64,000 bases of DNA from Bryum argenteum (lineage: Eukaryota > Streptophyta > Bryopsida > Bryales > Bryaceae), in contig CM073326.1 of assembly GCA_037043015.1 (NCBI GenBank), forward strand, positions 5,491,845-5,555,844, written 5' to 3'. The position numbers and the translations under genes are program-made. A model generated the notes under the pieces. That model saw only the letters and a list, made by a program, of their open reading frames with translations. It ran no database searches and was not told the origin of the DNA. Each line of letters starts with the position of its first letter. Positions within the stretch are counted from its first letter, which is position 1. Positions 1 to 64,000 of the stretch are shown in pieces.

Positions 1-1291
1 AACTTACAAAAGGACCGCCCTCTTCAATAATGGAACAACGGTGGGCCTCCTCCGGGGCTATGGGTTGACAGATTCGGGCACGATGAGGACCTGCAGCAGC
101 AGTGCCTAAGACCCGCCATGGCCACCACCAGCAATCGCAAAAACCTTTCACAAATCGTAAAGTAGAAGCTGCATGATTTTGCATTTTGAGCTGGACCTCA
201 GTTGCATTATTCTTAGCCGCATGGCGGACTTGCACTGTACTCTAGTGGAACTTCCAGTACCACTCGCTTTGCATTTTGGGTTCACGTCGACAATCTTTTC
301 AACGAGGTTTTGATGGAAGAATCGAGCGCCGACTCTTCGTCTTTGCTCATGGTATGTTTCTTCTGCCATGGATCATTCTCGTTTGTTGGGTTAGTTCGGG
401 GGTGTCTTTTTGTTACTAAGAAATTGGCCGGTCGCTTTCTGTGCAGACGTGATTCTGTTCTTGGATGCTTTCTTTTGGGTAAGCTCTTCTCTCTTGCTTC
501 TTTAATTATCATTGTGTGTCGTTCACTTTGTAGCTGGGTGATGGATTTAGCATTGATAGAGTCTCTTTAGCCGTGGCTGGTTCACCGTGGAGGACTTTTT
601 GACAAGGTTATGGTCACCGAATCTTTAGAAACTGAAATTTCTCTTGAACGAGTAGAAGTACAGATGGCTGTTCTTTGTGCTTAGGCGCGGCGGTTTGTTT
701 GGGTGGGAGTACGTTCTTGAGCCTTATTTGAAGGTCATGCATGACCTAATTTTGTGCTGATCATCAAACGTTTCAAATTTCGTCGAGAGACTTGATTTTG
801 GGCATGTTGGATTGAAGACAGTGGAATTGTCCTTCTTTTAGTCTTTGATGAGTTTGTGAGACTTGAATTAGGGCATGTCCAAAAGACATTGTTCTTTTAT
901 TCCTTTTTGTATGTGAAAAACCTTTGTTTGTTTGTGTGGCTTTTTTCAGCATAATGACTTTTATGTACATTTCATCGGATAGCTTGTAAGATTTTCTACT
1001 AGTGTGTGGTATCAGCAAGCTTTTCATCTTCCATATATCTGAAAGATGGAAAGACTCATGTAGTAGCTGTGTGTGTCTCACTCTTTTTTGATTCAGTGAC
1101 GAGAGAGGTGTCGGAAAGATCCAAGACAGGATAGACAATTTGCCAGTGTGCTGTCTAGAAGCTTTGAAGCGTTTGTTTCAAGTATTAGGCCACATGGGGA
1201 CTCATATGAAACGACTAGAACGAAATCATGTTGAGTCCAGGAATGTGCGCTTTTGGTGCAGGTGATTGAGCAAGGAGGGTGATCGATCGCC
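1..1291 (+). promoter_or_regulatory. Upstream region of the NDR1/HIN1-like gene with two possible 5'-UTR introns
   Basis: No coding region is supported here; the ORFs are short and resemble no family. Splice-like signals suggest a spliced 5' leader. A donor GGTATGTTT at about 352 pairs with an acceptor TTTCTGTGCAG ending at 446. A donor GGGTAAGCTC at 479 pairs with TTTTGGTGCAG ending at 1261, 30 bases before the ATG. The thymine-rich stretch between 480 and 1260 fits plant intron composition. This is inference from splice motifs only. The transcription start was not located, and bases 1-150 (GC-richer) could be promoter or the edge of a neighbouring gene. Confidence 0.4.
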
Positions 1292-2122
1292 ATGGCGGGA
1301 CGAGGAGAGAGGGTACACCCCTCCCGCTACGACCCCGAGATAAGCGAGCCAGTGAGTCCAACATTCACAGACAGATCAACAGCAACAGGCTACAGCTTCC
1401 ATCCAAACTACCAACCACTCAAAGCCTACACAACACCCGGCTACTTAAGTCCCGGCCGACCTCCACCGACCGAAATCGGGCGACCACCGATCCAGCCACT
1501 CAAACAGCAACGCAAAAGCAGCAACAAGTCTGGCCGAAGGTGCTGTGCCCGATGCCTCTGCACTTGTTGCATCTTCCTAGTCCTCCTGATCTTCATTCTC
1601 GGCCTGGCAGCTCTCATAATCTGGCTCGTTTTCAAGCCCCAGATCCCGCAATACAATGTCCAAGATGTGATTATCAACAGGATGAATGTTACAGCCTCGG
1701 ACCCTCCCTCTGTCGATACCGACATTGTCTTCACTCTCCACGCTAACAATCCGAACAAGAAGATTCGAATTGACTACAGGAGGGTGAACATTGAGGCGAC
1801 TTACGAGGGAGCTAGTGTTGGAAAAGCTGCGATTCTAGGGTGGTTCCAGGGAGTGCAGAATACGACCTACATTCGGAGTGACATTGTGGCGACGAAAGCT
1901 CCGTTGACGGCAGCTCAAGGGACTGCGTTGCTGGGGAGTATTCGAGCTAATGATGTGCCTTTGCATGCCAGGATTGATACCCGTGTGGCTATCAAAATGG
2001 GAGCTTGGCTTACTCCTGCGGTTTGGATCCATGTCAACTGCGATTTTCATGTTGCTCCTCCTAGTGCTCCTGGTGGAGCTAAGCTGCTCAGCAAGTCCTG
2101 CAAGTGGAAATGGAAGCCATAG
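1292..2122 (+). CDS. NDR1/HIN1-like (LEA_2 domain) membrane protein
   Basis: A single-exon 276-residue protein of the plant NHL family, whose members are usually plasma-membrane proteins linked to defence and stress responses. Residues 1-80 are a proline- and tyrosine-rich cytosolic tail ending in a basic stretch (KQQRKSSNKSGRR). A cysteine cluster (RRCCARCLCTCC) leads into one hydrophobic segment at about 92-114 (IFLVLLIFILGLAALIIWLVF), the signal anchor. The rest is the LEA_2 beta domain, with the family pattern around IPQYNVQDV and 'TLHANNPNKKIRIDYRRVNIEATYEG'-like text at 140-180. NNTTY-type glycosylation is suggested by VQNTTYI. Length is normal for the family. The start GCC-ATG-GCG has a good context and follows a probable UTR intron acceptor. 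Which NHL subgroup it belongs to cannot be told from sequence alone. Confidence 0.88.
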   Translation: MAGRGERVHPSRYDPEISEPVSPTFTDRSTATGYSFHPNYQPLKAYTTPGYLSPGRPPPTEIGRPPIQPLKQQRKSSNKSGRRCCARCLCTCCIFLVLLIFILGLAALIIWLVFKPQIPQYNVQDVIINRMNVTASDPPSVDTDIVFTLHANNPNKKIRIDYRRVNIEATYEGASVGKAAILGWFQGVQNTTYIRSDIVATKAPLTAAQGTALLGSIRANDVPLHARIDTRVAIKMGAWLTPAVWIHVNCDFHVAPPSAPGGAKLLSKSCKWKWKP

Positions 2123-2347
2123 AATAGAATATAGAGTACTCATACATTACCCCGGGAAGGCCAGAGACTTTTCATGTCTTTGGGGGAGCTACTTGTAAAG
2201 CTCCTGAAGCGTTTTGCCGATCTCTCTATGCTTGTTGAATTCGTTGTATAGAAACCTTCATACTTGTTTCGTTTTTTCCATCGTCTCCTCTTCTTAATTT
2301 GTTGGAGATCTTGGATCTGCTCAACTTCAGAAGTAAGAAATTGGAGT
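2123..2347 (+). other. 3' untranslated region and spacer after the NHL gene
   Basis: Thymine-rich, non-coding sequence directly after the stop codon, presumably the 3' UTR. No sharply defined polyadenylation site was recognised. It ends where the left edge of the segmental duplication begins. Confidence 0.4.
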
Positions 2348-3250
2348 ATCAGGTATCATTCTGTTAGTATTGCTCTGGCACTTCAGATACTAGATGTGTA
2401 TGCGTGTTCCGGAGCTCTGGAGAGTGCTATTGTCAGCATTTGGGGTAAATGCAGATTAACTCGGTTTACGTATTAGTTGGTTTTCACATGAAGAATCACC
2501 AGCTATTTCTTAAATTTCTATATTTCTACCAAGCACAAAACTGGAGGAATTTGTTGTTGCTTAATCCTAACACATTTGAGACGCCCAATTTGGGTCACAT
2601 TTACAGTATAATTTGCGTATTTGATTGAGCTGGCTTTTGCACATTTTATGGAGAAGGGTGTTTTTATGTATCTTCGACGGTGAAGGTGCTTGAAAACCTA
2701 AGCGCATTAACCCTTACAGGAGAAGCTCTTCAGTGACCTCGAACAGCTGTATCTGCAATCCGTGAAAGAATTCTACTTGAATTCAATCTTGAGAGATATA
2801 ACCGTAGGATCTTGTTTAGTCGACCGAGGTACCACTTTTTATCAAATTTCACTGTACAAATTTCTCAAGATTTAAGACACATGATGCACAATATGTCAAC
2901 GACAAGATTGTAAGGTAGAGATTTAGGTAAATGACTACAATATCGTTTCAATTTATGACTCATTTTTTGAGAATGTGTTCATTCTGTTACAAATGAGTCA
3001 AACTATTTAGGGCATTTACAATGGATTGGTTAAAAGACTAGCTAAATGTAGCCAAGGAGGGGTTGCTAAATTTAGCACACATACTAATCCACACCCTTTT
3101 CCAATGAACCAGTTAAATAACCTTGCTATATTTTGTCTTTTACCACACCATGACAAAAATTCAAAAGCACTTGGAATCCAAAGTTCAAACGTTTTGAGGT
3201 TTTCCAATAAGTGGCATGAAATCTTGAAAACCCTACTCCTCCCATGCGGG
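2348..3250. repeat. Left part of duplication unit 1 (paralogue of 19,093-21,060)
   Basis: Bases 2348-2858 match 19,093-19,630 at high identity, for example the shared stretches GTGTATGCGTGTTCCGGAGC and AATTTGGGT(C/T)ACATTTACAGTA. Bases 2880-3240 match 20,440-21,050 in the same order and orientation. The second copy carries a 260-bp MITE at the position equal to the single TTAA at 3113-3116 here. Together with the matching blocks at 4,905 and 13-18 kb, this places the left border of a direct tandem segmental duplication just downstream of the NHL gene. No coding potential is evident. Confidence 0.75.
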
Positions 3251-4904
3251 ACTAAGGACCATCTCCACATTGATAGACAGGTTGGCCGACATCACCCATT
3301 AGACTTGGTATTTGGAGCACGTGTAACCACTCACTGACATCACATTATTGTTTTTGGCTCGCATCAAGCCAATCTCCAACTAACAATTTGTCAAGTCCAC
3401 CATGTGATTCAAAATATCATTATTATTGCTGCGTATGGTAATACACTTGAGGTATAACTATGTGACATTTTATATGAAAGCTATGAGATGACATTGTTTT
3501 GAGGTCTTAAGGTGTACATCGATCGAGATTTATATACATAAGTGTTCAAGGGTTAAGTCTATTGGTCACACTTGTGACGTAGAATTGATTTTGACCAAAA
3601 CAAATATGGATTGATGTTTTTTGAGTTTATCTAAAGAGAGAGTTTACATTACAATCCACTCTTACCTCTTCTCCTTCTACTTCCTTTACATTTACCTTTT
3701 TGACACTAGAATTTCAATAAAAAGTTATGATGATTTTTACATCTTTGTACAAAATAGCCATTTCAATTGAAATCTCAATTTCCGTCAATCATTTTTGACA
3801 TTTAGTTTCACTGATACATGTCATTGTATATGTCTAAAGGTATATCTTTAGGCGATTGAGGTTCAACTCTTTCGTGAGCAACCAATACACTTACAAAAAG
3901 AACTAAATTTTAGCATTTTGCATGGAGTCATTATGCATATACTATTTCTAACAATAATTTAGTCATTGCAAGTAGGATGTAGATTGCATGCACATTATAA
4001 TTTACAATACATGAGTGATTGGATTGATTGTAGGCAGATTGAGATTAGGAGGTACGGTTGAGACACTACAAGGAAATGGGTGTGAAAATTATAAGAAGTT
4101 AACACCAAAAAGACAAGTGCTACTAGAAACACTTGGCAACTTTCATTGTGGAAACATCATCGCAAATCGAGTACCAAAGTTATTTGGATCAAAAAAACTT
4201 TCAACAAAAAGTTGTCCGATTTAATTTTAAAATTATACTTATGTGAAAAAAATTGAGAATTAAATACTTTTGATTCCACATAACTCGCTTCAAATGGTAA
4301 ACCATGCATTATGTTTGAAATTCCAAAACCAAAGGTTGCCTTCACTAAATTCCATGCCATTAGTTCATACTTAATTGTACGGATATGCAACTTTTACTAC
4401 ACAAAGAAGACTTGATTGAAACTTCACCTAGTGATCTCATCACAAATGGAGTTCGGTTGAAAAAGTTACTGCTCTTCAAAGGCTTAGCACTTCATCCAAA
4501 ATGTAAAGAAATGACACTAAGGATATTCAAGGGTTAATTAACGCTTCAAATATTTCATTTTCAATGGTATCACATATTGCTACTTATACAGAACTAGTAT
4601 GCCCTCGTGGTATTCTACAACCACACAATCTCACCTTCCCCAAGGATTTCTGTTCATCATCCCCTTCCTCCCGCTCATCCTTGTCTCCGTCCTTCTTCGT
4701 CGTTGTGCCCATTCATGTCCTCGATCTTGTGATTGTCTCCATTTCCGTCCATATTCCTCCTTTTGTAATTTTGTTGTTGTCTCCCTCTACTCTCCCATCC
4801 TAATCCCTTTCTACGACTTGAATGGGCCTCTCTCCTCTTCTTACTTTCTATCCTAAAACAAGAGCTTGACTAACTCCATTTTCATCTTCTTTTTCACTAA
4901 TTTG
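3251..4904. other. AT-rich intergenic DNA with degenerate transposon ends
   Basis: No gene supported. Two TTAA-adjacent sequences, TTCAAGGGTTAA at about 3546 and at about 4527, look like right-hand termini of TTAA-inserting elements, but no matching left ends were found. The short ORFs at 4564-4856 are in pyrimidine-rich low-complexity DNA and are not credible genes. Confidence 0.4.
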
Positions 4905-5465
4905 CTTTCTATCTCTTTTCATCTCAAATTGTTCAAAATCTTTATTTCATTTCTTACTCTGTTTAAAATACGGTTATTTTTGCAATTTTCACTACTTCTC
5001 AAGATTATAAATTCTTAAAAATTTCATAATTCTTGATCCAAATATCGGATTTGCTATCCAACTAGTGTCCATATGACGATATAAATATGCGTTTCTAACA
5101 TCTCTCTCGCCATGATCCAACGGGAGGTCTCCAAGATCTCTCCAAGATCTCGGGTGCTATTTAAAACAAAAAAACTATAGGTCTGCCATAAGTATATAGA
5201 CTAAGCAAGATTTGTAGTAGGGAAGTTCTTTAGGAGGAGTAGTGCAATGGATTTGAGTAGTGTTGAATATAGAGATGGATATAGTATGTTAGGTGATGTA
5301 CTTTTCCACGGACATGGCACCTGATGAAGAGAGTTTTAGCTATGTTACTTGGTCTAATGGTGGAAGGGTTGGTGATATGTATGTTAATTGTACAACTTGG
5401 TGCAACTAGATTACAACCAGCAGGGGTTTTTGACGTGGCATTGTTTATGTGGTGGATTTTCACAG
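4905..5465. repeat. Duplicated block, unit 1 copy (paralogue of 29,258-29,815)
   Basis: About 560 bases are closely similar to 29,258-29,815 in the same orientation, for example the shared stretch ATCCAAATATCGGATTTGCT. In the second copy the block is joined directly to the LRR exon of the truncated receptor gene, so sequence equal to 5,466-10,770 is missing there. The small ORFs in the block (for example minus strand 5463-5230) exist in both copies but match nothing I recognise. Confidence 0.75.
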
Positions 5466-7740
5466 AATTTTTGATTAAATTTTGAGGGTATTATAGTCTA
5501 TATGATGTAGTATTGAAATTACTCTACTATTTTTTGATTATGTACTAGTTATGTGCAGTTGCAATGTTGGATATTGCTTAGGTGTAGGTAGTTATATAAT
5601 GATCACATGATCATAATGTACTTATGTTTAGAGTTTGTTCAAGTTGTTAACAATAGGCTACTTGCAACGTTGGTTGGGGCTATATACTTGTGCATAGTTG
5701 TGTCATATTTGCGTTACAATTAGTGGACAACAAAGGTTGTAAATTTGTATATGTTGGATGATCAATATTAGTGATTAGTCTATGATGAAGTATAAATAAC
5801 TAAAGTGAAACTTACATGACTTGCATACAACTCAAATTCAACTATAAACCATATACTTTATGAATAACAAACAACTATACGAAATTTGATAACTGGTGTT
5901 AGATACTCTAATTTTCAACCATGACACTAATTCTATTTTTTGAAATTGATGTTAGATCAGCAAATGACAATTCTAACACTATATTAGCTCTTTAATATAA
6001 TTTTGGCACTTAAACATTTTACACGAGAACATTTAGTGTTAGATGGAACCAAAATGTGAAATTTGGATAAAATGTTGAAATTGATTGTTGTGCATGTACA
6101 TATAGATTTTTTTTTTAAAAACAAGAATATTCATGGAATTCTTGATGAATATTATAATGTAGCAGTCTAAATATACATTGATATGATATCAATAAAATAT
6201 CAATATATATTAAATAAATACCATTGTTTTTCTTATATTAGATAAATATTTAAAAAAAAGAATATTCATGCAATGCTTAATGAATATTAAATTATATGCT
6301 AAATAAAAATCAGAGTTTGAAGGTAATTTTAAGGAACAACACAAAATACCATCCAACACTTATTATCAATTTAGTGTAGTACTATACAATTGGCACTATA
6401 CTTTAATTTGGCATTTTTAAGGTCAATTCTAATTATGTTGTAAGTGTGTAATAATGTTTAGTCTAGTGTGTCCTAATGAAGTTTGCTTGCAAGGAATGAT
6501 TTTATTATGAATTGGAGTAAAACACAACTCTATCTTGTCGAGTGAACTCCTCTCAAAGTGAATTACGCTAGTATTCTGAGACAAACATTTCAAGCAAATC
6601 AGGTATTTTTTTGAGACGGAGGGAGTCATATTTTTGGCTCTCATCTATAGTCGATCTACATTTGCAACTTATTGAATGCAACACATGATATATTTGAGCA
6701 TTATAATTGTTGCATATAGTAGTTCAATTAAGAAGGTATAACAATGTACTTGATTTTGGAGAAAAAACCATGAGATGAAGATGTCACGGTATCAACCCAT
6801 ACATCAATCAAAAAGTTTCACTTTAAATGTCTTTTTGACACTTCAAATCAACATAAGCATTTCAATGTCGATTCCAAGTCTTTTAATAACCATGCCAAAT
6901 CCTCTTACAATAGAAATATCAAGAATATTTGACTTTTTAAATGACCATAAATCTTAGTCATCGTTACTTCTCAATTATGACACTTGACATTCATGAAGTA
7001 TGAAAGAAGAAATTATAGTAATAAGATCAAACTTGTAGACTTGTTGAAATGCATTATTCAAGACCAGTTATTATGAAGCTCTCTTTCACAAGCAGATTCT
7101 TAATCGCATCACAATAAATAAAATTGATAGAGTTAAGATAAGAAATGTCAACAAAGGAGAATCAGTAAATGGCTACTTGTTCATCAAATGAAGGAATTAT
7201 ACTAAACACTCTTCCTCTAACAATTATTCTTTGAATCACAACAATCTTCATAGAGAAGCATTAAGACCTTCAAAGCAATTAATTCATTTAGGATTAGTGC
7301 AAACTTAATCTTGTTGCATACTAAAATGTTACTAAACTTCTGTCACAAAAAAGAGATTTTGTAGACGGGACAACTTTGCAATCTCATTGTAAGTAGATGT
7401 GTGAACCCTTGACTTTCCTTAAAACCAAAAATGGAATATGGAGGCTCTTGCAAGGGAAAAATTAAGCCAACTTTGACCACAATGATGTGGCAAATGCAGA
7501 AAAACCTAGAATTCACATTTAAACATGCCAAGTACACTGTGATGTACAACAATTGGGTAATCTAAATAATACTTTGGTTGAGCCTTTCTAGGCCTAAAGT
7601 ATTAGAGCGTCAAATTCTTGTAGCTAAGGCAATCTCTATTAGTAACATTTAGAGAGTAATCTCCAGGAGAGCAATGTAGTCTTCTAAGTCAAGCAATGAC
7701 TTAAGTTACGAGCCTAGTGAAAAGCTTGAACTCTCCAATA
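5466..7740. other. AT-rich intergenic DNA downstream of TIR-NB-LRR copy 1
   Basis: No gene supported. At 6609-6625 the text GAGACGGAGGGAGTCA resembles the end of a Stowaway-type MITE, with no partner end found. Bases 7407 to about 7600 are a diverged relative of the MITE at 20,675-20,934 (shared order: CTTGACTTTCCTTAAAACC, then GCCAACTTTGACCA). Confidence 0.45.
7407..7600. mobile_element. Diverged partial copy of the TTAA MITE found at 20,675
   Basis: The sequence follows the internal order of the 20,675-20,934 element: a CCCTTGACTTTCCTT-like end, TTAAAACC, GGAGGCTCTTGCAAGGGAAAAA, then GCCAACTTTGACCACA. The flanking TTAA has decayed to TGAA and the right end is not clear. It is an old, degraded member of the family. 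Confidence 0.5.
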
Positions 7741-9523
7741 CGAAATGATTTGGCAACCTTGAGATCTCACTGCAATGACTTAGCCCAAACACCTACGAAG
7801 AAACCAAGTCATCCAAGCCTAGCACACTGGATCATCCTACATCCTGAAATGTCTAGAATTATCAAGCAAGTGAGTATTTGAAGATTTGGCAACTAAGCAA
7901 TAGCATTGCAATTGATAGCCCTAATCTCCTTTAAAGCGACAAAATCCTCCAAGCCTAGCAGTCACTCAATTTTGCTCCCTCCTCAAATGTCTAGATATTC
8001 CAAGGAAGTGAGTTTATGAGAATTTGGCAACTTTGGCAATTTTGATGCAATTAATAGCTCTAAACTCATTCAAAGCAACCAAGTCCTCCAAGGCTCCCAC
8101 TCACTCAATCTTGTTTCACCTTGAATTGTATACATATTCCAAGCAAGTGAGATTTGAAGGATTGGCAAGATTCCTTAAAGCCTGGCACTGGATTGATCTT
8201 GCTACATCCTGAAATGTCTAGTTATCCCAAAAAAGTGAGCTTCTCAAGATTTGGAAACCTTGTAATCCCAACGCAATTACGACCCCAAATGTACTTCAGA
8301 GCAACCAAGACATCCAAGCCTCGTACTCACTCAATCTTGTTGCATTTGAAATATCTAAAATCTTCAAACAGGGGAGCTTTTGAAGATTTGGCAACATTGC
8401 AATCTCCTTGCAATTATACGCCTCAAACTCTTTCAAAGCTACCAAGTCATCCAAGCCTGACACTGACTCAATCTTGTTGCATCCTGAAATATTTAGAATC
8501 TCCAAGCAAGTGAGCTATTGAAGATTTGGCAACCTTGTAATCCCAACGCAATTACGAGCCCTAAAGTACTTCAAAGAAACCAAGTCATCCAAGCCTGGCA
8601 CTGACTCAATCTTGTTGCAGTCTGAAATATCTAGAATCTCCAAGCAAGTGAGCTTTTGAAGATTTGGCAACCTTGTAATCCCAACGCAATTACGAGCCTC
8701 GAAGTACTTCAAAGCAACCAAGTCATCCAAGCCTGGCACTGACTCAATCTTGCTGCAGTCTGAAATATCTAGAATCTCCAAGCAAGTGAGCTTTTGAAGA
8801 TTTGGCAACCTTGTAATCCCAACGCAATTACGAGCCCAGAAGCACTTCAAAGCAACCAAGTCATCCAAGCCTGGCACTGACTCAATCTTGCTGCAGTCTG
8901 AAATATCTAGAATCTCCAAGCAAGTGAGCTTTTGAAGATTTGGCAAGCTTGCAATCTCCTTGCAATTATAAGCGTCAAAGTCTTCCAAAGCAACCAAGTC
9001 ATCCAAGCCTGGCACTGACTCAATCTTGTTGCATCCTGAAATATTTAGAATCTCCAAGCAAGTGAGCTTTTGAAGATTTGGCAACCTTGTAATCCCAACG
9101 CAATTACGAGCTCAGAAGTACTTCAAAGCAACCAAGTCATCCAAGCCTGGCACTGACTCAATCTTGTTGCGAACAAATATCTAGAATCTCCAAGCAAGTG
9201 AGCTTTTGAAGATTTGGCAACCTTGTAATCCCAACGCAATTACGAGCCCAGAAGCACTTCAAAGCAACCAAGTCATCCAAGCCTGGCACTGACTCAATCT
9301 TGCTGCAGTCTGAAATATCTAGAATCTCCAAGCAAGTGAGCTTTTGAAGATTTGGCAAGCTTGCAATCTCCTTGCAATTATAAGCGTCAAAGTCTTCCAA
9401 AGCAACCAAGTCATCCAAGCCTGGCACTGACTCAATCTTGTTGCATCCTGAAATATTTAGAATCTCCAAGCAAGTGAGCTTTTGAAGATTTGGCAACCTT
9501 GTAATCCCAACGCAATTACGAGC
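7740..9523 (-). pseudogene. Decayed 3' part of the LRR array of TIR-NB-LRR copy 1
   Basis: The 138-bp LRR modules continue past the in-frame TGA that closes the main gene. Further modules are open at 9496-9158, 9084-8515 and 8505-8296, but are separated by a second TGA in the same codon (TGG to TGA in the GCTCGTAAT context near 9110), a 2-bp deletion near 9175 and a TAG near 8514. Below 8,300 the modules still align (anchors at about 8365, 8228, 8140, 8001 and 7863) but are strongly eroded, one with a 50-bp loss. Either the gene once encoded a much longer LRR domain, or array expansion deposited extra modules downstream of the stop. They would now be 3' UTR or untranscribed. Confidence 0.75.
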
Positions 9524-10710
9524 TCAGAAGAACTTCAAAGCAACCAAGTCATCCAAGCCTGGCACTGACTCAATCTTGTTGCAGTCTGAAATATCTAGAA
9601 TCTCCAAGCAAGTGAGCTTTTGAAGATTTGGCAACCTTGTAATCCCAACGCAATTACGAGCCTCGAAGTACTTCAAAGCAACCAAGTCATCCAAGCCAGG
9701 CACTGACTCAATCTTGTTGCATCCTGAAATATCTAGAATTTTCAAGCAAGTGAGCTTTTGAAGATTTGGCAACCTTGTAATCCCAACGCAATTACGAGCC
9801 TCGAAGTACTTCAAAGCAACCAAGTCATCCAAGCCTGGCACTGACTCAATCTTGTTGCATCCTGAAATATTTAGAATCTCCAAGCAAGTGAGCTTTTGAA
9901 GATTTGGCAACCTTGCAATCTCCTTGCAATTATAAGCCTGAAACTTTTTCAAAGCAACCAAGTCATCCAAGCCTGGCACTGACTCAATCTTGTTGCATCC
10001 TGGAATATTTAGAATCTCCAAGCAAGTGAGCTTTTGAAGATTTGGCAACCTTGCAATCTCCTTGCAATTATAAGCCTGAAAATCTTTCAAAGCAACCAAG
10101 TCATCCAAGCCTGGCACTGACTCAATCTTGTTGCAGTCTGAAATATCTAGAATCTCCAAGCAAGTGAGCTTTTGAAGATTTGGCAACCTTGCAATCTCCT
10201 TGCAATTATAAGCCTGAAACTCTTTCAAAGCAACCAAGTCATCCAAGCCTGGCACTGATTTAATCTTGCTGCAGTTTGAAATATTTAGAATCTCCAAGCA
10301 AGTGAGCTTTTGAAGATTTGGCAAGCTTGCAATCTCCTTGCAATCATAAGCGTGAAACTCTTCCAAAGCAATCAAGTCATCCAAGCCTAGCACTAACTCA
10401 ATCTTGCTACAGCCACGAATGTCAAGAATTTCCAAGCGAGTGAGTTTCTGAAGATTTGGCAACTTCCCAATCTTCAAGCACTCATGTGCCCTAAACTCCT
10501 TCAAAGCAATCAAGTCATCCAACCCTGGCACTAACTCAACCTTGCTGCATCCTGAAATGTCTAGAATTTCCAAGCAAGAGAGTTTCTTGAAATTGGGCAA
10601 GTGTCGGAGGCTTATACATCCTGCTAGACTCAATTTTTGCAAATTGAGTAGCTCAGCAATACTAGAGTTTAATCTTCTCAGCTCCAAACATTCATTAACA
10701 CATAGACTTT
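7863..10710 (-). repeat. 138-bp tandem LRR array (about 21 modules)
   Basis: The CAAGCAAGTGAG anchor recurs at 10571, 10433, 10295, 10157, 10019, 9881, 9743, 9605, 9467, 9329, 9191, 9055, 8917, 8779, 8641 and 8503, a strict 138-bp period apart from one 136-bp step. It continues in eroded form at about 8365, 8228, 8140, 8001 and 7863. Each module encodes two 23-residue LRRs, of the form LPNLQKLTCLEILDIS then VPGLDDLVALK. The second half has two flavours: AYNCKEIA and ARNCVGIT. The three-module block at about 8641-9054 is nearly repeated at 9053-9466 (offset 412 bp), a recent higher-order duplication. Confidence 0.92.
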
Positions 10711-13700
10711 GTAATTTGTTCATTGTTGAACTGAAGCTGGTTATAGATCTAATTTCAGATCTTGTAACTTGTACCTCACTTATGCACTTCAATCTCCTCA
10801 TGTCAGGTAATTTCCCAACTAGTCGCCCTATCAATACTAAGCACTGAAGTTTTTCCAAGTGAGCAATATCACTTGTTGATGATATAGGTAACCTCCAACA
10901 ATCTAATTGCAAAAACAATAAGTTCTTCAGGAATCGTAACCCAACAATTTCCATGTCGTGATGGATTTCAAGTGGAAGGAACACCTCCAAACTCTTCAAA
11001 TTTTCCAATCCACTGAAATCCAAAATGAAGCGACCTTGCAACGGCATCTTGCTATCCAATTTCAACACTTGGATATTTGAAAAGTGACCACATTTCAGTC
11101 GAAAAGTTCTCACAACACCTCTTGACAAGCAACTCATCCATGAGGAGCTCAAGCAACAAAGCCATGCCAAATCCTCTTCTTCAGGTGCATTAAGATCACT
11201 TTCAATATTTCTTGACATTCGGCACCCAAACTCCCCTTCTTGTGATTTTTTAAGCGCAAACTCGCGCCACAAGTCATGCATCCCTATGCTTGCCAAATCT
11301 TCACCTAAATCTTGTACAAGTGAGTTCCTTTCCAACCACTTCAACTACACATAGACCACAAGATGGAATCAATATTCTTTACTCACACGTTACAAGTTTA
11401 ACAACAACAGAAAATGTTAGCATCAATACATACAACCTCCTTCATTAATTAACACTACAAATCATTTCTTGTCTTCGAGCAAAGAACTTTCAACAACTTA
11501 CACTCTTCCTACAACTGAAGTATATTGCTTGGAGGAATCTTACCCTATATGATATATCATCTATACTTGTCCCATGCACCATACTCAACCATTTGAATGA
11601 TATCACACTTGATCTTTCTAATTCTCTTCTCCTCCATAAATACTTAATACGCATTGGCAAGAAAAGTGCTACATCAATAAATAGCATTTGATCTTCCCTT
11701 GGCAGATTGTCAAAACTTTTTCGCAAAATGGAGAAGATTGGATGCTCCCCTTCTCTTCGGAAATTAAATGTGTCAAGTTCTTTCAACAATTCTCCCCACC
11801 TTGTTGGATCATAATTTGTACACCCAAGTTGTAGACCAAGTACCTTCACAGCTAATGGATGGTAGTGATAACTTTTTCCATCACCTTTCTTGAAATAACA
11901 CCGTTTCAAGCTTCTATCTACTATGTCAATCTCCACTTTCATTCTCTCCTCATCACATACTGCATGCTCCAAAAATAATGACCTTGCGTCATCCTTATTT
12001 AGCTCTGGCATTTCAAAACAATTACTTCCATCCAACCCCAAATGAGCATTTTGCAAGACATCCAAAGATCGTGCCGTCAATACCACTACACTTCCCTTTG
12101 CAAAACCTCCTTTCAAAAATATATTGACTTCCTCAATTGACTTGATATCATCAAATATGTTGTCAATCGCTAAAAATATTGGTTGTTTCAATATAACTTC
12201 CTTCAATAAACCTTTGCACTGCACCCAAAGATGAAATCCAAGTACCATAAGCACACAATCTTAAAATGGAACACTTGAATTAAGTTTACTTTTCTTCAAA
12301 GTTTGACTTTAAAATGTATTGGAGAATCACAATGATTTGAATGAGCATAGTCACTTCAATGACGTAAAATACATCACCAATTTAGCGTACCTGACTCTCA
12401 TTTAAACCTTGTAGATAATTTTTATCTTTATCACTCAAACACTTTAAAGCTCCGTGCAACATTTCTAAGCCGTTTTGGGTCCCCAATTCAACGTGTAATA
12501 CTCTTCCTTGCATTCTTGTAAAATATTCATTACAAAGAGCTTGACAAATTGTTGTCTTTCCAATGCCACCCACTCCATATATGCCAATCATGCATGTTTT
12601 GTATCTTTTTGATTCTGATGCTTCGTTGATCCATCCACATACGACCTGTATCAAAGGAATAAACATTACCACTCTATCACCATACACAAGAGATTATCTC
12701 TCATTTACTCACCCATTTTCAATCATCTAACAAGATTTCTAAGATTTGTTTCCAACACTTCTTCATGATTTCAATAAATCTTGATAAGTCCATGATTCTC
12801 CAAGGTTAAATAATGAATGCTTTAATCTCCAAAACACTAACTTGTGCTCAAATAAAATTGATTTCACAACCAAGTTTGCATTTTAACACACCTCAATCAT
12901 TCGTTGACGGCCTTTAATGTGGCTAACCTTCCATCTTGATAAAGGTTGCACACACTTGCATATTGCTTCTACAATATTGTCCCGAAAACTAACTTCACCA
13001 CCACCCTTGTATAGTAAACTATTCAATGGACCAAGTGCTTTCAAAGCCTCATCCCATTCTTCAATTCTTATTCTGTGTTCATTTTCTTCAGCCCAACCTT
13101 GCCAAATTGTCCGCCACTTATATTGTTGCTCTGGATCACGAACTTGATCCAATGCTATCCCAAGATACACTGGGATGATCTCTAACTTGGAGTTCTTCAC
13201 CATGGCTGTTAACTCCAACATTGGCCATTTGGACCGTGTAAAGAATTCCTCAGACAAGACCACCACTCCAACCTCACATTGCCTTATAGCTTCAAATATC
13301 AACTTCGGAAATTCCTTTCCAATAGGTAAGCTATCTCGTCGCTTGTCAAAGAAAGGATATCGGTCACATCGTTCCAAATCCACACATAGTTGCTCTACAA
13401 AGTCTTTTTGGGCCCCACTATGGCTCAAAAACACCTTGTGTTTAGGTTCCAAAGTAATGTCTCTGCACACACATGAGAATTGCTGTGATCATGCAAAAAT
13501 TCATCTATTCAGTTCTATTGAAATGAATGGAGATTGAAAACAAAACAACACATATAGGACCATGCAAGATCCAAGATGTAATGGTACGTACTTAGAAATG
13601 ATGTATTTCTATCAACGTAGAATCTAGTTATTAAGTGCAATATTATGTGAGATTGTTTTGCGGATTCCGACCACAACAAATAATTTTGTTATACTACATC

Positions 13701-14506
13701 TATATGTATATACATCTCTATGAGTATATACTTGGTCCTAGTTTGAAACCATCAACTAGGAATTGAAAATAAAGTGGAAGAACATTTTTTCACATAGAAA
13801 GCACTCTACCCTTCTTAGTAAAGAAAATTTGTTCTTTTGATCAATGAATAATTCATGGTGGATTGTACAGAGACATGTATCATTATCATTGATGCACCTC
13901 AGGGCAACCTCTACTTCATAGCAACCTAACCAAAACTACTGTTGTGAGATGTGTAAACAAATTTCTACATTCAATCATCTAGTATTAACCTCTTTGAACA
14001 TTCTAGATCACTTTTCCTATTAATCTCATAGTGTAAACTAATAGTTACTATCCTCAAATCACCTACGCCTTGTTTTAACACCACTATATTTGCAGTAAAA
14101 CTAAATACAACCCTACTACTTGATTGGCTACAAGCTCTCCACCAAGTAAAGTAGAAGAGATTGGCTTTTTGAACCTCTTGGTAGCATCACAAGATTCACA
14201 ATTATCCACAATTTGAAAATGCATTGACTTTTAAACATATATTGAGCTTGTGAAGAACTAGAACCTATGATGAAATATATTATTCTCCTACACAAGCATT
14301 ACATAGTCAACTATGTAAATATGAACCACTAAAATAAACATGCAACCACATTACGGAAATGATCAATGACATTTATGCATAGTAATGAACTTGCAAACAG
14401 TGCATCAAACTTCCACCTCCAAAAAAAAATTACATACAGACAGTTCTTAGAGAAACATCACTCACGGAGGATTTAGTGCACCAGTGCTGGTGGAGGACGA
14501 AGCCAT
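9524..14506 (-). CDS. TIR-NB-ARC-LRR immune receptor, copy 1 (full-length)
   Basis: An intracellular immune receptor (TNL class). Five exons in continuous phase: 14506-14466, 13462-12892, 12645-12391, 12218-11544 and 11344-9524, giving 1,120 residues. The tiny first exon encodes MASSSTSTGALNPP and ends at a GTGAGT donor. The TIR domain is at about 22-165 (KVFLSHSG; putative NADase glutamate E97 in KWPMLEL). The NB-ARC domain has a P-loop GVGGIGKTT at 228-236, kinase-2 FLAIDN at about 305-309, an RNBS-B-like SVVVLTARS, a GLPL-like HPLAVKVLG and MHD at 536-538. The LRR region ends with seven and a half 46-residue modules. The stop at 9524 replaces a Trp codon of the repeat, so the reading frame may be shortened relative to its ancestor. 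A near-identical truncated paralogue lies 19 kb away. The domain assignment is firm; the first exon is inferred from phase and from conservation in both copies. Confidence 0.88.
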
Positions 14507-15240
14507 GGCTGATAGTGCCAAAGATCCAATAGGAGCAACAACAAAATCCTATCCAAACGTTTGACGTGAAGAATGAAATGCTTTAGCGTAGAATCATCAT
14601 GAATATTGCACCTCTGCTCGTGACCTCCTTGCTTCAATGCCTCCTATCATCAATAAGTAGTTCTCAACACATGAATGGAACAACTAGTTCTCAACATGTG
14701 AATGGATTATAGAATGAAATATAATGCTTGTTTTGGAGCATAATCTATTATGAACCAGATAATAGGAGTAATGAATAAGAATGCATTATCCTCCTCCTCA
14801 ACCAGATTATAGAATGAAACTCTCAAGGGCAATAATGATTACTTCTCATGAAACTGACAAAATACAACACATCGGTTGAGCCAAAAGACCTTCAGCCATT
14901 GATCGAGAAGCACACTCAATAGCAAGCACATGTTAACCGAAATCCTTGAGAATCGACCAGATCACACGAAACATTTGTGCCGATGTCCGCTTACAGAAAG
15001 TAGAGACTGAAGAATGACGAGCACGAGATTGAGCAGTACCTCTCAGGCACAATCCACTCGAGCAGTACCTCTCAGGCACAGTCCACTCGAGGTAACCAAG
15101 CAACAGCTCCACGTGTCTGCGAATAGATAAATGTCAGAACCTGCCAACATGCAAGATCCAATTTATCAAAACTTCGTTGATTCCATCATGTAAAGACCGT
15201 CTTCTTAGTGCTCACAGACGGACTCAATTGCAGGTACTGC
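14507..15240. other. Region upstream of TIR-NB-LRR copy 1
   Basis: Non-coding DNA directly upstream of the first exon, conserved in copy 2 at 33,589-34,260 with small indels. It would hold the 5' UTR and promoter or further leader introns. A 28-base direct repeat around GAGCAGTACCTCTCAGGCAC is present at 15,032-15,085 in this copy only. Confidence 0.4.
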
Positions 15241-16955
15241 GAATCTTAGAATTCAGCTTGCATGCTCGATGAAATTCTCTTGGTATATCCCAACTTCACA
15301 TTTGTCGACACCTCCAGATCATGTTTTCTCATCATGTCCAACATGCATGCGAGTGCAACATCCTCATCGAGCATATCGTACTCTACGAACTTAATTGACT
15401 CTCGATGGTACTGCCGGCGAAAATCGTCAAGCTCAGAAGGAACATTCAGATAGCAGATCCACAAATCCCAAGCGCCCACGAGCATCACAGTAGCTCGTGA
15501 GGAGAAGACCCAGAACTTCCTCTTATCTTTAAGCAAGCAGTCAGACACCCACACAATTTTGTGAAAGACCTTTGTTACTGACGTCATGTTAGTGACATAG
15601 CTATTCGCAAGTTCCATCGATCATGTTCAAATGAACACGGGACACAGAATGCTGCTGCTTAACTCTTGAAACCCAAAACCATTTACAAACAGCCACCGAC
15701 GTAGACAGTAACAACATCCTCATCAAGTAAGTTATTCTCTACGAACTTAGTTCATATCAATACTGGCAGCCGTGATAATCATGCTCACAAGTGCTGATCA
15801 AATAGCAATCCACGGAATCCAAGCGCCCACAAGCATCACATTAGCTCGTGATGGGACACCCAGAACTTGCTTTCACATCTCATCAGACATTCATTCAAAC
15901 ACTTCGTGTAAGACCTCAGATACCAAAACCAAGTTGGTGACATAGCTAATCATTAAGTCCTATTGGTCGTGTTCAACATGCAATCCTGAAGCACATGGTC
16001 GAGGGAAGTAACTTCAAATAATCAGCGAAAAGTTTTCAGTAATGGCCGCCCATGAAGACATTCACAACATCGTCATCGAGCACTTAAATCTTAGTTCTCG
16101 ATGATAAAGGCGGCGATTATTCAACATGCTAGCAAGTACTAATCAGATAGCACTTCTAAACATCCCAAGACCCCACAAGCATCATAGTAGCTCGGGATGG
16201 AAGACCCAGAACTTGCTCTCAGATCTCACCAACCACTCACCCACACAGTATTTAAAAGACCTCGGTTAGATACATCTAGATAGTAACATAGCTATTCACC
16301 ATGTTTTATTGATCATGTTCAGCATGTAAGTCAACAGAACATGGACACGAAATAATGCTAATGAACTTTTGAAAGAATCAGCTGAAACCATTACAGAAAT
16401 AGCCACCGCAGTAATCGGTAACAACATCCTCATCGATCACATCATTCGATACTGGCAACCTTATTTATCAAGTACTAATCCACGAATACCAAGCGCCCAC
16501 AAACATCACAATCGCTCGTAATGCGAGAACTCGCTCACATCTCATCATAACTAACACACACAGCTCGTGAAAGACCTCGGTTACCGACACTAAGTGATAT
16601 AGTTATTCATCATGTTCTATTGATCATATTCGACATGCAGGTTCAAAGAACACAAACAGAAGATACTGCTGCTGTACTCCACAGTGATCACCTGAAATCT
16701 TTCAGTATCGGCCGCCCAAGTAGACATAGATATCATCCTAATAGAGCACAATGCTCTCGAAAAACTTAGTTCCTCATTGGCAGCAAGTTATCACGCTCAC
16801 AAAGATCAGATAGCACCTCCACGAATCCCAAGCATCACAGTAGCTCGTGTGCAAGGAAAGACCCAGAACTTGCTCTCACATCTCATCAAACATTCAACAT
16901 GACATGCCTCAGATACAGACATGAAAGACTGTCAAGGACGAAGAGTACATCCGAA
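15241..16955 (-). repeat. Decayed coding-like tandem repeat, about 355-bp unit, five copies
   Basis: The landmarks CATCCTCATCGAGCA, GAATCCCAAGCGCCCACAAG and AGACCCAGAACTTGCTCTCA recur about every 355 bp (landmark starts near 15358, 15713, 16068, 16425 and 16730). The unit nearest the receptor gene is open on the minus strand at 15617-15246 (123 codons, containing FWVFSSRATVMLVGAWDLWI). The same frame in the next unit reads RANVMLVGAWIPWI with several stops, so the units look like degraded copies of one coding exon. I do not recognise the protein. The array is duplicated with the receptor at 34,290-35,760. It could be a former gene or exon array, or a non-coding satellite with one chance ORF. 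Confidence 0.6.
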
Positions 16956-17345
16956 ACCCACCTTCTGCGGACCTAGCTTGAACCCACACCCGGCGGCCTT
17001 GTAGCGCACCAACTACTGTCCAGCCACGGATGCGGCACAGATCGCACATACAGAGCTACCTCAGCCAGCAAGTGATAGACAACGTACGAGGAGCATGAAA
17101 GATCTCCAATGAACAAACTTCGGCCGAGACGCTACACCTTCCGAGGGTTTCACTCGCAACCTACGGTGAAGCTCGAGAAACCCCCACAGCGTCGTCCCTA
17201 CGCTTACGCTCTCTGTACAGGAAACGAGGACCGTAAGATCAGACGAGACCGGATCTGTTGCAGGGAAGGCGGGGACGCCGAGAGTCGAGCTACTGTAGGA
17301 TTCTCCAGAATCTGGGCTCCGACTGAAGTCGTCCACGCAAGGAAT
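16956..17345 (-). promoter_or_regulatory. GC-rich conserved block upstream of TIR-NB-LRR copy 1
   Basis: This roughly 390-bp stretch is GC-rich in AT-rich surroundings and nearly identical to 35,790-36,190 in unit 2, more so than the repeats beside it. A minus-strand reading frame (17336-17061, 91 codons from a GTG) is open in both copies but has no ATG start and no recognisable domain. It may be a promoter or 5' leader exon of the receptor, or the first exon of a lost gene. The function is not established. Confidence 0.35.
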
Positions 17346-17363
17346 GTACTTTCAGTAGATTAA

Positions 17364-17700
17364 CCTACGGGCAGCCCAAATGGCTCACAGCATCTTTCGG
17401 ACTCGGGCATCGTGAATGGTGTACTTTTTGAACTTGGGCATCATGAATGAATCAATCAGTGATAAGCTTGCAACCTCCTACAAGGTTGTGTACAGTCTCA
17501 ACCTACCTACCACAATCCTTCTAAAGCACAAAATCACTCATATAAGTTGTGATTTGAATTGTAAAATTTCAATTTTTAAATGCATCACAAGAAGGTGACT
17601 AGTTCGACATCGAAATGTATGAGTGAAAAGTTGAGTACAGTGAGAGCTACAAAGCAGATTTTGTTGGAAAAAAGTCCCTGAGGCTTGCTTGGGTTTTAAG
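17364..17700. mobile_element. TTAA-associated MITE, unit 1 copy of the 340-bp family
   Basis: This is homologous to 36,209-36,548, where both flanks are TTAA. Here the left TTAA (17360-17363) is intact and starts CCTACGGGCAGCCCA. The right end, CTTGCTTGGGTTTTAAG, has mutated and has no clean TTAA. An inverted relative is at about 22,440-22,797. Confidence 0.5.
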
Positions 17701-19092
17701 AGTTGAGGCCTTAAAGCACACTGCTCGAAGACAAAGCAGGACCAAGAATGGCTCTTTAACCCACAAGTACATTATAGCTTTGAAGCTAGATTCGGCAATC
17801 ATGTACGGACAATGAGGATTTTAGGACGTTTAGGGCACCATTTTAGTAACCTTGTAAATTCAACTTCATAAATTCATAACAAATTATAGGACGGTCTAAA
17901 ATTGATGATTCCATTTACAGTGGACTAACACTTACTTTCCGATTGTACAAAAAATACTCACATTTTTTATTCCATCGTTGATTTTCTAAACTAAAATTCG
18001 TGCCATGTTTCTAGCAGAGTACCTTACCCACTGCTGACTTGGGCTCATTCAGTATTCAATAAATAAAACATTGGAGGGACGGCAACAGTCGCAAGACCGG
18101 TATAGCAAGGCCGGTTCACATTCCCTGGGAAATCTACCGGTGGGTCAGGAATTTCATTTCCCTCCAAGAATATTGTTTCCTTTCCAATAATTAGTCTCAA
18201 GAGACTCACTCTCAATCAAACTTAACCCCTAATGTGGAGTAGTCTCAAAACTGCCAAAAAGTCTTAAAGTTACCCTCTTTTGATGCAAAGTGAATTTTTT
18301 TGAAATTTGGGGTATATTTAGGTATGTAACAATAGGATCTAGTACCTTACTTGTTTGTGTATATGTTTATTGAACCTTAAATTCACATTCCTTACCAATT
18401 GTGAGATCGTAATGTTCAAATTTGGAGAAAAAAAAAAAAAACAATACCCTTGTTTTAGAAAGGGTAAGTGGTTTTTTTGAGGGCCAAAAGAACCATTTCG
18501 GTAGAAAATTTGATTTGAGGCTCTTCAAATTCTTGATCTTATGTGGATTAGAAACATGTCTATGCGACTTTAACCCTCATGCAACCTATAAATCCTAGGG
18601 AAATGCTTTGTCATTCACATGAAGTTATGCTGAAATTCCATTACAAAGGCGATCACTTTGACAATAAAAATGTCATGTGAAGAATTGGATCAAAAATCTG
18701 ACTGGTGAGATCATGCCTTAAGACCTTGTTTACATGTGCAAAAAACAAAACTTGAAAAAAAGTAAAACCTTAAATATTTGGTGAATTTTTTGAACTTATT
18801 GCAATTTGACTAATTTTGGGCAGATTTTGAGAATAAAAGGAGCATATACTACAACTTTGGGCAGATTTTGAGAATAAAGGAGCATATTGTGCAACTTTGG
18901 GCAGATTTCAAATAATGTTTTAAAACTTTAACATTAAATATCTTTTCTATTACGAGGAACTTTGAAACGTGAAATGACTTTGTAGAGAGGTATGAAAAAA
19001 CTCTACAACTTGCAAAAGGTTTCAACTTCATGCGCGCTAAAAATAGTAAATCAGAGTATATTGAGAAGGTTGTGAAGGTCTCTGCTGGCGGT
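17701..19092. other. Intergenic DNA at the end of duplication unit 1
   Basis: No gene supported. Bases 18,345-18,597 match 36,590-36,825 (shared text CAATTGTGAGATCGTAATGT), marking the right border of unit 1 near 18.6 kb. Bases 17,780-18,340 are absent from unit 2. A 14-base A-run lies at about 18,428. The stretch 18,836-18,905 contains a short duplication of GGGCAGATTTTGAGAATAAA. Confidence 0.5.
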
Positions 19093-19635
19093 CAGGTATC
19101 GTTCGGTTAGTATTGCCCTGGCACTACAGATACTAGTTGTGTATGCGTGTTCCGGAGCTCCGGAGAGTGCTACTGTCAGCATTTGGGGTAAATGCAGATT
19201 AACTTGGTATTCGTATTAGTTGGTTTTCACATGAAGAATCATCAGCTATTTCTTAGAGTTCTATGTTTCTACCAAGCACAAAACTGGAGGAATTTGTTGC
19301 TTAATCCTAACACGTTTGAGACGCCCAATTTGGGTTACATTTACAGTAGAATTGCGTATTTGATTGAGCAGGTGTTTTCATATTTGACAGAGCAGGTGTT
19401 TTCATATTTGACAGAGCAGGTGTTTGCACATTTAGTGGAGAAGGGTGTTTTTATGTATCTTCGACTGAGAAGGAGAAGGTGCTTGATGAACTTGAGAGCA
19501 TTAACTCCTAAAGGAGATGCTCTACAGCGACCTCTCTAGATAGTTGAATTCTATTTGAAATCAATTTTGAGAAATTCAATAGTAGGATCTTGTTTAGTCT
19601 ACCCACCAATTTTTATTAAATTTCACCGGACGAAT
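19093..19635. repeat. Left part of duplication unit 2 (paralogue of 2348-2858)
   Basis: Same orientation and order as 2348-2858, at high identity. It differs by an internal tandem amplification at about 19,365-19,435 of the 24-base unit GAGCAGGTGTTTTCATATTT plus GACA, which is single-copy in unit 1. Confidence 0.75.
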
Positions 19636-20439
19636 CTTGAGAAGTATTGAGAACCTTAATTCCGTTAATTTGGCAATATTCTCGTAAAATGGCACGATTT
19701 AAGGTGGAAAAAATGAAGAAAACAACACTCGTTTTTGTCATTTTTTGACATAATAGAGCAAATTTTTCTGAGCGGCCGCTCAAAACCAGAGATATTTCTG
19801 AGCAGCCGTTGAGAAAAAACTGCCCTTCGACAGAATTTGAAGGTCAAATTCATCAAATAGTGTGATATTATGGAATTTTTTATGATATTACAGAAATTTG
19901 TTGGTATAATGGAAGATGTGGGTGATATTAAAAAACGTGCCATTTTGCAAGCATAAATCTTTGAGATTTTGAGTTCAAAAATATGTCGGTAAAATGCACG
20001 TTTCAGAAACGCGACCAAATTGGCACAACATGGCTTTGGCAATATGGCACAAGGAATTGTGCCATTTTAATGGAATTGAGGTTTGAGTCAAAAGTTTCAC
20101 TCGTTACAAAAATATCCTACGATCTTTTTTGAGCAAATCGACCACAATGTGGTCCAACTTTAGGTGTTAATAAAATTATGTATTTAAGGTAGGACACCTA
20201 TTTTTGTGCATTAGAGGAATTCACACTACTTGGAGTGGTGGAATTAGTGGCTTGTGTTTTGATCAAAGGTGGTATTGAGATGAAGGTAAATATCAGTATA
20301 GTTGGTGAATTATTCATTGCAATAAGTCTATTTGTAGCATTTTCACTTCAGAGTAAAAATGTTGAGATTTTGTGATGTTTTTTGAGTACTAATGCATGAC
20401 TATCTCGAAATCTACGAGGTCTCATGACTCAAGATTTGA
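19636..20439. other. Non-coding spacer in unit 2
   Basis: AT-rich DNA with no recognised gene. The ORF at 20042-19665 (minus) lies in low-complexity sequence and matches no family known to me. Confidence 0.35.
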
Positions 20440-21060
20440 GGCATGTCATGATTAACAATATGTCTACTACAAGATTGTACGGTTGAGATCTATACAAATA
20501 ACTTTTGATTTTATTTAAAACTCATATTTTGAGAATGTGTTCTTGCTCCAAATGAGTTAAACCATTTAGGGCATTTACAACGGACTGGATAGAAGACTAG
20601 CTAACTGTAGCCAAGCAGGGTTGCAAGGTTTAGCACCTCTTCTAATCCACACCCTTTTCCAGTGGACTAGTTAACCCCTAACTCTCCTTAAAACCCGAAA
20701 CGGGTTTCGGAGGTTCCCGCAGGAGAAAAACTCAGCCAACTTTGACCATTATAATCTCACAAATGAAGAAGAATGAACGGTTCAAATTTGGTATGTGAGA
20801 TGAATGTCAAGTGAACTTTGAGATCTTACGGTTAAATCTTTCAAATAATGCTTGAATTGAGATTTTTTGAGCTGAATCTAAAGGAAGGTCAAATTTTGTG
20901 ACTTAGACCGTTTTGCAACAAGGAGAGTTAGGGGTTAAATAGCCTTGCTATACTTTGTCTTCTACCATGTACACCATGACAAAAATACAAATGCACTTAA
21001 AATCCAAAAGTTTAAAAGTTTTGAGGTTATCAATAAGCGACATGAAATCTTCTAAAAGTC
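20440..21060. repeat. Duplicated block in unit 2 (paralogue of 2880-3250), interrupted by a MITE
   Basis: The order ATATGTC...ACAAGATTGTA, then TTTGAGAATGTGTTC, TTTAGGGCATTTACAA, TAATCCACACCCTTTTCCA, and TTGCTATA(C/T)TTTGTCTT follows 2895-3240. The 260-bp element at 20,675-20,934 interrupts the match. Confidence 0.75.
20675..20934. mobile_element. 260-bp piggyBac-type MITE with TTAA target duplication
   Basis: Ends are 15-bp perfect inverted repeats (CCCCTAACTCTCCTT and its complement), flanked by TTAA at 20671-20674 and 20935-20938. The paralogous site in unit 1 has a single TTAA at 3113-3116 with matching flanks, so the insertion postdates the segmental duplication. TTAA duplication with a C-rich terminus is the hallmark of piggyBac-superfamily transposition. 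It has no coding capacity and must be mobilised in trans. A degraded relative is at 7407. Confidence 0.88.
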
Positions 21061-23248
21061 AAGTTAACTTGGAGTAAATTACGTTTTTGAGTAAGAGTTG
21101 GATGGGCAGCAAGGGTTTTGGCGGATTGCTACCTCTTGGACGTCTAGAGTGTTTTTTTGGTAAAGGCGACCGGTCGTATAACCATTCCGTTGGGAAAATA
21201 AATGATTTTTTACTAGCTTAATGTAGCGAGTCTTGTCCCTTTAACGAGTCCATTGGGAATGCCTTTAAGGGTTAAGAAAATCTAGGAATTAAAGCCCTCA
21301 AAGAACAACCTAGTCATTTAACCCCCGGCTATCTTTACAAGCCAAATAGGCATTTTGTCGTTTCGGGCAAGCTAGATAAATGTTTAAATATTAACATTTT
21401 TGCCTAAGATTTATAAGGGGTATTTCCAAGGTGTATGTGGAAAATTTGCAGTGTCATTTTCAGAGTTTCATTGAAAAAAAATTGGGGTCTCAACTCGCCC
21501 AACTTGCTTTACGATTTACTTCCAGAATTAATTCCAAAAATGGACTGCCACCATACTCCAACATCATATTAATATTCAACCCAAAACCAATTAGAGCAAG
21601 TTGAATGGAAATATTAACCCCGAGATATCCACGAGTCCTAAATGGGTTTTTTCCTATTTCGGGCAGCCTAGATAAAGGAGTAAAATTTGATATTTTTGCA
21701 TAAGATTTCTTCCGGAATCCGGATCAAGCGCTGCACGGCGAAGTCCTAGCCACCGACCTAGCTGCAGTTCGGCAATCTTACACAGTGAGCGAGGGCCATC
21801 CCATCTCGTCGTGATAGTCCTCATCATTTGCCATCGCTATAATCCTCGAAAATTACCAGAAGGTCAGTGTTGAATATGGTACCTTACTTTTAGGTGTTGA
21901 GGCGCCGCCTGTGGAATACGATATCACCTCTTCCAGGGGCAATGGTTCGTGGGAGCTACCAAGGAGGCACCCTAGAACTCGTGGGGACCTCCCAAGGCCG
22001 TTTTTGAAAATTTTGAATACAAATTTGAGGTCTGCATCCCCATGTAAGCCTACTCCTTGACATTTAATGTCTATACATCAAAAAATTAGGAAACTCATTA
22101 CCCCTCCTCCATCCTCCTTGGTAGCTGCTACGAAAGCTTACTCCTCTTCCACATGAGGGAGTTTTCCCCCAACGATACAAATGACCCCACGGTGGATGTT
22201 ACCTTTGGTGATGCAAAAGTAAGTTCTTATAAATTCACAGTTTGCTTCCTTTTTGTCATGCCTCTGTCCTCTCAGTATTTTACAGTATTCTTTGTGGGTT
22301 GTGCGTTTGTTCCGGGCGTGAATTAATGACGACCTTGAACTTGCCGGGAGTTGAAGCGGAAGGAGAAAGAGCTTCACGCCAAGGAGCAACAACTACAAAG
22401 AATTGAGCAAGTACTTGTCTATATTCTCTATCATTTTAACCCTTGAACGCCTAAGGTGACCCGAGGGGTCATATTCCAACAGAATCTCCTCAGTAGCTCT
22501 CAGTGTACTCAACTTTTCACTTATATTTTGATGTCAAACTGGTCACCTTCTTCTTGATGCATTCAAAAAGTGAAATTTTACAATTCAAATCACAATTTCT
22601 ATGAGTGATTTTGTGCTTTGAAAGGATTGTGGTAGGTAGGTTGGGGTTGTACATAACCTTGTAGGAGGTTGCAAGCTCATCATTAATTGGATCATTCATG
22701 ATGCCCAAGTTCAAAAAGTGCACTATTCATGATGCCCAAGTCCAAAAGATGTTGTGATCACAATACTGGGCTGCCCAAATCCGTATAGCTAGATGATTAA
22801 CGGTTAAGATGCAGTTCATAGTGTTAGACTGTGATATCTCGTATCACAATATTTATACAAGTTTGTAGTGCAGCAAAGAACGATATGGGATTATTGAGCT
22901 ACTCTATAACAATATAAGATTATTTGTAAGAAGAGGGAAACACATGTTTGTATGATTTCACAAAGAAATGGTGTAGGATGCTATTGTGGGGTCAATTCTA
23001 TCAACGTGCAGAGTGAGTAATGTGTTGGAAAAAAAATCCAGTAGTAGACAATGCGGCGCTTAACCCTTAAACGTCCCAACCTATTTTTAGCTGAAAGAAA
23101 TATTTTCAAAAAAAAAATTATGGATAAAAAAGAAGGTAACTTATTCAGATCTTAACCCCTTAAATCCCAAGCAAGCCAAAATGGGTTTTTGCGATTTTAG
23201 GCAGTCTAGATGAAGGAGTTAAAGATAATTATTTTGCCTGCATTTTAT
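21061..23248. repeat. Nested termini of TTAA-inserting elements
   Basis: This is a patchwork without genes. Three left-end-like blocks share a pattern of TTAA, C-run, AAGCCAAA, a GGGCA(A/G)(G/C)CTAGATAAA-like motif and TTTTTGC: starts are near 21,330, 21,617 and 23,153. Further TTAA-CCC starts are at 22,440 (CCCTTGAACGCC) and 23,064 (CCCTTAAACGTCCCA), and a right-end-like GCCTTTAAGGGTTAA ends near 21,277. Bases 22,440 to about 22,797 form an inverted copy of the 340-bp MITE family of 36,209-36,548. The 23,153 block is split by the piggyBac element at 23,249. Confidence 0.55.
22440..22797 (-). mobile_element. Inverted member of the 340-bp TTAA MITE family
   Basis: The reverse complement matches 36,209-36,548 over most of its length (shared TTCATGATGCCCAAGTTCAA and CTTGTAGGAGGTTGCAAGCT). 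The left edge is TTAA followed by CCCTTGAACGCC. The right border is only approximate (GGGCTGCCC, then a TTAA at about 22,797-22,800). Confidence 0.55.
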
Positions 23249-23993
23249 CCCTTAAACGCCCAGGGCTCAATTATCGGGCAGCCCGGAGCATCTGGGGCGC
23301 ATATTGGAGGTATCGGGCAGAGTAAGGAGGTGGGGTCGGGCCCAAGCATACCGCGCAGGCAATCGTGTGGGAAGCCGTGCAGTCCTTGGCCGCAGCGGGT
23401 TCCGGAACAATGCCGGCAGCTCATCGCACGGGCCACCTCACCAACTGCTAACCACCCCCCCCCCTCATGGGTCCCCCTCTTCCCCCCCTCCCAAGGCCCC
23501 CTCCCCCAAGGTTAGCCCCACAGACTGTGCCTCTCTTACTCCCCCCCCAAGGCCCCCTCCCCTAGGGTCAGCTCCACGAACGAGGCACAGACACTCAGTT
23601 AGAGCAGCCCAGGGCTTGGAGTCATTGTATATGGGCAAATGCATGAAATGCTAGGCATATTCAATGAAGAAATTTGTGATAATATGACAATAAATTACAC
23701 ATGGGTATAGATTATGCTTTATTGATGAGAAATGTATAAAACATGCTTAGAATAAAAGACATGGTGCTTACTTGGGGTGCCCAAGTACTTACTTGGGGTG
23801 CCCAAGTACTTACTTGGCAAATGTATACTAGGCATATTCAAAGAAATAATACGTGATAAAATCACAATAAATTACACATGGGTATAAATTATGCTTTATT
23901 GATGAGAAATGTAAAAAACATGCTTAGAATAAATGGCATGGTGAACTACAAAGCATTCGTGGGCTGGCAAAATAAAACTAAATAATATATGTG

Positions 23994-26385
23994 TCATGAG
24001 TTGCTATGGTGAATTACAAAACACTCACCCATACAAACAGAAACATTGCAAGTAGGGCAATACCATTGCCGGACTTTCTTGCAAACCACACAACGACGTC
24101 GGATACGGTTTTCATGACCACTCCAAACCATAGTATAGTGTAATTTGTTAGAATTTGGAACCGCCGCCCCGGGCATGCATGTGGGTTTGTCTACGGGCAC
24201 CTCGGTCAAAACGTTAGCTATTTCAACATAGAATTGCAAATGAGACATAGGTGTAGTACCCCTCAATACCATGGCTTTTTGTATAAAATATAGGCATTCA
24301 AAAAGATTGATCTAAAATATGATAAAAGATCTTATGCCACCATTTGTGATCTCTTCTTTGCAATGAGTAATAACCCCGCAATTGGTCATGCACATCAACA
24401 CCTCTCATGTGTTGTTGGTAATGCAACAAAACCGGGGACGCCAGAATTTGAATATAACCCCCGGCATGCCATCGGGTTATAAACAAAGACCGTGAGGTAT
24501 CAACCGGACTACACGCCGTAGAAAGCAAAGAGACGGGTTTATTATCGTACCAAGTCACGGCGCACATTCGTTCGCTTGCGTGCACCCGGTACCAAAGTTG
24601 TCCCCGGGATCCCGTGGGTGAGTTACTGAGCGCTTGAGGCCACCCAATTCGGTTTGTCCTACAAGTGCCTGTCGCAAAAATACCACGTTCCAACAAAGAC
24701 CAAAACAATGCCGGTGAGGTAAAATAATTGTCACATGTAACAATGTGCCCCTTACCTTCCAAACCGGACATGAGGTTTAGCACAACTCTCCCCCCGACGT
24801 TCCCCTCCTCTTGGGAATCGCTAGCCCCGCAATAGATATCGATTCTTTGCACGTACTTTGATTCACAATTAGCCAAACACCAAATTTTCAAACCATATTG
24901 TGTCGGTTTGGCTTTCATGTATTGTTTTATAGGTGCATACTTACCCGTGTATTTTATCATCATTTCGTCAACACATACATTTTGTTCCGGGTTATAATAC
25001 AAAGAACATAAATCATTATGTTTTTTCACTAACCACTCGGTTTTTGCTAATTTATTGTAATTAGGACTAGATTTATCCGTGGTAACATTCCTATTATCAA
25101 CCAAGTGCAAACATCTCAATATGTCTTCAAACCTATTTCTTGACATGCATTTTGTAATTGCATTGGTTAGAAATAACTCATCAAAAAATTTTGACCAATG
25201 TAATCGAACATTAGGTAACTTTTTAGTAGCCATTAGCATAAGTATACCAAAAAAGGTTAGTAGCTCCTTTACCGTCAACGGGACCCAACGGGCTCCTCCA
25301 CGTGTCTTGCCTTCCTCATTGCTTGATGCGGCATACAAATTAGACATTCTAACAATTCTCACCAACACGTCATTAGGCCAAAACAACAAAAAGAAGTCAA
25401 GGGGATTTCGGCATAATGTCAAAGGCTCAACCAAACCTTGTTTGCCCCCTAACCAATGAACGGGGGGAATTTGAGTGCAAGGTGAATTCCACATACCGGG
25501 TGCAAAGCGTTCATTTACCGGTAAACTAGAAAATTCGGTAAATGTCAAATTGCATCCTAAACCTATTTCATTTGATGCATTAGAGTTGTTTATAAACCAC
25601 TTCTTCGAATTTGGGGTCAATTCCATCTTTTCTAATTTATCCATGTCATTTGAAACTTGGGATTCCGATTGCCCGGGGTAATATGTATAATCCGAAGAGT
25701 CGTTTGTGGATGGACTTGAGTTCTAAGTCTTGAACCCCAAAGTTGGACTTCACTTACCATACCATACTTACCATTTTCATCCACAAATTTTACTACGGCC
25801 CTCCAGGGACACTATATTTCCCCATGGTCCAAACAATAAGACTTCTAGCATATCAATGGCAATCAATGGGTCATAGAATTCATCCACAACCGTTCCCCAA
25901 AACATGTCTAAATACCGTGCTTCACTATCTAAAGGGATGTTCAAGTCAAGTAATTCACATTTTGGGACAATTACACACCTACCAAGGCATCCAAGATTGT
26001 ACAATGGCATGTGCAAAGATTTTTGAAGATCACTTCTCAATGTAACATTCCGATTATGCAAACTAGAAGTCCAAACAAGCTCAAATTCACTTGTAGCTTG
26101 GTCATCTAATTTACAAATGTCATTGTCTCTAAGTGCCTCTAAAAGCTCCTCCACATGTGCTCCGTTTTCACCCTGCACAAACCCACAAACACGGGCATTA
26201 GGATTCTCAAGAAGAGAATCCATTGCCATAGAATCAAAAGGAGGTGGTGAGTGTGTGGGTAACGAATTACCAGCTGATAGCGGGATGCGTCGTTTTTTAC
26301 CGGCCTGACACGACGCCACTGCTGGCTCCGGAGCTTGAGGTTCTCGAGTTGCGTTACCAACGCCAGGCACTGGTGAACTGGACAT
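23994..26385 (-). pseudogene. piggyBac-type transposase (DDE_Tnp_1_7), probably broken
   Basis: The main open frame (25644-24298, 448 codons) contains the piggyBac catalytic fold. The three acidic residues are in VDEMMIKY (D226), VTCDNYF (D305) and MRGVDVHDQ (D417), with a conserved tryptophan pair in HKWWHKIF. The C-terminal cysteine-rich zinc domain (CVVCKKVRQWYCPTCNVSVC, then CF..HH) is in a second frame at 24272-23994. The two meet at a 1-base frame difference just after HILDQSF. An N-terminal frame (26385-25777, 202 codons from ATG) precedes them; a possible intron with donor GTAAGT near 25,768 could link it to the main frame, but a TGA lies just before that donor. The element is therefore probably non-autonomous now, although its catalytic residues are intact. 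Transposases of this family excise precisely at TTAA. Confidence 0.82.
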
Positions 26386-28040
26386 CCCCTCTACGGACTG
26401 TTCCAGTGTAAGCTAGCCATCGTGGCCCAGCTCGAGTCGTTGCCGCACCAATCGGGCAGTCCCTGGCCGCAACTCGCCCGATCGTATGATCATGCTCTGA
26501 TTGAGGTCGCTCATCGATCGATCAAGACCCTACACAAACAACAACAGATCACTGTCAATTTGTTGACCTTCGTTTGGGCGCATTCTTTACCTGGCTCAAT
26601 CTGGAGAAGGCCTCGAATCATGTCGACAAAGCTTGGGATAAACATGATGGTACCCAAGCTTGACATCAACTTTGATGCGCTTCAAGCCGGTGATTTCAAC
26701 TGTTTGAGAATAATCGGGAAACTGAATGGGAACTTACCCCAGACTCATCATAAAATTCTAGCCACTTACCCCAGACTCATCATAACCGAATGGAGCAACT
26801 CCCAGTCTAGAACGAGCGCGGCGGGAGCTACACTTGGCAGCTCACGAATCTCAGCTCACGAACGAGCGCTGCCTTCGATCGTCTCAGTCCTAGGCAAATG
26901 GATACGAAGAAGAACATTTGGCTTGGCAAGCGCGTGCCCATCAATTCCTTGGTGGTTTTGCTTCAAGTTTAACGATACTATTACTATTGAGCAGAATCTG
27001 GAGCCTTGCGGTGACCCTGCTGGTGGCGACAAGGCCTCGAAAAAGAAGAAATGAAGAACCTGAACTCTAACCAAGACGATGAGAAATTGGATTTACCGGA
27101 AGGGTCGTCTGATCGGTCCTTGGACGTCGCCGCGCCTCACCAACTGCGCCATTGCGCCGACGAGTTTGAGTCGCAGACCGGGGGGCGATCGTGACGCCAT
27201 CACCCAACGCAAAATCCTCCGACCTCCCCTGTCCAACTGAAACCCCACTATGCAAGCAACCAGACTCACCAATAACGACATTGCTCACGAACCCTAATTC
27301 GTGAAAACTCGAATCGGTCGTTTCGTTCTCACCTGGAGTCCTGTCGACCATGACGTTGGCCATGGAGCGCCTCTGATTCTCCATCCGGCCACCAAGATTC
27401 CCGAACGAAATTGTTGATAGCGTCACTAAAGCCACCAGCTTCGCCTTCAGCGCGTCGATCAGACCACCTCAGGAGCTCTGCGATGTTTCTACGAAACAGA
27501 AACCTCAAGTTTCTAGGACCGGGAATTTGCGGCAAGACAACACCAGGAAGAAGCGGACGTGAGAGAAGATAATCGTCGTCCAAGAACCGCAAACACTCAT
27601 CGACTATTGATTGTGGTTGATTCTGCTCATGGACAAGCCAACGCTGCAATTCTTTGGAGAAATCGTCCCCGCAACTCTCCCGTCTTTCTCGAATCCACTC
27701 TGCAACCATCTTGCCGTTTTCGAAGTCCGTTGCGGAACGGTCGAGCGGAAGTCACAAGCCGCGGAACCCCTAAAAATACCAAACGTCTCTCACAGATGAT
27801 CTTCCTAAAGTGACCCGGCTTGCAACGACCAGCCAGGAAATCAAGTTTCCAACGACGCTCCAGAGATTCGGGCAGCAAGAAACCACACTCGCTCTTCTAT
27901 CCGCAACCAGCGGTGTGCAAATCATGATCAAACCACACCCGAATTGCTCAAACGGATTGTTTGACGTCGGAGACGGTCCTTGCCCGACCAGTTTGACCCA
28001 AGCCTCTCCCGATTCCGTCCTGCGAAGCCGGAGCTACAGT
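26386..28040. other. GC-rich segment inside the piggyBac element, possible captured host DNA
   Basis: This stretch is much GC-richer than its surroundings and carries open frames on both strands that do not resemble transposase: plus 26422-27054 (ending in GGDKASKKKK), and minus 27435-27067 and 27709-27329 (containing DDFSKELQRWLVHEQNQPQS). None is recognised. A 30-bp tandem duplication of ACTTACCCCAGACTCATCAT is at about 26,735-26,783. It may be the transposase 5' leader and promoter, or gene fragments picked up by the transposon. The choice cannot be made without a search. Confidence 0.4.
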
Positions 28041-28094
28041 GCACTAAACTTTTAGAACGTGCCCCAGGGGCACGCTTGGGCGTTTAAGGGTTAT

Positions 28095-29257
28095 ACTAGG
28101 TGCTTTTTAATACTATAAGGTGTATGTGGTAAAGTTTACAAAGCCCAATTCTAATTTTGGAAACTTCATCTTGAAATTTCAGGTTTCAAATCTAGAAAGG
28201 ATAGTTTAAATTTAATCTTGTGATGAATTTTTTTTTGGGGATTATGTTCATTGTTGATTCACTACTTACAGTCTAAAAAGACCTAAATCAAAAAGCTTAT
28301 CAATTTTACAAGGGCAACCTCCAAAAGTTTCAAGAATAATCTTCAAATTTCTAAGAACTTTTAACTCTAGATGTTATGATCCCTCAAATATTAAGCATCC
28401 AACAGTTAATATCTAGAAGAGTAACTAAAAATAGTCTTAGGTACAAGATCTTACAGTTGGAAGCTCAAAAAGTAGTAAAAACTACAATCTTACCTCAAGC
28501 TCTACAAGGTAGTCAAAATTTGTAGTTTTTGAGGCTGGAGGTCCAAAAAACTCTTTGGGCCTTTGGGAGTCAACCATACAATCTTATAGTAGACTTATTA
28601 TAGGTTATGTGAACGAGGATTTAAATATTGGAACTTCATAGGTTGGAAGATGATAATGTATCACAATTGTTGAGATTAACAAGAGGTAGAGAGGGAATAC
28701 AATTCAAAAAATGCTTACACAAGTGTAAAACAAAACAATGCTTGGAATGATTCCAGCCCCTTATATACTTGTATACTTGAGAAAAGGCACTTAGTGCTAC
28801 AAACAATATGGAATAATGATTGAAAGGTCTTCTGAACCAACAATCCCTAGTAGTCACACTACTTGCTCTTTTTAACTACAAGCAACTCAATCTTTAGCAA
28901 CAACTCTGAACAAAATTTAAAATTTCATCCTTTCCACTATAGTGTGGAAATTCTACCAACAAAGTACTTGCAAGTATAAAGTCACCAACTAGTAGGAAGT
29001 TGTTCACCTTCATCTTAACAATACCCTTGCTTCAAAAGAATTGATTCAAAAGAATCTACTTGAATGGCTCATATAGTAGCCTTGTAATGGTGACATCTTC
29101 CACAAAACTACCATGGAAAAGTAGTCCAAATATAGACCCTTTACACTCAAAACATTTTACTTTTATAGAATATCCTCAAAACATTTTACTTTTATATACT
29201 ATCCTTAAAACATTCTACTTTTAATATCTACTTTTAATATCTACTCTTTACTTATTT
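28095..29257. other. AT-rich intergenic DNA
   Basis: No gene supported. The start (AAGGTGTATGTGG) continues the older repeat interrupted by the piggyBac insertion. A short triplication of ACATTTTACTTTTATA-like text lies at 29,150-29,235. Confidence 0.4.
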
Positions 29258-29815
29258 GCTTTCTTTCTCTTTTCATCTCAAATTGTTCAAAATCTTTATT
29301 TCATTTCTTGCTCCGTTTAGAATACGGTTATTTTTGTAATTCTCACTACTTCTCAAGATTATAACTTTTTAAAAATTTCATACTTCTTGATCCAAATATC
29401 GGATTTGCTATCCAACTAGTGTCCATATGACGATAAAAATATGCGTTTCTAACAACATATGTGGCACCATGATTTGACGGGAGGTCCCCGAGATCTCGGG
29501 TGCTATTCAAAACAAAACAAACTATAGAACTCCCATAAGTATATAGACTAAGCATGATTTGTCGTAGGGAAGTTCTTTAGGAGGAGTAGTGCAATGCATT
29601 TGAGTAGTGTTGAATATAGAGATGGATATAGTATGTTAGGTGATGTACTTTTCCACGGACATGGCACCTGATGAAGAGAGTTTTAGCTATGTTACTTGGT
29701 CTAATGGTGGAAGGGTTGGTAATATGTATGTTAATTGTACAACTTGGTGCAACGAAATTACAACCAGTAGGGGTTTTTGACGTGGCATTGTTTATGAGGT
29801 GGATTTTTACATATA
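29258..29815. repeat. Duplicated block, unit 2 copy (paralogue of 4905-5465)
   Basis: This matches 4905-5465 in order and orientation. It ends at a junction at about 29,810-29,825, where the sequence jumps to the equivalent of 10,770 within the LRR exon of the receptor. The junction contains the repeated word ATAACTTGTATAACTTGTA, suggesting that short homology or filler accompanied the deletion. Confidence 0.75.
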
Positions 29816-32800
29816 ACTTGTATAACTTGTACCTCACTTATGCACTTCAATCTCCTCATGTCAGGTAATTTCCCAACTAGTCGCCCTATCAATACTAAGC
29901 ACTGAAGTTTTTCCAAGTGAGCAATATCACTTGTTGATGATATAGGTAACCTCCAACAATCTAATTGCAAAAACAATAAGTTCTTCAGGAATCGTAACCC
30001 AACAATTTCCATGTCGTGATGGATTTCAAGTGGAAGGAACACCTCCAAACTCTTCAAATTTTCCAATCCACTGAAATCCAAAATGAAGCGACCTTGCAAC
30101 GGCATCTTGCTATCCAATTTCAACACTTGGATATTTGAAAAGTGACCACATTTCAGTCGAAAAGTTCTCACAACACCTCTTGACAAGCAACTCATCCATG
30201 AGGAGCTCAAGCAACAAAGCCATGCCAAATCCTCTTCTTCAGGTGCATTAAGATCACTTTCAATATTTCTTGACATTCGGCACCCAAACTCCCCTTCTTG
30301 TGATTTTTTAAGCGCAAACTCGCGCCACAAGTCATGCATCCCTATGCTTGCCAAATCTTCACCTAAATCTTGTACAAGTGAGTTCCTTTCCAACCACTTC
30401 AACTACACATAGACCACAAGATGGAATCAATATTCTTTACTCACACGTTACAAGTTTAACAACAACAGAAAATGTTAGCATCAATACATACAACCTCCTT
30501 CATTAATTAACACTACAAATCATTTCTTGTACTGAGCAGCAACTTTCAACAACTTACACTCTTCCTACAACTGAAGTATATTGCTTGGAGGAATCTTACC
30601 CTATATGATATATCATCTATACTTGTCCCATGCACCATACTCAACCATTTGAATGATATCACACTTGATCTTTCTAATTCTCTTCTCCTCCATAAATACT
30701 TAATACGCATTGGCAAGAAAAGTGCTACATCAATAAATAGCATTTGATCTTCCCTTGGCAGATTGTCAAAACTTTTTCGCAAAATGGAGAAGATTGGATG
30801 CTCCCCTTCTCTTCGGAAATTAAATGTGTCAAGTTCTTTCAACAATTCTCCCCACCTTGTTGGATCATAATTTGTACACCCAAGTTGTAGACCAAGTACC
30901 TTCACAGCTAATGGATGGTAGTGATAACTTTTTCCATCACCTTTCTTGAAATAACACCGTTTCAAGCTTCTATCTACTATGTCAATCTCCACTTTCATTC
31001 TCTCCTCATCACATACTGCATGCTCCAAAAATAATGACCTTACGTCATCCTTATTTAGCTCTGGCATTTCAAAACAATTACTTCCATCTAACCCCAAATG
31101 AGCATTTTGCAATACATCCAAAGATCGTGCCGTCAATACCACTACACTTCCCTTTGCAAAACCTCCTTTCAAAAATACATTGACTTCCTCGATTGACTTG
31201 ATATCATCAAATATGTTGTCAACCGCTAAAAATATTGGTTGTTTCAATATAACCTCCTTCAATAAAACTTTGCACTGCACCCAAAGATGAAATCCAAGTG
31301 CCATAAGCACACGATCTTAAAATGGAACACTTGAATTAACCTCAGCATTTCAACGAAGTTCGGCTTTAAAATTCATTGGCGAATTACAAAGATATGAATG
31401 AGCATAGGCACTTGAATGAAAAAAATACATCACAAATTTAGCGTACCTGACTCTCATTTAAACCTTGTAGATAATTTTTATCTTTATCACTCAAACACTT
31501 TAAAGCTCCGTGCAACATTTCTAAGCCGTTTTGGGTCCCCAATTCAACGTGTAATACTCTTCCTTGCATTCTTGTAAAATATTCATTACAGAGAGCTTGG
31601 CAAATTGTTGTCTTTCCAATGCCACCCACTCCATATATGCCAATCATGCATGTTTTGTATCTTTTTGATTCTGATGCTTCGTTGATCCATCCACATACGA
31701 CCTGTATCAAAGGAATAAACATTACCACTCTATCACCATACACAAGAGATTATCTCTCATTTACTCACCCATTTTCAATCATCTAACAAGATTTCTAAGA
31801 TTTGTTTCCAACACTTCTTCATGATTTCAATAAATCTTGATAAGTCCATGATTCTCCAAGGTTAAATAATGAATGCTTTAATCTCCAAAACACTAACTTG
31901 TGCTCAAATAAAATTGATTTCACAACCAAGTTTGCATTTTAACACACCTCAATCATTCGTTGACGGCCTTTAATGTGGCTAACCTTCCATCTTGATAAAG
32001 GTTGCACACACTTGCATATTGCTTCTACAATATTGTCCCGAAAACTAACTTCACCACCACCCTTGTATAGTAAACTATTCAATGGACCAAGTGCTTTCAA
32101 AGCCTCATCCCATTCTTCAATTCTTATTCTGTGTTCATTTTCTTCAGCCCAACCTTGCCAAATTGTCCGCCATCTATATTGCTGTTGTGAATCACGAACT
32201 TGATCCAATGTTATCCCAAAATACACTGGGATGATCTCTAACTTGGAGTTCTTCACCATAGCCGTTAACTCCAACATTGGCCATTTGGACCGTGTAAAGA
32301 ATTCCTCAGACAAGACCACCACTCCAACCTCACATTGCCTTATAGCTTCAAATATCAACTTCGGAAATTCCTTTCCAATAGGTAAGCTATCTCGTCGCTT
32401 GTCAAAGAATGGATATCGGTCACATCTTTCCAAATCCACACATAGTTGTTCTACAAAGTCTTTTTGGGCCCCGCTATGGCTCAAAAACACCTTGTGTTTA
32501 GGTTCCAAAGTAATGTCCCTGCACACACGCACACACATGAGAATTGGTGTAATCATGCAAAGATTCATCCATTCCGTTCTATTTTATAGAATGGAGATTA
32601 AAAAAAAAAAAAATCACATGTTGGACCATATTCCTAGATGATATCCTCCACGATGTAATGTTACATACTTAAAAAATGATGTAATTTTACCAACGTAGAA
32701 TTTAGTAATTAAGTGCCAAATTATGTGAGATTGCTTTACAAATTACAACAACAACAAATAATCTCATCATACTACAAATATCTATATATACATCTCTATG

Positions 32801-33588
32801 ATTAATGTATACTTGGTTCTAGTTTGAAACCATCTAGGGATTAGAAATAAAGTCAAAGTACATTTTTTCACATAGAAAGCACTCTACCCTTCTTAGTAAA
32901 AAGAATTTGTTCTTTTGGTCAATGAATGATTCATGGAGGATTGTGCAAGGACATATATCATTAACAATGATGCACCTTAAAGCAACCTCCACTTGATAGC
33001 AACCTGACCAAAACAATTGTCATGTGATATGTAAACAAATTTCTACATTCAATTATAAAGTACGAATCACTTTGAGCATTCTTGATCACTTTTCCTAATA
33101 ATCTCATAGTATAAACTAATAGTTACTATTCTCAAATCACAAATGCCTTGCTCTAACACCACTATGCTTGCGATAAAACTAAAGAACAACCCTGCTACTT
33201 GATTGGCTACAAGCTCTCCACCAAGTAAAGTAGAAAAGAATGGGTTAATGAGCCTCTTGGTAACATCACAAGATCCAAAATTATTCACAATTTGAAAATG
33301 CATTGACTTTTAAACATTTATTGAGCTTGTGAAGAACTAGAACCTATACTGAAATATATCATTCTCCTACACAAGCATTACATAGTCAACTATGTAAATA
33401 TGAACCACTAAAATAAACATGCAACCACTTTACAGAAATGATCAATGACATTTATGCATAGTAAAGTATTCAACTTGCGAACAATCCATCAAACTTCCAC
33501 CTCCCATAGATTTACATATAGGTAGTTCTATAGGAAACATCACTCACGGAGGATTTAGTGCACCAGTGCTGGTGGAGGACGAAGCCAT
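29758..33588 (-). CDS. TIR-NB-ARC receptor, copy 2, truncated before the LRR array
   Basis: Paralogue of the 9524-14506 gene with identical structure. Exons are 33588-33548, 32518-31948, 31701-31447, 31274-30600 and 30402-29758, giving 728 residues. The TIR, P-loop (GVGGIGKTT), kinase-2 and MHD motifs are all intact. The last exon matches copy 1 for about 190 codons, then crosses the deletion junction and ends with 17 unrelated codons (VIQVICKNPPHKQCHVKNPYWL region). All 138-bp LRR modules are gone, so ligand or effector recognition of the usual kind is presumably lost. Differences from copy 1 cluster in the TIR exon (for example YFGITLDQVRDSQQQYRW versus YLGIALDQVRDPEQQYKW). It could be a functional TIR-NB short form, a decoy, or a pseudogene in the making. 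Reading-frame integrity is seen; expression is unknown. Confidence 0.85.
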
Positions 33589-34289
33589 GGTTGATAGTGC
33601 TAAAGATCCAATAGCATCAACAACAAAATCCTATCCAAACGTTTGACGTGACGTGCTTTAGCGTAGAATTATCATGAATATTGCACCTCTCCTTATGACC
33701 TCCTTTGCTTCAATGCCTGCAATCATCAACAACTAGTTCTCAATACGTGAATGGATTATAGAATGAAATATAATGCTTGTGTTGGAGCATAATATATTAT
33801 GAACCAGGTTATAGGAGTAATGAATAAGAATGCATTATCCTCCTCCACAAGCAGATCATAGAATGAAACTCTCAAGGGCACTAATGATTACTTCTCATGA
33901 AACTGACAAAATACACAACACATTGGTTGAACCAAAAGACCTTCAACCATGATCAAGAAGCACAATTAATAGCAAGCACATGTCAAGCGAAATCCTTGAG
34001 AACCGACCAGATCACATGAAACATTTGTGCCGATGTCTGCTTACAAAAAGTAGACAAAAAGTAGAGACTGAAGAATGAACGAGCGAGCACGAGATTGAGC
34101 AGTACCTTTCATGCACAGTCCACTCGAGGTAACCAAGCAACAGCTCCAAGTGTCTGAAAATAGATTAATGTCAGAACCTGCCACCTACAAGATCCAATTC
34201 ATCAAAACTTCGTTTGATTCCATCATGTAAAGACGTCTCCTCAGTGCTCACAGACGGACTTGATTGCAGCTACTGCAAATCTTAGAATT
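33589..34289. other. Region upstream of TIR-NB copy 2
   Basis: Paralogous to 14,507-15,240, with small indels. Non-coding; expected to contain the 5' UTR and promoter or leader introns. Confidence 0.4.
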
Positions 34290-35770
34290 CAGCTTGCATC
34301 CACATGACCCATGCTCGATGAAAGTCTCATAGAAAGTCATCGAGCATATCGTACTCTAGGAACTTAGTTCTCGATGGTGCTGCCGGCGATAATCATCAAG
34401 CTCAGAAGCAAACATTCAGATAGCAAATCCAGAAATCCCAAGCGGCCACAAGCAACGTAGCTATTCTCAAATTCTATCGATCATGTTCAAATGAACACGG
34501 GACACAGAATGCTGCTGCTGAACTCTTGGAACCAAAACCATTTACAAACAGCCACCGTAACAACATCCTCATCAAGCACGTTCTTCTCTACGAACTTAGT
34601 TCGTGTCAATACTGGCAGTCTGGCAGCCGTGATTGTCATGCTCACAAGTACCAATCAAATAGCACTCCACGGATTCCAAGCGCCCACAAGCATCACAGTA
34701 GCTCGTGATGGAACACCTAGAACTTGCTTTCACATCTCATCAGACATTCATTCATACATACACTTCGTGAAAGACCTCAGATATCAACTCCAAGTTGGTG
34801 ACATAGCTAATCATCAAGTCCTGTTAATCGTGTTCAACATGCAATCCTGAAGCACATGGTCGAGGGAAGCAACTTCAAATAATCACCGAAAAGTTTTCAG
34901 AAATGGCCGCCCATGAAGACATTCACAACATCCTCATCGAGCACACTGATCTTAGTTCTCGATGATACAGGCGGCGATTATTCAACATGCTCGCAAGTAC
35001 TAATCAGATGGCACTTCTAAACATCCCAAGCCCCAAGAAGCATCACAGTAGCTCGGGATGGAAGACCCAGAACTTGCTCTCAGATCTCACCAACCACTCA
35101 CCCACACAGTTTTAAAAAAGACCTCGGTAAGAGACATCAAGTTAGCAACATAGCTATTCACCATATTTTACTGATCATGTTTAACATGAAAGTCAACAGA
35201 ATATGGACACAGGATGATGCTAATGAGCTTTTTAAACAATCAGCTGAAACCATTACAGAAACAGCCACCGCAGTAATCGGTAACAACATCCTCATCAATC
35301 ACATCATACTGGCAGACAGTATTATTTGTCAAGTACTAATCCACGAATACCAAGCGCCCACAAACACCACAATTGCTCGTAATGCAAAAACCCAGACCTC
35401 GCTCACATCTCATCATAACTTACACACACAGTCCTTGGAAGACCTCGCTTACCGACACTTACATAGTCATATAGCTGTTCATCATGTTCTATTGATCATA
35501 TTCGACATGCAAGTTCAAAGCACATGACCAGAAGATACTGCTTTGTAATCACCTGAAACCTAAGTTTCAGAATCGGCCGCCCAAGTAGACATAGAAATCA
35601 TCCTAATAGAGCACAATGTTCCTCATATCATTAGCAGCAAGTTATCACGCTCACAAGATCAGATAGCACCTCCACGAATCCCAAGCATCACAGTAGCTCG
35701 TGTGCAGGGAAAGACCCCGAACTTGCTCTCACATCTCATCAAACATTCAACATGACATGCCTCAGATACA
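34290..35770 (-). repeat. Decayed 355-bp coding-like tandem repeat, unit 2 copy
   Basis: Same array as 15,241-16,955, with repeat landmarks near 34,340, 34,564, 34,930, 35,288 and 35,598. The unit nearest the receptor is shortened by a deletion, and no unit is open across its length. The open frame of the unit-1 copy is therefore not preserved, which argues against it being a conserved gene. Confidence 0.6.
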
Positions 35771-36200
35771 GACATGAAAGACTGTCAAGGACGAAGGGAA
35801 CATCCGAAACCCACCTTCTGCGGACCTTGAACCCACACCCAGCGGCCTTGTAGCGCACCAACTACTGTCCAGCCACGTATGCGGCACAGATCGCACATAC
35901 AGAGCTACCTCAGCCAGCAAGTAATAGACAACGAGGAGCATGAAAGATCTCCAGAGAACAAACTTCGGCCAAGACGCTACACCTTCCGAGGGTTTCACTC
36001 GCAAGCTACGGTGAAGCTCGAGAAACCCCCACAGCGTCGTCCCTACGCTTACGCTCTCTGTACAGGAAACGAGGACCGTAAGATCAGACGAGACCGGATC
36101 TGTTGCAGGGAAGGCGGGGACGCCGAAAGTCGAGCTACTGTGGGATTCTCCAGAATCTGGGCTCCGACTGAAGTCGTCCACGCAAAGAATATTCTTTCAG
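35771..36200 (-). promoter_or_regulatory. GC-rich conserved block upstream of TIR-NB copy 2
   Basis: Nearly identical to 16,956-17,345. The minus-strand frame is open over 139 codons here (36181-35762), again without an ATG and without a recognised domain. Confidence 0.35.
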
Positions 36201-36208
36201 TAGATTAA

Positions 36209-36548
36209 CCTACGGGCAGCCCAAAATTGGATTACAGCATCTTTTGGGCTTGGGCATCATGAATAGTGTACTTTTTGAACTTGGGCATCATGAATGAATC
36301 AATCAATGATGAGCTTGCAACCTCCTACAAGGTTGTGTACAACCCCAACCTACCTACCACAATCCTTTCAAAGCACAAAATCACTCTCACAACCTATGAT
36401 TTGAATTGTAAAATTTCACCTTTCGAATGCATCATAAGAAGGTGACCAGTGTGACATCAAAATATAAGTGAAAAGTTGAGTACAATGAGAGCTACATAGC
36501 AGATTCTATTGGAATCAAGCCCCTTGGGCTTGCTTGGGCATTTTTGGG
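36209..36548. mobile_element. 340-bp MITE flanked by TTAA
   Basis: TTAA at 36205-36208 and 36549-36552 bounds a 340-bp sequence starting CCTACGGGCAGCCCA and ending TGCTTGGGCATTTTTGGG. Terminal inverted similarity is weak (CC-A-rich starts with a GGGCA/GCCCA core). Related copies lie at 17,364 and, inverted, at 22,440. It is non-coding. Confidence 0.6.
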
Positions 36549-36552
36549 TTAA

Positions 36553-37670
36553 CCCACAAGTACAATGCAATGAAGCCGACCTACTTTGTATGTGTATGTG
36601 TATATCAAATCTTAGATTAATATTCCTTATCAATTGTGAGATCGTAATGTTCAAAATTGGAGGGAAAAAGATTTTTTCCTTTGTTTTAGAAAGGGTAACT
36701 AGTTTTATGATGGCTTGAAACACCACTTTGGTAGAAATTTTGATTTAAGACTCTTCAAAGTCTTGTTCATGTGAATTAGAAACATCTCTGTGGAATTTCG
36801 TACCCTCATGCAACCTCCATGCTTACGGCATATTGATTATTGCTAAAATAAGTTGGTCGCTTTGTGTCAATGCTCGGTACTGTAGTGCTGGTTACAATTG
36901 CATGGAGTTTTCTAGACACCTGAGCAGGTTCATAGTGCCGTACCTCCGTCCAGGGACCTGCTGTTTTTGGTTTTCTGGAGGGACAGTAGAAGCTGATTTT
37001 CTGCAGCAAAATCCATGAAGATGTCATACGATTTACAGACTGTAGAGTTTTACTTCGAGTGAATGAAGACGCCATCTCCGTCATTAGATCGTCTCTGTGA
37101 TAACGTTACTCTACATAAGAAATGCAAAAGTATATGTTTGTTGGTATGCTCCGAGATCCAATGGTCGATCGTCAATGTACTTGAACATGTCGCAGGCCGG
37201 ACAGACAGAACTTTCGATTCAGGTACGTGCATGTGTCTAGTGAAAAGAAAGCATCCAGTGAAGAGATTCATGTGCAAAGTCCAAAGTCATGCTTTCGAGA
37301 ATATCAAGTTCACAATCCCCCAAGAGAAAACAAAACCCCCGATTGTGCAAAAACATTACTCCATTGAAACTCATATAATCCAACCACTTGACCTCGTAAC
37401 TACAAGCGACCATTCACTCAAACAATAGGGTACATGTTGACAGGCTACCAACGTTTTTACTCGTGATAATGTGAGCTACAATCTCAAAATGTCTGGCACT
37501 GCAAATCGCATTTTCTTTATATATCAACAGTGAACAGTGTCTCATTGAGCTCAATGAATGAAGCGTTTCATAGACGTGCTCGAGCTTGATGAATGAGCAG
37601 GTTTTATGAAATAAAATTACATAATCTAAACTATGTGAATGTGGGTGTACAAATTAAAGCAATCGGAGGT
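36553..37670. other. Border of duplication unit 2 and spacer before the sphingosine kinase gene
   Basis: Bases up to about 36,825 match 18,345-18,597 and mark the right border of unit 2. Bases 36,830-37,670 contain no supported gene and include the 3' flank of the kinase gene. The ORF at 37,063-37,428 matches no family I know. Confidence 0.45.
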
Positions 37671-40600
37671 TCAAGGAGGACAGAAGATGGTAGCTAGACC
37701 TTGTCGCACTGAAACCTCAACTGGAGGGCCATACGACATGAGATCCTTGCTTGCATCCCCTACTGAGCCTCTGCCTCGTGCCATTATCTCCCCATCCACG
37801 TCGATGTAGCCTCCTTGCACATCACTTTTGTACTGTCCTCCAGGATCTAGCCGAAATGCCTTCACCTGCACTCACACACAAATTCACCATTATTATGACA
37901 TGCATGGAATCTAGACCGGTGAGAACTTTTAAGATCAAGGATCCAAGTAAGGTGAGGCTTTTGGTCCTGTCAACAAAACCTTGATGGGCTTTTATTATCG
38001 AAGATCCAAGCAGACAGACAGGTGAGGGTTTTCATCATCTTCATTCTTGTCTTAGTGATTAGTTTTTTAGATACTAGGCAATTCTGTTAAAATGGGAACT
38101 CCAAGTGCCATTTTGTTATGACAATATGATACTTTAGTGGCATATTTTGGTTGGTGCCATTACGGAGCGCATATGGCTTCTCCATAATATCAATCTTTCT
38201 TTTTCTGGATATATCTCTTTCTCTTGAATTCTAGACTCCAGTTATAAGTACCACTTTTGCCGAATATTGCCATTTTAACAAAATTAAGGTTAGAATGGAA
38301 CACTTTCTCCGATGGTGGGAGGGATACTCATGTTTTTTCTCTACATTGCTAGATATTCTGTTTCAAACTTGCCATGTGGTAGTTGAAGGTGGAAAGTCTC
38401 TTAAAAACTCAAACTCTACAAGCACGGGAAGTGTACCTTGATATACTCCACATACTTCGACTTGATGTGACCCCCAGTTTGAATCTGAAGGAGAAGATTC
38501 AACAACGTCCAGCGAGGACAATCCTTCATGATGATCAGGTCCAAACACCCATCTGAAAACTGCAACTCCAGAATTGCGGTTTTAGAGATACAACCAAATC
38601 TCATACCAAAATCAGAGCACTAAAACAAGAATGCACCGAACACTATTTCGACCTTCGCATTCACATATCGAGTCAGAGCTCCAAAACCACCAAAAAATGT
38701 TTGGTTATTTCGACTACCTTGGCATGCGGGGCGGGTTTCAGAGTCTCGTTAGAGAAGGGCACATTGTTGAGCCAAATGAGGATGAAGGGACCTTCCATTT
38801 CACGCCATTGCGAAGTAGAAGCATCCATGGAATCAGCAGGTGGTTGTTTCGTCTGCAACAAATTGTTACTGGACTCATCAGAATCATACGAGCTCGATGC
38901 CTCGAGCGCTCCACCATGAAATGGCGTCCCTGTGCCTTCGTATCCTGGCGCTGGAACGTAATAGATGTGTCCTGTGTACTTTCGAAGGTTGCATATCCTC
39001 ATCAATGTCTGCAACAGAACAAACAACCACCTCTTAGCATTTTCAGATCTCTCGAAACCCTAAACCTTAGCCTAATATAGTCATATTCATAAATTCAATA
39101 TCTTTTCAAACTTTTGAGATTCTTTGCATACATAATCATACATCACAATGACTTTCTGATTAGAATTGTATCCTTGAGTCAAGGATAATTTACCCATTTG
39201 ATGTGTAATTGCTACAGAAATCGATGAGAAATATGAAATCTAGCAACTGTAAATTGTGTCAAAAATCGATTTTACGAATATGAATAGAAAGCAGAATCGA
39301 GGCACATACATAAACGTCCAGACGTAAGGCTCCCATCCATCTCAATCTCTCCGATTCGATATCCACATCCGCAACTAGTCCTACCATCAGAGGGTAAGTA
39401 AGATGTGGTTAGCGTATATAAAAATTCTATTCGTATACTTACGTCTAAGATTGATAGCTATACTCCCAGAATCTAAAGCGATACAATATTGCATAGAATG
39501 AAAGAGAGGTGTACCCCATGCTAGCACCGAAAACATCTGCAACACGTCCTACCATCAGAGGATAGCTACGATGTGGTTAGAACAATTCCATGAATATACT
39601 TTTTCAATAGTTTAACTTCCAGAATGTGTAGCATGTTCCTACTGTACGAATGTTGTATAGAATGAACGGGAGGTGTACCCCATGCTAGCATCAAAATGAG
39701 ATGAAACTTCACATTCGATTGCTTCGCAGTAGCTACATCCAGCGGCTGCGTCTGCCCTGCCATGCACCTCAAATCAGTCCAACATAGAACCAGCTTTCCC
39801 ATCATCATCCATTTTGGAGCTTTCGAAGAGGAAATCTTAAAACCATCAACGTCTACTTACCTCGTATGACAAGGAAAGTAGCACTGGCAGCATCACAAGG
39901 CTCCCCGACGTGATCCAACACCGACATCGCCATCCCATTCCCTGTCCCTGCTCATCAGAAAGCAACATGTAAGCATTCTCAAGCACTAAACCCTGGAATC
40001 ATACTAACATAAAACCCTAGGATCATGAGTATCAGCATGATCTCATACCGGCAGGGACAATGCCAATTGGCATTTTGATAGCACGTTCCCAATCAGGACG
40101 ATCCATGAGTCCATTCAAAACCTCCACGAGAACACCATCGCCACTCACACACACGATTCCATCGAATTGGGATAAATTCTCCGTGAGAGCCAATTCTTTC
40201 GCATGTCGCATGTACTGCGTCTCTGAAAAAGCCAACCTCCATAGTCTTAAACCATAACCTCAAGAACGATGTAAGCTATTAGAGAATGTACTTTTCGAAA
40301 TCCCACCGTTCTTTGACCTCAAAAATCATTGTATCATTCGAAAGCTAATGTACATTTTAGAGTGTCCGAAATCCCGGCTGCCTGACGAAGAACCTCGGAC
40401 ACACTCGCAGTATACAATTCACCATCCAAAAACAAACGTAGCATTCATACCTTTCAGAGTGTACGAGATTCCAGCTGCTTTAAGAAGAGGCTCCACACTT
40501 GTGGTAAACAATTTCATACCCGTTCCTTGACCACCAAAAGGATTCACAATCACAAGCAACCTCCTAGGTCGACCTGCACACCCATTCAAAAATCAGTAAA

Positions 40601-40971
40601 AAGAGACCCCCTCCGCCCTCACTCTCCTGAGCAAAAAAAGTGGGTGAGTGATTACCGGATTGGTCAAGAATGCGTTGAATGGAGTCCGACCAGAGCTTGC
40701 AAGTGGCAACATCCCGAAACTCCATAGCCATATCCTTGCGTTTGCGTCCGGCTAGGTTCTTTCCACAGCAACTGGACGACGAGCTCATCATCTTGAAAGT
40801 GTGCAGAAGGATAGTCTTGGAGTTCGGTGTTTTGAGCCCAATTAGGTCGTTTACGAGCACGAGCTGCGATCCAGGCTGCCATCGTAATACCCCTGTCCCC
40901 AATTCTAACGTCAATGTGACGCTCTTCCCGTCTAGTACCACCTGCTCACTCATCAAATTTGCGTCCGCCAT
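37671..40971 (-). CDS. SPHK: Sphingosine (long-chain base) kinase
   Basis: Phosphorylates sphingoid long-chain bases to the signalling lipids linked in plants to ABA responses and cell death. Nine exons in continuous phase: 40971-40656, 40573-40451, 40222-40049, 39947-39861, 39756-39679, 39374-39310, 39008-38718, 38559-38437 and 37865-37671, giving 483 residues. Diagnostic motifs are the glycine loop VNPFGGQGTG (116-120 core), SGDGVLVEVLNGL (from 173), TGNGMAMSVL, and the kinase-specific WGVADVDIESERLRWMGALRLDVY (spanning exons 5-6). FSDGCLDLI lies near the C terminus, in exon 8. All introns are GT-AG. Start ATG 40971 was chosen because the longer frame upstream opens only with TTG. The length suits the plant SPHK/LCBK family, and no regulatory element was recognised. 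Confidence 0.93.
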
Positions 40972-41587
40972 CGCTAGAATGATCGCATGTCTTCGATTCA
41001 ATCCATTGTTCCTCGGACGGAGTAAAGAAGGAGTGTGCCGGATGCCAGGGAAGTAGGAAAACAGTTGAGTTGTGAGCGGAGAGTGTGGGGAGGCTCGCGA
41101 CGTGCCTTGCCTTGACTGGGGTGCGCGGTTTCGGGGCTTGACTGGGTTTTATTGCCACGGTCTTGGGATCCGTGTTTTTTCACGGTCTTGAGGGGCTTAT
41201 TTCGGTCCCCATTTGGGTTAGGTCCACTGTGGTGGGCTTTTTATCTTATGTTCATGTACCTACCCCTTAATTCTCGTTCTTACAGTTGGAGATAACATAC
41301 TTGTGGATATAGTGCCTGTTTCAATCATCAACTTGCACAACACATGATTTAATTTTCTACATTTAGACATTTCTTGTTGCATATGAACTTTGTCAACGGA
41401 ATACTTTTAATGATTTCATTCCAGATTTGAGGGTAGCCGAAATGAATATGACTCTTAAGCAAGAGTTTCAAAGTAGTGTCAAAATAGCAGTGATGCTTTC
41501 TCATATTGTCATGCTCTAGAAGTAGGTCCAAAATGGTACAAGATCCATAGGGGAAGGGTAGAACCCACAAAGAAGAGTCTTTATGTA
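40972..41587 (-). promoter_or_regulatory. Promoter and 5' leader region of the sphingosine kinase gene
   Basis: Non-coding DNA, GC-richer near the gene (40,980-41,200), consistent with a 5' UTR and proximal promoter. No TATA box was identified with confidence. Bases 41,250-41,587 are AT-rich and featureless. Confidence 0.35.
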
Positions 41588-42051
41588 TTCCCTCTACCTC
41601 TGAAGAAAGTCATGATTTGTTAGAAACTAGTGGGACCCGTGCCGTTGAGCACGTTCAACTTGGATTGCCTAAAGCTATAAAACATTCATAAACTTCAATT
41701 CCACACAATTCGCGGACGTCGGTGTGCACCAACAAGCCTTGACGGTGCTTGATTGAGCGGTTGGTTGAGCGGTTGAGCGGGTGGCGACGGATTCCAGCGC
41801 GGAACCGTCGTGTGAGACAAAGCCTCCTGTATTGTACTCCCTCTGTCCCATTATGATTTTCTGGTAGGTTCTCTCAAATCTACCTTTGGAGGTAGATTTG
41901 AGAGAACCTACCGGAAAATCATAATGGGACAGAGGGAGTAATATAGATGGTTGGGTTTTGTTTTGATGGTTTAGATTACTCAATATTATTGGTTTCTTTG
42001 GTGAGACAAGGGTTTATGCAAAATCATGATCTTTTTCACAGACAAAGGGAG
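41588..42051. mobile_element. Outer Stowaway-like MITE
   Basis: The left end TTCCCTCTACCTCTGAAGAA and the right end (reverse complement CTCCCTTTGTCTGTGAAAAA) are imperfect inverted repeats that continue into a shared TCATGATTT. They are flanked by TA at 41586-41587 and 42052-42053. TA duplication with CTCCCTC-type ends is characteristic of Stowaway (Tc1/mariner-related) MITEs. It is interrupted by a second MITE at 41,837. Confidence 0.6.
41837..41938. mobile_element. Inner palindromic Stowaway MITE (102 bp)
   Basis: Two 49-bp arms beginning CTCCCTCTGTCCCATTATGA are near-perfect inverted repeats (one mismatch seen) around a 4-base centre, flanked by TA at 41835-41836 and 41939-41940. The near-perfect palindrome suggests a recent insertion; it lies within the outer element. 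Confidence 0.85.
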
Positions 42052-42053
42052 TA

Positions 42054-43726
42054 TATTATTTATGATTAAAAGGGGTTTGTTCAATGGATATCATGTGTGC
42101 AAATACCTAATTCCTGGGTGCACGGTTTTTCCCTAGTAGCTAAAGCAATGCGCCAATCCAATGAGGATCCAAGTACTGTAGAGGTGGTTTCCGTAATAGG
42201 CATGTCCTTACCATTGTGTTTGATCTAACGTAGGAGGCTCAAAAACCACACAGTGCCAAATAATCACTCATTTGGCTGCCGCAAATCAAATCTATGAGTT
42301 CAATTTCACCTACTTTGCGCATATTCCAAAAGTGATTCCTTTTGACCACTTCTCAATGAACCTGGCTACAGTATTAAAAAATTGGGAACAGTGATCAAGG
42401 CTTCCTGCTGGAAAAAGTCCCATCCACCTGACTGACAGTAGAAAGGAAGTCCTTTTCAACTTAGGACATAATCATATTCATATTCAATACACACAAACAA
42501 TCATTTGGAAGAGATGACTCTCGTCTCACCGCATAAAAAAAAACAAAACCACAACTTGGGACAGTCCAGTAAGCTAGACGGGCATGCATCTCATGTCAGA
42601 AGAAGCGCAAAAATGGAAACCCCATTCGCCGGGCAAGGCTCTTGCCAGGGTTCAAGTGTATCGGTTTCAATTAATTAACATATTGATTGGTAAGATTATA
42701 AAATAACAATGATAATAATAAAACTTGAAAGGAGTCTTACGTTATGGTGGATGCACACTTATGGAATGTGTCTGGTCCCAGCAATTACAAGTCACAGTCA
42801 TTAAGAAGACAGTCTTCCTGTGCTGCAAGATATGGTACACCAACACCAGCACCAACCTCAAATAAAGCACTGCAAACAACAACTACCATAGATATAGTAA
42901 AGTAGCCAATAATGGCGCAATTTTCAGCTCAGAAAATCAACATATGTAACATGGGGAAAATCAGTTAAAAGCTAGAGCAAGTGGAATCATCATATTTGGA
43001 CTCTTTTACGATGAATTATGTAATTTTCCTTTAAAATGGAAGTACATGTGTTCCTAAAATGGTGCCCTAAAGTGACATCATTTGATAACACAAATGGTGC
43101 CATACAGAGACACCATATAATGTTTGCAGTAAGTACATGGTACTATTGCATGAAGTAGTTATTAGTACTTGTGAGTAAAGAATACTAGAGCTCCATTATC
43201 AGCACAAAACCATGATTGACTGTTCTACTATACTGTATACCATACTTTGAAGTTCGTTGCGTCAATGTGAGTTTGGGTGGTTGTGGAATGGGCTGATAAT
43301 CATCGAGAGCAACAGTACCAGCGCGACAAATGGGGAGCTCCACGAGAAAGCAACAACGGCAGCAACAACCATCAATTGCAATTTGTTATCACTGTGTAGG
43401 AATATGAGAAAAACTTTCGAAAGAATCGCTTTTTCAATATGATCTTGCATGCTAGCAATGTAGCCTCCGTAGGTTATGTACTTGTCCATATCCTCAAAGC
43501 TAGATTGTGGAAATCCTTCACTCTGTACGATGTTATATAACGAGGTTTCTACCTCAGAAACTGCGAATCTCGAAAACGAAGAATGATAGAAGGAATTCCA
43601 GGACACACGAAAGGCAATGTACGTAGCGACCCACCGATGAGAAAGCTGCATCTACTTCCATACCATCACAAGCAACAAGAGAAGCATCGAGACTGTTGAA
43701 ATCGGAAAATTGTACAGCTTGCAACC
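42054..43726. other. Intergenic DNA between the MITEs and the SSL gene
   Basis: No gene supported. A minus-strand frame at 43651-43262 encodes 129 residues with a hydrophobic stretch, but it matches no family and lies just downstream of the SSL stop, so it may be 3' UTR. The rest is AT-rich. Confidence 0.35.
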
Positions 43727-45344
43727 CTAGGTTGATAGAGTATAGACAGCGATGTTGGGTTTAAGAGCAGAGCCAAGGAAGAGCTTGCCCGCATGCTCAA
43801 GGGCGACAGTAGTGAAAAACGCGACATCAGGATCCTGCAGCACCTCCTTCACGTCGCCATTGGGGCCGAAGCGCACCACCATGGCGTTCGTCTTCCCGGC
43901 GGCCATGCCGAACACAAGCTCAGTCGGCATGGGAAGGCGCATGAGGAGAGATTGAGCCCAGGGGTTGGAGCGTAAGAAATCGTCTGTCTTCGTTCTGCCG
44001 ATTGGCATTGATACCCAAAAGTCCCCTTGCTCGTTGCGGCGGATGTTGTCTGGCCATCCTGGTAGGACTGCGAACTCTTCTTTCGTTCCTGCCTTCTCCC
44101 CTTTCAACCAGTATCGACTCAACCTGCCAAGCCCAGCTCCCCAGGATCAAAATGCCACAATCGCAAAACCCTGGTGACAGTGCTTTTTGCACTAGTGTTT
44201 CAACATGGTAGTGTTTCAAAGGGGTGGTTTTGAGTAATTGACAGTGCTTCAAGAAGGTTGAAACATCGTAGAGATTAGGGTATTGTTGGAACAATACCAT
44301 GGTTTTGCAGTAGTATGTGTGCTTGATATGAATTGTGTAAGAATTTGAGGGTTGATAGGAAGAGACTGACCTGCCGGCACGAGTTTCTGCAAAGAGAATG
44401 AAGGTGCCATCCTTGCTCACGGCGACTCCATTCGCCGACTGAAGGTTTTTCAACAACACAGTCGTCTCTTTCGTCTTCAGGTTGAATTTGATTAACCTTC
44501 CTGAGGTCGGAGCCTCCAGAAACTCAACCAAGAATTGCCTGCAGACAATCGATGAAACGACTTCTTTAAACATTCTCACAGTATGAATCATAAACAGGAT
44601 GAGCTTATGACGATGAGTGTACATGTACTGCCACCGACTGCTGCTGTCGGTGAAGTAAAGATTCCCTTCATCATCGAAATCGAGATCATTCGGAAACATC
44701 ATCTTCACACCATCAATCTCAGTCACCACAGCTTCAGCTTCGCCGCCTTCCGCTCCCACTTTCATAATACCCATATACGCATCGGCAATCCAAAGCTCAC
44801 CACTTTCGTGAAACCGCAATCCCAATGGACGGCCACAAATGTCCATCTTCGGAGCAGGTAGATTGCAAGCTTCAGACCTGAACACAAAGCTCGTTCGAAA
44901 GTCACAAGACGAATATCAATGACCTGAAAATAAATTAAAGCTTCAAAGCTCCAAGACGGAAGTTCCACGATTCATGGTTTGTGTAGAAGGACTGTGCCTG
45001 TTTTTCGAGGTGTATGCGAAGGTGCTCCATCCGATCTCGGGCCCGTCGTAACGAAGAACGCGTCCATCGATTACACCAGTGTAGGGTCCTCGTCCTTGTG
45101 AGTCGAATGCTAAGCTCTCCGGTCCGACGACTTCGCCTTGCCACTTGATTTCGGCGTTCTTCAACTTGTTTTGTCTGTCAAACGGAAAGGATTTGAACGT
45201 TGAGGAAGGGACGGGTGCGTTGTACTGTGGTTTGAAGTCGGGGATCAGTCCTTGTCCGTGTGGTGAGAGCTTCAGTGGGTCTGTGCCGAGAAACCACGCC
45301 AGAACTGCTACTAGCACCAAAGCAAATATCGAAAACGGCCCCAT
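43727..45344 (-). CDS. SSL: Strictosidine-synthase-like protein (adipocyte plasma membrane-associated type)
   Basis: A six-bladed beta-propeller protein of the SSL/APMAP family; most plant members lack strictosidine synthase activity and their substrates are unknown. Four exons: 45344-44998, 44877-44629, 44538-44371 and 44123-43727, giving 386 residues. Residues 1-20 (FSIFALVLVAVLAWFLG) are an N-terminal signal or anchor, pointing to the secretory system. Family motifs in order are GPESLAFDSQGRGPYTGVIDGR, NRSEAC, CGRPLGLRF, ADAYMG, PNDLDFDDEGNLYFTDSS, SGRLIKFNLKTKETTVLL, NGVAVSKDGTF and GWPDNIRRNEQGDFWV. The first intron appears to be GC-AG: only the donor AG|GCACAG at 44998/44997 restores NRSEAC in phase. 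The other introns are GT-AG. Length is normal and no damage was seen. Confidence 0.92.
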
Positions 45345-45675
45345 AGCAGATCTCTATGTCCACGATAATTCCTACTTCATCGATCACCTAGACACACAAA
45401 AGTCCAAATCAGAACTCTGGATCAATTCAAACCAGACAAGAATGTATCGATAACAAACCTTCAAGCTTCGACAAATGCTTCCCAGGCTAAGAATGATTTC
45501 GACCCAGACAAGAAAGCTACACAGGTCGAGAACGATTTGATACTATCAAACATGAAGTCACTCACCAACTTACATACTGCCACTTTCAATATACAAAACG
45601 ACGAAGAAAATGGGTGGAAAATTGCAGTACGTACGTCAGGTATAAAGTAAGATGCGCTCCAAAAAGAGATACTGT

Positions 45676-45782
45676 CAGGTAGATGACGTTGGATTCAACG
45701 CCACTTTCACTGTACAGTATATTTAAATAAATAACTTATACTGTACAGTGAAAGTGGCATTAAATCCAACGTCATCTACCTG
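45676..45782. repeat. 107-bp hairpin with 46-bp arms upstream of the SSL gene
   Basis: The left arm begins CAGGTAGATGACGTTGGATT and the right arm is its reverse complement, with two mismatches seen, around a 15-base AT-only loop (TTTAAATAAATAACT). No obvious target duplication flanks it (GATACTGT on the left, CACATGAT on the right). It could be a foldback MITE or a young inverted duplication capable of giving small RNAs. It lies 330 bp upstream of the SSL start codon. Confidence 0.8.
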
Positions 45783-47689
45783 CACATGATTACCATGATG
45801 TCAAGTACATTACGAATGCTATTATGACTTTTAGTTTAAAGATTCTCCTGTGACGATATATTCACCATTTAAAAGAAAGTTGCAAGCTCCGTTTGATCAT
45901 GTCACTGCGCACCGTATCTACAGTAGCAAAAATGTAAAACAAACTTACAGTTATTGCAAATCTGGTCGCCGCTTTCTATGAATTAGCAGTAAGAAAAGAG
46001 AATGATTTGAAAGTCGGAACCCTACCTCGGAATGCAACCCAGAGCTCGCATGCTCCATGGCTAGAAAGCGCGATTGATTACATGTGATGATTCCATCTGC
46101 TGCAGAACGAATTGGTGCTGAGAGCATGCAAACCCAGTTTGCAAATGACAAAAGGCTGGAAAGGGTGACTTAGAATTCAACAAACCTTGAGAGTCAACCT
46201 TGTGATTCCTTCTGTATTGAGCTTTTGAATCTCCCGTTGTCGGTATTTTGAGTTGGTTGGTGAGGTAGTGATAAAGTCACCCCCACCCCCAATTTATTAG
46301 CTTGGGAGCTTGTTTGGACATGTAAAAGTGGGGGATGATGACATCGCTTCTTGATGGAATGAATCTTATTGCAAACGAGTTAGCTTGTTATTCATCAACA
46401 TCAACGAGTTTCAAAAGGTGTTGCGAGTCTATACTAAGAACATACATGAAGAGCTTTTTGAGATCACATACTACGAACAAGTGCAAAATTCGAATGATTG
46501 TAGACCAAAATGTTGAAGTTGATGTGAAGAGAGCAATAATTACAAATGTTGTTGATGTGCTTCGTGCAAATTTGGTATGTTAAAGCCGTGAATTATGGAG
46601 TGGATTTTCACTTCGTATGCGGTGCAGTTTGCTAAAACACCTCACCCGAGCTCGTGCATTGCTCGTGCATTGCTTGTCAATGAACCTATTGGCGGGATCC
46701 AAAGTTTCCAAAGGAAATTTGTAATTTGGCAAATGTCATCCCTTCATTACTATCTGAAGAGTTAAGAACTCAAATGTTGCATTCTTGAATATCGTTGATA
46801 ATTTTCATACATAATCAACTATAATCAAGGTAGGTAGTTTGTTTTGTTTTGGAAGTGACATTATGATGTCGCGCACTGGTTGAATCGAGCCGCACGAAGT
46901 GTCGTTGGAAGCGAGTTTTTTTGTAGAGTTGTGGAAAACAATTGGATCGCAAAAGGGGTTGACGGATCCAAAGGTATAGAAATTTCAAGTAATTTGGGCC
47001 CTTAAATCATTGAATATCAAAACGTGACCAAATTATAAATCTAGCAAAAATAAAACAAGAGAGACATGATAAAATTATTTAACTGGGTGTGGCAACGCCG
47101 CAAAGGCATATCACTATAGATGAATTTTGATTGAGTTAATGAACATGTGCGTATTTTGCATGTGCATGTTAGGTTTATTCGGGACCCCAATGCCATATGA
47201 TCCAATTCCTTTGACATGCAAAGGGTTTTCTTATGCAATCTTAGAAATTTGAAGATGACAAAATTTAAAGGAATTAACACATCAACTAAATCATAATCAT
47301 GTTATGATCACTTATACTTCTTAAGCCTAAACACACACCTATCTCACATGAAGAGATCAACATGTGATGAATGTTTTATGTTTTCTATACTCAATTGCGT
47401 ACAGATCAAGTAGTCATTGCAGTGCATAAGTCAATGTGTTTTATTACAAAGTATACCTTTGGTTGTAATGCAAAATGAGCACCAAGATTTGTTGAAGGGG
47501 TGTTGCGGACGGCAACTCAAAGACAAGACTCGACAGAGAATTGAGGGGAGACCTCAAATGGAGACCAAGAAAGACTAGAAGTGAGGGGATTCCTCGCAGA
47601 AGACTCAAGATGATACTGGAAGGAAGACAAGAAGAAGTAATATTAATAAGAGGAGGAATAGATACAACTGGTGTTGAAGAGAGTGAAGA
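45783..47689. other. Intergenic DNA
   Basis: No gene supported. The ORF at 46,335-46,583 (82 codons) and others are short and unrecognised. The stretch 47,490-47,690 is purine-rich (AGACCAAGAAAGACTAGAAG) and seems to belong with the promoter-like element that follows. Confidence 0.35.
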
Positions 47690-48005
47690 ACAACGACCTT
47701 CAACTCTCTATATATACTAGGCTAGAAGAAACTTCCGGAGTAAGGTCCTAGAAGCTCCTATGGAACCTTCCGGAGACTCGTGGGAGCTTCCGGAATCTAG
47801 GAAGGTCAAGCGGAACCTTCCGGAAGTTTATGGAACCTTCCGGAAACAATTGGATCCTTATGGAACCTTCCGGAAGCTTAGAGAAGCTTCCGGAAACTAC
47901 TAGAACTATCTGGAAGCTTGTGGAAGCTTCTGGAAACTACTAGAGCTATACGGAAGCTTGAGGAAGCTTTTGGAAACTAGTGGAAGGTTCTAGAAGCTTC
48001 CAGAA
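47690..48005 (-). promoter_or_regulatory. Array of heat-shock-element-like motifs beside a TATA box
   Basis: Bases 47,735-48,005 consist of repeated GAAnnTTCnnGAA units, such as GGAACCTTCCGGAAG and GAAGCTTCCGGAAAC. They occur at least six times in near-consensus form at 47,764-47,905 and in eroded form to 48,005. Heat-shock transcription factors bind alternating nGAAn/nTTCn units. On the minus strand the array lies upstream of TATATATAGAG at about 47,709-47,719, the normal order for a promoter. No host gene follows on that side. The layout resembles the promoter part of a heat-inducible LTR element, so it may be a relic of one, but no paired long terminal repeat was found. The motif matches are seen; the function is inferred. 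Confidence 0.5.
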
Positions 48006-48547
48006 AACTTGAACTTGCAAAATATACGGAAACTAGGAAATCTTCGAGAAGTAGGGCTGATCACGGTAAACTCATGGGGTGTGGATAATACCCTGTATGG
48101 CATGTCCGTGACAAGGGGTTGGACTATAGTCTCAACACCCATTAGTTTACTTGCGTTTATTCACAATCGGCCCATGAAGGCAAGCATGCCATGTGCTTGA
48201 GAGTTTTGAAATCTCTTTTATGGTACATCACATTCACATGAATTATAAGGATCAAACAAACAATGCATTGCTAATAAGTAGAGATCCCAAGCTCCGATTG
48301 TGTGAGAGCGGAGAATGCAATAATAGCCCATATGTCTCTAACTATGGACCTTCAATCAGAGTTAGGGTCAGTAAGTCCAGAAACTAATTTAACATGTATA
48401 GTTTAGTAAGTCCTTATTAAGACTCTTACTACATTGATTACTTTGGCATTCACATTTCCATCAGTCACATAAAATTGCGAACAATACGAGGTCTAGAAGT
48501 GTAATTATTATAATAAAATAATCAAAGCCAAGGACTTTCATCAATTC
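48006..48547. other. Intergenic DNA
   Basis: No gene or clear repeat recognised. Confidence 0.35.
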
Positions 48548-50340
48548 CATGGGAGTATGTGAACCCGCGAAACGGTTCACTCTAGCGGGAATGCATTTCC
48601 GCAAGGTTTTGCGCTTAATTGTCCTATTTTTATGAGTTAGTTAAGGCATTTTAGCTTGTTGCCTTGTTATTTGCTTGTGACCCACTCTAAGTGGGAGGTT
48701 TTTGCCCAATTGGCCCCTTACCCTCTTCATCCGTAGTGGTGTTCAACCACTTGGGGTTTAACCATGTGGATGAAATTGGTACCTAGGACGGATGAAAGTC
48801 CGTCCTTGGTTGGATGAAGCTTTTTGCTTCAACCTCATTGGGTCAAGCAGAGAAGGGAGGGAGTTTTTTTTGAAGCGTGGTGTGTGTTTTTTTAATCTAG
48901 ATCTAGTTTTTGAGAGAGTGTGGCCGTTGAGAATCTTGGGAAGTGGGTGGTCCTTTGGAACTTGGTTCTTGACGGCCGTTTTGGAACAAGTGTGTGTGTG
49001 TGAGCTTGAGGAGTGTTTTAGGGAAAAAGAAAAGATCTACCTCTAATTTTTGTGATTGACCGATTTTTGAACGTTGTTGCTGGACTTTGGAGAGTCATAT
49101 CTCGAGATCTAGGAGGAACTGAGAGACGCCCTTTTGGATTCGGGAGCGCCTTCAAGTGGTCTTTCCAAAAAGACTAGGCGCGACTTCAGTGGATTAAGAA
49201 CGGAGGAGTGGTGGCCGATCAAGTGGAGGTGGGTCTGCTGCGACGGGCAGTTAGAAGATCTGACTTTGGAGAGCCATATCTCGAGATCTAGGAGGAACTG
49301 GGAGACGTGCTTTTGGATTCGGGAGCGTCTTCAAGTGGTCTTTCCAAAAAGACTAGGCGCGACTTCAGTGGAGCAAGGACGAAGGAGTGGTGGCCGATCA
49401 AGTGGAGGTGGGTCTGCTGCGGCGGCAGTTAGAAGGTCCGACTTTGGAGAGCCATATCTCGAGATCTAGGAGGAACTGGGAGACGTGCTTTTGGATTCAA
49501 GTGCGTCATCAAGACATCTTTCTAGCAAGCTAGAGGTTGCTCCAAGAGGAGCAAGAACAAGGAAATGACGGCTATTTTTGTGGCCAGGGGTCCATGAGCA
49601 GTAGCATCCGGAATCGGAGGGAGCCCCTCTCTCACTCTAAATCCTTGGATCTTTTATTTTTTTGTGTGGGATTGATTAGTTTGAGTGTTAGAGAACCTTA
49701 TTTAAAAAAATTGGTGATTATATTCACCTCAAAAAGCAATAATTAGTTATATGCTTGCTTGGAATTGTGATGAGATGGGTTGCCTTGTAAGTATTGGAGT
49801 GTGTTGAATTGTTTTGGTTGTTCTCTTGGTATGTGAGTTGATTGGCGTGATCGTAGAAAGTTGCGTGTTGGTGGTTGTGTTGATTGAATTGGTGAAGTTA
49901 AATGCTGTAGTTTCTTAGTTAAAGTAAAGTGATCCGGTGAAGGTTAGAGCGCGGAGCGGCTAAATTCAGCTGGATCGAGTAGAGTTTGCGTAGTCTTGGG
50001 GCTAATTTTTAGGGTTTTGAGCGTGGCGAAGCGGCTGCCGATTCTCTTTAGAAGAGGAACCCTAATTTAAATAGGTGTAGGGTGACGTTTAGGGGTTAGG
50101 ATCTTTGTTAAGTGATATCTTTATGGATTGGAGGTAATTGGAATGACTTGTTAAGTGGTTTAAGTTGAAATTTCTCCTCTTTAGGTCTTAAGTGAATCTT
50201 TGAAGTATTTGAATTGATGTGGTTTTAGGGGTTTAAGGGTGCAATATAGCCCAAAATAACCTCATTTTTTATTGTGAAGTGTCACAGGTAAGGGTAGAGG
50301 CGATTTGGGATTGTGGTGGCGCAATTAATAGTCATTCTAG
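48548..50340. repeat. Unclassified repeat region, possibly an LTR-element leader relic
   Basis: G/T-rich DNA unlike its surroundings, with the palindromic-looking start GTGAACCCGCGAAACGGTTCAC and dense short repeats. It contains 2.4 copies of a 178-bp tandem unit (49,083-49,505). Composition and style recall the untranslated leader of plant LTR retroelements. No gag/pol coding, primer-binding site or second terminal repeat was found, so if it is such a relic it is only a broken fragment. The ORFs here are repeat-derived. Confidence 0.35.
49083..49505. repeat. 178-bp tandem repeat, about 2.4 copies
   Basis: The unit begins CTTTGGAGAG(T/C)CATATCTCGAG at about 49,085, 49,264 and 49,442 and includes CCAAAAAGACTAGGCGCGAC and AGTGGTGGCCGATCAAGTGG. 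Copies are about 93 percent alike by eye. No function recognised. Confidence 0.85.
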
Positions 50341-50711
50341 AAGTAAGGCGTGTTGAACTTAATTAGAGTGGGCAATTGTTTCTATTATTCCAACCCCATA
50401 CTTAAATTAAGAAAATCACTCACATTCAAGTTTTGTCCATTGCTTGGAAGGGGTTGTCACCTACCCCCACCCCTTGGCCCAATTTGTTCCCACTTCCTTC
50501 TTAAGAAGGATTTGGAATCACAGAGTATCAATAATATCCTTTCACAAAGCTGCCACACACAATTTATACTATCATCTTTTGTGTACATTCTAGCAACTCT
50601 ACAATCAATGTTTCATGTGGTTTCTAATCTTGCCGCCTTAACGTCTTACCAACATTACTGAATGATGTAATTTTGCACCATGAAGTCCCCACGCAGCCAT
50701 GACCTTTATAA

Positions 50712-50744
<33 letters not shown>

Positions 50745-50855
50745 CGTTGACATTTAGAACCAAAGAAGCTCTACAACATGCTCCTAGAGAGGATGATAAA
50801 AAAATGAAATGCTAAAAGTAACGAATGACGGATCGTACTCACATGTAAAGGAGAA
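50341..50855. other. Spacer with a poly(A) tract
   Basis: No gene supported. An A-rich run of about 35 bases is at 50,708-50,743. It is on the plus strand and so is not a poly(A) tail of the minus-strand PLATZ gene. Confidence 0.4.
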
Positions 50856-51452
50856 TCAAAAGAAATGATTTCGGGCGGGGTGGGGTTGCTTCCTGGAATG
50901 AGGAAACCCCCAGCGGGTTGAAAGATGGGGCAGTTTACATTGGAGATCATAGTCCAATACACACTCAATCGAGCAAGCGTTAGCGAAAAGCACATTGTGT
51001 TGCATTTGTTGAAGATTCTTCGCATTAGAGACGAAATTGTGACAACCTGCACACTGAATCCGATGGCCCGATGTTGTGGCTTCCCTCCTTCGCAAGAAAC
51101 ACACTTTCTCCTCGTTTGATTTGTACTCCGCTACTTCGTGAAGAGTGAGAAACTTCGGCAGATCCTTCTTCCTTACTGAATCAAAACCGCTAGTTTTGAA
51201 TACTTGCAATTTGTGATGGCCGTTGTGAGGAGCGTCAACTCCCTCAAACATCTTCTTACACAACCCACCGACCTTGCATTCAACACAAAAGAACCGCTTG
51301 CACTTTTTTTCATCGCATTGGAAGATGCAAGCAACAGACGAGTCTCTATGATAATCTGCCCCAATGAAAGCCTCCCATATTGCCCTGACTTCGTCTGTGA
51401 GAGGTACATGGGGTTGTACAGCTCCTACCAAAGCATGACTAGGTGCGGCCAT
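50856..51452 (-). CDS. PLATZ-family zinc-binding protein (divergent)
   Basis: Plant AT-rich sequence- and zinc-binding (PLATZ) proteins are nuclear, zinc-dependent transcription factors. This 198-residue protein shows the family order: an IWEAFIGADY start (25-34), the cysteine/histidine core CKRFFCVECKVGGLCKKM (51-68) with H-N-G-H-H (76-80), the LQVFKTSGFDSVRKKDLPKFLTLHEVAEYKSNEEKVCFLRRRE segment (82-124, equivalent to the canonical 'IRR..Y..VVRV' region), and the second cysteine set CAGC (134-137) and CSIEC (160-164). The usual NE(C/S)NMFC text is replaced by KKCKRFFC, so it is a divergent member. The start MAAPSHALV at 51452 was chosen over an upstream extension of low-complexity residues opening at 51653. 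No intron is needed, although PLATZ genes commonly have several. The assignment rests on pattern recognition only. Confidence 0.72.
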   Translation of the reverse strand: MAAPSHALVGAVQPHVPLTDEVRAIWEAFIGADYHRDSSVACIFQCDEKKCKRFFCVECKVGGLCKKMFEGVDAPHNGHHKLQVFKTSGFDSVRKKDLPKFLTLHEVAEYKSNEEKVCFLRRREATTSGHRIQCAGCHNFVSNAKNLQQMQHNVLFANACSIECVLDYDLQCKLPHLSTRWGFPHSRKQPHPARNHFF

Positions 51453-53337
51453 GATTTCTAGTAATAGTTCTATAAGAGCAAAGGGAGAGCCCAACCTTGG
51501 CCTACACAACCTCAATATAGATAATGACAAGTGAAGAATGGTCCTATATAGCTGTTGATGTAGCCTTCTTTTTAGTCTCGAAAGAATAATATCTATATTT
51601 ACAAGGTACTTTTCGACGTCGGAAATTACAAAAGATGATAAAACCTTTCGCAATACTTGTTCAAATGATGCTATTAATACACTTTATATGAGAAGTTAAG
51701 TAGAGGTCGCGGAAGGATAAATATCTTCTAATTGTGATTAGTCAACTTTATAAATTTTAAGAAATAGACCAATTCCGTTGAGAGGATTTTTGTCCTCCCG
51801 CAGCGTATGCGCGGCTTGACCATTGCATGTAAAGAATCTCATTTTATGGTGAAGAGTCTTTGAGTTTAATGTGAAGAGTCTTGTTGGCTATGAAGAGATT
51901 CAAATAATATATGTTGCACCAACTCAATGAAGTGTCGCGAGAAAAAAACATGAATTGATAAGTGTGTAGGATAAATGGAAAGTCGGACTAAAAATTGTTT
52001 GTATAAGAGGTTGTTATAATTATGATACTCTAGTATAAAGGGTTGTTGAAACATTTTATACAACATTTGGCAAACAAAAAATATATATCGTGATATTTAG
52101 ATGGCCTTCAATTTAACTCAATATTGTGATTCTCAAATATAATGTTAATAAAAATATGAAGGGTTGTTTGGCAACACAATAAAATAAAATAAATAATCAT
52201 GATATTTACGCGACCTTCATTTTCCTTCAAGGACAATTTACGTAGGACCAATCACATTGAGAGAATATTTGGCCTCCTTTGGCCCCTTACTTGGCTCAAC
52301 TCCCCATCTAAAGCGTCCCTCATTATTTTGAATTTCACATATGATAATAATCAGAATAGAAAGGGTTTATTAATAAGACAATGATAAAATATTGTGATAA
52401 TTAACGACCTCTATTCACTTAGAATGATTTTCACATATCATAATAATGAGAATATGAAGGGTCCTTTGGCACCCAATAATCAAATATTGTGATAATTACA
52501 CGAACTCAATTTTCAATAATTTTAATTACAAGCTTTCACTAACTTTTAGTAATTTCAAGTACACATTTAGCAATCTTAGTAACTTCAGTTACAATCTCAA
52601 GAAATACAAAGGGCAGAGGGCAAGAAAGTAGGATCAATAAGAGGAAAGGTCAGAAATTTGAATGGTGAAGTTGATATTGGTCTGCAAATTTTACGACACA
52701 AAGTAGACTTGATTTGAAACGCAACCCAAGTAATTTCATCCAAATTGGACTCTCGATGAAAAGGTAATGGCTCTTCAAAGTCGATGCACTCATTCAAAAT
52801 GTCAATTTTCTACATTCAGCCCGACTAGGGGTCAAATTTAAATATGTAAAATGATGATAACTATAATGTATGCATATAGTGTATTCAAGACATGGTCAAT
52901 AGAAAAGTGCTATGAGATGATAATAATAAAAATATTAGAATCTTACATCATAAATAAAATTTGACAGCAATTTTGATTTCTCTTGATGTTCTATAATTGT
53001 AGAGCAATTTCAAAACATGGATATCATTTTATTGAAAATGTGTGTGCTATGTGAAAATCATATCTCAACAATGTTGTTTTTGAAAACCCAAAAAGGTTTG
53101 TTACACACTGACCCCTTTAGACTCCCGTATGTATCTAGTTTAAGGTGTTGACCAATTGTAATGAATGGTATCCTTAATTTTCAACCTATGATCACAACTT
53201 ATGTTAAAAAATGGTATCTAAAATTTGAAATTTTATTCATTTTTAAAAAATAAAACCATCAAGAAAAGGATGAGCTGAACATTAACAGTCAACAAAACTT
53301 ATCAACAAATAGATATTTGGTAGTTTCAAATCTTGGT
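51453..53337. other. AT-rich intergenic DNA with a diverged repeat
   Basis: No gene supported. Bases 52,030-52,510 contain three or four diverged copies of a unit with the landmarks AAGGGT(T/C), TTTGGCA.CACAAT, and ATATTGTGATAATTA.ACGA.CT. The rest is featureless. Confidence 0.4.
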
Positions 53338-53341
53338 TTAA

Positions 53342-53600
53342 CCCCTGAGCGCCCTCTCCAAAAAGCCTGAAAATCAAGGTGTGTAGACCGTGCCCAAGCT
53401 TATCGGGTGCCAATTCTACAGAAATTGATTATTTTCAATTTCGGCGTTGAGAAACATGAAGAACAAGGATGCGAAGGTGTGGAAAAAATTGGGATGGATT
53501 TCACCGCACAGATTTGGTTTCTATAATGGTCAAACAATGGTTGACTTCTGACTGGCGGAATTCCTGGCGGACACATTTAGTCCGCAAGGGCGCTCAGGGG
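53342..53600. mobile_element. 259-bp piggyBac-type MITE with TTAA target duplication
   Basis: Perfect 14-bp terminal inverted repeats CCCCTGAGCGCCCT are flanked by TTAA at 53338-53341 and 53601-53604. It is GC-richer than its surroundings and non-coding. It ends in the same C-rich style as the autonomous-type element at 23,249 (CCCTTAAACGCCCA), pointing to piggyBac-superfamily mobilisation. Confidence 0.85.
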
Positions 53601-53604
53601 TTAA

Positions 53605-55417
53605 CTCATAACAATAATTTAATATTTAAAAAAAAAAATCTTTTTCAAGTGCACATATATGATAGCTTTCATAAATGAATTTGTTTAGGGTTTTAACATT
53701 CTCATCCTAAGAAATAAAGTCCTTATTTATTCACCCGCTTTTTTTTAATCAGAAGGGAAAAGAATCAATATAACTACATTGTAAGAAATGAATTTCAAGG
53801 TAATTCTTTCCCCCCTTTTAAGAAAGATTTGTATTAAGTAATCCTTGAATATAATCATTTTACTATATCCGGAATTTAATATGGCATTTTTCGCAAAATT
53901 TATAAATCATAAGAACATATAGTAAATTCAATTCCTAACACAATTTAGGCTATGAATCTCCAATAACTAATAATATGTCCATTCATATTTGTTATGGTAT
54001 ATTGAAAATATTATAGCAAAATTTTTTTTGGGTCATAAATACTTGGAAATTAGATATCTCGGGATCCGCCGGTCTAATTCGCGATTCGATCGTTGTCAGC
54101 ACCTCTACAAAGAACATTAGTTCCAACAACACCGCATGCGTCCCAATTCGCGTCTCAATCATTGCCTGCACCTCTACAAAAAAACCCACTTCCAATGACA
54201 CCTCATGCGCCCCGATTCAACATGGAGTTCCCAAGATCATGATGTCACTCGTAAAATAAAATAAAATAAATAAATAAATAAATAAACTTATATGATAGAC
54301 TAGCATGTCTTACCATTGTGAGGCAAATATGGGAAATCAAAGTTAGTTAAACATCAATTTATTTTACATAATACTGATCTTGAGATGAAAACTAACAACA
54401 TTGTAGTTGGAGGTTTTTTCACCCAAATAATTTTGGTGTTGGATTTTCAATGATGTTTCTACAATGAAAGTAGTGGAAAAGTGGAAAAGTGGAAAATTTT
54501 TAAGAAGGTATATCTCCTTCATCCACCGTTGAATTTCAACTCTCTTTTTTGGGTTAGGTTCTCGATAGAATATAGTTGTAGTGGTAAAAATCTTGAAAAA
54601 ATCGAAGTTGTTTTGAAGATAAGGCAAGAATTAGATCGCAAGGGGTGTAGATTTGGACCCTTTTTCCTTCATAAATATTTTGGTAGTTTTCACCCTTGCA
54701 AGGCTGTTATTTGAGCCAAGATTATTTTTTTATGAATACCTTTTGTACAAGATTCTTGTTGAGATGAGGTTCGACAACTTTGTAGTTGGTAAACTTTTTG
54801 TTGCAATATGTTTGTTGATAGCATTTTAACTTGAATGTGGAAATGATAAAATTTTGTGACCTTTTTTGATCATCAATATGTTTAGATCTTGCAGTCTATG
54901 AGGCCCCATTACTCCAAATTTGATCCACATACCTACAACAAGTATACTACGAGATCTAAATAGCTTTCCTTCACTTGCACTATGCAAAAAATTATGTTTC
55001 TTGACTCTAAACCCCCCTTGGGCAATTAAGGGTTGATATACTGTATAAAGATTGCCATATACATTTAGCTTAACATTATTACAATTACACCCTATATCCA
55101 TTTCCAAAGCACCACCTAAAAGTCCATTTATTAAAACCTTTTGGTCAATAAAAACTTCAAAAGGTGATAGATCTTATTGCACAAGCAATGACTCACTAAC
55201 GAAGAGCCTAGAGGAAGAATTAGGGTTTGGAGCTCATGGCATCATGCTCCTCAAGTCTGTCCCATCGGAGCCGTAAGCCTGTTTTCAAGGGTCGAGGGGA
55301 AGGAGGGAAGCGCAGCATCATCCCGTCCGTGCAGGGGATGACGCTGTTAGAGTGTCCCGCGAGTTTATTTCATTAGAGATGCAGGCTTGAGCCGTTTTAT
55401 TTGAGAGCTTTGCAGCG
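53605..55417. other. Spacer and promoter region of the SSRP1 gene
   Basis: AT-rich to about 55,050, then GC-richer toward the gene. It holds a microsatellite of AAAT/AAATA units at 54,253-54,291 and an isolated MITE-like right end, CTTGGGCAATTAAGGG followed by TTGA, at about 55,017-55,036. Bases 55,270-55,417 are likely 5' UTR. No TATA box assigned. Confidence 0.4.
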
Positions 55418-57442
55418 ATGGGGGACACTGCGGTGCACCAGTTCAACAGCATCCTGCTCGGCGGGCGCGGGGGAACGAACCCGGGACAGCTGAAGGTGAA
55501 CCAAGGCGGGTTTCAATGGCGCAAAGCAGGCGGAGGCAAGGTGGTGGACGTGCCAACAGGCGACATTGCGAGCTTGAGCTGGACGCGCGTGCCCAAGGGT
55601 TTCCAGTTAGGCGTGAAGCTAAAAGCAGGCCGCGACGTGAAGTTTAATGGATTCCGCGAGTCCGACATGGCCAGCCTCGGCTCGTTCTTTTCTGCCAACA
55701 TGGGAATCACTGCGGAGGAGAAGCCGTTGGCCATCAGCGGCCGCAATTGGGGCGACATAACCCTAGACGGAAGCTCACTCGCTTTCACTGTCGGCGGCAA
55801 GCACGCGTTTGATGTCTCGATCGCCGATGTCTCTCAAACTCAAATGCAGGGAAAGAACGAAGTCATGCTTGAGTTTCACGTCGATGACACTACGGGCGCT
55901 AGCGAAAAGGATACTCTCATGGAGTTGAGTTTCCACATCCCCGCGACCAATACGACCTACTTAGGTGATGAAGATCGTCCCGCGGCGACGATTTTCCGTG
56001 AGAAAATCCTGTCCATGGGAGACGTCGGTCCATCGGGTGCTGAGGCGATCGCACTCTTCGAGGAAGTTCATATTCTCACTCCAAGAGGACGCTACAACGT
56101 TGAGCTTCATCTCTCTTTCCTCCGCCTCCAAGGCCAGGCGAACGATTTCAAAATCCAGTATAGTTCCGTTGTTCGTCTTTTCATTTTGCCGAAGAGCAAC
56201 CAGCCACATACGTTTGTGGTTATAACGCTTGATCCTCCGATTCGGAAAGGTCAGACATTCTACCCTCACATTGTTCTCCAGTTCCCGTCCGAGGAGATTG
56301 CAGAGTGCACGCTTTCCATGCCAGAGGAGCTTCTGAACGCGAAGTACAAGAATCTGCTACAACCCGCGTACAAGGACCTCTCCCACGATGTCTTCTCTCA
56401 GATTCTTCGAGGCTTATCCGGTGCCAAAGTCACCCGCCCTGGCAAGTTCCGTTCCAGCCAAGATGGTTACTGCGTGCGAACCTCCCTCAAGGCCGAAGAA
56501 GGAACCCTCTATCCCTTGGAGAAGAGCTTCTTCTTCCTGCCGAAGCCACCAACACTCATCCTCCACGATGAGATCGAGTACTTGGAGTTCGAGCGTCATG
56601 GTGCTGCAGGCACCAGCAGCATCTCCTCCCATTACTTTGATCTTCTCATCCGTCTCAAGAGCGAGCAAGAGCATCAATTTCGCAACATCCAGCGCAACGA
56701 GTATCATAACCTTTTCAACTTCATTAGTGGGAAGAATTTGAAGATCATGAACTTGGGCGATGCGCAAGGAACGAGTGGTGTGGCAGCTGCTTTGGAAGGC
56801 TCAGATGATGAAGGCGTTGATCCTCACTTGAACCGGATTCGAAGCGCGCGGGAGAGTGGAGGGGCGGGACTTGGAGATGAAGACAGTGATGAAGAGGATG
56901 AAGATTTCGTTGCCGAGAAAGACGATGCTGGATCACCGACTGATGAGTCGGATGCCGAGGATCCCGATGGGAGTGACGATGCGGGCACTGGCTCGGAGCA
57001 GGAAGAAGAGGAGGAGGTCGAGAGGCCACGGAAGAAGAAAGAGAAGAAGGAAGATGTGGCGCCGAAGCAAGCTGCGAAGAAACGGAAGAAGAAAGATGAT
57101 GGTGATGGCGAGGACGGTGGTGGTAAGAAGAGGAAGAAGAAGAAAGAGAAGGACCCGAATGCACCGAAACGGGCTTTGTCGGCCTTCATGCGCTTCCAGA
57201 TTCAGGAACGGAAGAAGATGAAGTCGGATCCTGGGTCAGCTTCCATGACGTTTACGGAACTGGGGAAATCGCTTGGTGAGAAGTGGAGGAACATGTCGGC
57301 CTCGGAGAAAGCCCCGTATGAAGCTGATGCCAAAGTGGATCAGGAGCGCTACAAGAAGGCTATGGTTGGTTACAAGAGCGGCCAAGCTGGTCCTGCTGAG
57401 CCTGAAGATGATGGTGAAGATGAAGCATCCGACGATGAGTAG
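55418..57442 (+). CDS. SSRP1: FACT complex subunit SSRP1
   Basis: SSRP1 pairs with SPT16 to form FACT, the histone chaperone that disassembles and restores nucleosomes during transcription and replication. The 674-residue frame shows the full plant-type layout: an N-terminal PH-like dimerisation domain (about 1-100, [20 protein letters not shown]), the SSRECOG region (about 100-200) and a middle tandem PH domain (about 205-440, [37 protein letters not shown]). An acidic stretch (about 465-545) and a lysine-rich basic stretch (545-578) follow. The HMG box is at 579-653 ([16 protein letters not shown], then EKWRNMS). The whole gene is one exon. The start GCG-ATG-GGG is the first ATG of the frame, and the acidic tail EDEASDDE ends it. 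Length is typical of plants. Confidence 0.97.
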
Positions 57443-59294
57443 ACGATCCATTTTTGAAGGTATCAGAAGCTTGTATGCTGAAACATAACATGCCCAATGT
57501 TGAATGTTTGCTTCGGTGTTTTATTGAGGCTAATGTTGGGGTGAATTTCTCTACACTTTTGCAGACTCTTGAGGAATTGAAATCAATATGTTGGCAAGGC
57601 ACGGGTTACTGATGCTGCTATGGGCCAGCGATGGTGATGGATTCATTGGAGCTTCGAGCATCGGCAGGAATGCACGCCAGAGCTTTGGATCCTTTCAGTA
57701 TGCCGATGGCCGACTCGATACTGGATTCGCTTTTTGTAATGTAACTTCAGTTTTAAAGACGATTGCATCTTGGGGAAAGACTTTTTTTTCCCTCATCTTG
57801 TTTCGAATATGAGGAATAATGAGTACTGTACAAATCATTTTCTTGAATCGACGTACGCATAAGTACTATTTGAGCTGATGGATTTTGTTGACCTTGTCCC
57901 TTTTGAAAGGAGCTTTTGGGATGGGTTATTGGGTTGATGCTCAGAATGGGGTAACTATTCTGCTATTGCTAGTATAAACTGGACTTTGAAGTTCCTTTTT
58001 ACCTTATTTATATGCATGTAATCAGTTGCTTGGACAACCTCATGCTTGGCTCTAACTTAAGTATATCTTACGATTAAGGTCTTTGTATCTATTGGTATAC
58101 CTTGTTACAGTTGGGTTATGGGGTCCTTGATGTTTCATTTATGGTTTGTTGGAATGCCTGGTAGTTGAGATCGCAACGTAACCTTTATTTGCATGACTGA
58201 TGGATCAAGGATGAACTTTTTCCCTCATTAATGTCTATGATAAAAAAACGTGTAATTTGAATGTAGGATTCGATAAGTGTGCTAAGATTTAATGTATAGA
58301 CCGCTCTATTTGAAAACTGCTAACGAAACTCTTCACCCTTGTCATGTTATTTTATTAACATATGCTCTTTCTTGTGCGTGTTGGGAGTTGATTTTCGCTG
58401 TTTTGTATAAAAAATCAGAGGTCCACGTTTCTATCTTATAGTAATTGGTCAGAAGTAAATTGACGGAATCGCGTTTAAAATTCATAACTGAGAGGTTTTT
58501 ACAGTATTAACAAACATCACACATTCTCTCCTATTCAGTTCTTTGACTGCTTCTTGTTGAGCTTGTCAATCTAAAATGTATGCAATATTCGACTGCATAC
58601 TTCACAATCCATCTTCACCACTTTTGTACAATGAGAACAACTTGTGCACAAGTTCGGAAGTAGCATATTGATGAGAAGAATTTCTACACAAGTTTACATG
58701 TCACATTTTTATTTTCAGTAGAATGACACAGGTTAAATAATTAGACAGTGGGAGGATTTTGATCCAATACTGTTTTTCTGCTGAAGAATAGACATTCAGC
58801 AGATTTATTGCGGAATAAGAGTAAGAAGATTCTTCACCTCCTCCGTCTTTGCAATAGTTCTTTATCATTCTTGTTCTCATGTGTTCAAATGATGACTCAG
58901 CTAAATAGGCTGAATCTATTTGACTGAAAGTAACAAAAATAAGGCAAGACTACTTGGACGTCAAATCATTGATTTCATATACGTACGAATCGAAGTGCGA
59001 CAGAGTACTTCCAATATATCAACTCGGAAGATAAAAAAGTAAAGGAGTTACTCTTTTGGAATTTCAACAAATTACAATAGTAACACACAGAGCTTTCCTC
59101 ACACGAACTCACTCTTTAAAAGACAATCCAAAGTAGTGAACATGATCATACATGTTCCAGCCATTACTCACACTATCACAAGTCCCGTTGCTCCCGGGGT
59201 CTAGATTGAAGTCGTAGCAAGCTCATAGTGGCGGGGCAGGAAGTCAGTCGTTCACGCTTCATATAATCTATACAGATAAGTGTTGTCAAGGTCT
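57443..59294. other. SSRP1 3' UTR and intergenic DNA between convergent genes
   Basis: SSRP1 (+) and SHMT (-) converge here. Bases 57,443-57,850 are probably the SSRP1 3' UTR, and bases 59,090-59,294 probably the SHMT 3' UTR. No further gene or repeat recognised. Confidence 0.45.
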
Positions 59295-62200
59295 TCAGTG
59301 CTTGTACTTCATTGAAGACTTCTCGAATCCGATGGTGGGGAACTGCTTGGCGAACTCCTCCACGTCGTGCTTCAGCTTTCCGATCTCTGACTGCACTTCT
59401 GGGTCTGAGTCCACTGCGGTCCTGAAGTCCTTCAACTTGTTGCCTGCAATCACCACCCCAGCATATGAATCAAAAATCCAAGCATATGAATCGCCATCCC
59501 AGCGCATTAATCACCATCCAAGGCAGAAATCAAAACAAAAATGGGTCAAAGGTAGGAATCAAAACAGAAGTGAGTGAAAGGCAGGTATCAGAACAGAAAC
59601 GGGTATTAGGCAGGGATAGGTACCTGTGGACTTCTTGACCTTGACAGCGATACCGACAGCACGGTCGAAGTACTCAGCAACCTTCTCGAAGTCCTCCTCG
59701 GTGAATCCTCTGCTCGTCAAAGCTGGGGTTCCTGCTCTCGATTCAAAACAAGAAAACATCAGATAGCTCGTTCCAGGAATTGCACAGAGAAGCACTTCGT
59801 CTATTTCGAGACAATCGGATCGGTCCAACATGAAGATTTGATTTTAACTTACCCATACGGATGCCTCCGGGCACCAAGGCAGACACATCTCCGGGGACGG
59901 TGTTCTTGTTTGCTGCAATGTGAGCCAGCTCCATCACTCGCTCCACCCTCGAGCCGTCCACACCCTTGGGCTTGAGGTTGACAAGGACCAAGTGGTTCTC
60001 GGTTCCGCCAGACACAAGCTCGTAACCAAGGCTGCTCAAAGCCTTGGCGAAACGAGCGGAGTTGCTCAAAACCTGCTCCTGGTAAGCCTTGAACTCGGGC
60101 GTGGCTGCCTGCTTAAGGGCAACAGCGAGTCCAGTGATGGTGTGGTTGTGGGGACCTCCCTGGAGTCCTGGGAACACCGACGCGTTGATCTTGTCCTCGT
60201 AGTCGTAGAAGATCTGCTCGCCCTTCTTAGTGGTCTCCTTCAATCCCTTGCGGTAGAAGATCATGGCTCCTCGGGGTCCTCGGAGTGACTTGTGGGTGGT
60301 GGTCGTGACCACATCCGCGAAGTCGAAGGGAGATGGCACAACACCGCCGGCCACCAATCCACTGATGTGCGCCATATCGGCCAACAGAATTGCCTTCTGC
60401 TTGTCGCACACCTGCATCCAAAACCGAGCATTTCAGAAAGAGTCACATCTACAGCCTTCTGAATGATACTTCTTGTGGAATTCGGGACTTTCTGATAACA
60501 GATGCTGCGTTTACAATCTCTAAGCCATGCTTCATAGTGTATAATGGCCTCAACTTGTTTGAATAGGAATCCGTGAAGATGATTCTAAACTGTAAACGTT
60601 TATATCGAGAGACTCACCGCGCGCATGCGGGCGTAGTCGTAGTGGCGCGCATAAGCACTGGCTCCAGCCACGATGAGCTTGGGTCGGAAGAGAGTGGCGC
60701 TCTTCTCCATCTGAAAACGAAGCATTTGAATTTTTCAGCAACAAAACCAGTACACTACATTTGATACGACCTCCATTACTACGTAATTTCACAGCTGCAC
60801 AGCCCTTTTTCAGTATCTTGCACTACCATATTTGTACAGAATTTCAGTGGCCGTATGTTCCTTTAAGTTCCCTATAGTCGATGTATTGAAAGCCCCGGCT
60901 TCTCTATGAGGAATGCAGCTAGAAAGATATGATTTATCTTTACCGAATCGTAGTCGATGTAGCCAGTAGACTCATCCAGTCTGTATGGCATCGTCTCGAA
61001 GAAGATGGACACGGCAGAAATCTTCTTCGTATCGGTCTGCATACCATATTCAATCATTAAAATTGATCCAATTTTCGTACCAAAAAGTCCCACCGACAAA
61101 CGAATTTTTTTTTCATACAAAACTGGGATATTTGGTGCAGATACAAGGAATTGATCGGAGCATTACCTGGTAACCGTGAGACAAGTGACCACCGTGAGGA
61201 AGATCCAAGGCCATGATACGCTCATGTGGCTTCAAGAGGGCGGTGTACACCTGGAAGTTGGCCGGCGATCCGGACAACGACTGCACGTTCACTGATTCAC
61301 CAACAAGTATATGCGATGTCAATATAAGTGCGACCCATCTCAAATTGGAAACCAATTACCGTTAAGTCAGAAAACATCCGGTAGAGCTAAGAGACCAACC
61401 TCCCCATTTCTCAGGGTCGAGGCGGAAAGCAGCGAGCGCTCTCTTCTGACACAACTTCTCAGCCATGTCGATGAACCTGCAAACATGGAAACACTCAGCT
61501 CGTTGAGTCCCACAAGCCATAATTGAGCATGCGCTTTGCTTGTTGCTTTTGAGATTGTTTGCTAATGAAAGTCCATAAAAGGGAAAAAGACGCACTCGTT
61601 GCCACCGTAGTAACGAGCACCGGGGTAGCCCTCGCTGTACTTGTTGGTCATGACTGACCCCACCGCCTGCATGACTGAGAGCGACGTGAAATTCTCCGAC
61701 GGGATGAGCTCCAGTCCCTGCACGAATCGAAAGCCATGTGTATTAGACCAGACTGCCGAAAAAGCATTTCTCGTACAAGGAGAGCAATTCCGCTCAATGA
61801 AATTCAAATATCAACAATTATAAATGCAGTAAAAGTGCGCACCTTCCATTGGCGATTCTTCTCGTGCTCAATGATGTCCACAATCTCCGGGTCGATCTCC
61901 GAGATGTCGGCATTCAGCTGCTTCGGCCACTACACTCCCACACAATTCACACCACTTCAGATCGCTTTTCATCGTGCTTTTTCAGCTCCAGAGATAACAC
62001 TTCTAAAACCGAATGTATAGTTGCGTCCAACCGCCTAAGCTCTCTCTCGATCGGTACTCATGCTGTGGAGTACCATGACCGTGTCGCAATCCACAAATAG
62101 ACAAATACGAGAAAAGTGATGCGAAAAGCACAAGTACTGGATCGACTGAAACACACAAAAAAAGATCAAGGAATCTCACGCTGATGTGGGGCTTCGACAC

Positions 62201-62436
62201 GGAGTCATCAGCAGCGACAGCGGCAGTCTGCATCCCAAACGAACACAAGATCAAAACCCAAGAAGAATTACAATCAAGAAAGCAAAATTTCGATTAACCC
62301 AAAACGAATTGCGATCGATTAGGGCACTCACGGAGCCGAGGCGGAAGCTGGAGGCGGCGACGGGCTGCAATGTGCGGTGCAGGAGCTGCTGGCCCTGGGC
62401 CTTGGCCAGGCGACGAAGCGCGGTAGCCATAGCCAT
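59295..62436 (-). CDS. SHM1: Serine hydroxymethyltransferase, mitochondrial
   Basis: This PLP enzyme interconverts serine and glycine with tetrahydrofolate; the mitochondrial form works with glycine decarboxylase in photorespiration. Eleven exons in phase: 62436-62332, 62227-62180, 61929-61843, 61717-61596, 61476-61400, 61291-61167, 61036-60944, 60710-60618, 60411-59853, 59731-59624 and 59443-59295, giving 521 residues. The first exon ([15 protein letters not shown]...) is Arg-rich and lacks acidic residues, a mitochondrial transit peptide. Active-site features are [62 protein letters not shown], and [13 protein letters not shown] with the PLP lysine at 291. All introns are GT-AG. Start ATG 62436 was chosen (a second in-frame ATG follows two codons later); the frame further upstream opens only with TTG. 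SHM1 is assigned by the mitochondrial type, not by orthology testing. Confidence 0.96.
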
Positions 62437-63040
62437 GGCTCCTGAGATGGGAATGAGGACTAACAAGTGCAACGAGAGAGGAATGAGGAGGATTTGGTGG
62501 GGAGTGAGTCCTCTACTACTTGTTCTTCACCGCATTGTGGACTAAATTCAGGGTGAGAGTGAATGGCGCGTGTTGGAATGGATGGAAACTGTGGTGGAGG
62601 GAAAAGCAGGCTGGGCATGATGATGAGGGGATGATGTTGAAGCGGATGGGTGGTCTGTGCTTCCTCCACCACTACTGTTCTGAACAGAATCTCCTCCCTT
62701 CGTTATACTTGTGCTTTACCCCCCTGCCCCTCGATCTCGCATTTCCACGTCTCCGACTTCGTCTTCGTCCCAGCCGGTCCACCCGCTCCACGGTCCTCGG
62801 GCCCCAATAGCGATCCAGTCGGTCTCCTTTCCTATTTCGATAAAGTAAAAGGCATCTGCGGCCAGTCGGTCTCCATTTCTTTTTCTTAAAAGTAAAAAAA
62901 AATCTGAGGACAGGCAATCCAGTCGGTCTCCATTTCTTTTTCTTAAAAGTAAAAGACGAATGCGAATGGGTGATAGACGTATGAGCTATTTTGTGTTCCT
63001 TTTGTTTGAGCTATTTTGTGGTTTATTGTTGGATGTTTAG
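62437..63040 (-). promoter_or_regulatory. 5' leader and promoter region of SHMT
   Basis: Non-coding. Bases 62,437-62,560 are a plausible 5' UTR. The 19-base word CCAGTCGGTCTCCATTTCTT, followed by TTTCTTAAAAGTAAAA, occurs twice (about 62,860 and 62,920), a short direct duplication. No TATA box assigned. Confidence 0.35.
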
Positions 63041-63042
63041 TA

Positions 63043-63165
63043 TAGCAGGAGCCCCTGACGGGAGGGTATTCCGCCGGGGGAGATACCCGACGCGGAGGGC
63101 GGTAGCCCGACGCGGAGGGTATTTCCCCCGGCGGAATACCCGACCATTGGGGGCTCCTGCTGCGT
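63043..63165. repeat. GC-rich foldback (about 120 bp)
   Basis: Nested inverted repeats: an outer AGCAGGAGCCCC...GGGGCTCCTGCT pair and an inner GGGTATTCCGCCGGGGGA...TCCCCCGGCGGAATACCC pair. The centre contains the direct repeat CCCGACGCGGAGGG twice. The DNA is strongly GC-rich in an AT-rich context and could form a long stable stem. Confidence 0.8.
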
Positions 63166-63405
63166 AACACACTATCCGGTTTTTGGCCACTATTTGTCAA
63201 GTTCCTTTGTATTTGCGTTGCTTATGTAATATAATGTTCATCATACAATTTTTATAATTTTTTTTGTGTTGCCCGGGTTTTTTTCTGTAAGGTGAGAATT
63301 GGAGAGGGCGTTATGTCGTAATGCCCTCTTTGGAGAGGGCAGAGGGCATTACGGGAGGGGAGCTCCCTTCAAATGAAGGAGCCCGAAACCGGACAGTGTG
63401 TTACG
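63163..63405. mobile_element. Possible small MITE with CGTAACACACT termini
   Basis: The ends CGTAACACACTATCCGGTTT and (reverse complement) CGTAACACACTGTCCGGTTT are near-perfect 20-bp inverted repeats enclosing 243 bp. An inner hairpin (TAATGCCCTCT...AGAGGGCATTA) lies at 63,330-63,365. No clear target duplication was found, so the superfamily is open. It adjoins the GC-rich foldback, with which it shares GGAGCCC and GGAGGGTATT-like words. Confidence 0.5.
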
Positions 63406-63426
63406 TGGTATTACCCTCCCTTTCAA

Positions 63427-63459
<33 letters not shown>

Positions 63460-64000
63460 CGATAGTTTTTATTTATAAAAGTTTATTATTGACACACAAG
63501 AAGAGCCCTTTGGAAAATTTTGACCCAAAATGTACTTAGTGACATTTTCGATAATCTTTCTTAATTAAACATTAAAATTTCACAACCATATATTCTTAGG
63601 CAATTTTAATGTGAACATTCTGAAATTGATCTAAAGAACTTTATGTAGATAGATTTTCTAATTTTTGAAAGTGAACATTGGCATGACATGATTGATACAT
63701 ACATGAGCGGGTGGCAAATGAGACTTGTTATATGCTTGGAACTCAACACACTATATTTTGATTCATATGCAAGTAGCTTTCTCATCCCTAGTGATTCAAA
63801 CCATGAAGTGTGAAGCAACCCTAAGTGATCAATTGAAAAAATTGGTGTGTAGTGAATTATTCAAAAGTAAACAAATGTGGTTTTTGTTAAGGTCAATTGC
63901 TAAGTGCTTTTACATATTGAAGAGTAATATTCATGCATGCAAATTCTTATATTCATGACCCTTGCAATTTACAGAGATCATAATATGAGAAGTCATATGC
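63406..64000. other. AT-rich intergenic DNA with a poly(T) tract
   Basis: A run of about 32 T is at 63,428-63,459. The remainder has short ORFs only and no recognised feature. Confidence 0.4.

Follow-up and report, generated by a model that had tools for sequence, protein, structure and literature searches.

A putative truncated TNL gene of Bryum argenteum whose 138-bp LRR array may keep exchanging behind its stop codon

An array of near-identical LRR modules in the moss Bryum argenteum raises the question of whether its expansion could quickly alter what the receptor recognizes, or whether such DNA turns over irrespective of being read. We analyzed the array within a window of 64,000 nucleotides (contig CM073326.1, positions 5,491,845 to 5,555,844) belonging to a genome assembly of 258.8 Mb in 25 contigs. 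The reading that we prefer, with a probability of about 0.74, is that the gene is a truncated TNL (TIR-NB-ARC-LRR) whose 138-bp array exchanges whether it is read or not, and that one block of it was duplicated behind the stop.

Gene layout, module array and sister copy

The gene containing the array, hereafter copy A, occupies the minus strand at about 13.5-7.8 kb of the window. Four pieces of it are open, namely the TIR exon, two exons of the NB-ARC region, the first of which holds the P-loop, and an LRR exon of 606 aa (Table 1). The P-loop exon carries the sequence GGIGKTT, which we take to be the P-loop, and reaches 20.6 bits with NB-ARC when this short piece is searched alone, against a curated cut-off of 23.5; the second NB-ARC-region frame, searched alone against Pfam, gives no hit. 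At the start of the LRR exon, the letters MHD presumably correspond to the NB-ARC motif of that name, and the C-terminal side is an LRR solenoid (Pfam LRR_4, 1.5e-50). The TIR domain and the C-terminal LRR of the plant TNL layout are both present, and the truncated product would keep this layout; full reading of the LRR array, which does not define a TNL, is not found in copy A, as a TGA falls in module 8 of 17. Judged by these domains, copy A is a candidate TNL immune-receptor gene whose LRR exon would be a coding minisatellite of 138-bp modules, and a function in immune sensing appears probable.

Table 1. Positions in the window of the features of copy A, its array and sister copy B.
Feature	Position	Strand	Basis or remark
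TIR-domain exon (stop-to-stop open frame)	12886..13488	-	Pfam TIR_2 2.1e-15, TIR 3.9e-11
P-loop exon of NB-ARC, GIYGVGGIGKTT	12385..12693	-	Pfam NB-ARC 3e-4
Remaining NB-ARC region, open frame	11493..12260	-	paralogs show similar frames on visual inspection
LRR exon, 606 aa, TGA end, MHD-bearing stretch at start	9524..11344	-	open frame and Pfam
Modules A01-A08 (A08 incomplete), presumably read, 46 residues each	9527..10600	-	pattern, translation and model
First stop (TGA), codon 37 of A08	9526-9524	-	in frame of the 606-aa exon
Remainder of A08 and A09-A17, presumably unread	8258..9523	-	138-bp period except A11 (136) and A17 (137)
Block copy 1, exact 356 bp, TGA included	9175..9530	-	exact-repeat comparison
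Block copy 2, exact 356 bp, same TGA at 9114-9112	8763..9118	-	exact-repeat comparison
Module A11, 136 bp, net 2-bp deletion shifting the frame	9085..9220	-	module alignment
TAG in module A16	8515..8517	-	the remaining 16 modules have AAA or AAG
Decayed array tail	7798..8257	-	period 139, 74% matches in 7798-8158
Sister gene copy B: TIR, NB-ARC region and LRR-exon start, without array	29823..34299	-	92.7% identical to 10765-15263
Copy B junction, 11 bp repeating neighbouring letters	29812..29822	-	stands where copy A has 5,300 bp (5465-10764) that include the entire array
Downstream flank common to both copies	4884..5464	.	matches 29239-29811, 91.5% identity

The array of 46-residue (138-bp) modules proposed by an earlier sequence-only reading is real, and consists of 17 clear modules followed by decayed copies. 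The starts of the clear modules run from 10600 to 8394 and, counted to the next start at 8257, their 17 intervals measure 138 bp in fifteen cases, 136 bp in one and 137 bp in one. A fuzzy pattern gave 15 module starts, the last of which (7892) falls inside the decayed tail; the starts at 10600, 10462, and 9772 were missed by the pattern and placed by hand, and the translation bears them out. Tandem Repeats Finder reports a main stretch at 8178-10600 (period 138, 17.6 copies, 88% matches) and 2.6 further copies in the tail, i.e., about 20 copies together, so that the proposed figure of about 21 modules was a fair one. Each module encodes two 23-residue LRRs, and the two flavours that had been distinguished, AYNCKEIA and ARNCVGIT, are both recognized on translation. 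At the DNA level, modules A03-A16 are 83-100% identical to one another, A01 and A02 being two diverged first modules. A single-sequence AlphaFold model of window 10873-9527 predicts strands recurring approximately every 23 residues through the array; without an alignment, the best of five models has a mean pLDDT of 68.8 with the first ~50 residues poor, while two others scored poorly (35.5 and 26.0).

Copy B lies about 19 kb from copy A and lacks the array. The junction left in its place resembles a deletion sealed by end joining and, because the paralogs described below have arrays, we infer that the array was lost from B and not gained by A. Between the two copies, the exons are 97.4-100% identical, intron 1 100% and intron 3 98.0%, while intron 2 reaches 86.8% and the upstream region 89.6%; exact tracts of 708, 572, and 501 bp occur together with 150-column stretches as low as 81%. 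This patchy identity suggests recent conversion between the copies. A segmental duplication (window 4884-17693 and 29239-36538) carries both TNL copies, and between them, at 24298-25644, we found an open frame of 448 aa matching DDE_Tnp_1_7 (E 1.4e-75), which we take to be piggyBac-like.

The stop codon and the block behind it

The array had been assigned to a single exon, an assignment contradicted by the TGA in module 8, by frameshifts and by a TAG in module 16: given the in-frame TGA and the frame breaks, the array is not one open exon. Position 37, where the TGA lies, is TGG in modules A10 and A13, and a single base change gives TGA. About 7.8 modules (about 15 array LRRs) precede the stop and would be read, leaving about 12 unread. 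Modules A01-A07 contain neither stop nor frameshift; A08-A17 contain the TGA and its copy, the indel of A11, the TAG of A16, and the net 1-bp deletion that makes A17 137 bp long. The mRNA is probably read to the first TGA, and the shortened receptor may still work.

A near-identical three-module block repeated at an offset of 412 bp had also been noted, and indeed exists as an exact duplication of 356 bp (9530-9175 = 9118-8763). The offset corresponds to three modules (414 bp) minus 2 bp; the net 2-bp deletion leaves it indivisible by 3 and shifts the frame. The edges of the block differ, with TTC vs. TAC on one side and the A11 deletion on the other, and therefore its copies are two distinct places. 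No other exact internal repeat at an offset below 3 kb is as long in the 9 arrays compared; the longest one within any read part measures 252 bp and belongs to the paralog L040. Since both copies carry the TGA, duplication of the block most probably followed the nonsense mutation and took place in DNA that was no longer read. The simplest order of events would be the nonsense mutation, then the block duplication, and then the indel in one copy. The appearance of a duplication made after the stop could also arise from two independent nonsense changes, or from a conversion that transferred the stop, although such a conversion would likewise be exchange after the nonsense mutation. Recent exchange within the array is supported by the exact repeat and by the single clade formed by the 17 modules (see below). 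The clearest instance of it, however, would sit in the unread part, and is therefore unlikely to have changed receptor recognition; the block does not support the idea of a rapidly changing specificity, as it lies behind the first stop, carries a TGA in both copies and is shifted in frame.

The process that we propose can be outlined as follows. The 138-bp array would grow and homogenize by unequal exchange and conversion, regardless of reading. A change of TGG (W) to TGA in module 8 would have ended the receptor inside the solenoid, while the modules no longer read would have kept recombining, with duplication of the three-module block together with its stop; a small indel would then have arisen in one block copy, and the 3′ end of the array would have decayed. 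Selection would act only on the modules ahead of the first stop, and this stop would set the length of the receptor.

Paralogous arrays and their tails

A protein search of the genome with the LRR exon returned at least 93 matches. The 138-bp module is found in six open paralog arrays, namely L039, L040, and L041 on contig C8, L042 and L043 on C2, and L045 on C6, which read as single frames of 751-934 aa and differ in module number. We had considered the array as a peculiarity of copy A, and rejected this idea given the same module in paralogs on C2, C6, and C8.

The DNA behind the stop of each array was then searched with the array's own protein using tblastn (E <=1e-3). Sense-strand module sequence was detected at 9 of 9 loci and at 8 of 11 further loci, i.e., 17 of 20; the further loci are those among the matches listed whose open frame reaches 1000 aa or more, and between 505 and 2242 bases behind their stops were examined. 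L044, whose array is broken, was left out of this count. The module sequence begins within about 30 bases of the stop at 15 of the 20 loci; in L054 it lies 1.3 kb from the stop, and in L042 beyond about 2.1 kb of other sequence. No module sequence was detected behind the stops of L053, L055, and L060 by the same search. As for the controls, DNA upstream of the LRR exon gave module matches at 0 of 9 loci and shuffled downstream DNA in 0 of 100 trials, while antisense matches were seen at 2 of 20 loci.

In five of the six open paralogs of the 138-bp family, the stop is one base away from the usual module codon. The three C8 genes share a change from TGT/TGC to TGA at module position 18, probably a single event; L043 has TGG to TGA at position 14, L045 has CAG to TAG at position 9, and the open frame of L042 ends in foreign sequence. 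With five of six open paralogs stopping inside a module, such an ending is usual here, and the truncation of copy A need not mean a dead gene.

Three of the loci deserve a description. The LRR array of L042 is broken at about 5280-7370 by the intervening 2.1 kb, after which the modules resume. L046, on the reverse strand, has an LRR open frame of 1743 aa (2653-7881 from its 5′ end) made of another module type, and module sequence is present behind its stop as well. Finally, L057 on contig C3 contains a different, short-period LRR array that runs about 2 kb past the stop, with an open stretch of 482 aa in another frame.

In a midpoint-rooted tree of modules, all 17 modules of copy A form one clade and each has its nearest relative within its own locus (17/17). 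None of the seven paralogs forms a clade of its own in this tree, and the proportion of modules whose nearest neighbour is in the same locus ranges from 3/10 (L044) to 14/15 (L045). In the C8 genes it amounts to 4/11 (L039), 8/15 (L040), and 8/14 (L041); modules there are often nearest to those of other loci, which makes exchange between loci or shared descent visible.

We also compared modules by Nei-Gojobori dN/dS, omitting L044 (broken array) and, from the post-stop set of copy A, modules A11 and A17 owing to their frame. The ratio is 0.57 for A01-A08 and 1.31 for the seven post-stop modules, while the six open paralog arrays give 0.31-0.74; excluding the two diverged first modules, pre-stop A03-A08 alone give 0.87. 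At non-exposed positions the values are 0.49 before the stop, 1.02 after it, and 0.17-0.36 in the six open paralog arrays. Constraint thus looks relaxed behind the stop of copy A, a contrast that gives support rather than proof, as the modules are few and non-independent, and the differences between flavours may predate the stop.

Exposed positions were set from the LRR pattern, and lie on or beside the strands of the AlphaFold model. Each of the 8 module sets shows an enrichment of amino-acid change at these positions (permutation P <=0.0094), including the post-stop set of copy A (P 0.0062), where the enrichment is presumably inherited. At exposed positions, dN/dS exceeds 1 in 4 of the 6 open paralog arrays, the value of 5.25 for L042 resting on few silent changes, but is 0.50 in the pre-stop part of copy A, where silent change is also raised at those positions. 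The proposal that module turnover changes specificity is not supported by the block of copy A, and is reasonable for the family, with its six open arrays and their change at exposed positions. Diversification of LRR modules would be plausible for the wider family, copy A showing it weakly.

Competing readings and known systems

A gene truncated in this manner might simply be dead. Under such a plain pseudogene explanation, which we lean against, the observations would reflect a dead tandem array that turns over and decays neutrally, with copies A and B both inactive. Copy A is indeed cut by a stop, copy B lacks its array, the tail contains several frame breaks, and the dN/dS of A03-A08 is 0.87. 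On the other hand, copy A retains open frames for the TIR, the NB-ARC region and 606 aa of the LRR exon, the exons of A and B are more alike than intron 2 and the upstream region, and the same one-step nonsense endings inside a module are found in 5 of 6 open paralogs. The exon identity has to be read with the nearly identical introns 1 and 3 in mind, so that conversion tracts rather than selection may explain it.

The opposite explanation, in which the whole array is read because the first stop is spliced out or introns lie within the array, and expansion directly diversifies specificity, appears very improbable to us. Open stretches of 121 and 198 aa do occur behind the stop, and visual inspection of the modules shows repeated GT and AG dinucleotides; however, the open stretches lie in two frames split by the 2-bp deletion and are each closed by a stop (9160-9158 and 8517-8515), the six paralog arrays with the same module are single open frames, and the constraint behind the stop looks relaxed. 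Equally far-fetched, in our opinion, is an assembly artefact generating the block or the stop from a mis-assembled tandem repeat. Near-identical arrays are hard to assemble, and a likely misassembled repeat is reported for a Podospora NLR array (PMC12222747), but the two blocks have different edges, no homopolymer change explains the indel, and paralogs too carry stops within modules, at positions of their own.

Returning to the truncated TNL with an array that exchanges whether read or not, read and unread modules would lie side by side in one array, where exchange, homogenization and selection on exposed residues are directly comparable. This would separate repeat turnover as a mutational process from repeat turnover as adaptation, which are usually confounded, and cautions that an LRR expansion of recent appearance may lie outside the protein. 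If module tails behind stops were general, gene models that bypass the first nonsense codon by splicing, or that ignore what lies downstream, would misstate the size and the history of the receptors. A broader proposal, which we consider unlikely to hold, is that LRR arrays of TNL genes in this genome have no fixed C-terminus: the first nonsense codon in the array would end the protein, leaving behind it an untranslated reservoir of modules, and exchange across the stop could lengthen, shorten or refill the read part. Receptor length and content would then be drawn from a partly silent array. One-step nonsense changes at module positions 18, 14, and 9, besides 37 in copy A, are found in the 138-bp family, and silent modules might possibly re-enter the read part.

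Several components of this picture are already known from the sources consulted, namely exchanging near-identical NLR repeats, stops in such arrays, quasi-identical LRR blocks and shuffled LRR units. Near-identical, exchanging repeats are described for the WD40 NLRs of Podospora (PMC2873952, PMC1805685, PMC4986451, PMC12222747), and copy A resembles nwd/hnwd, het-d, and het-e as an NLR of near-identical repeats with concerted evolution, diversifying change in those genes being found at few surface positions. High internal conservation and clustering of repeats by gene are both seen in copy A. Stops are also on record there: nwdp-1 has one in its 7th repeat, the repeats being otherwise intact (PMC1805685), and is without stops in some strains, while one het-d allele has two stops in the sixth repeat (PMC12222747). 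The architectures differ, since the fungal NLRs combine WD40 with NACHT, whereas copy A, a plant gene, has LRR doublets behind a TIR and an NB-ARC-like region; the NACHT/WD40, ANK or TPR arrangement of fungal NLRs is not found in it, Pfam giving TIR and LRR.

Among plants, the pepper gene Tsw is similar in having seven quasi-identical six-LRR blocks on its C-terminal side, the last incomplete, but is a CNL with a six-LRR block rather than a TNL with a two-LRR module (PMC9585916). The same paper reports large LRR domains mainly in CNL/NL proteins, with few TNLs above 1,000 aa; the parts consulted describe no module tail behind the stop, and its main text does not use the term "stop codon". In brown algal LRR-ROCO genes, LRR units of fixed length are likewise shuffled as DNA under diversifying selection, but with one LRR per 72-bp exon, introns and alternative splicing, whereas the open arrays studied here are intronless 138-bp doublets (PMC11378527). 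For Arabidopsis NLRs, work on FPA indicates that LRR-coding sequence can extend beyond the annotated gene end, a distal poly(A) site in one gene adding about 400 aa with further LRRs (PMC8116057); that case concerns poly(A) choice on readable sequence, as opposed to modules located behind a stop codon and, in copy A, out of frame. We found no description of a doublet-LRR TNL with module tails behind the stop in the literature searched, which covered few subscription journals. TIR-NLRs are notably expanded in mosses according to a paper on bryophyte TNLs, the parts consulted containing no discussion of LRR module arrays (PMC11218826).

Tandem repetition in the window extends to two regions away from the TNL copies. 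Tandem Repeats Finder reports a 179-bp repeat at 49083-49513 (2.4 copies, 93% matches), and short-period repeats of GGAAGCTTCT-like units at 47812-48000.
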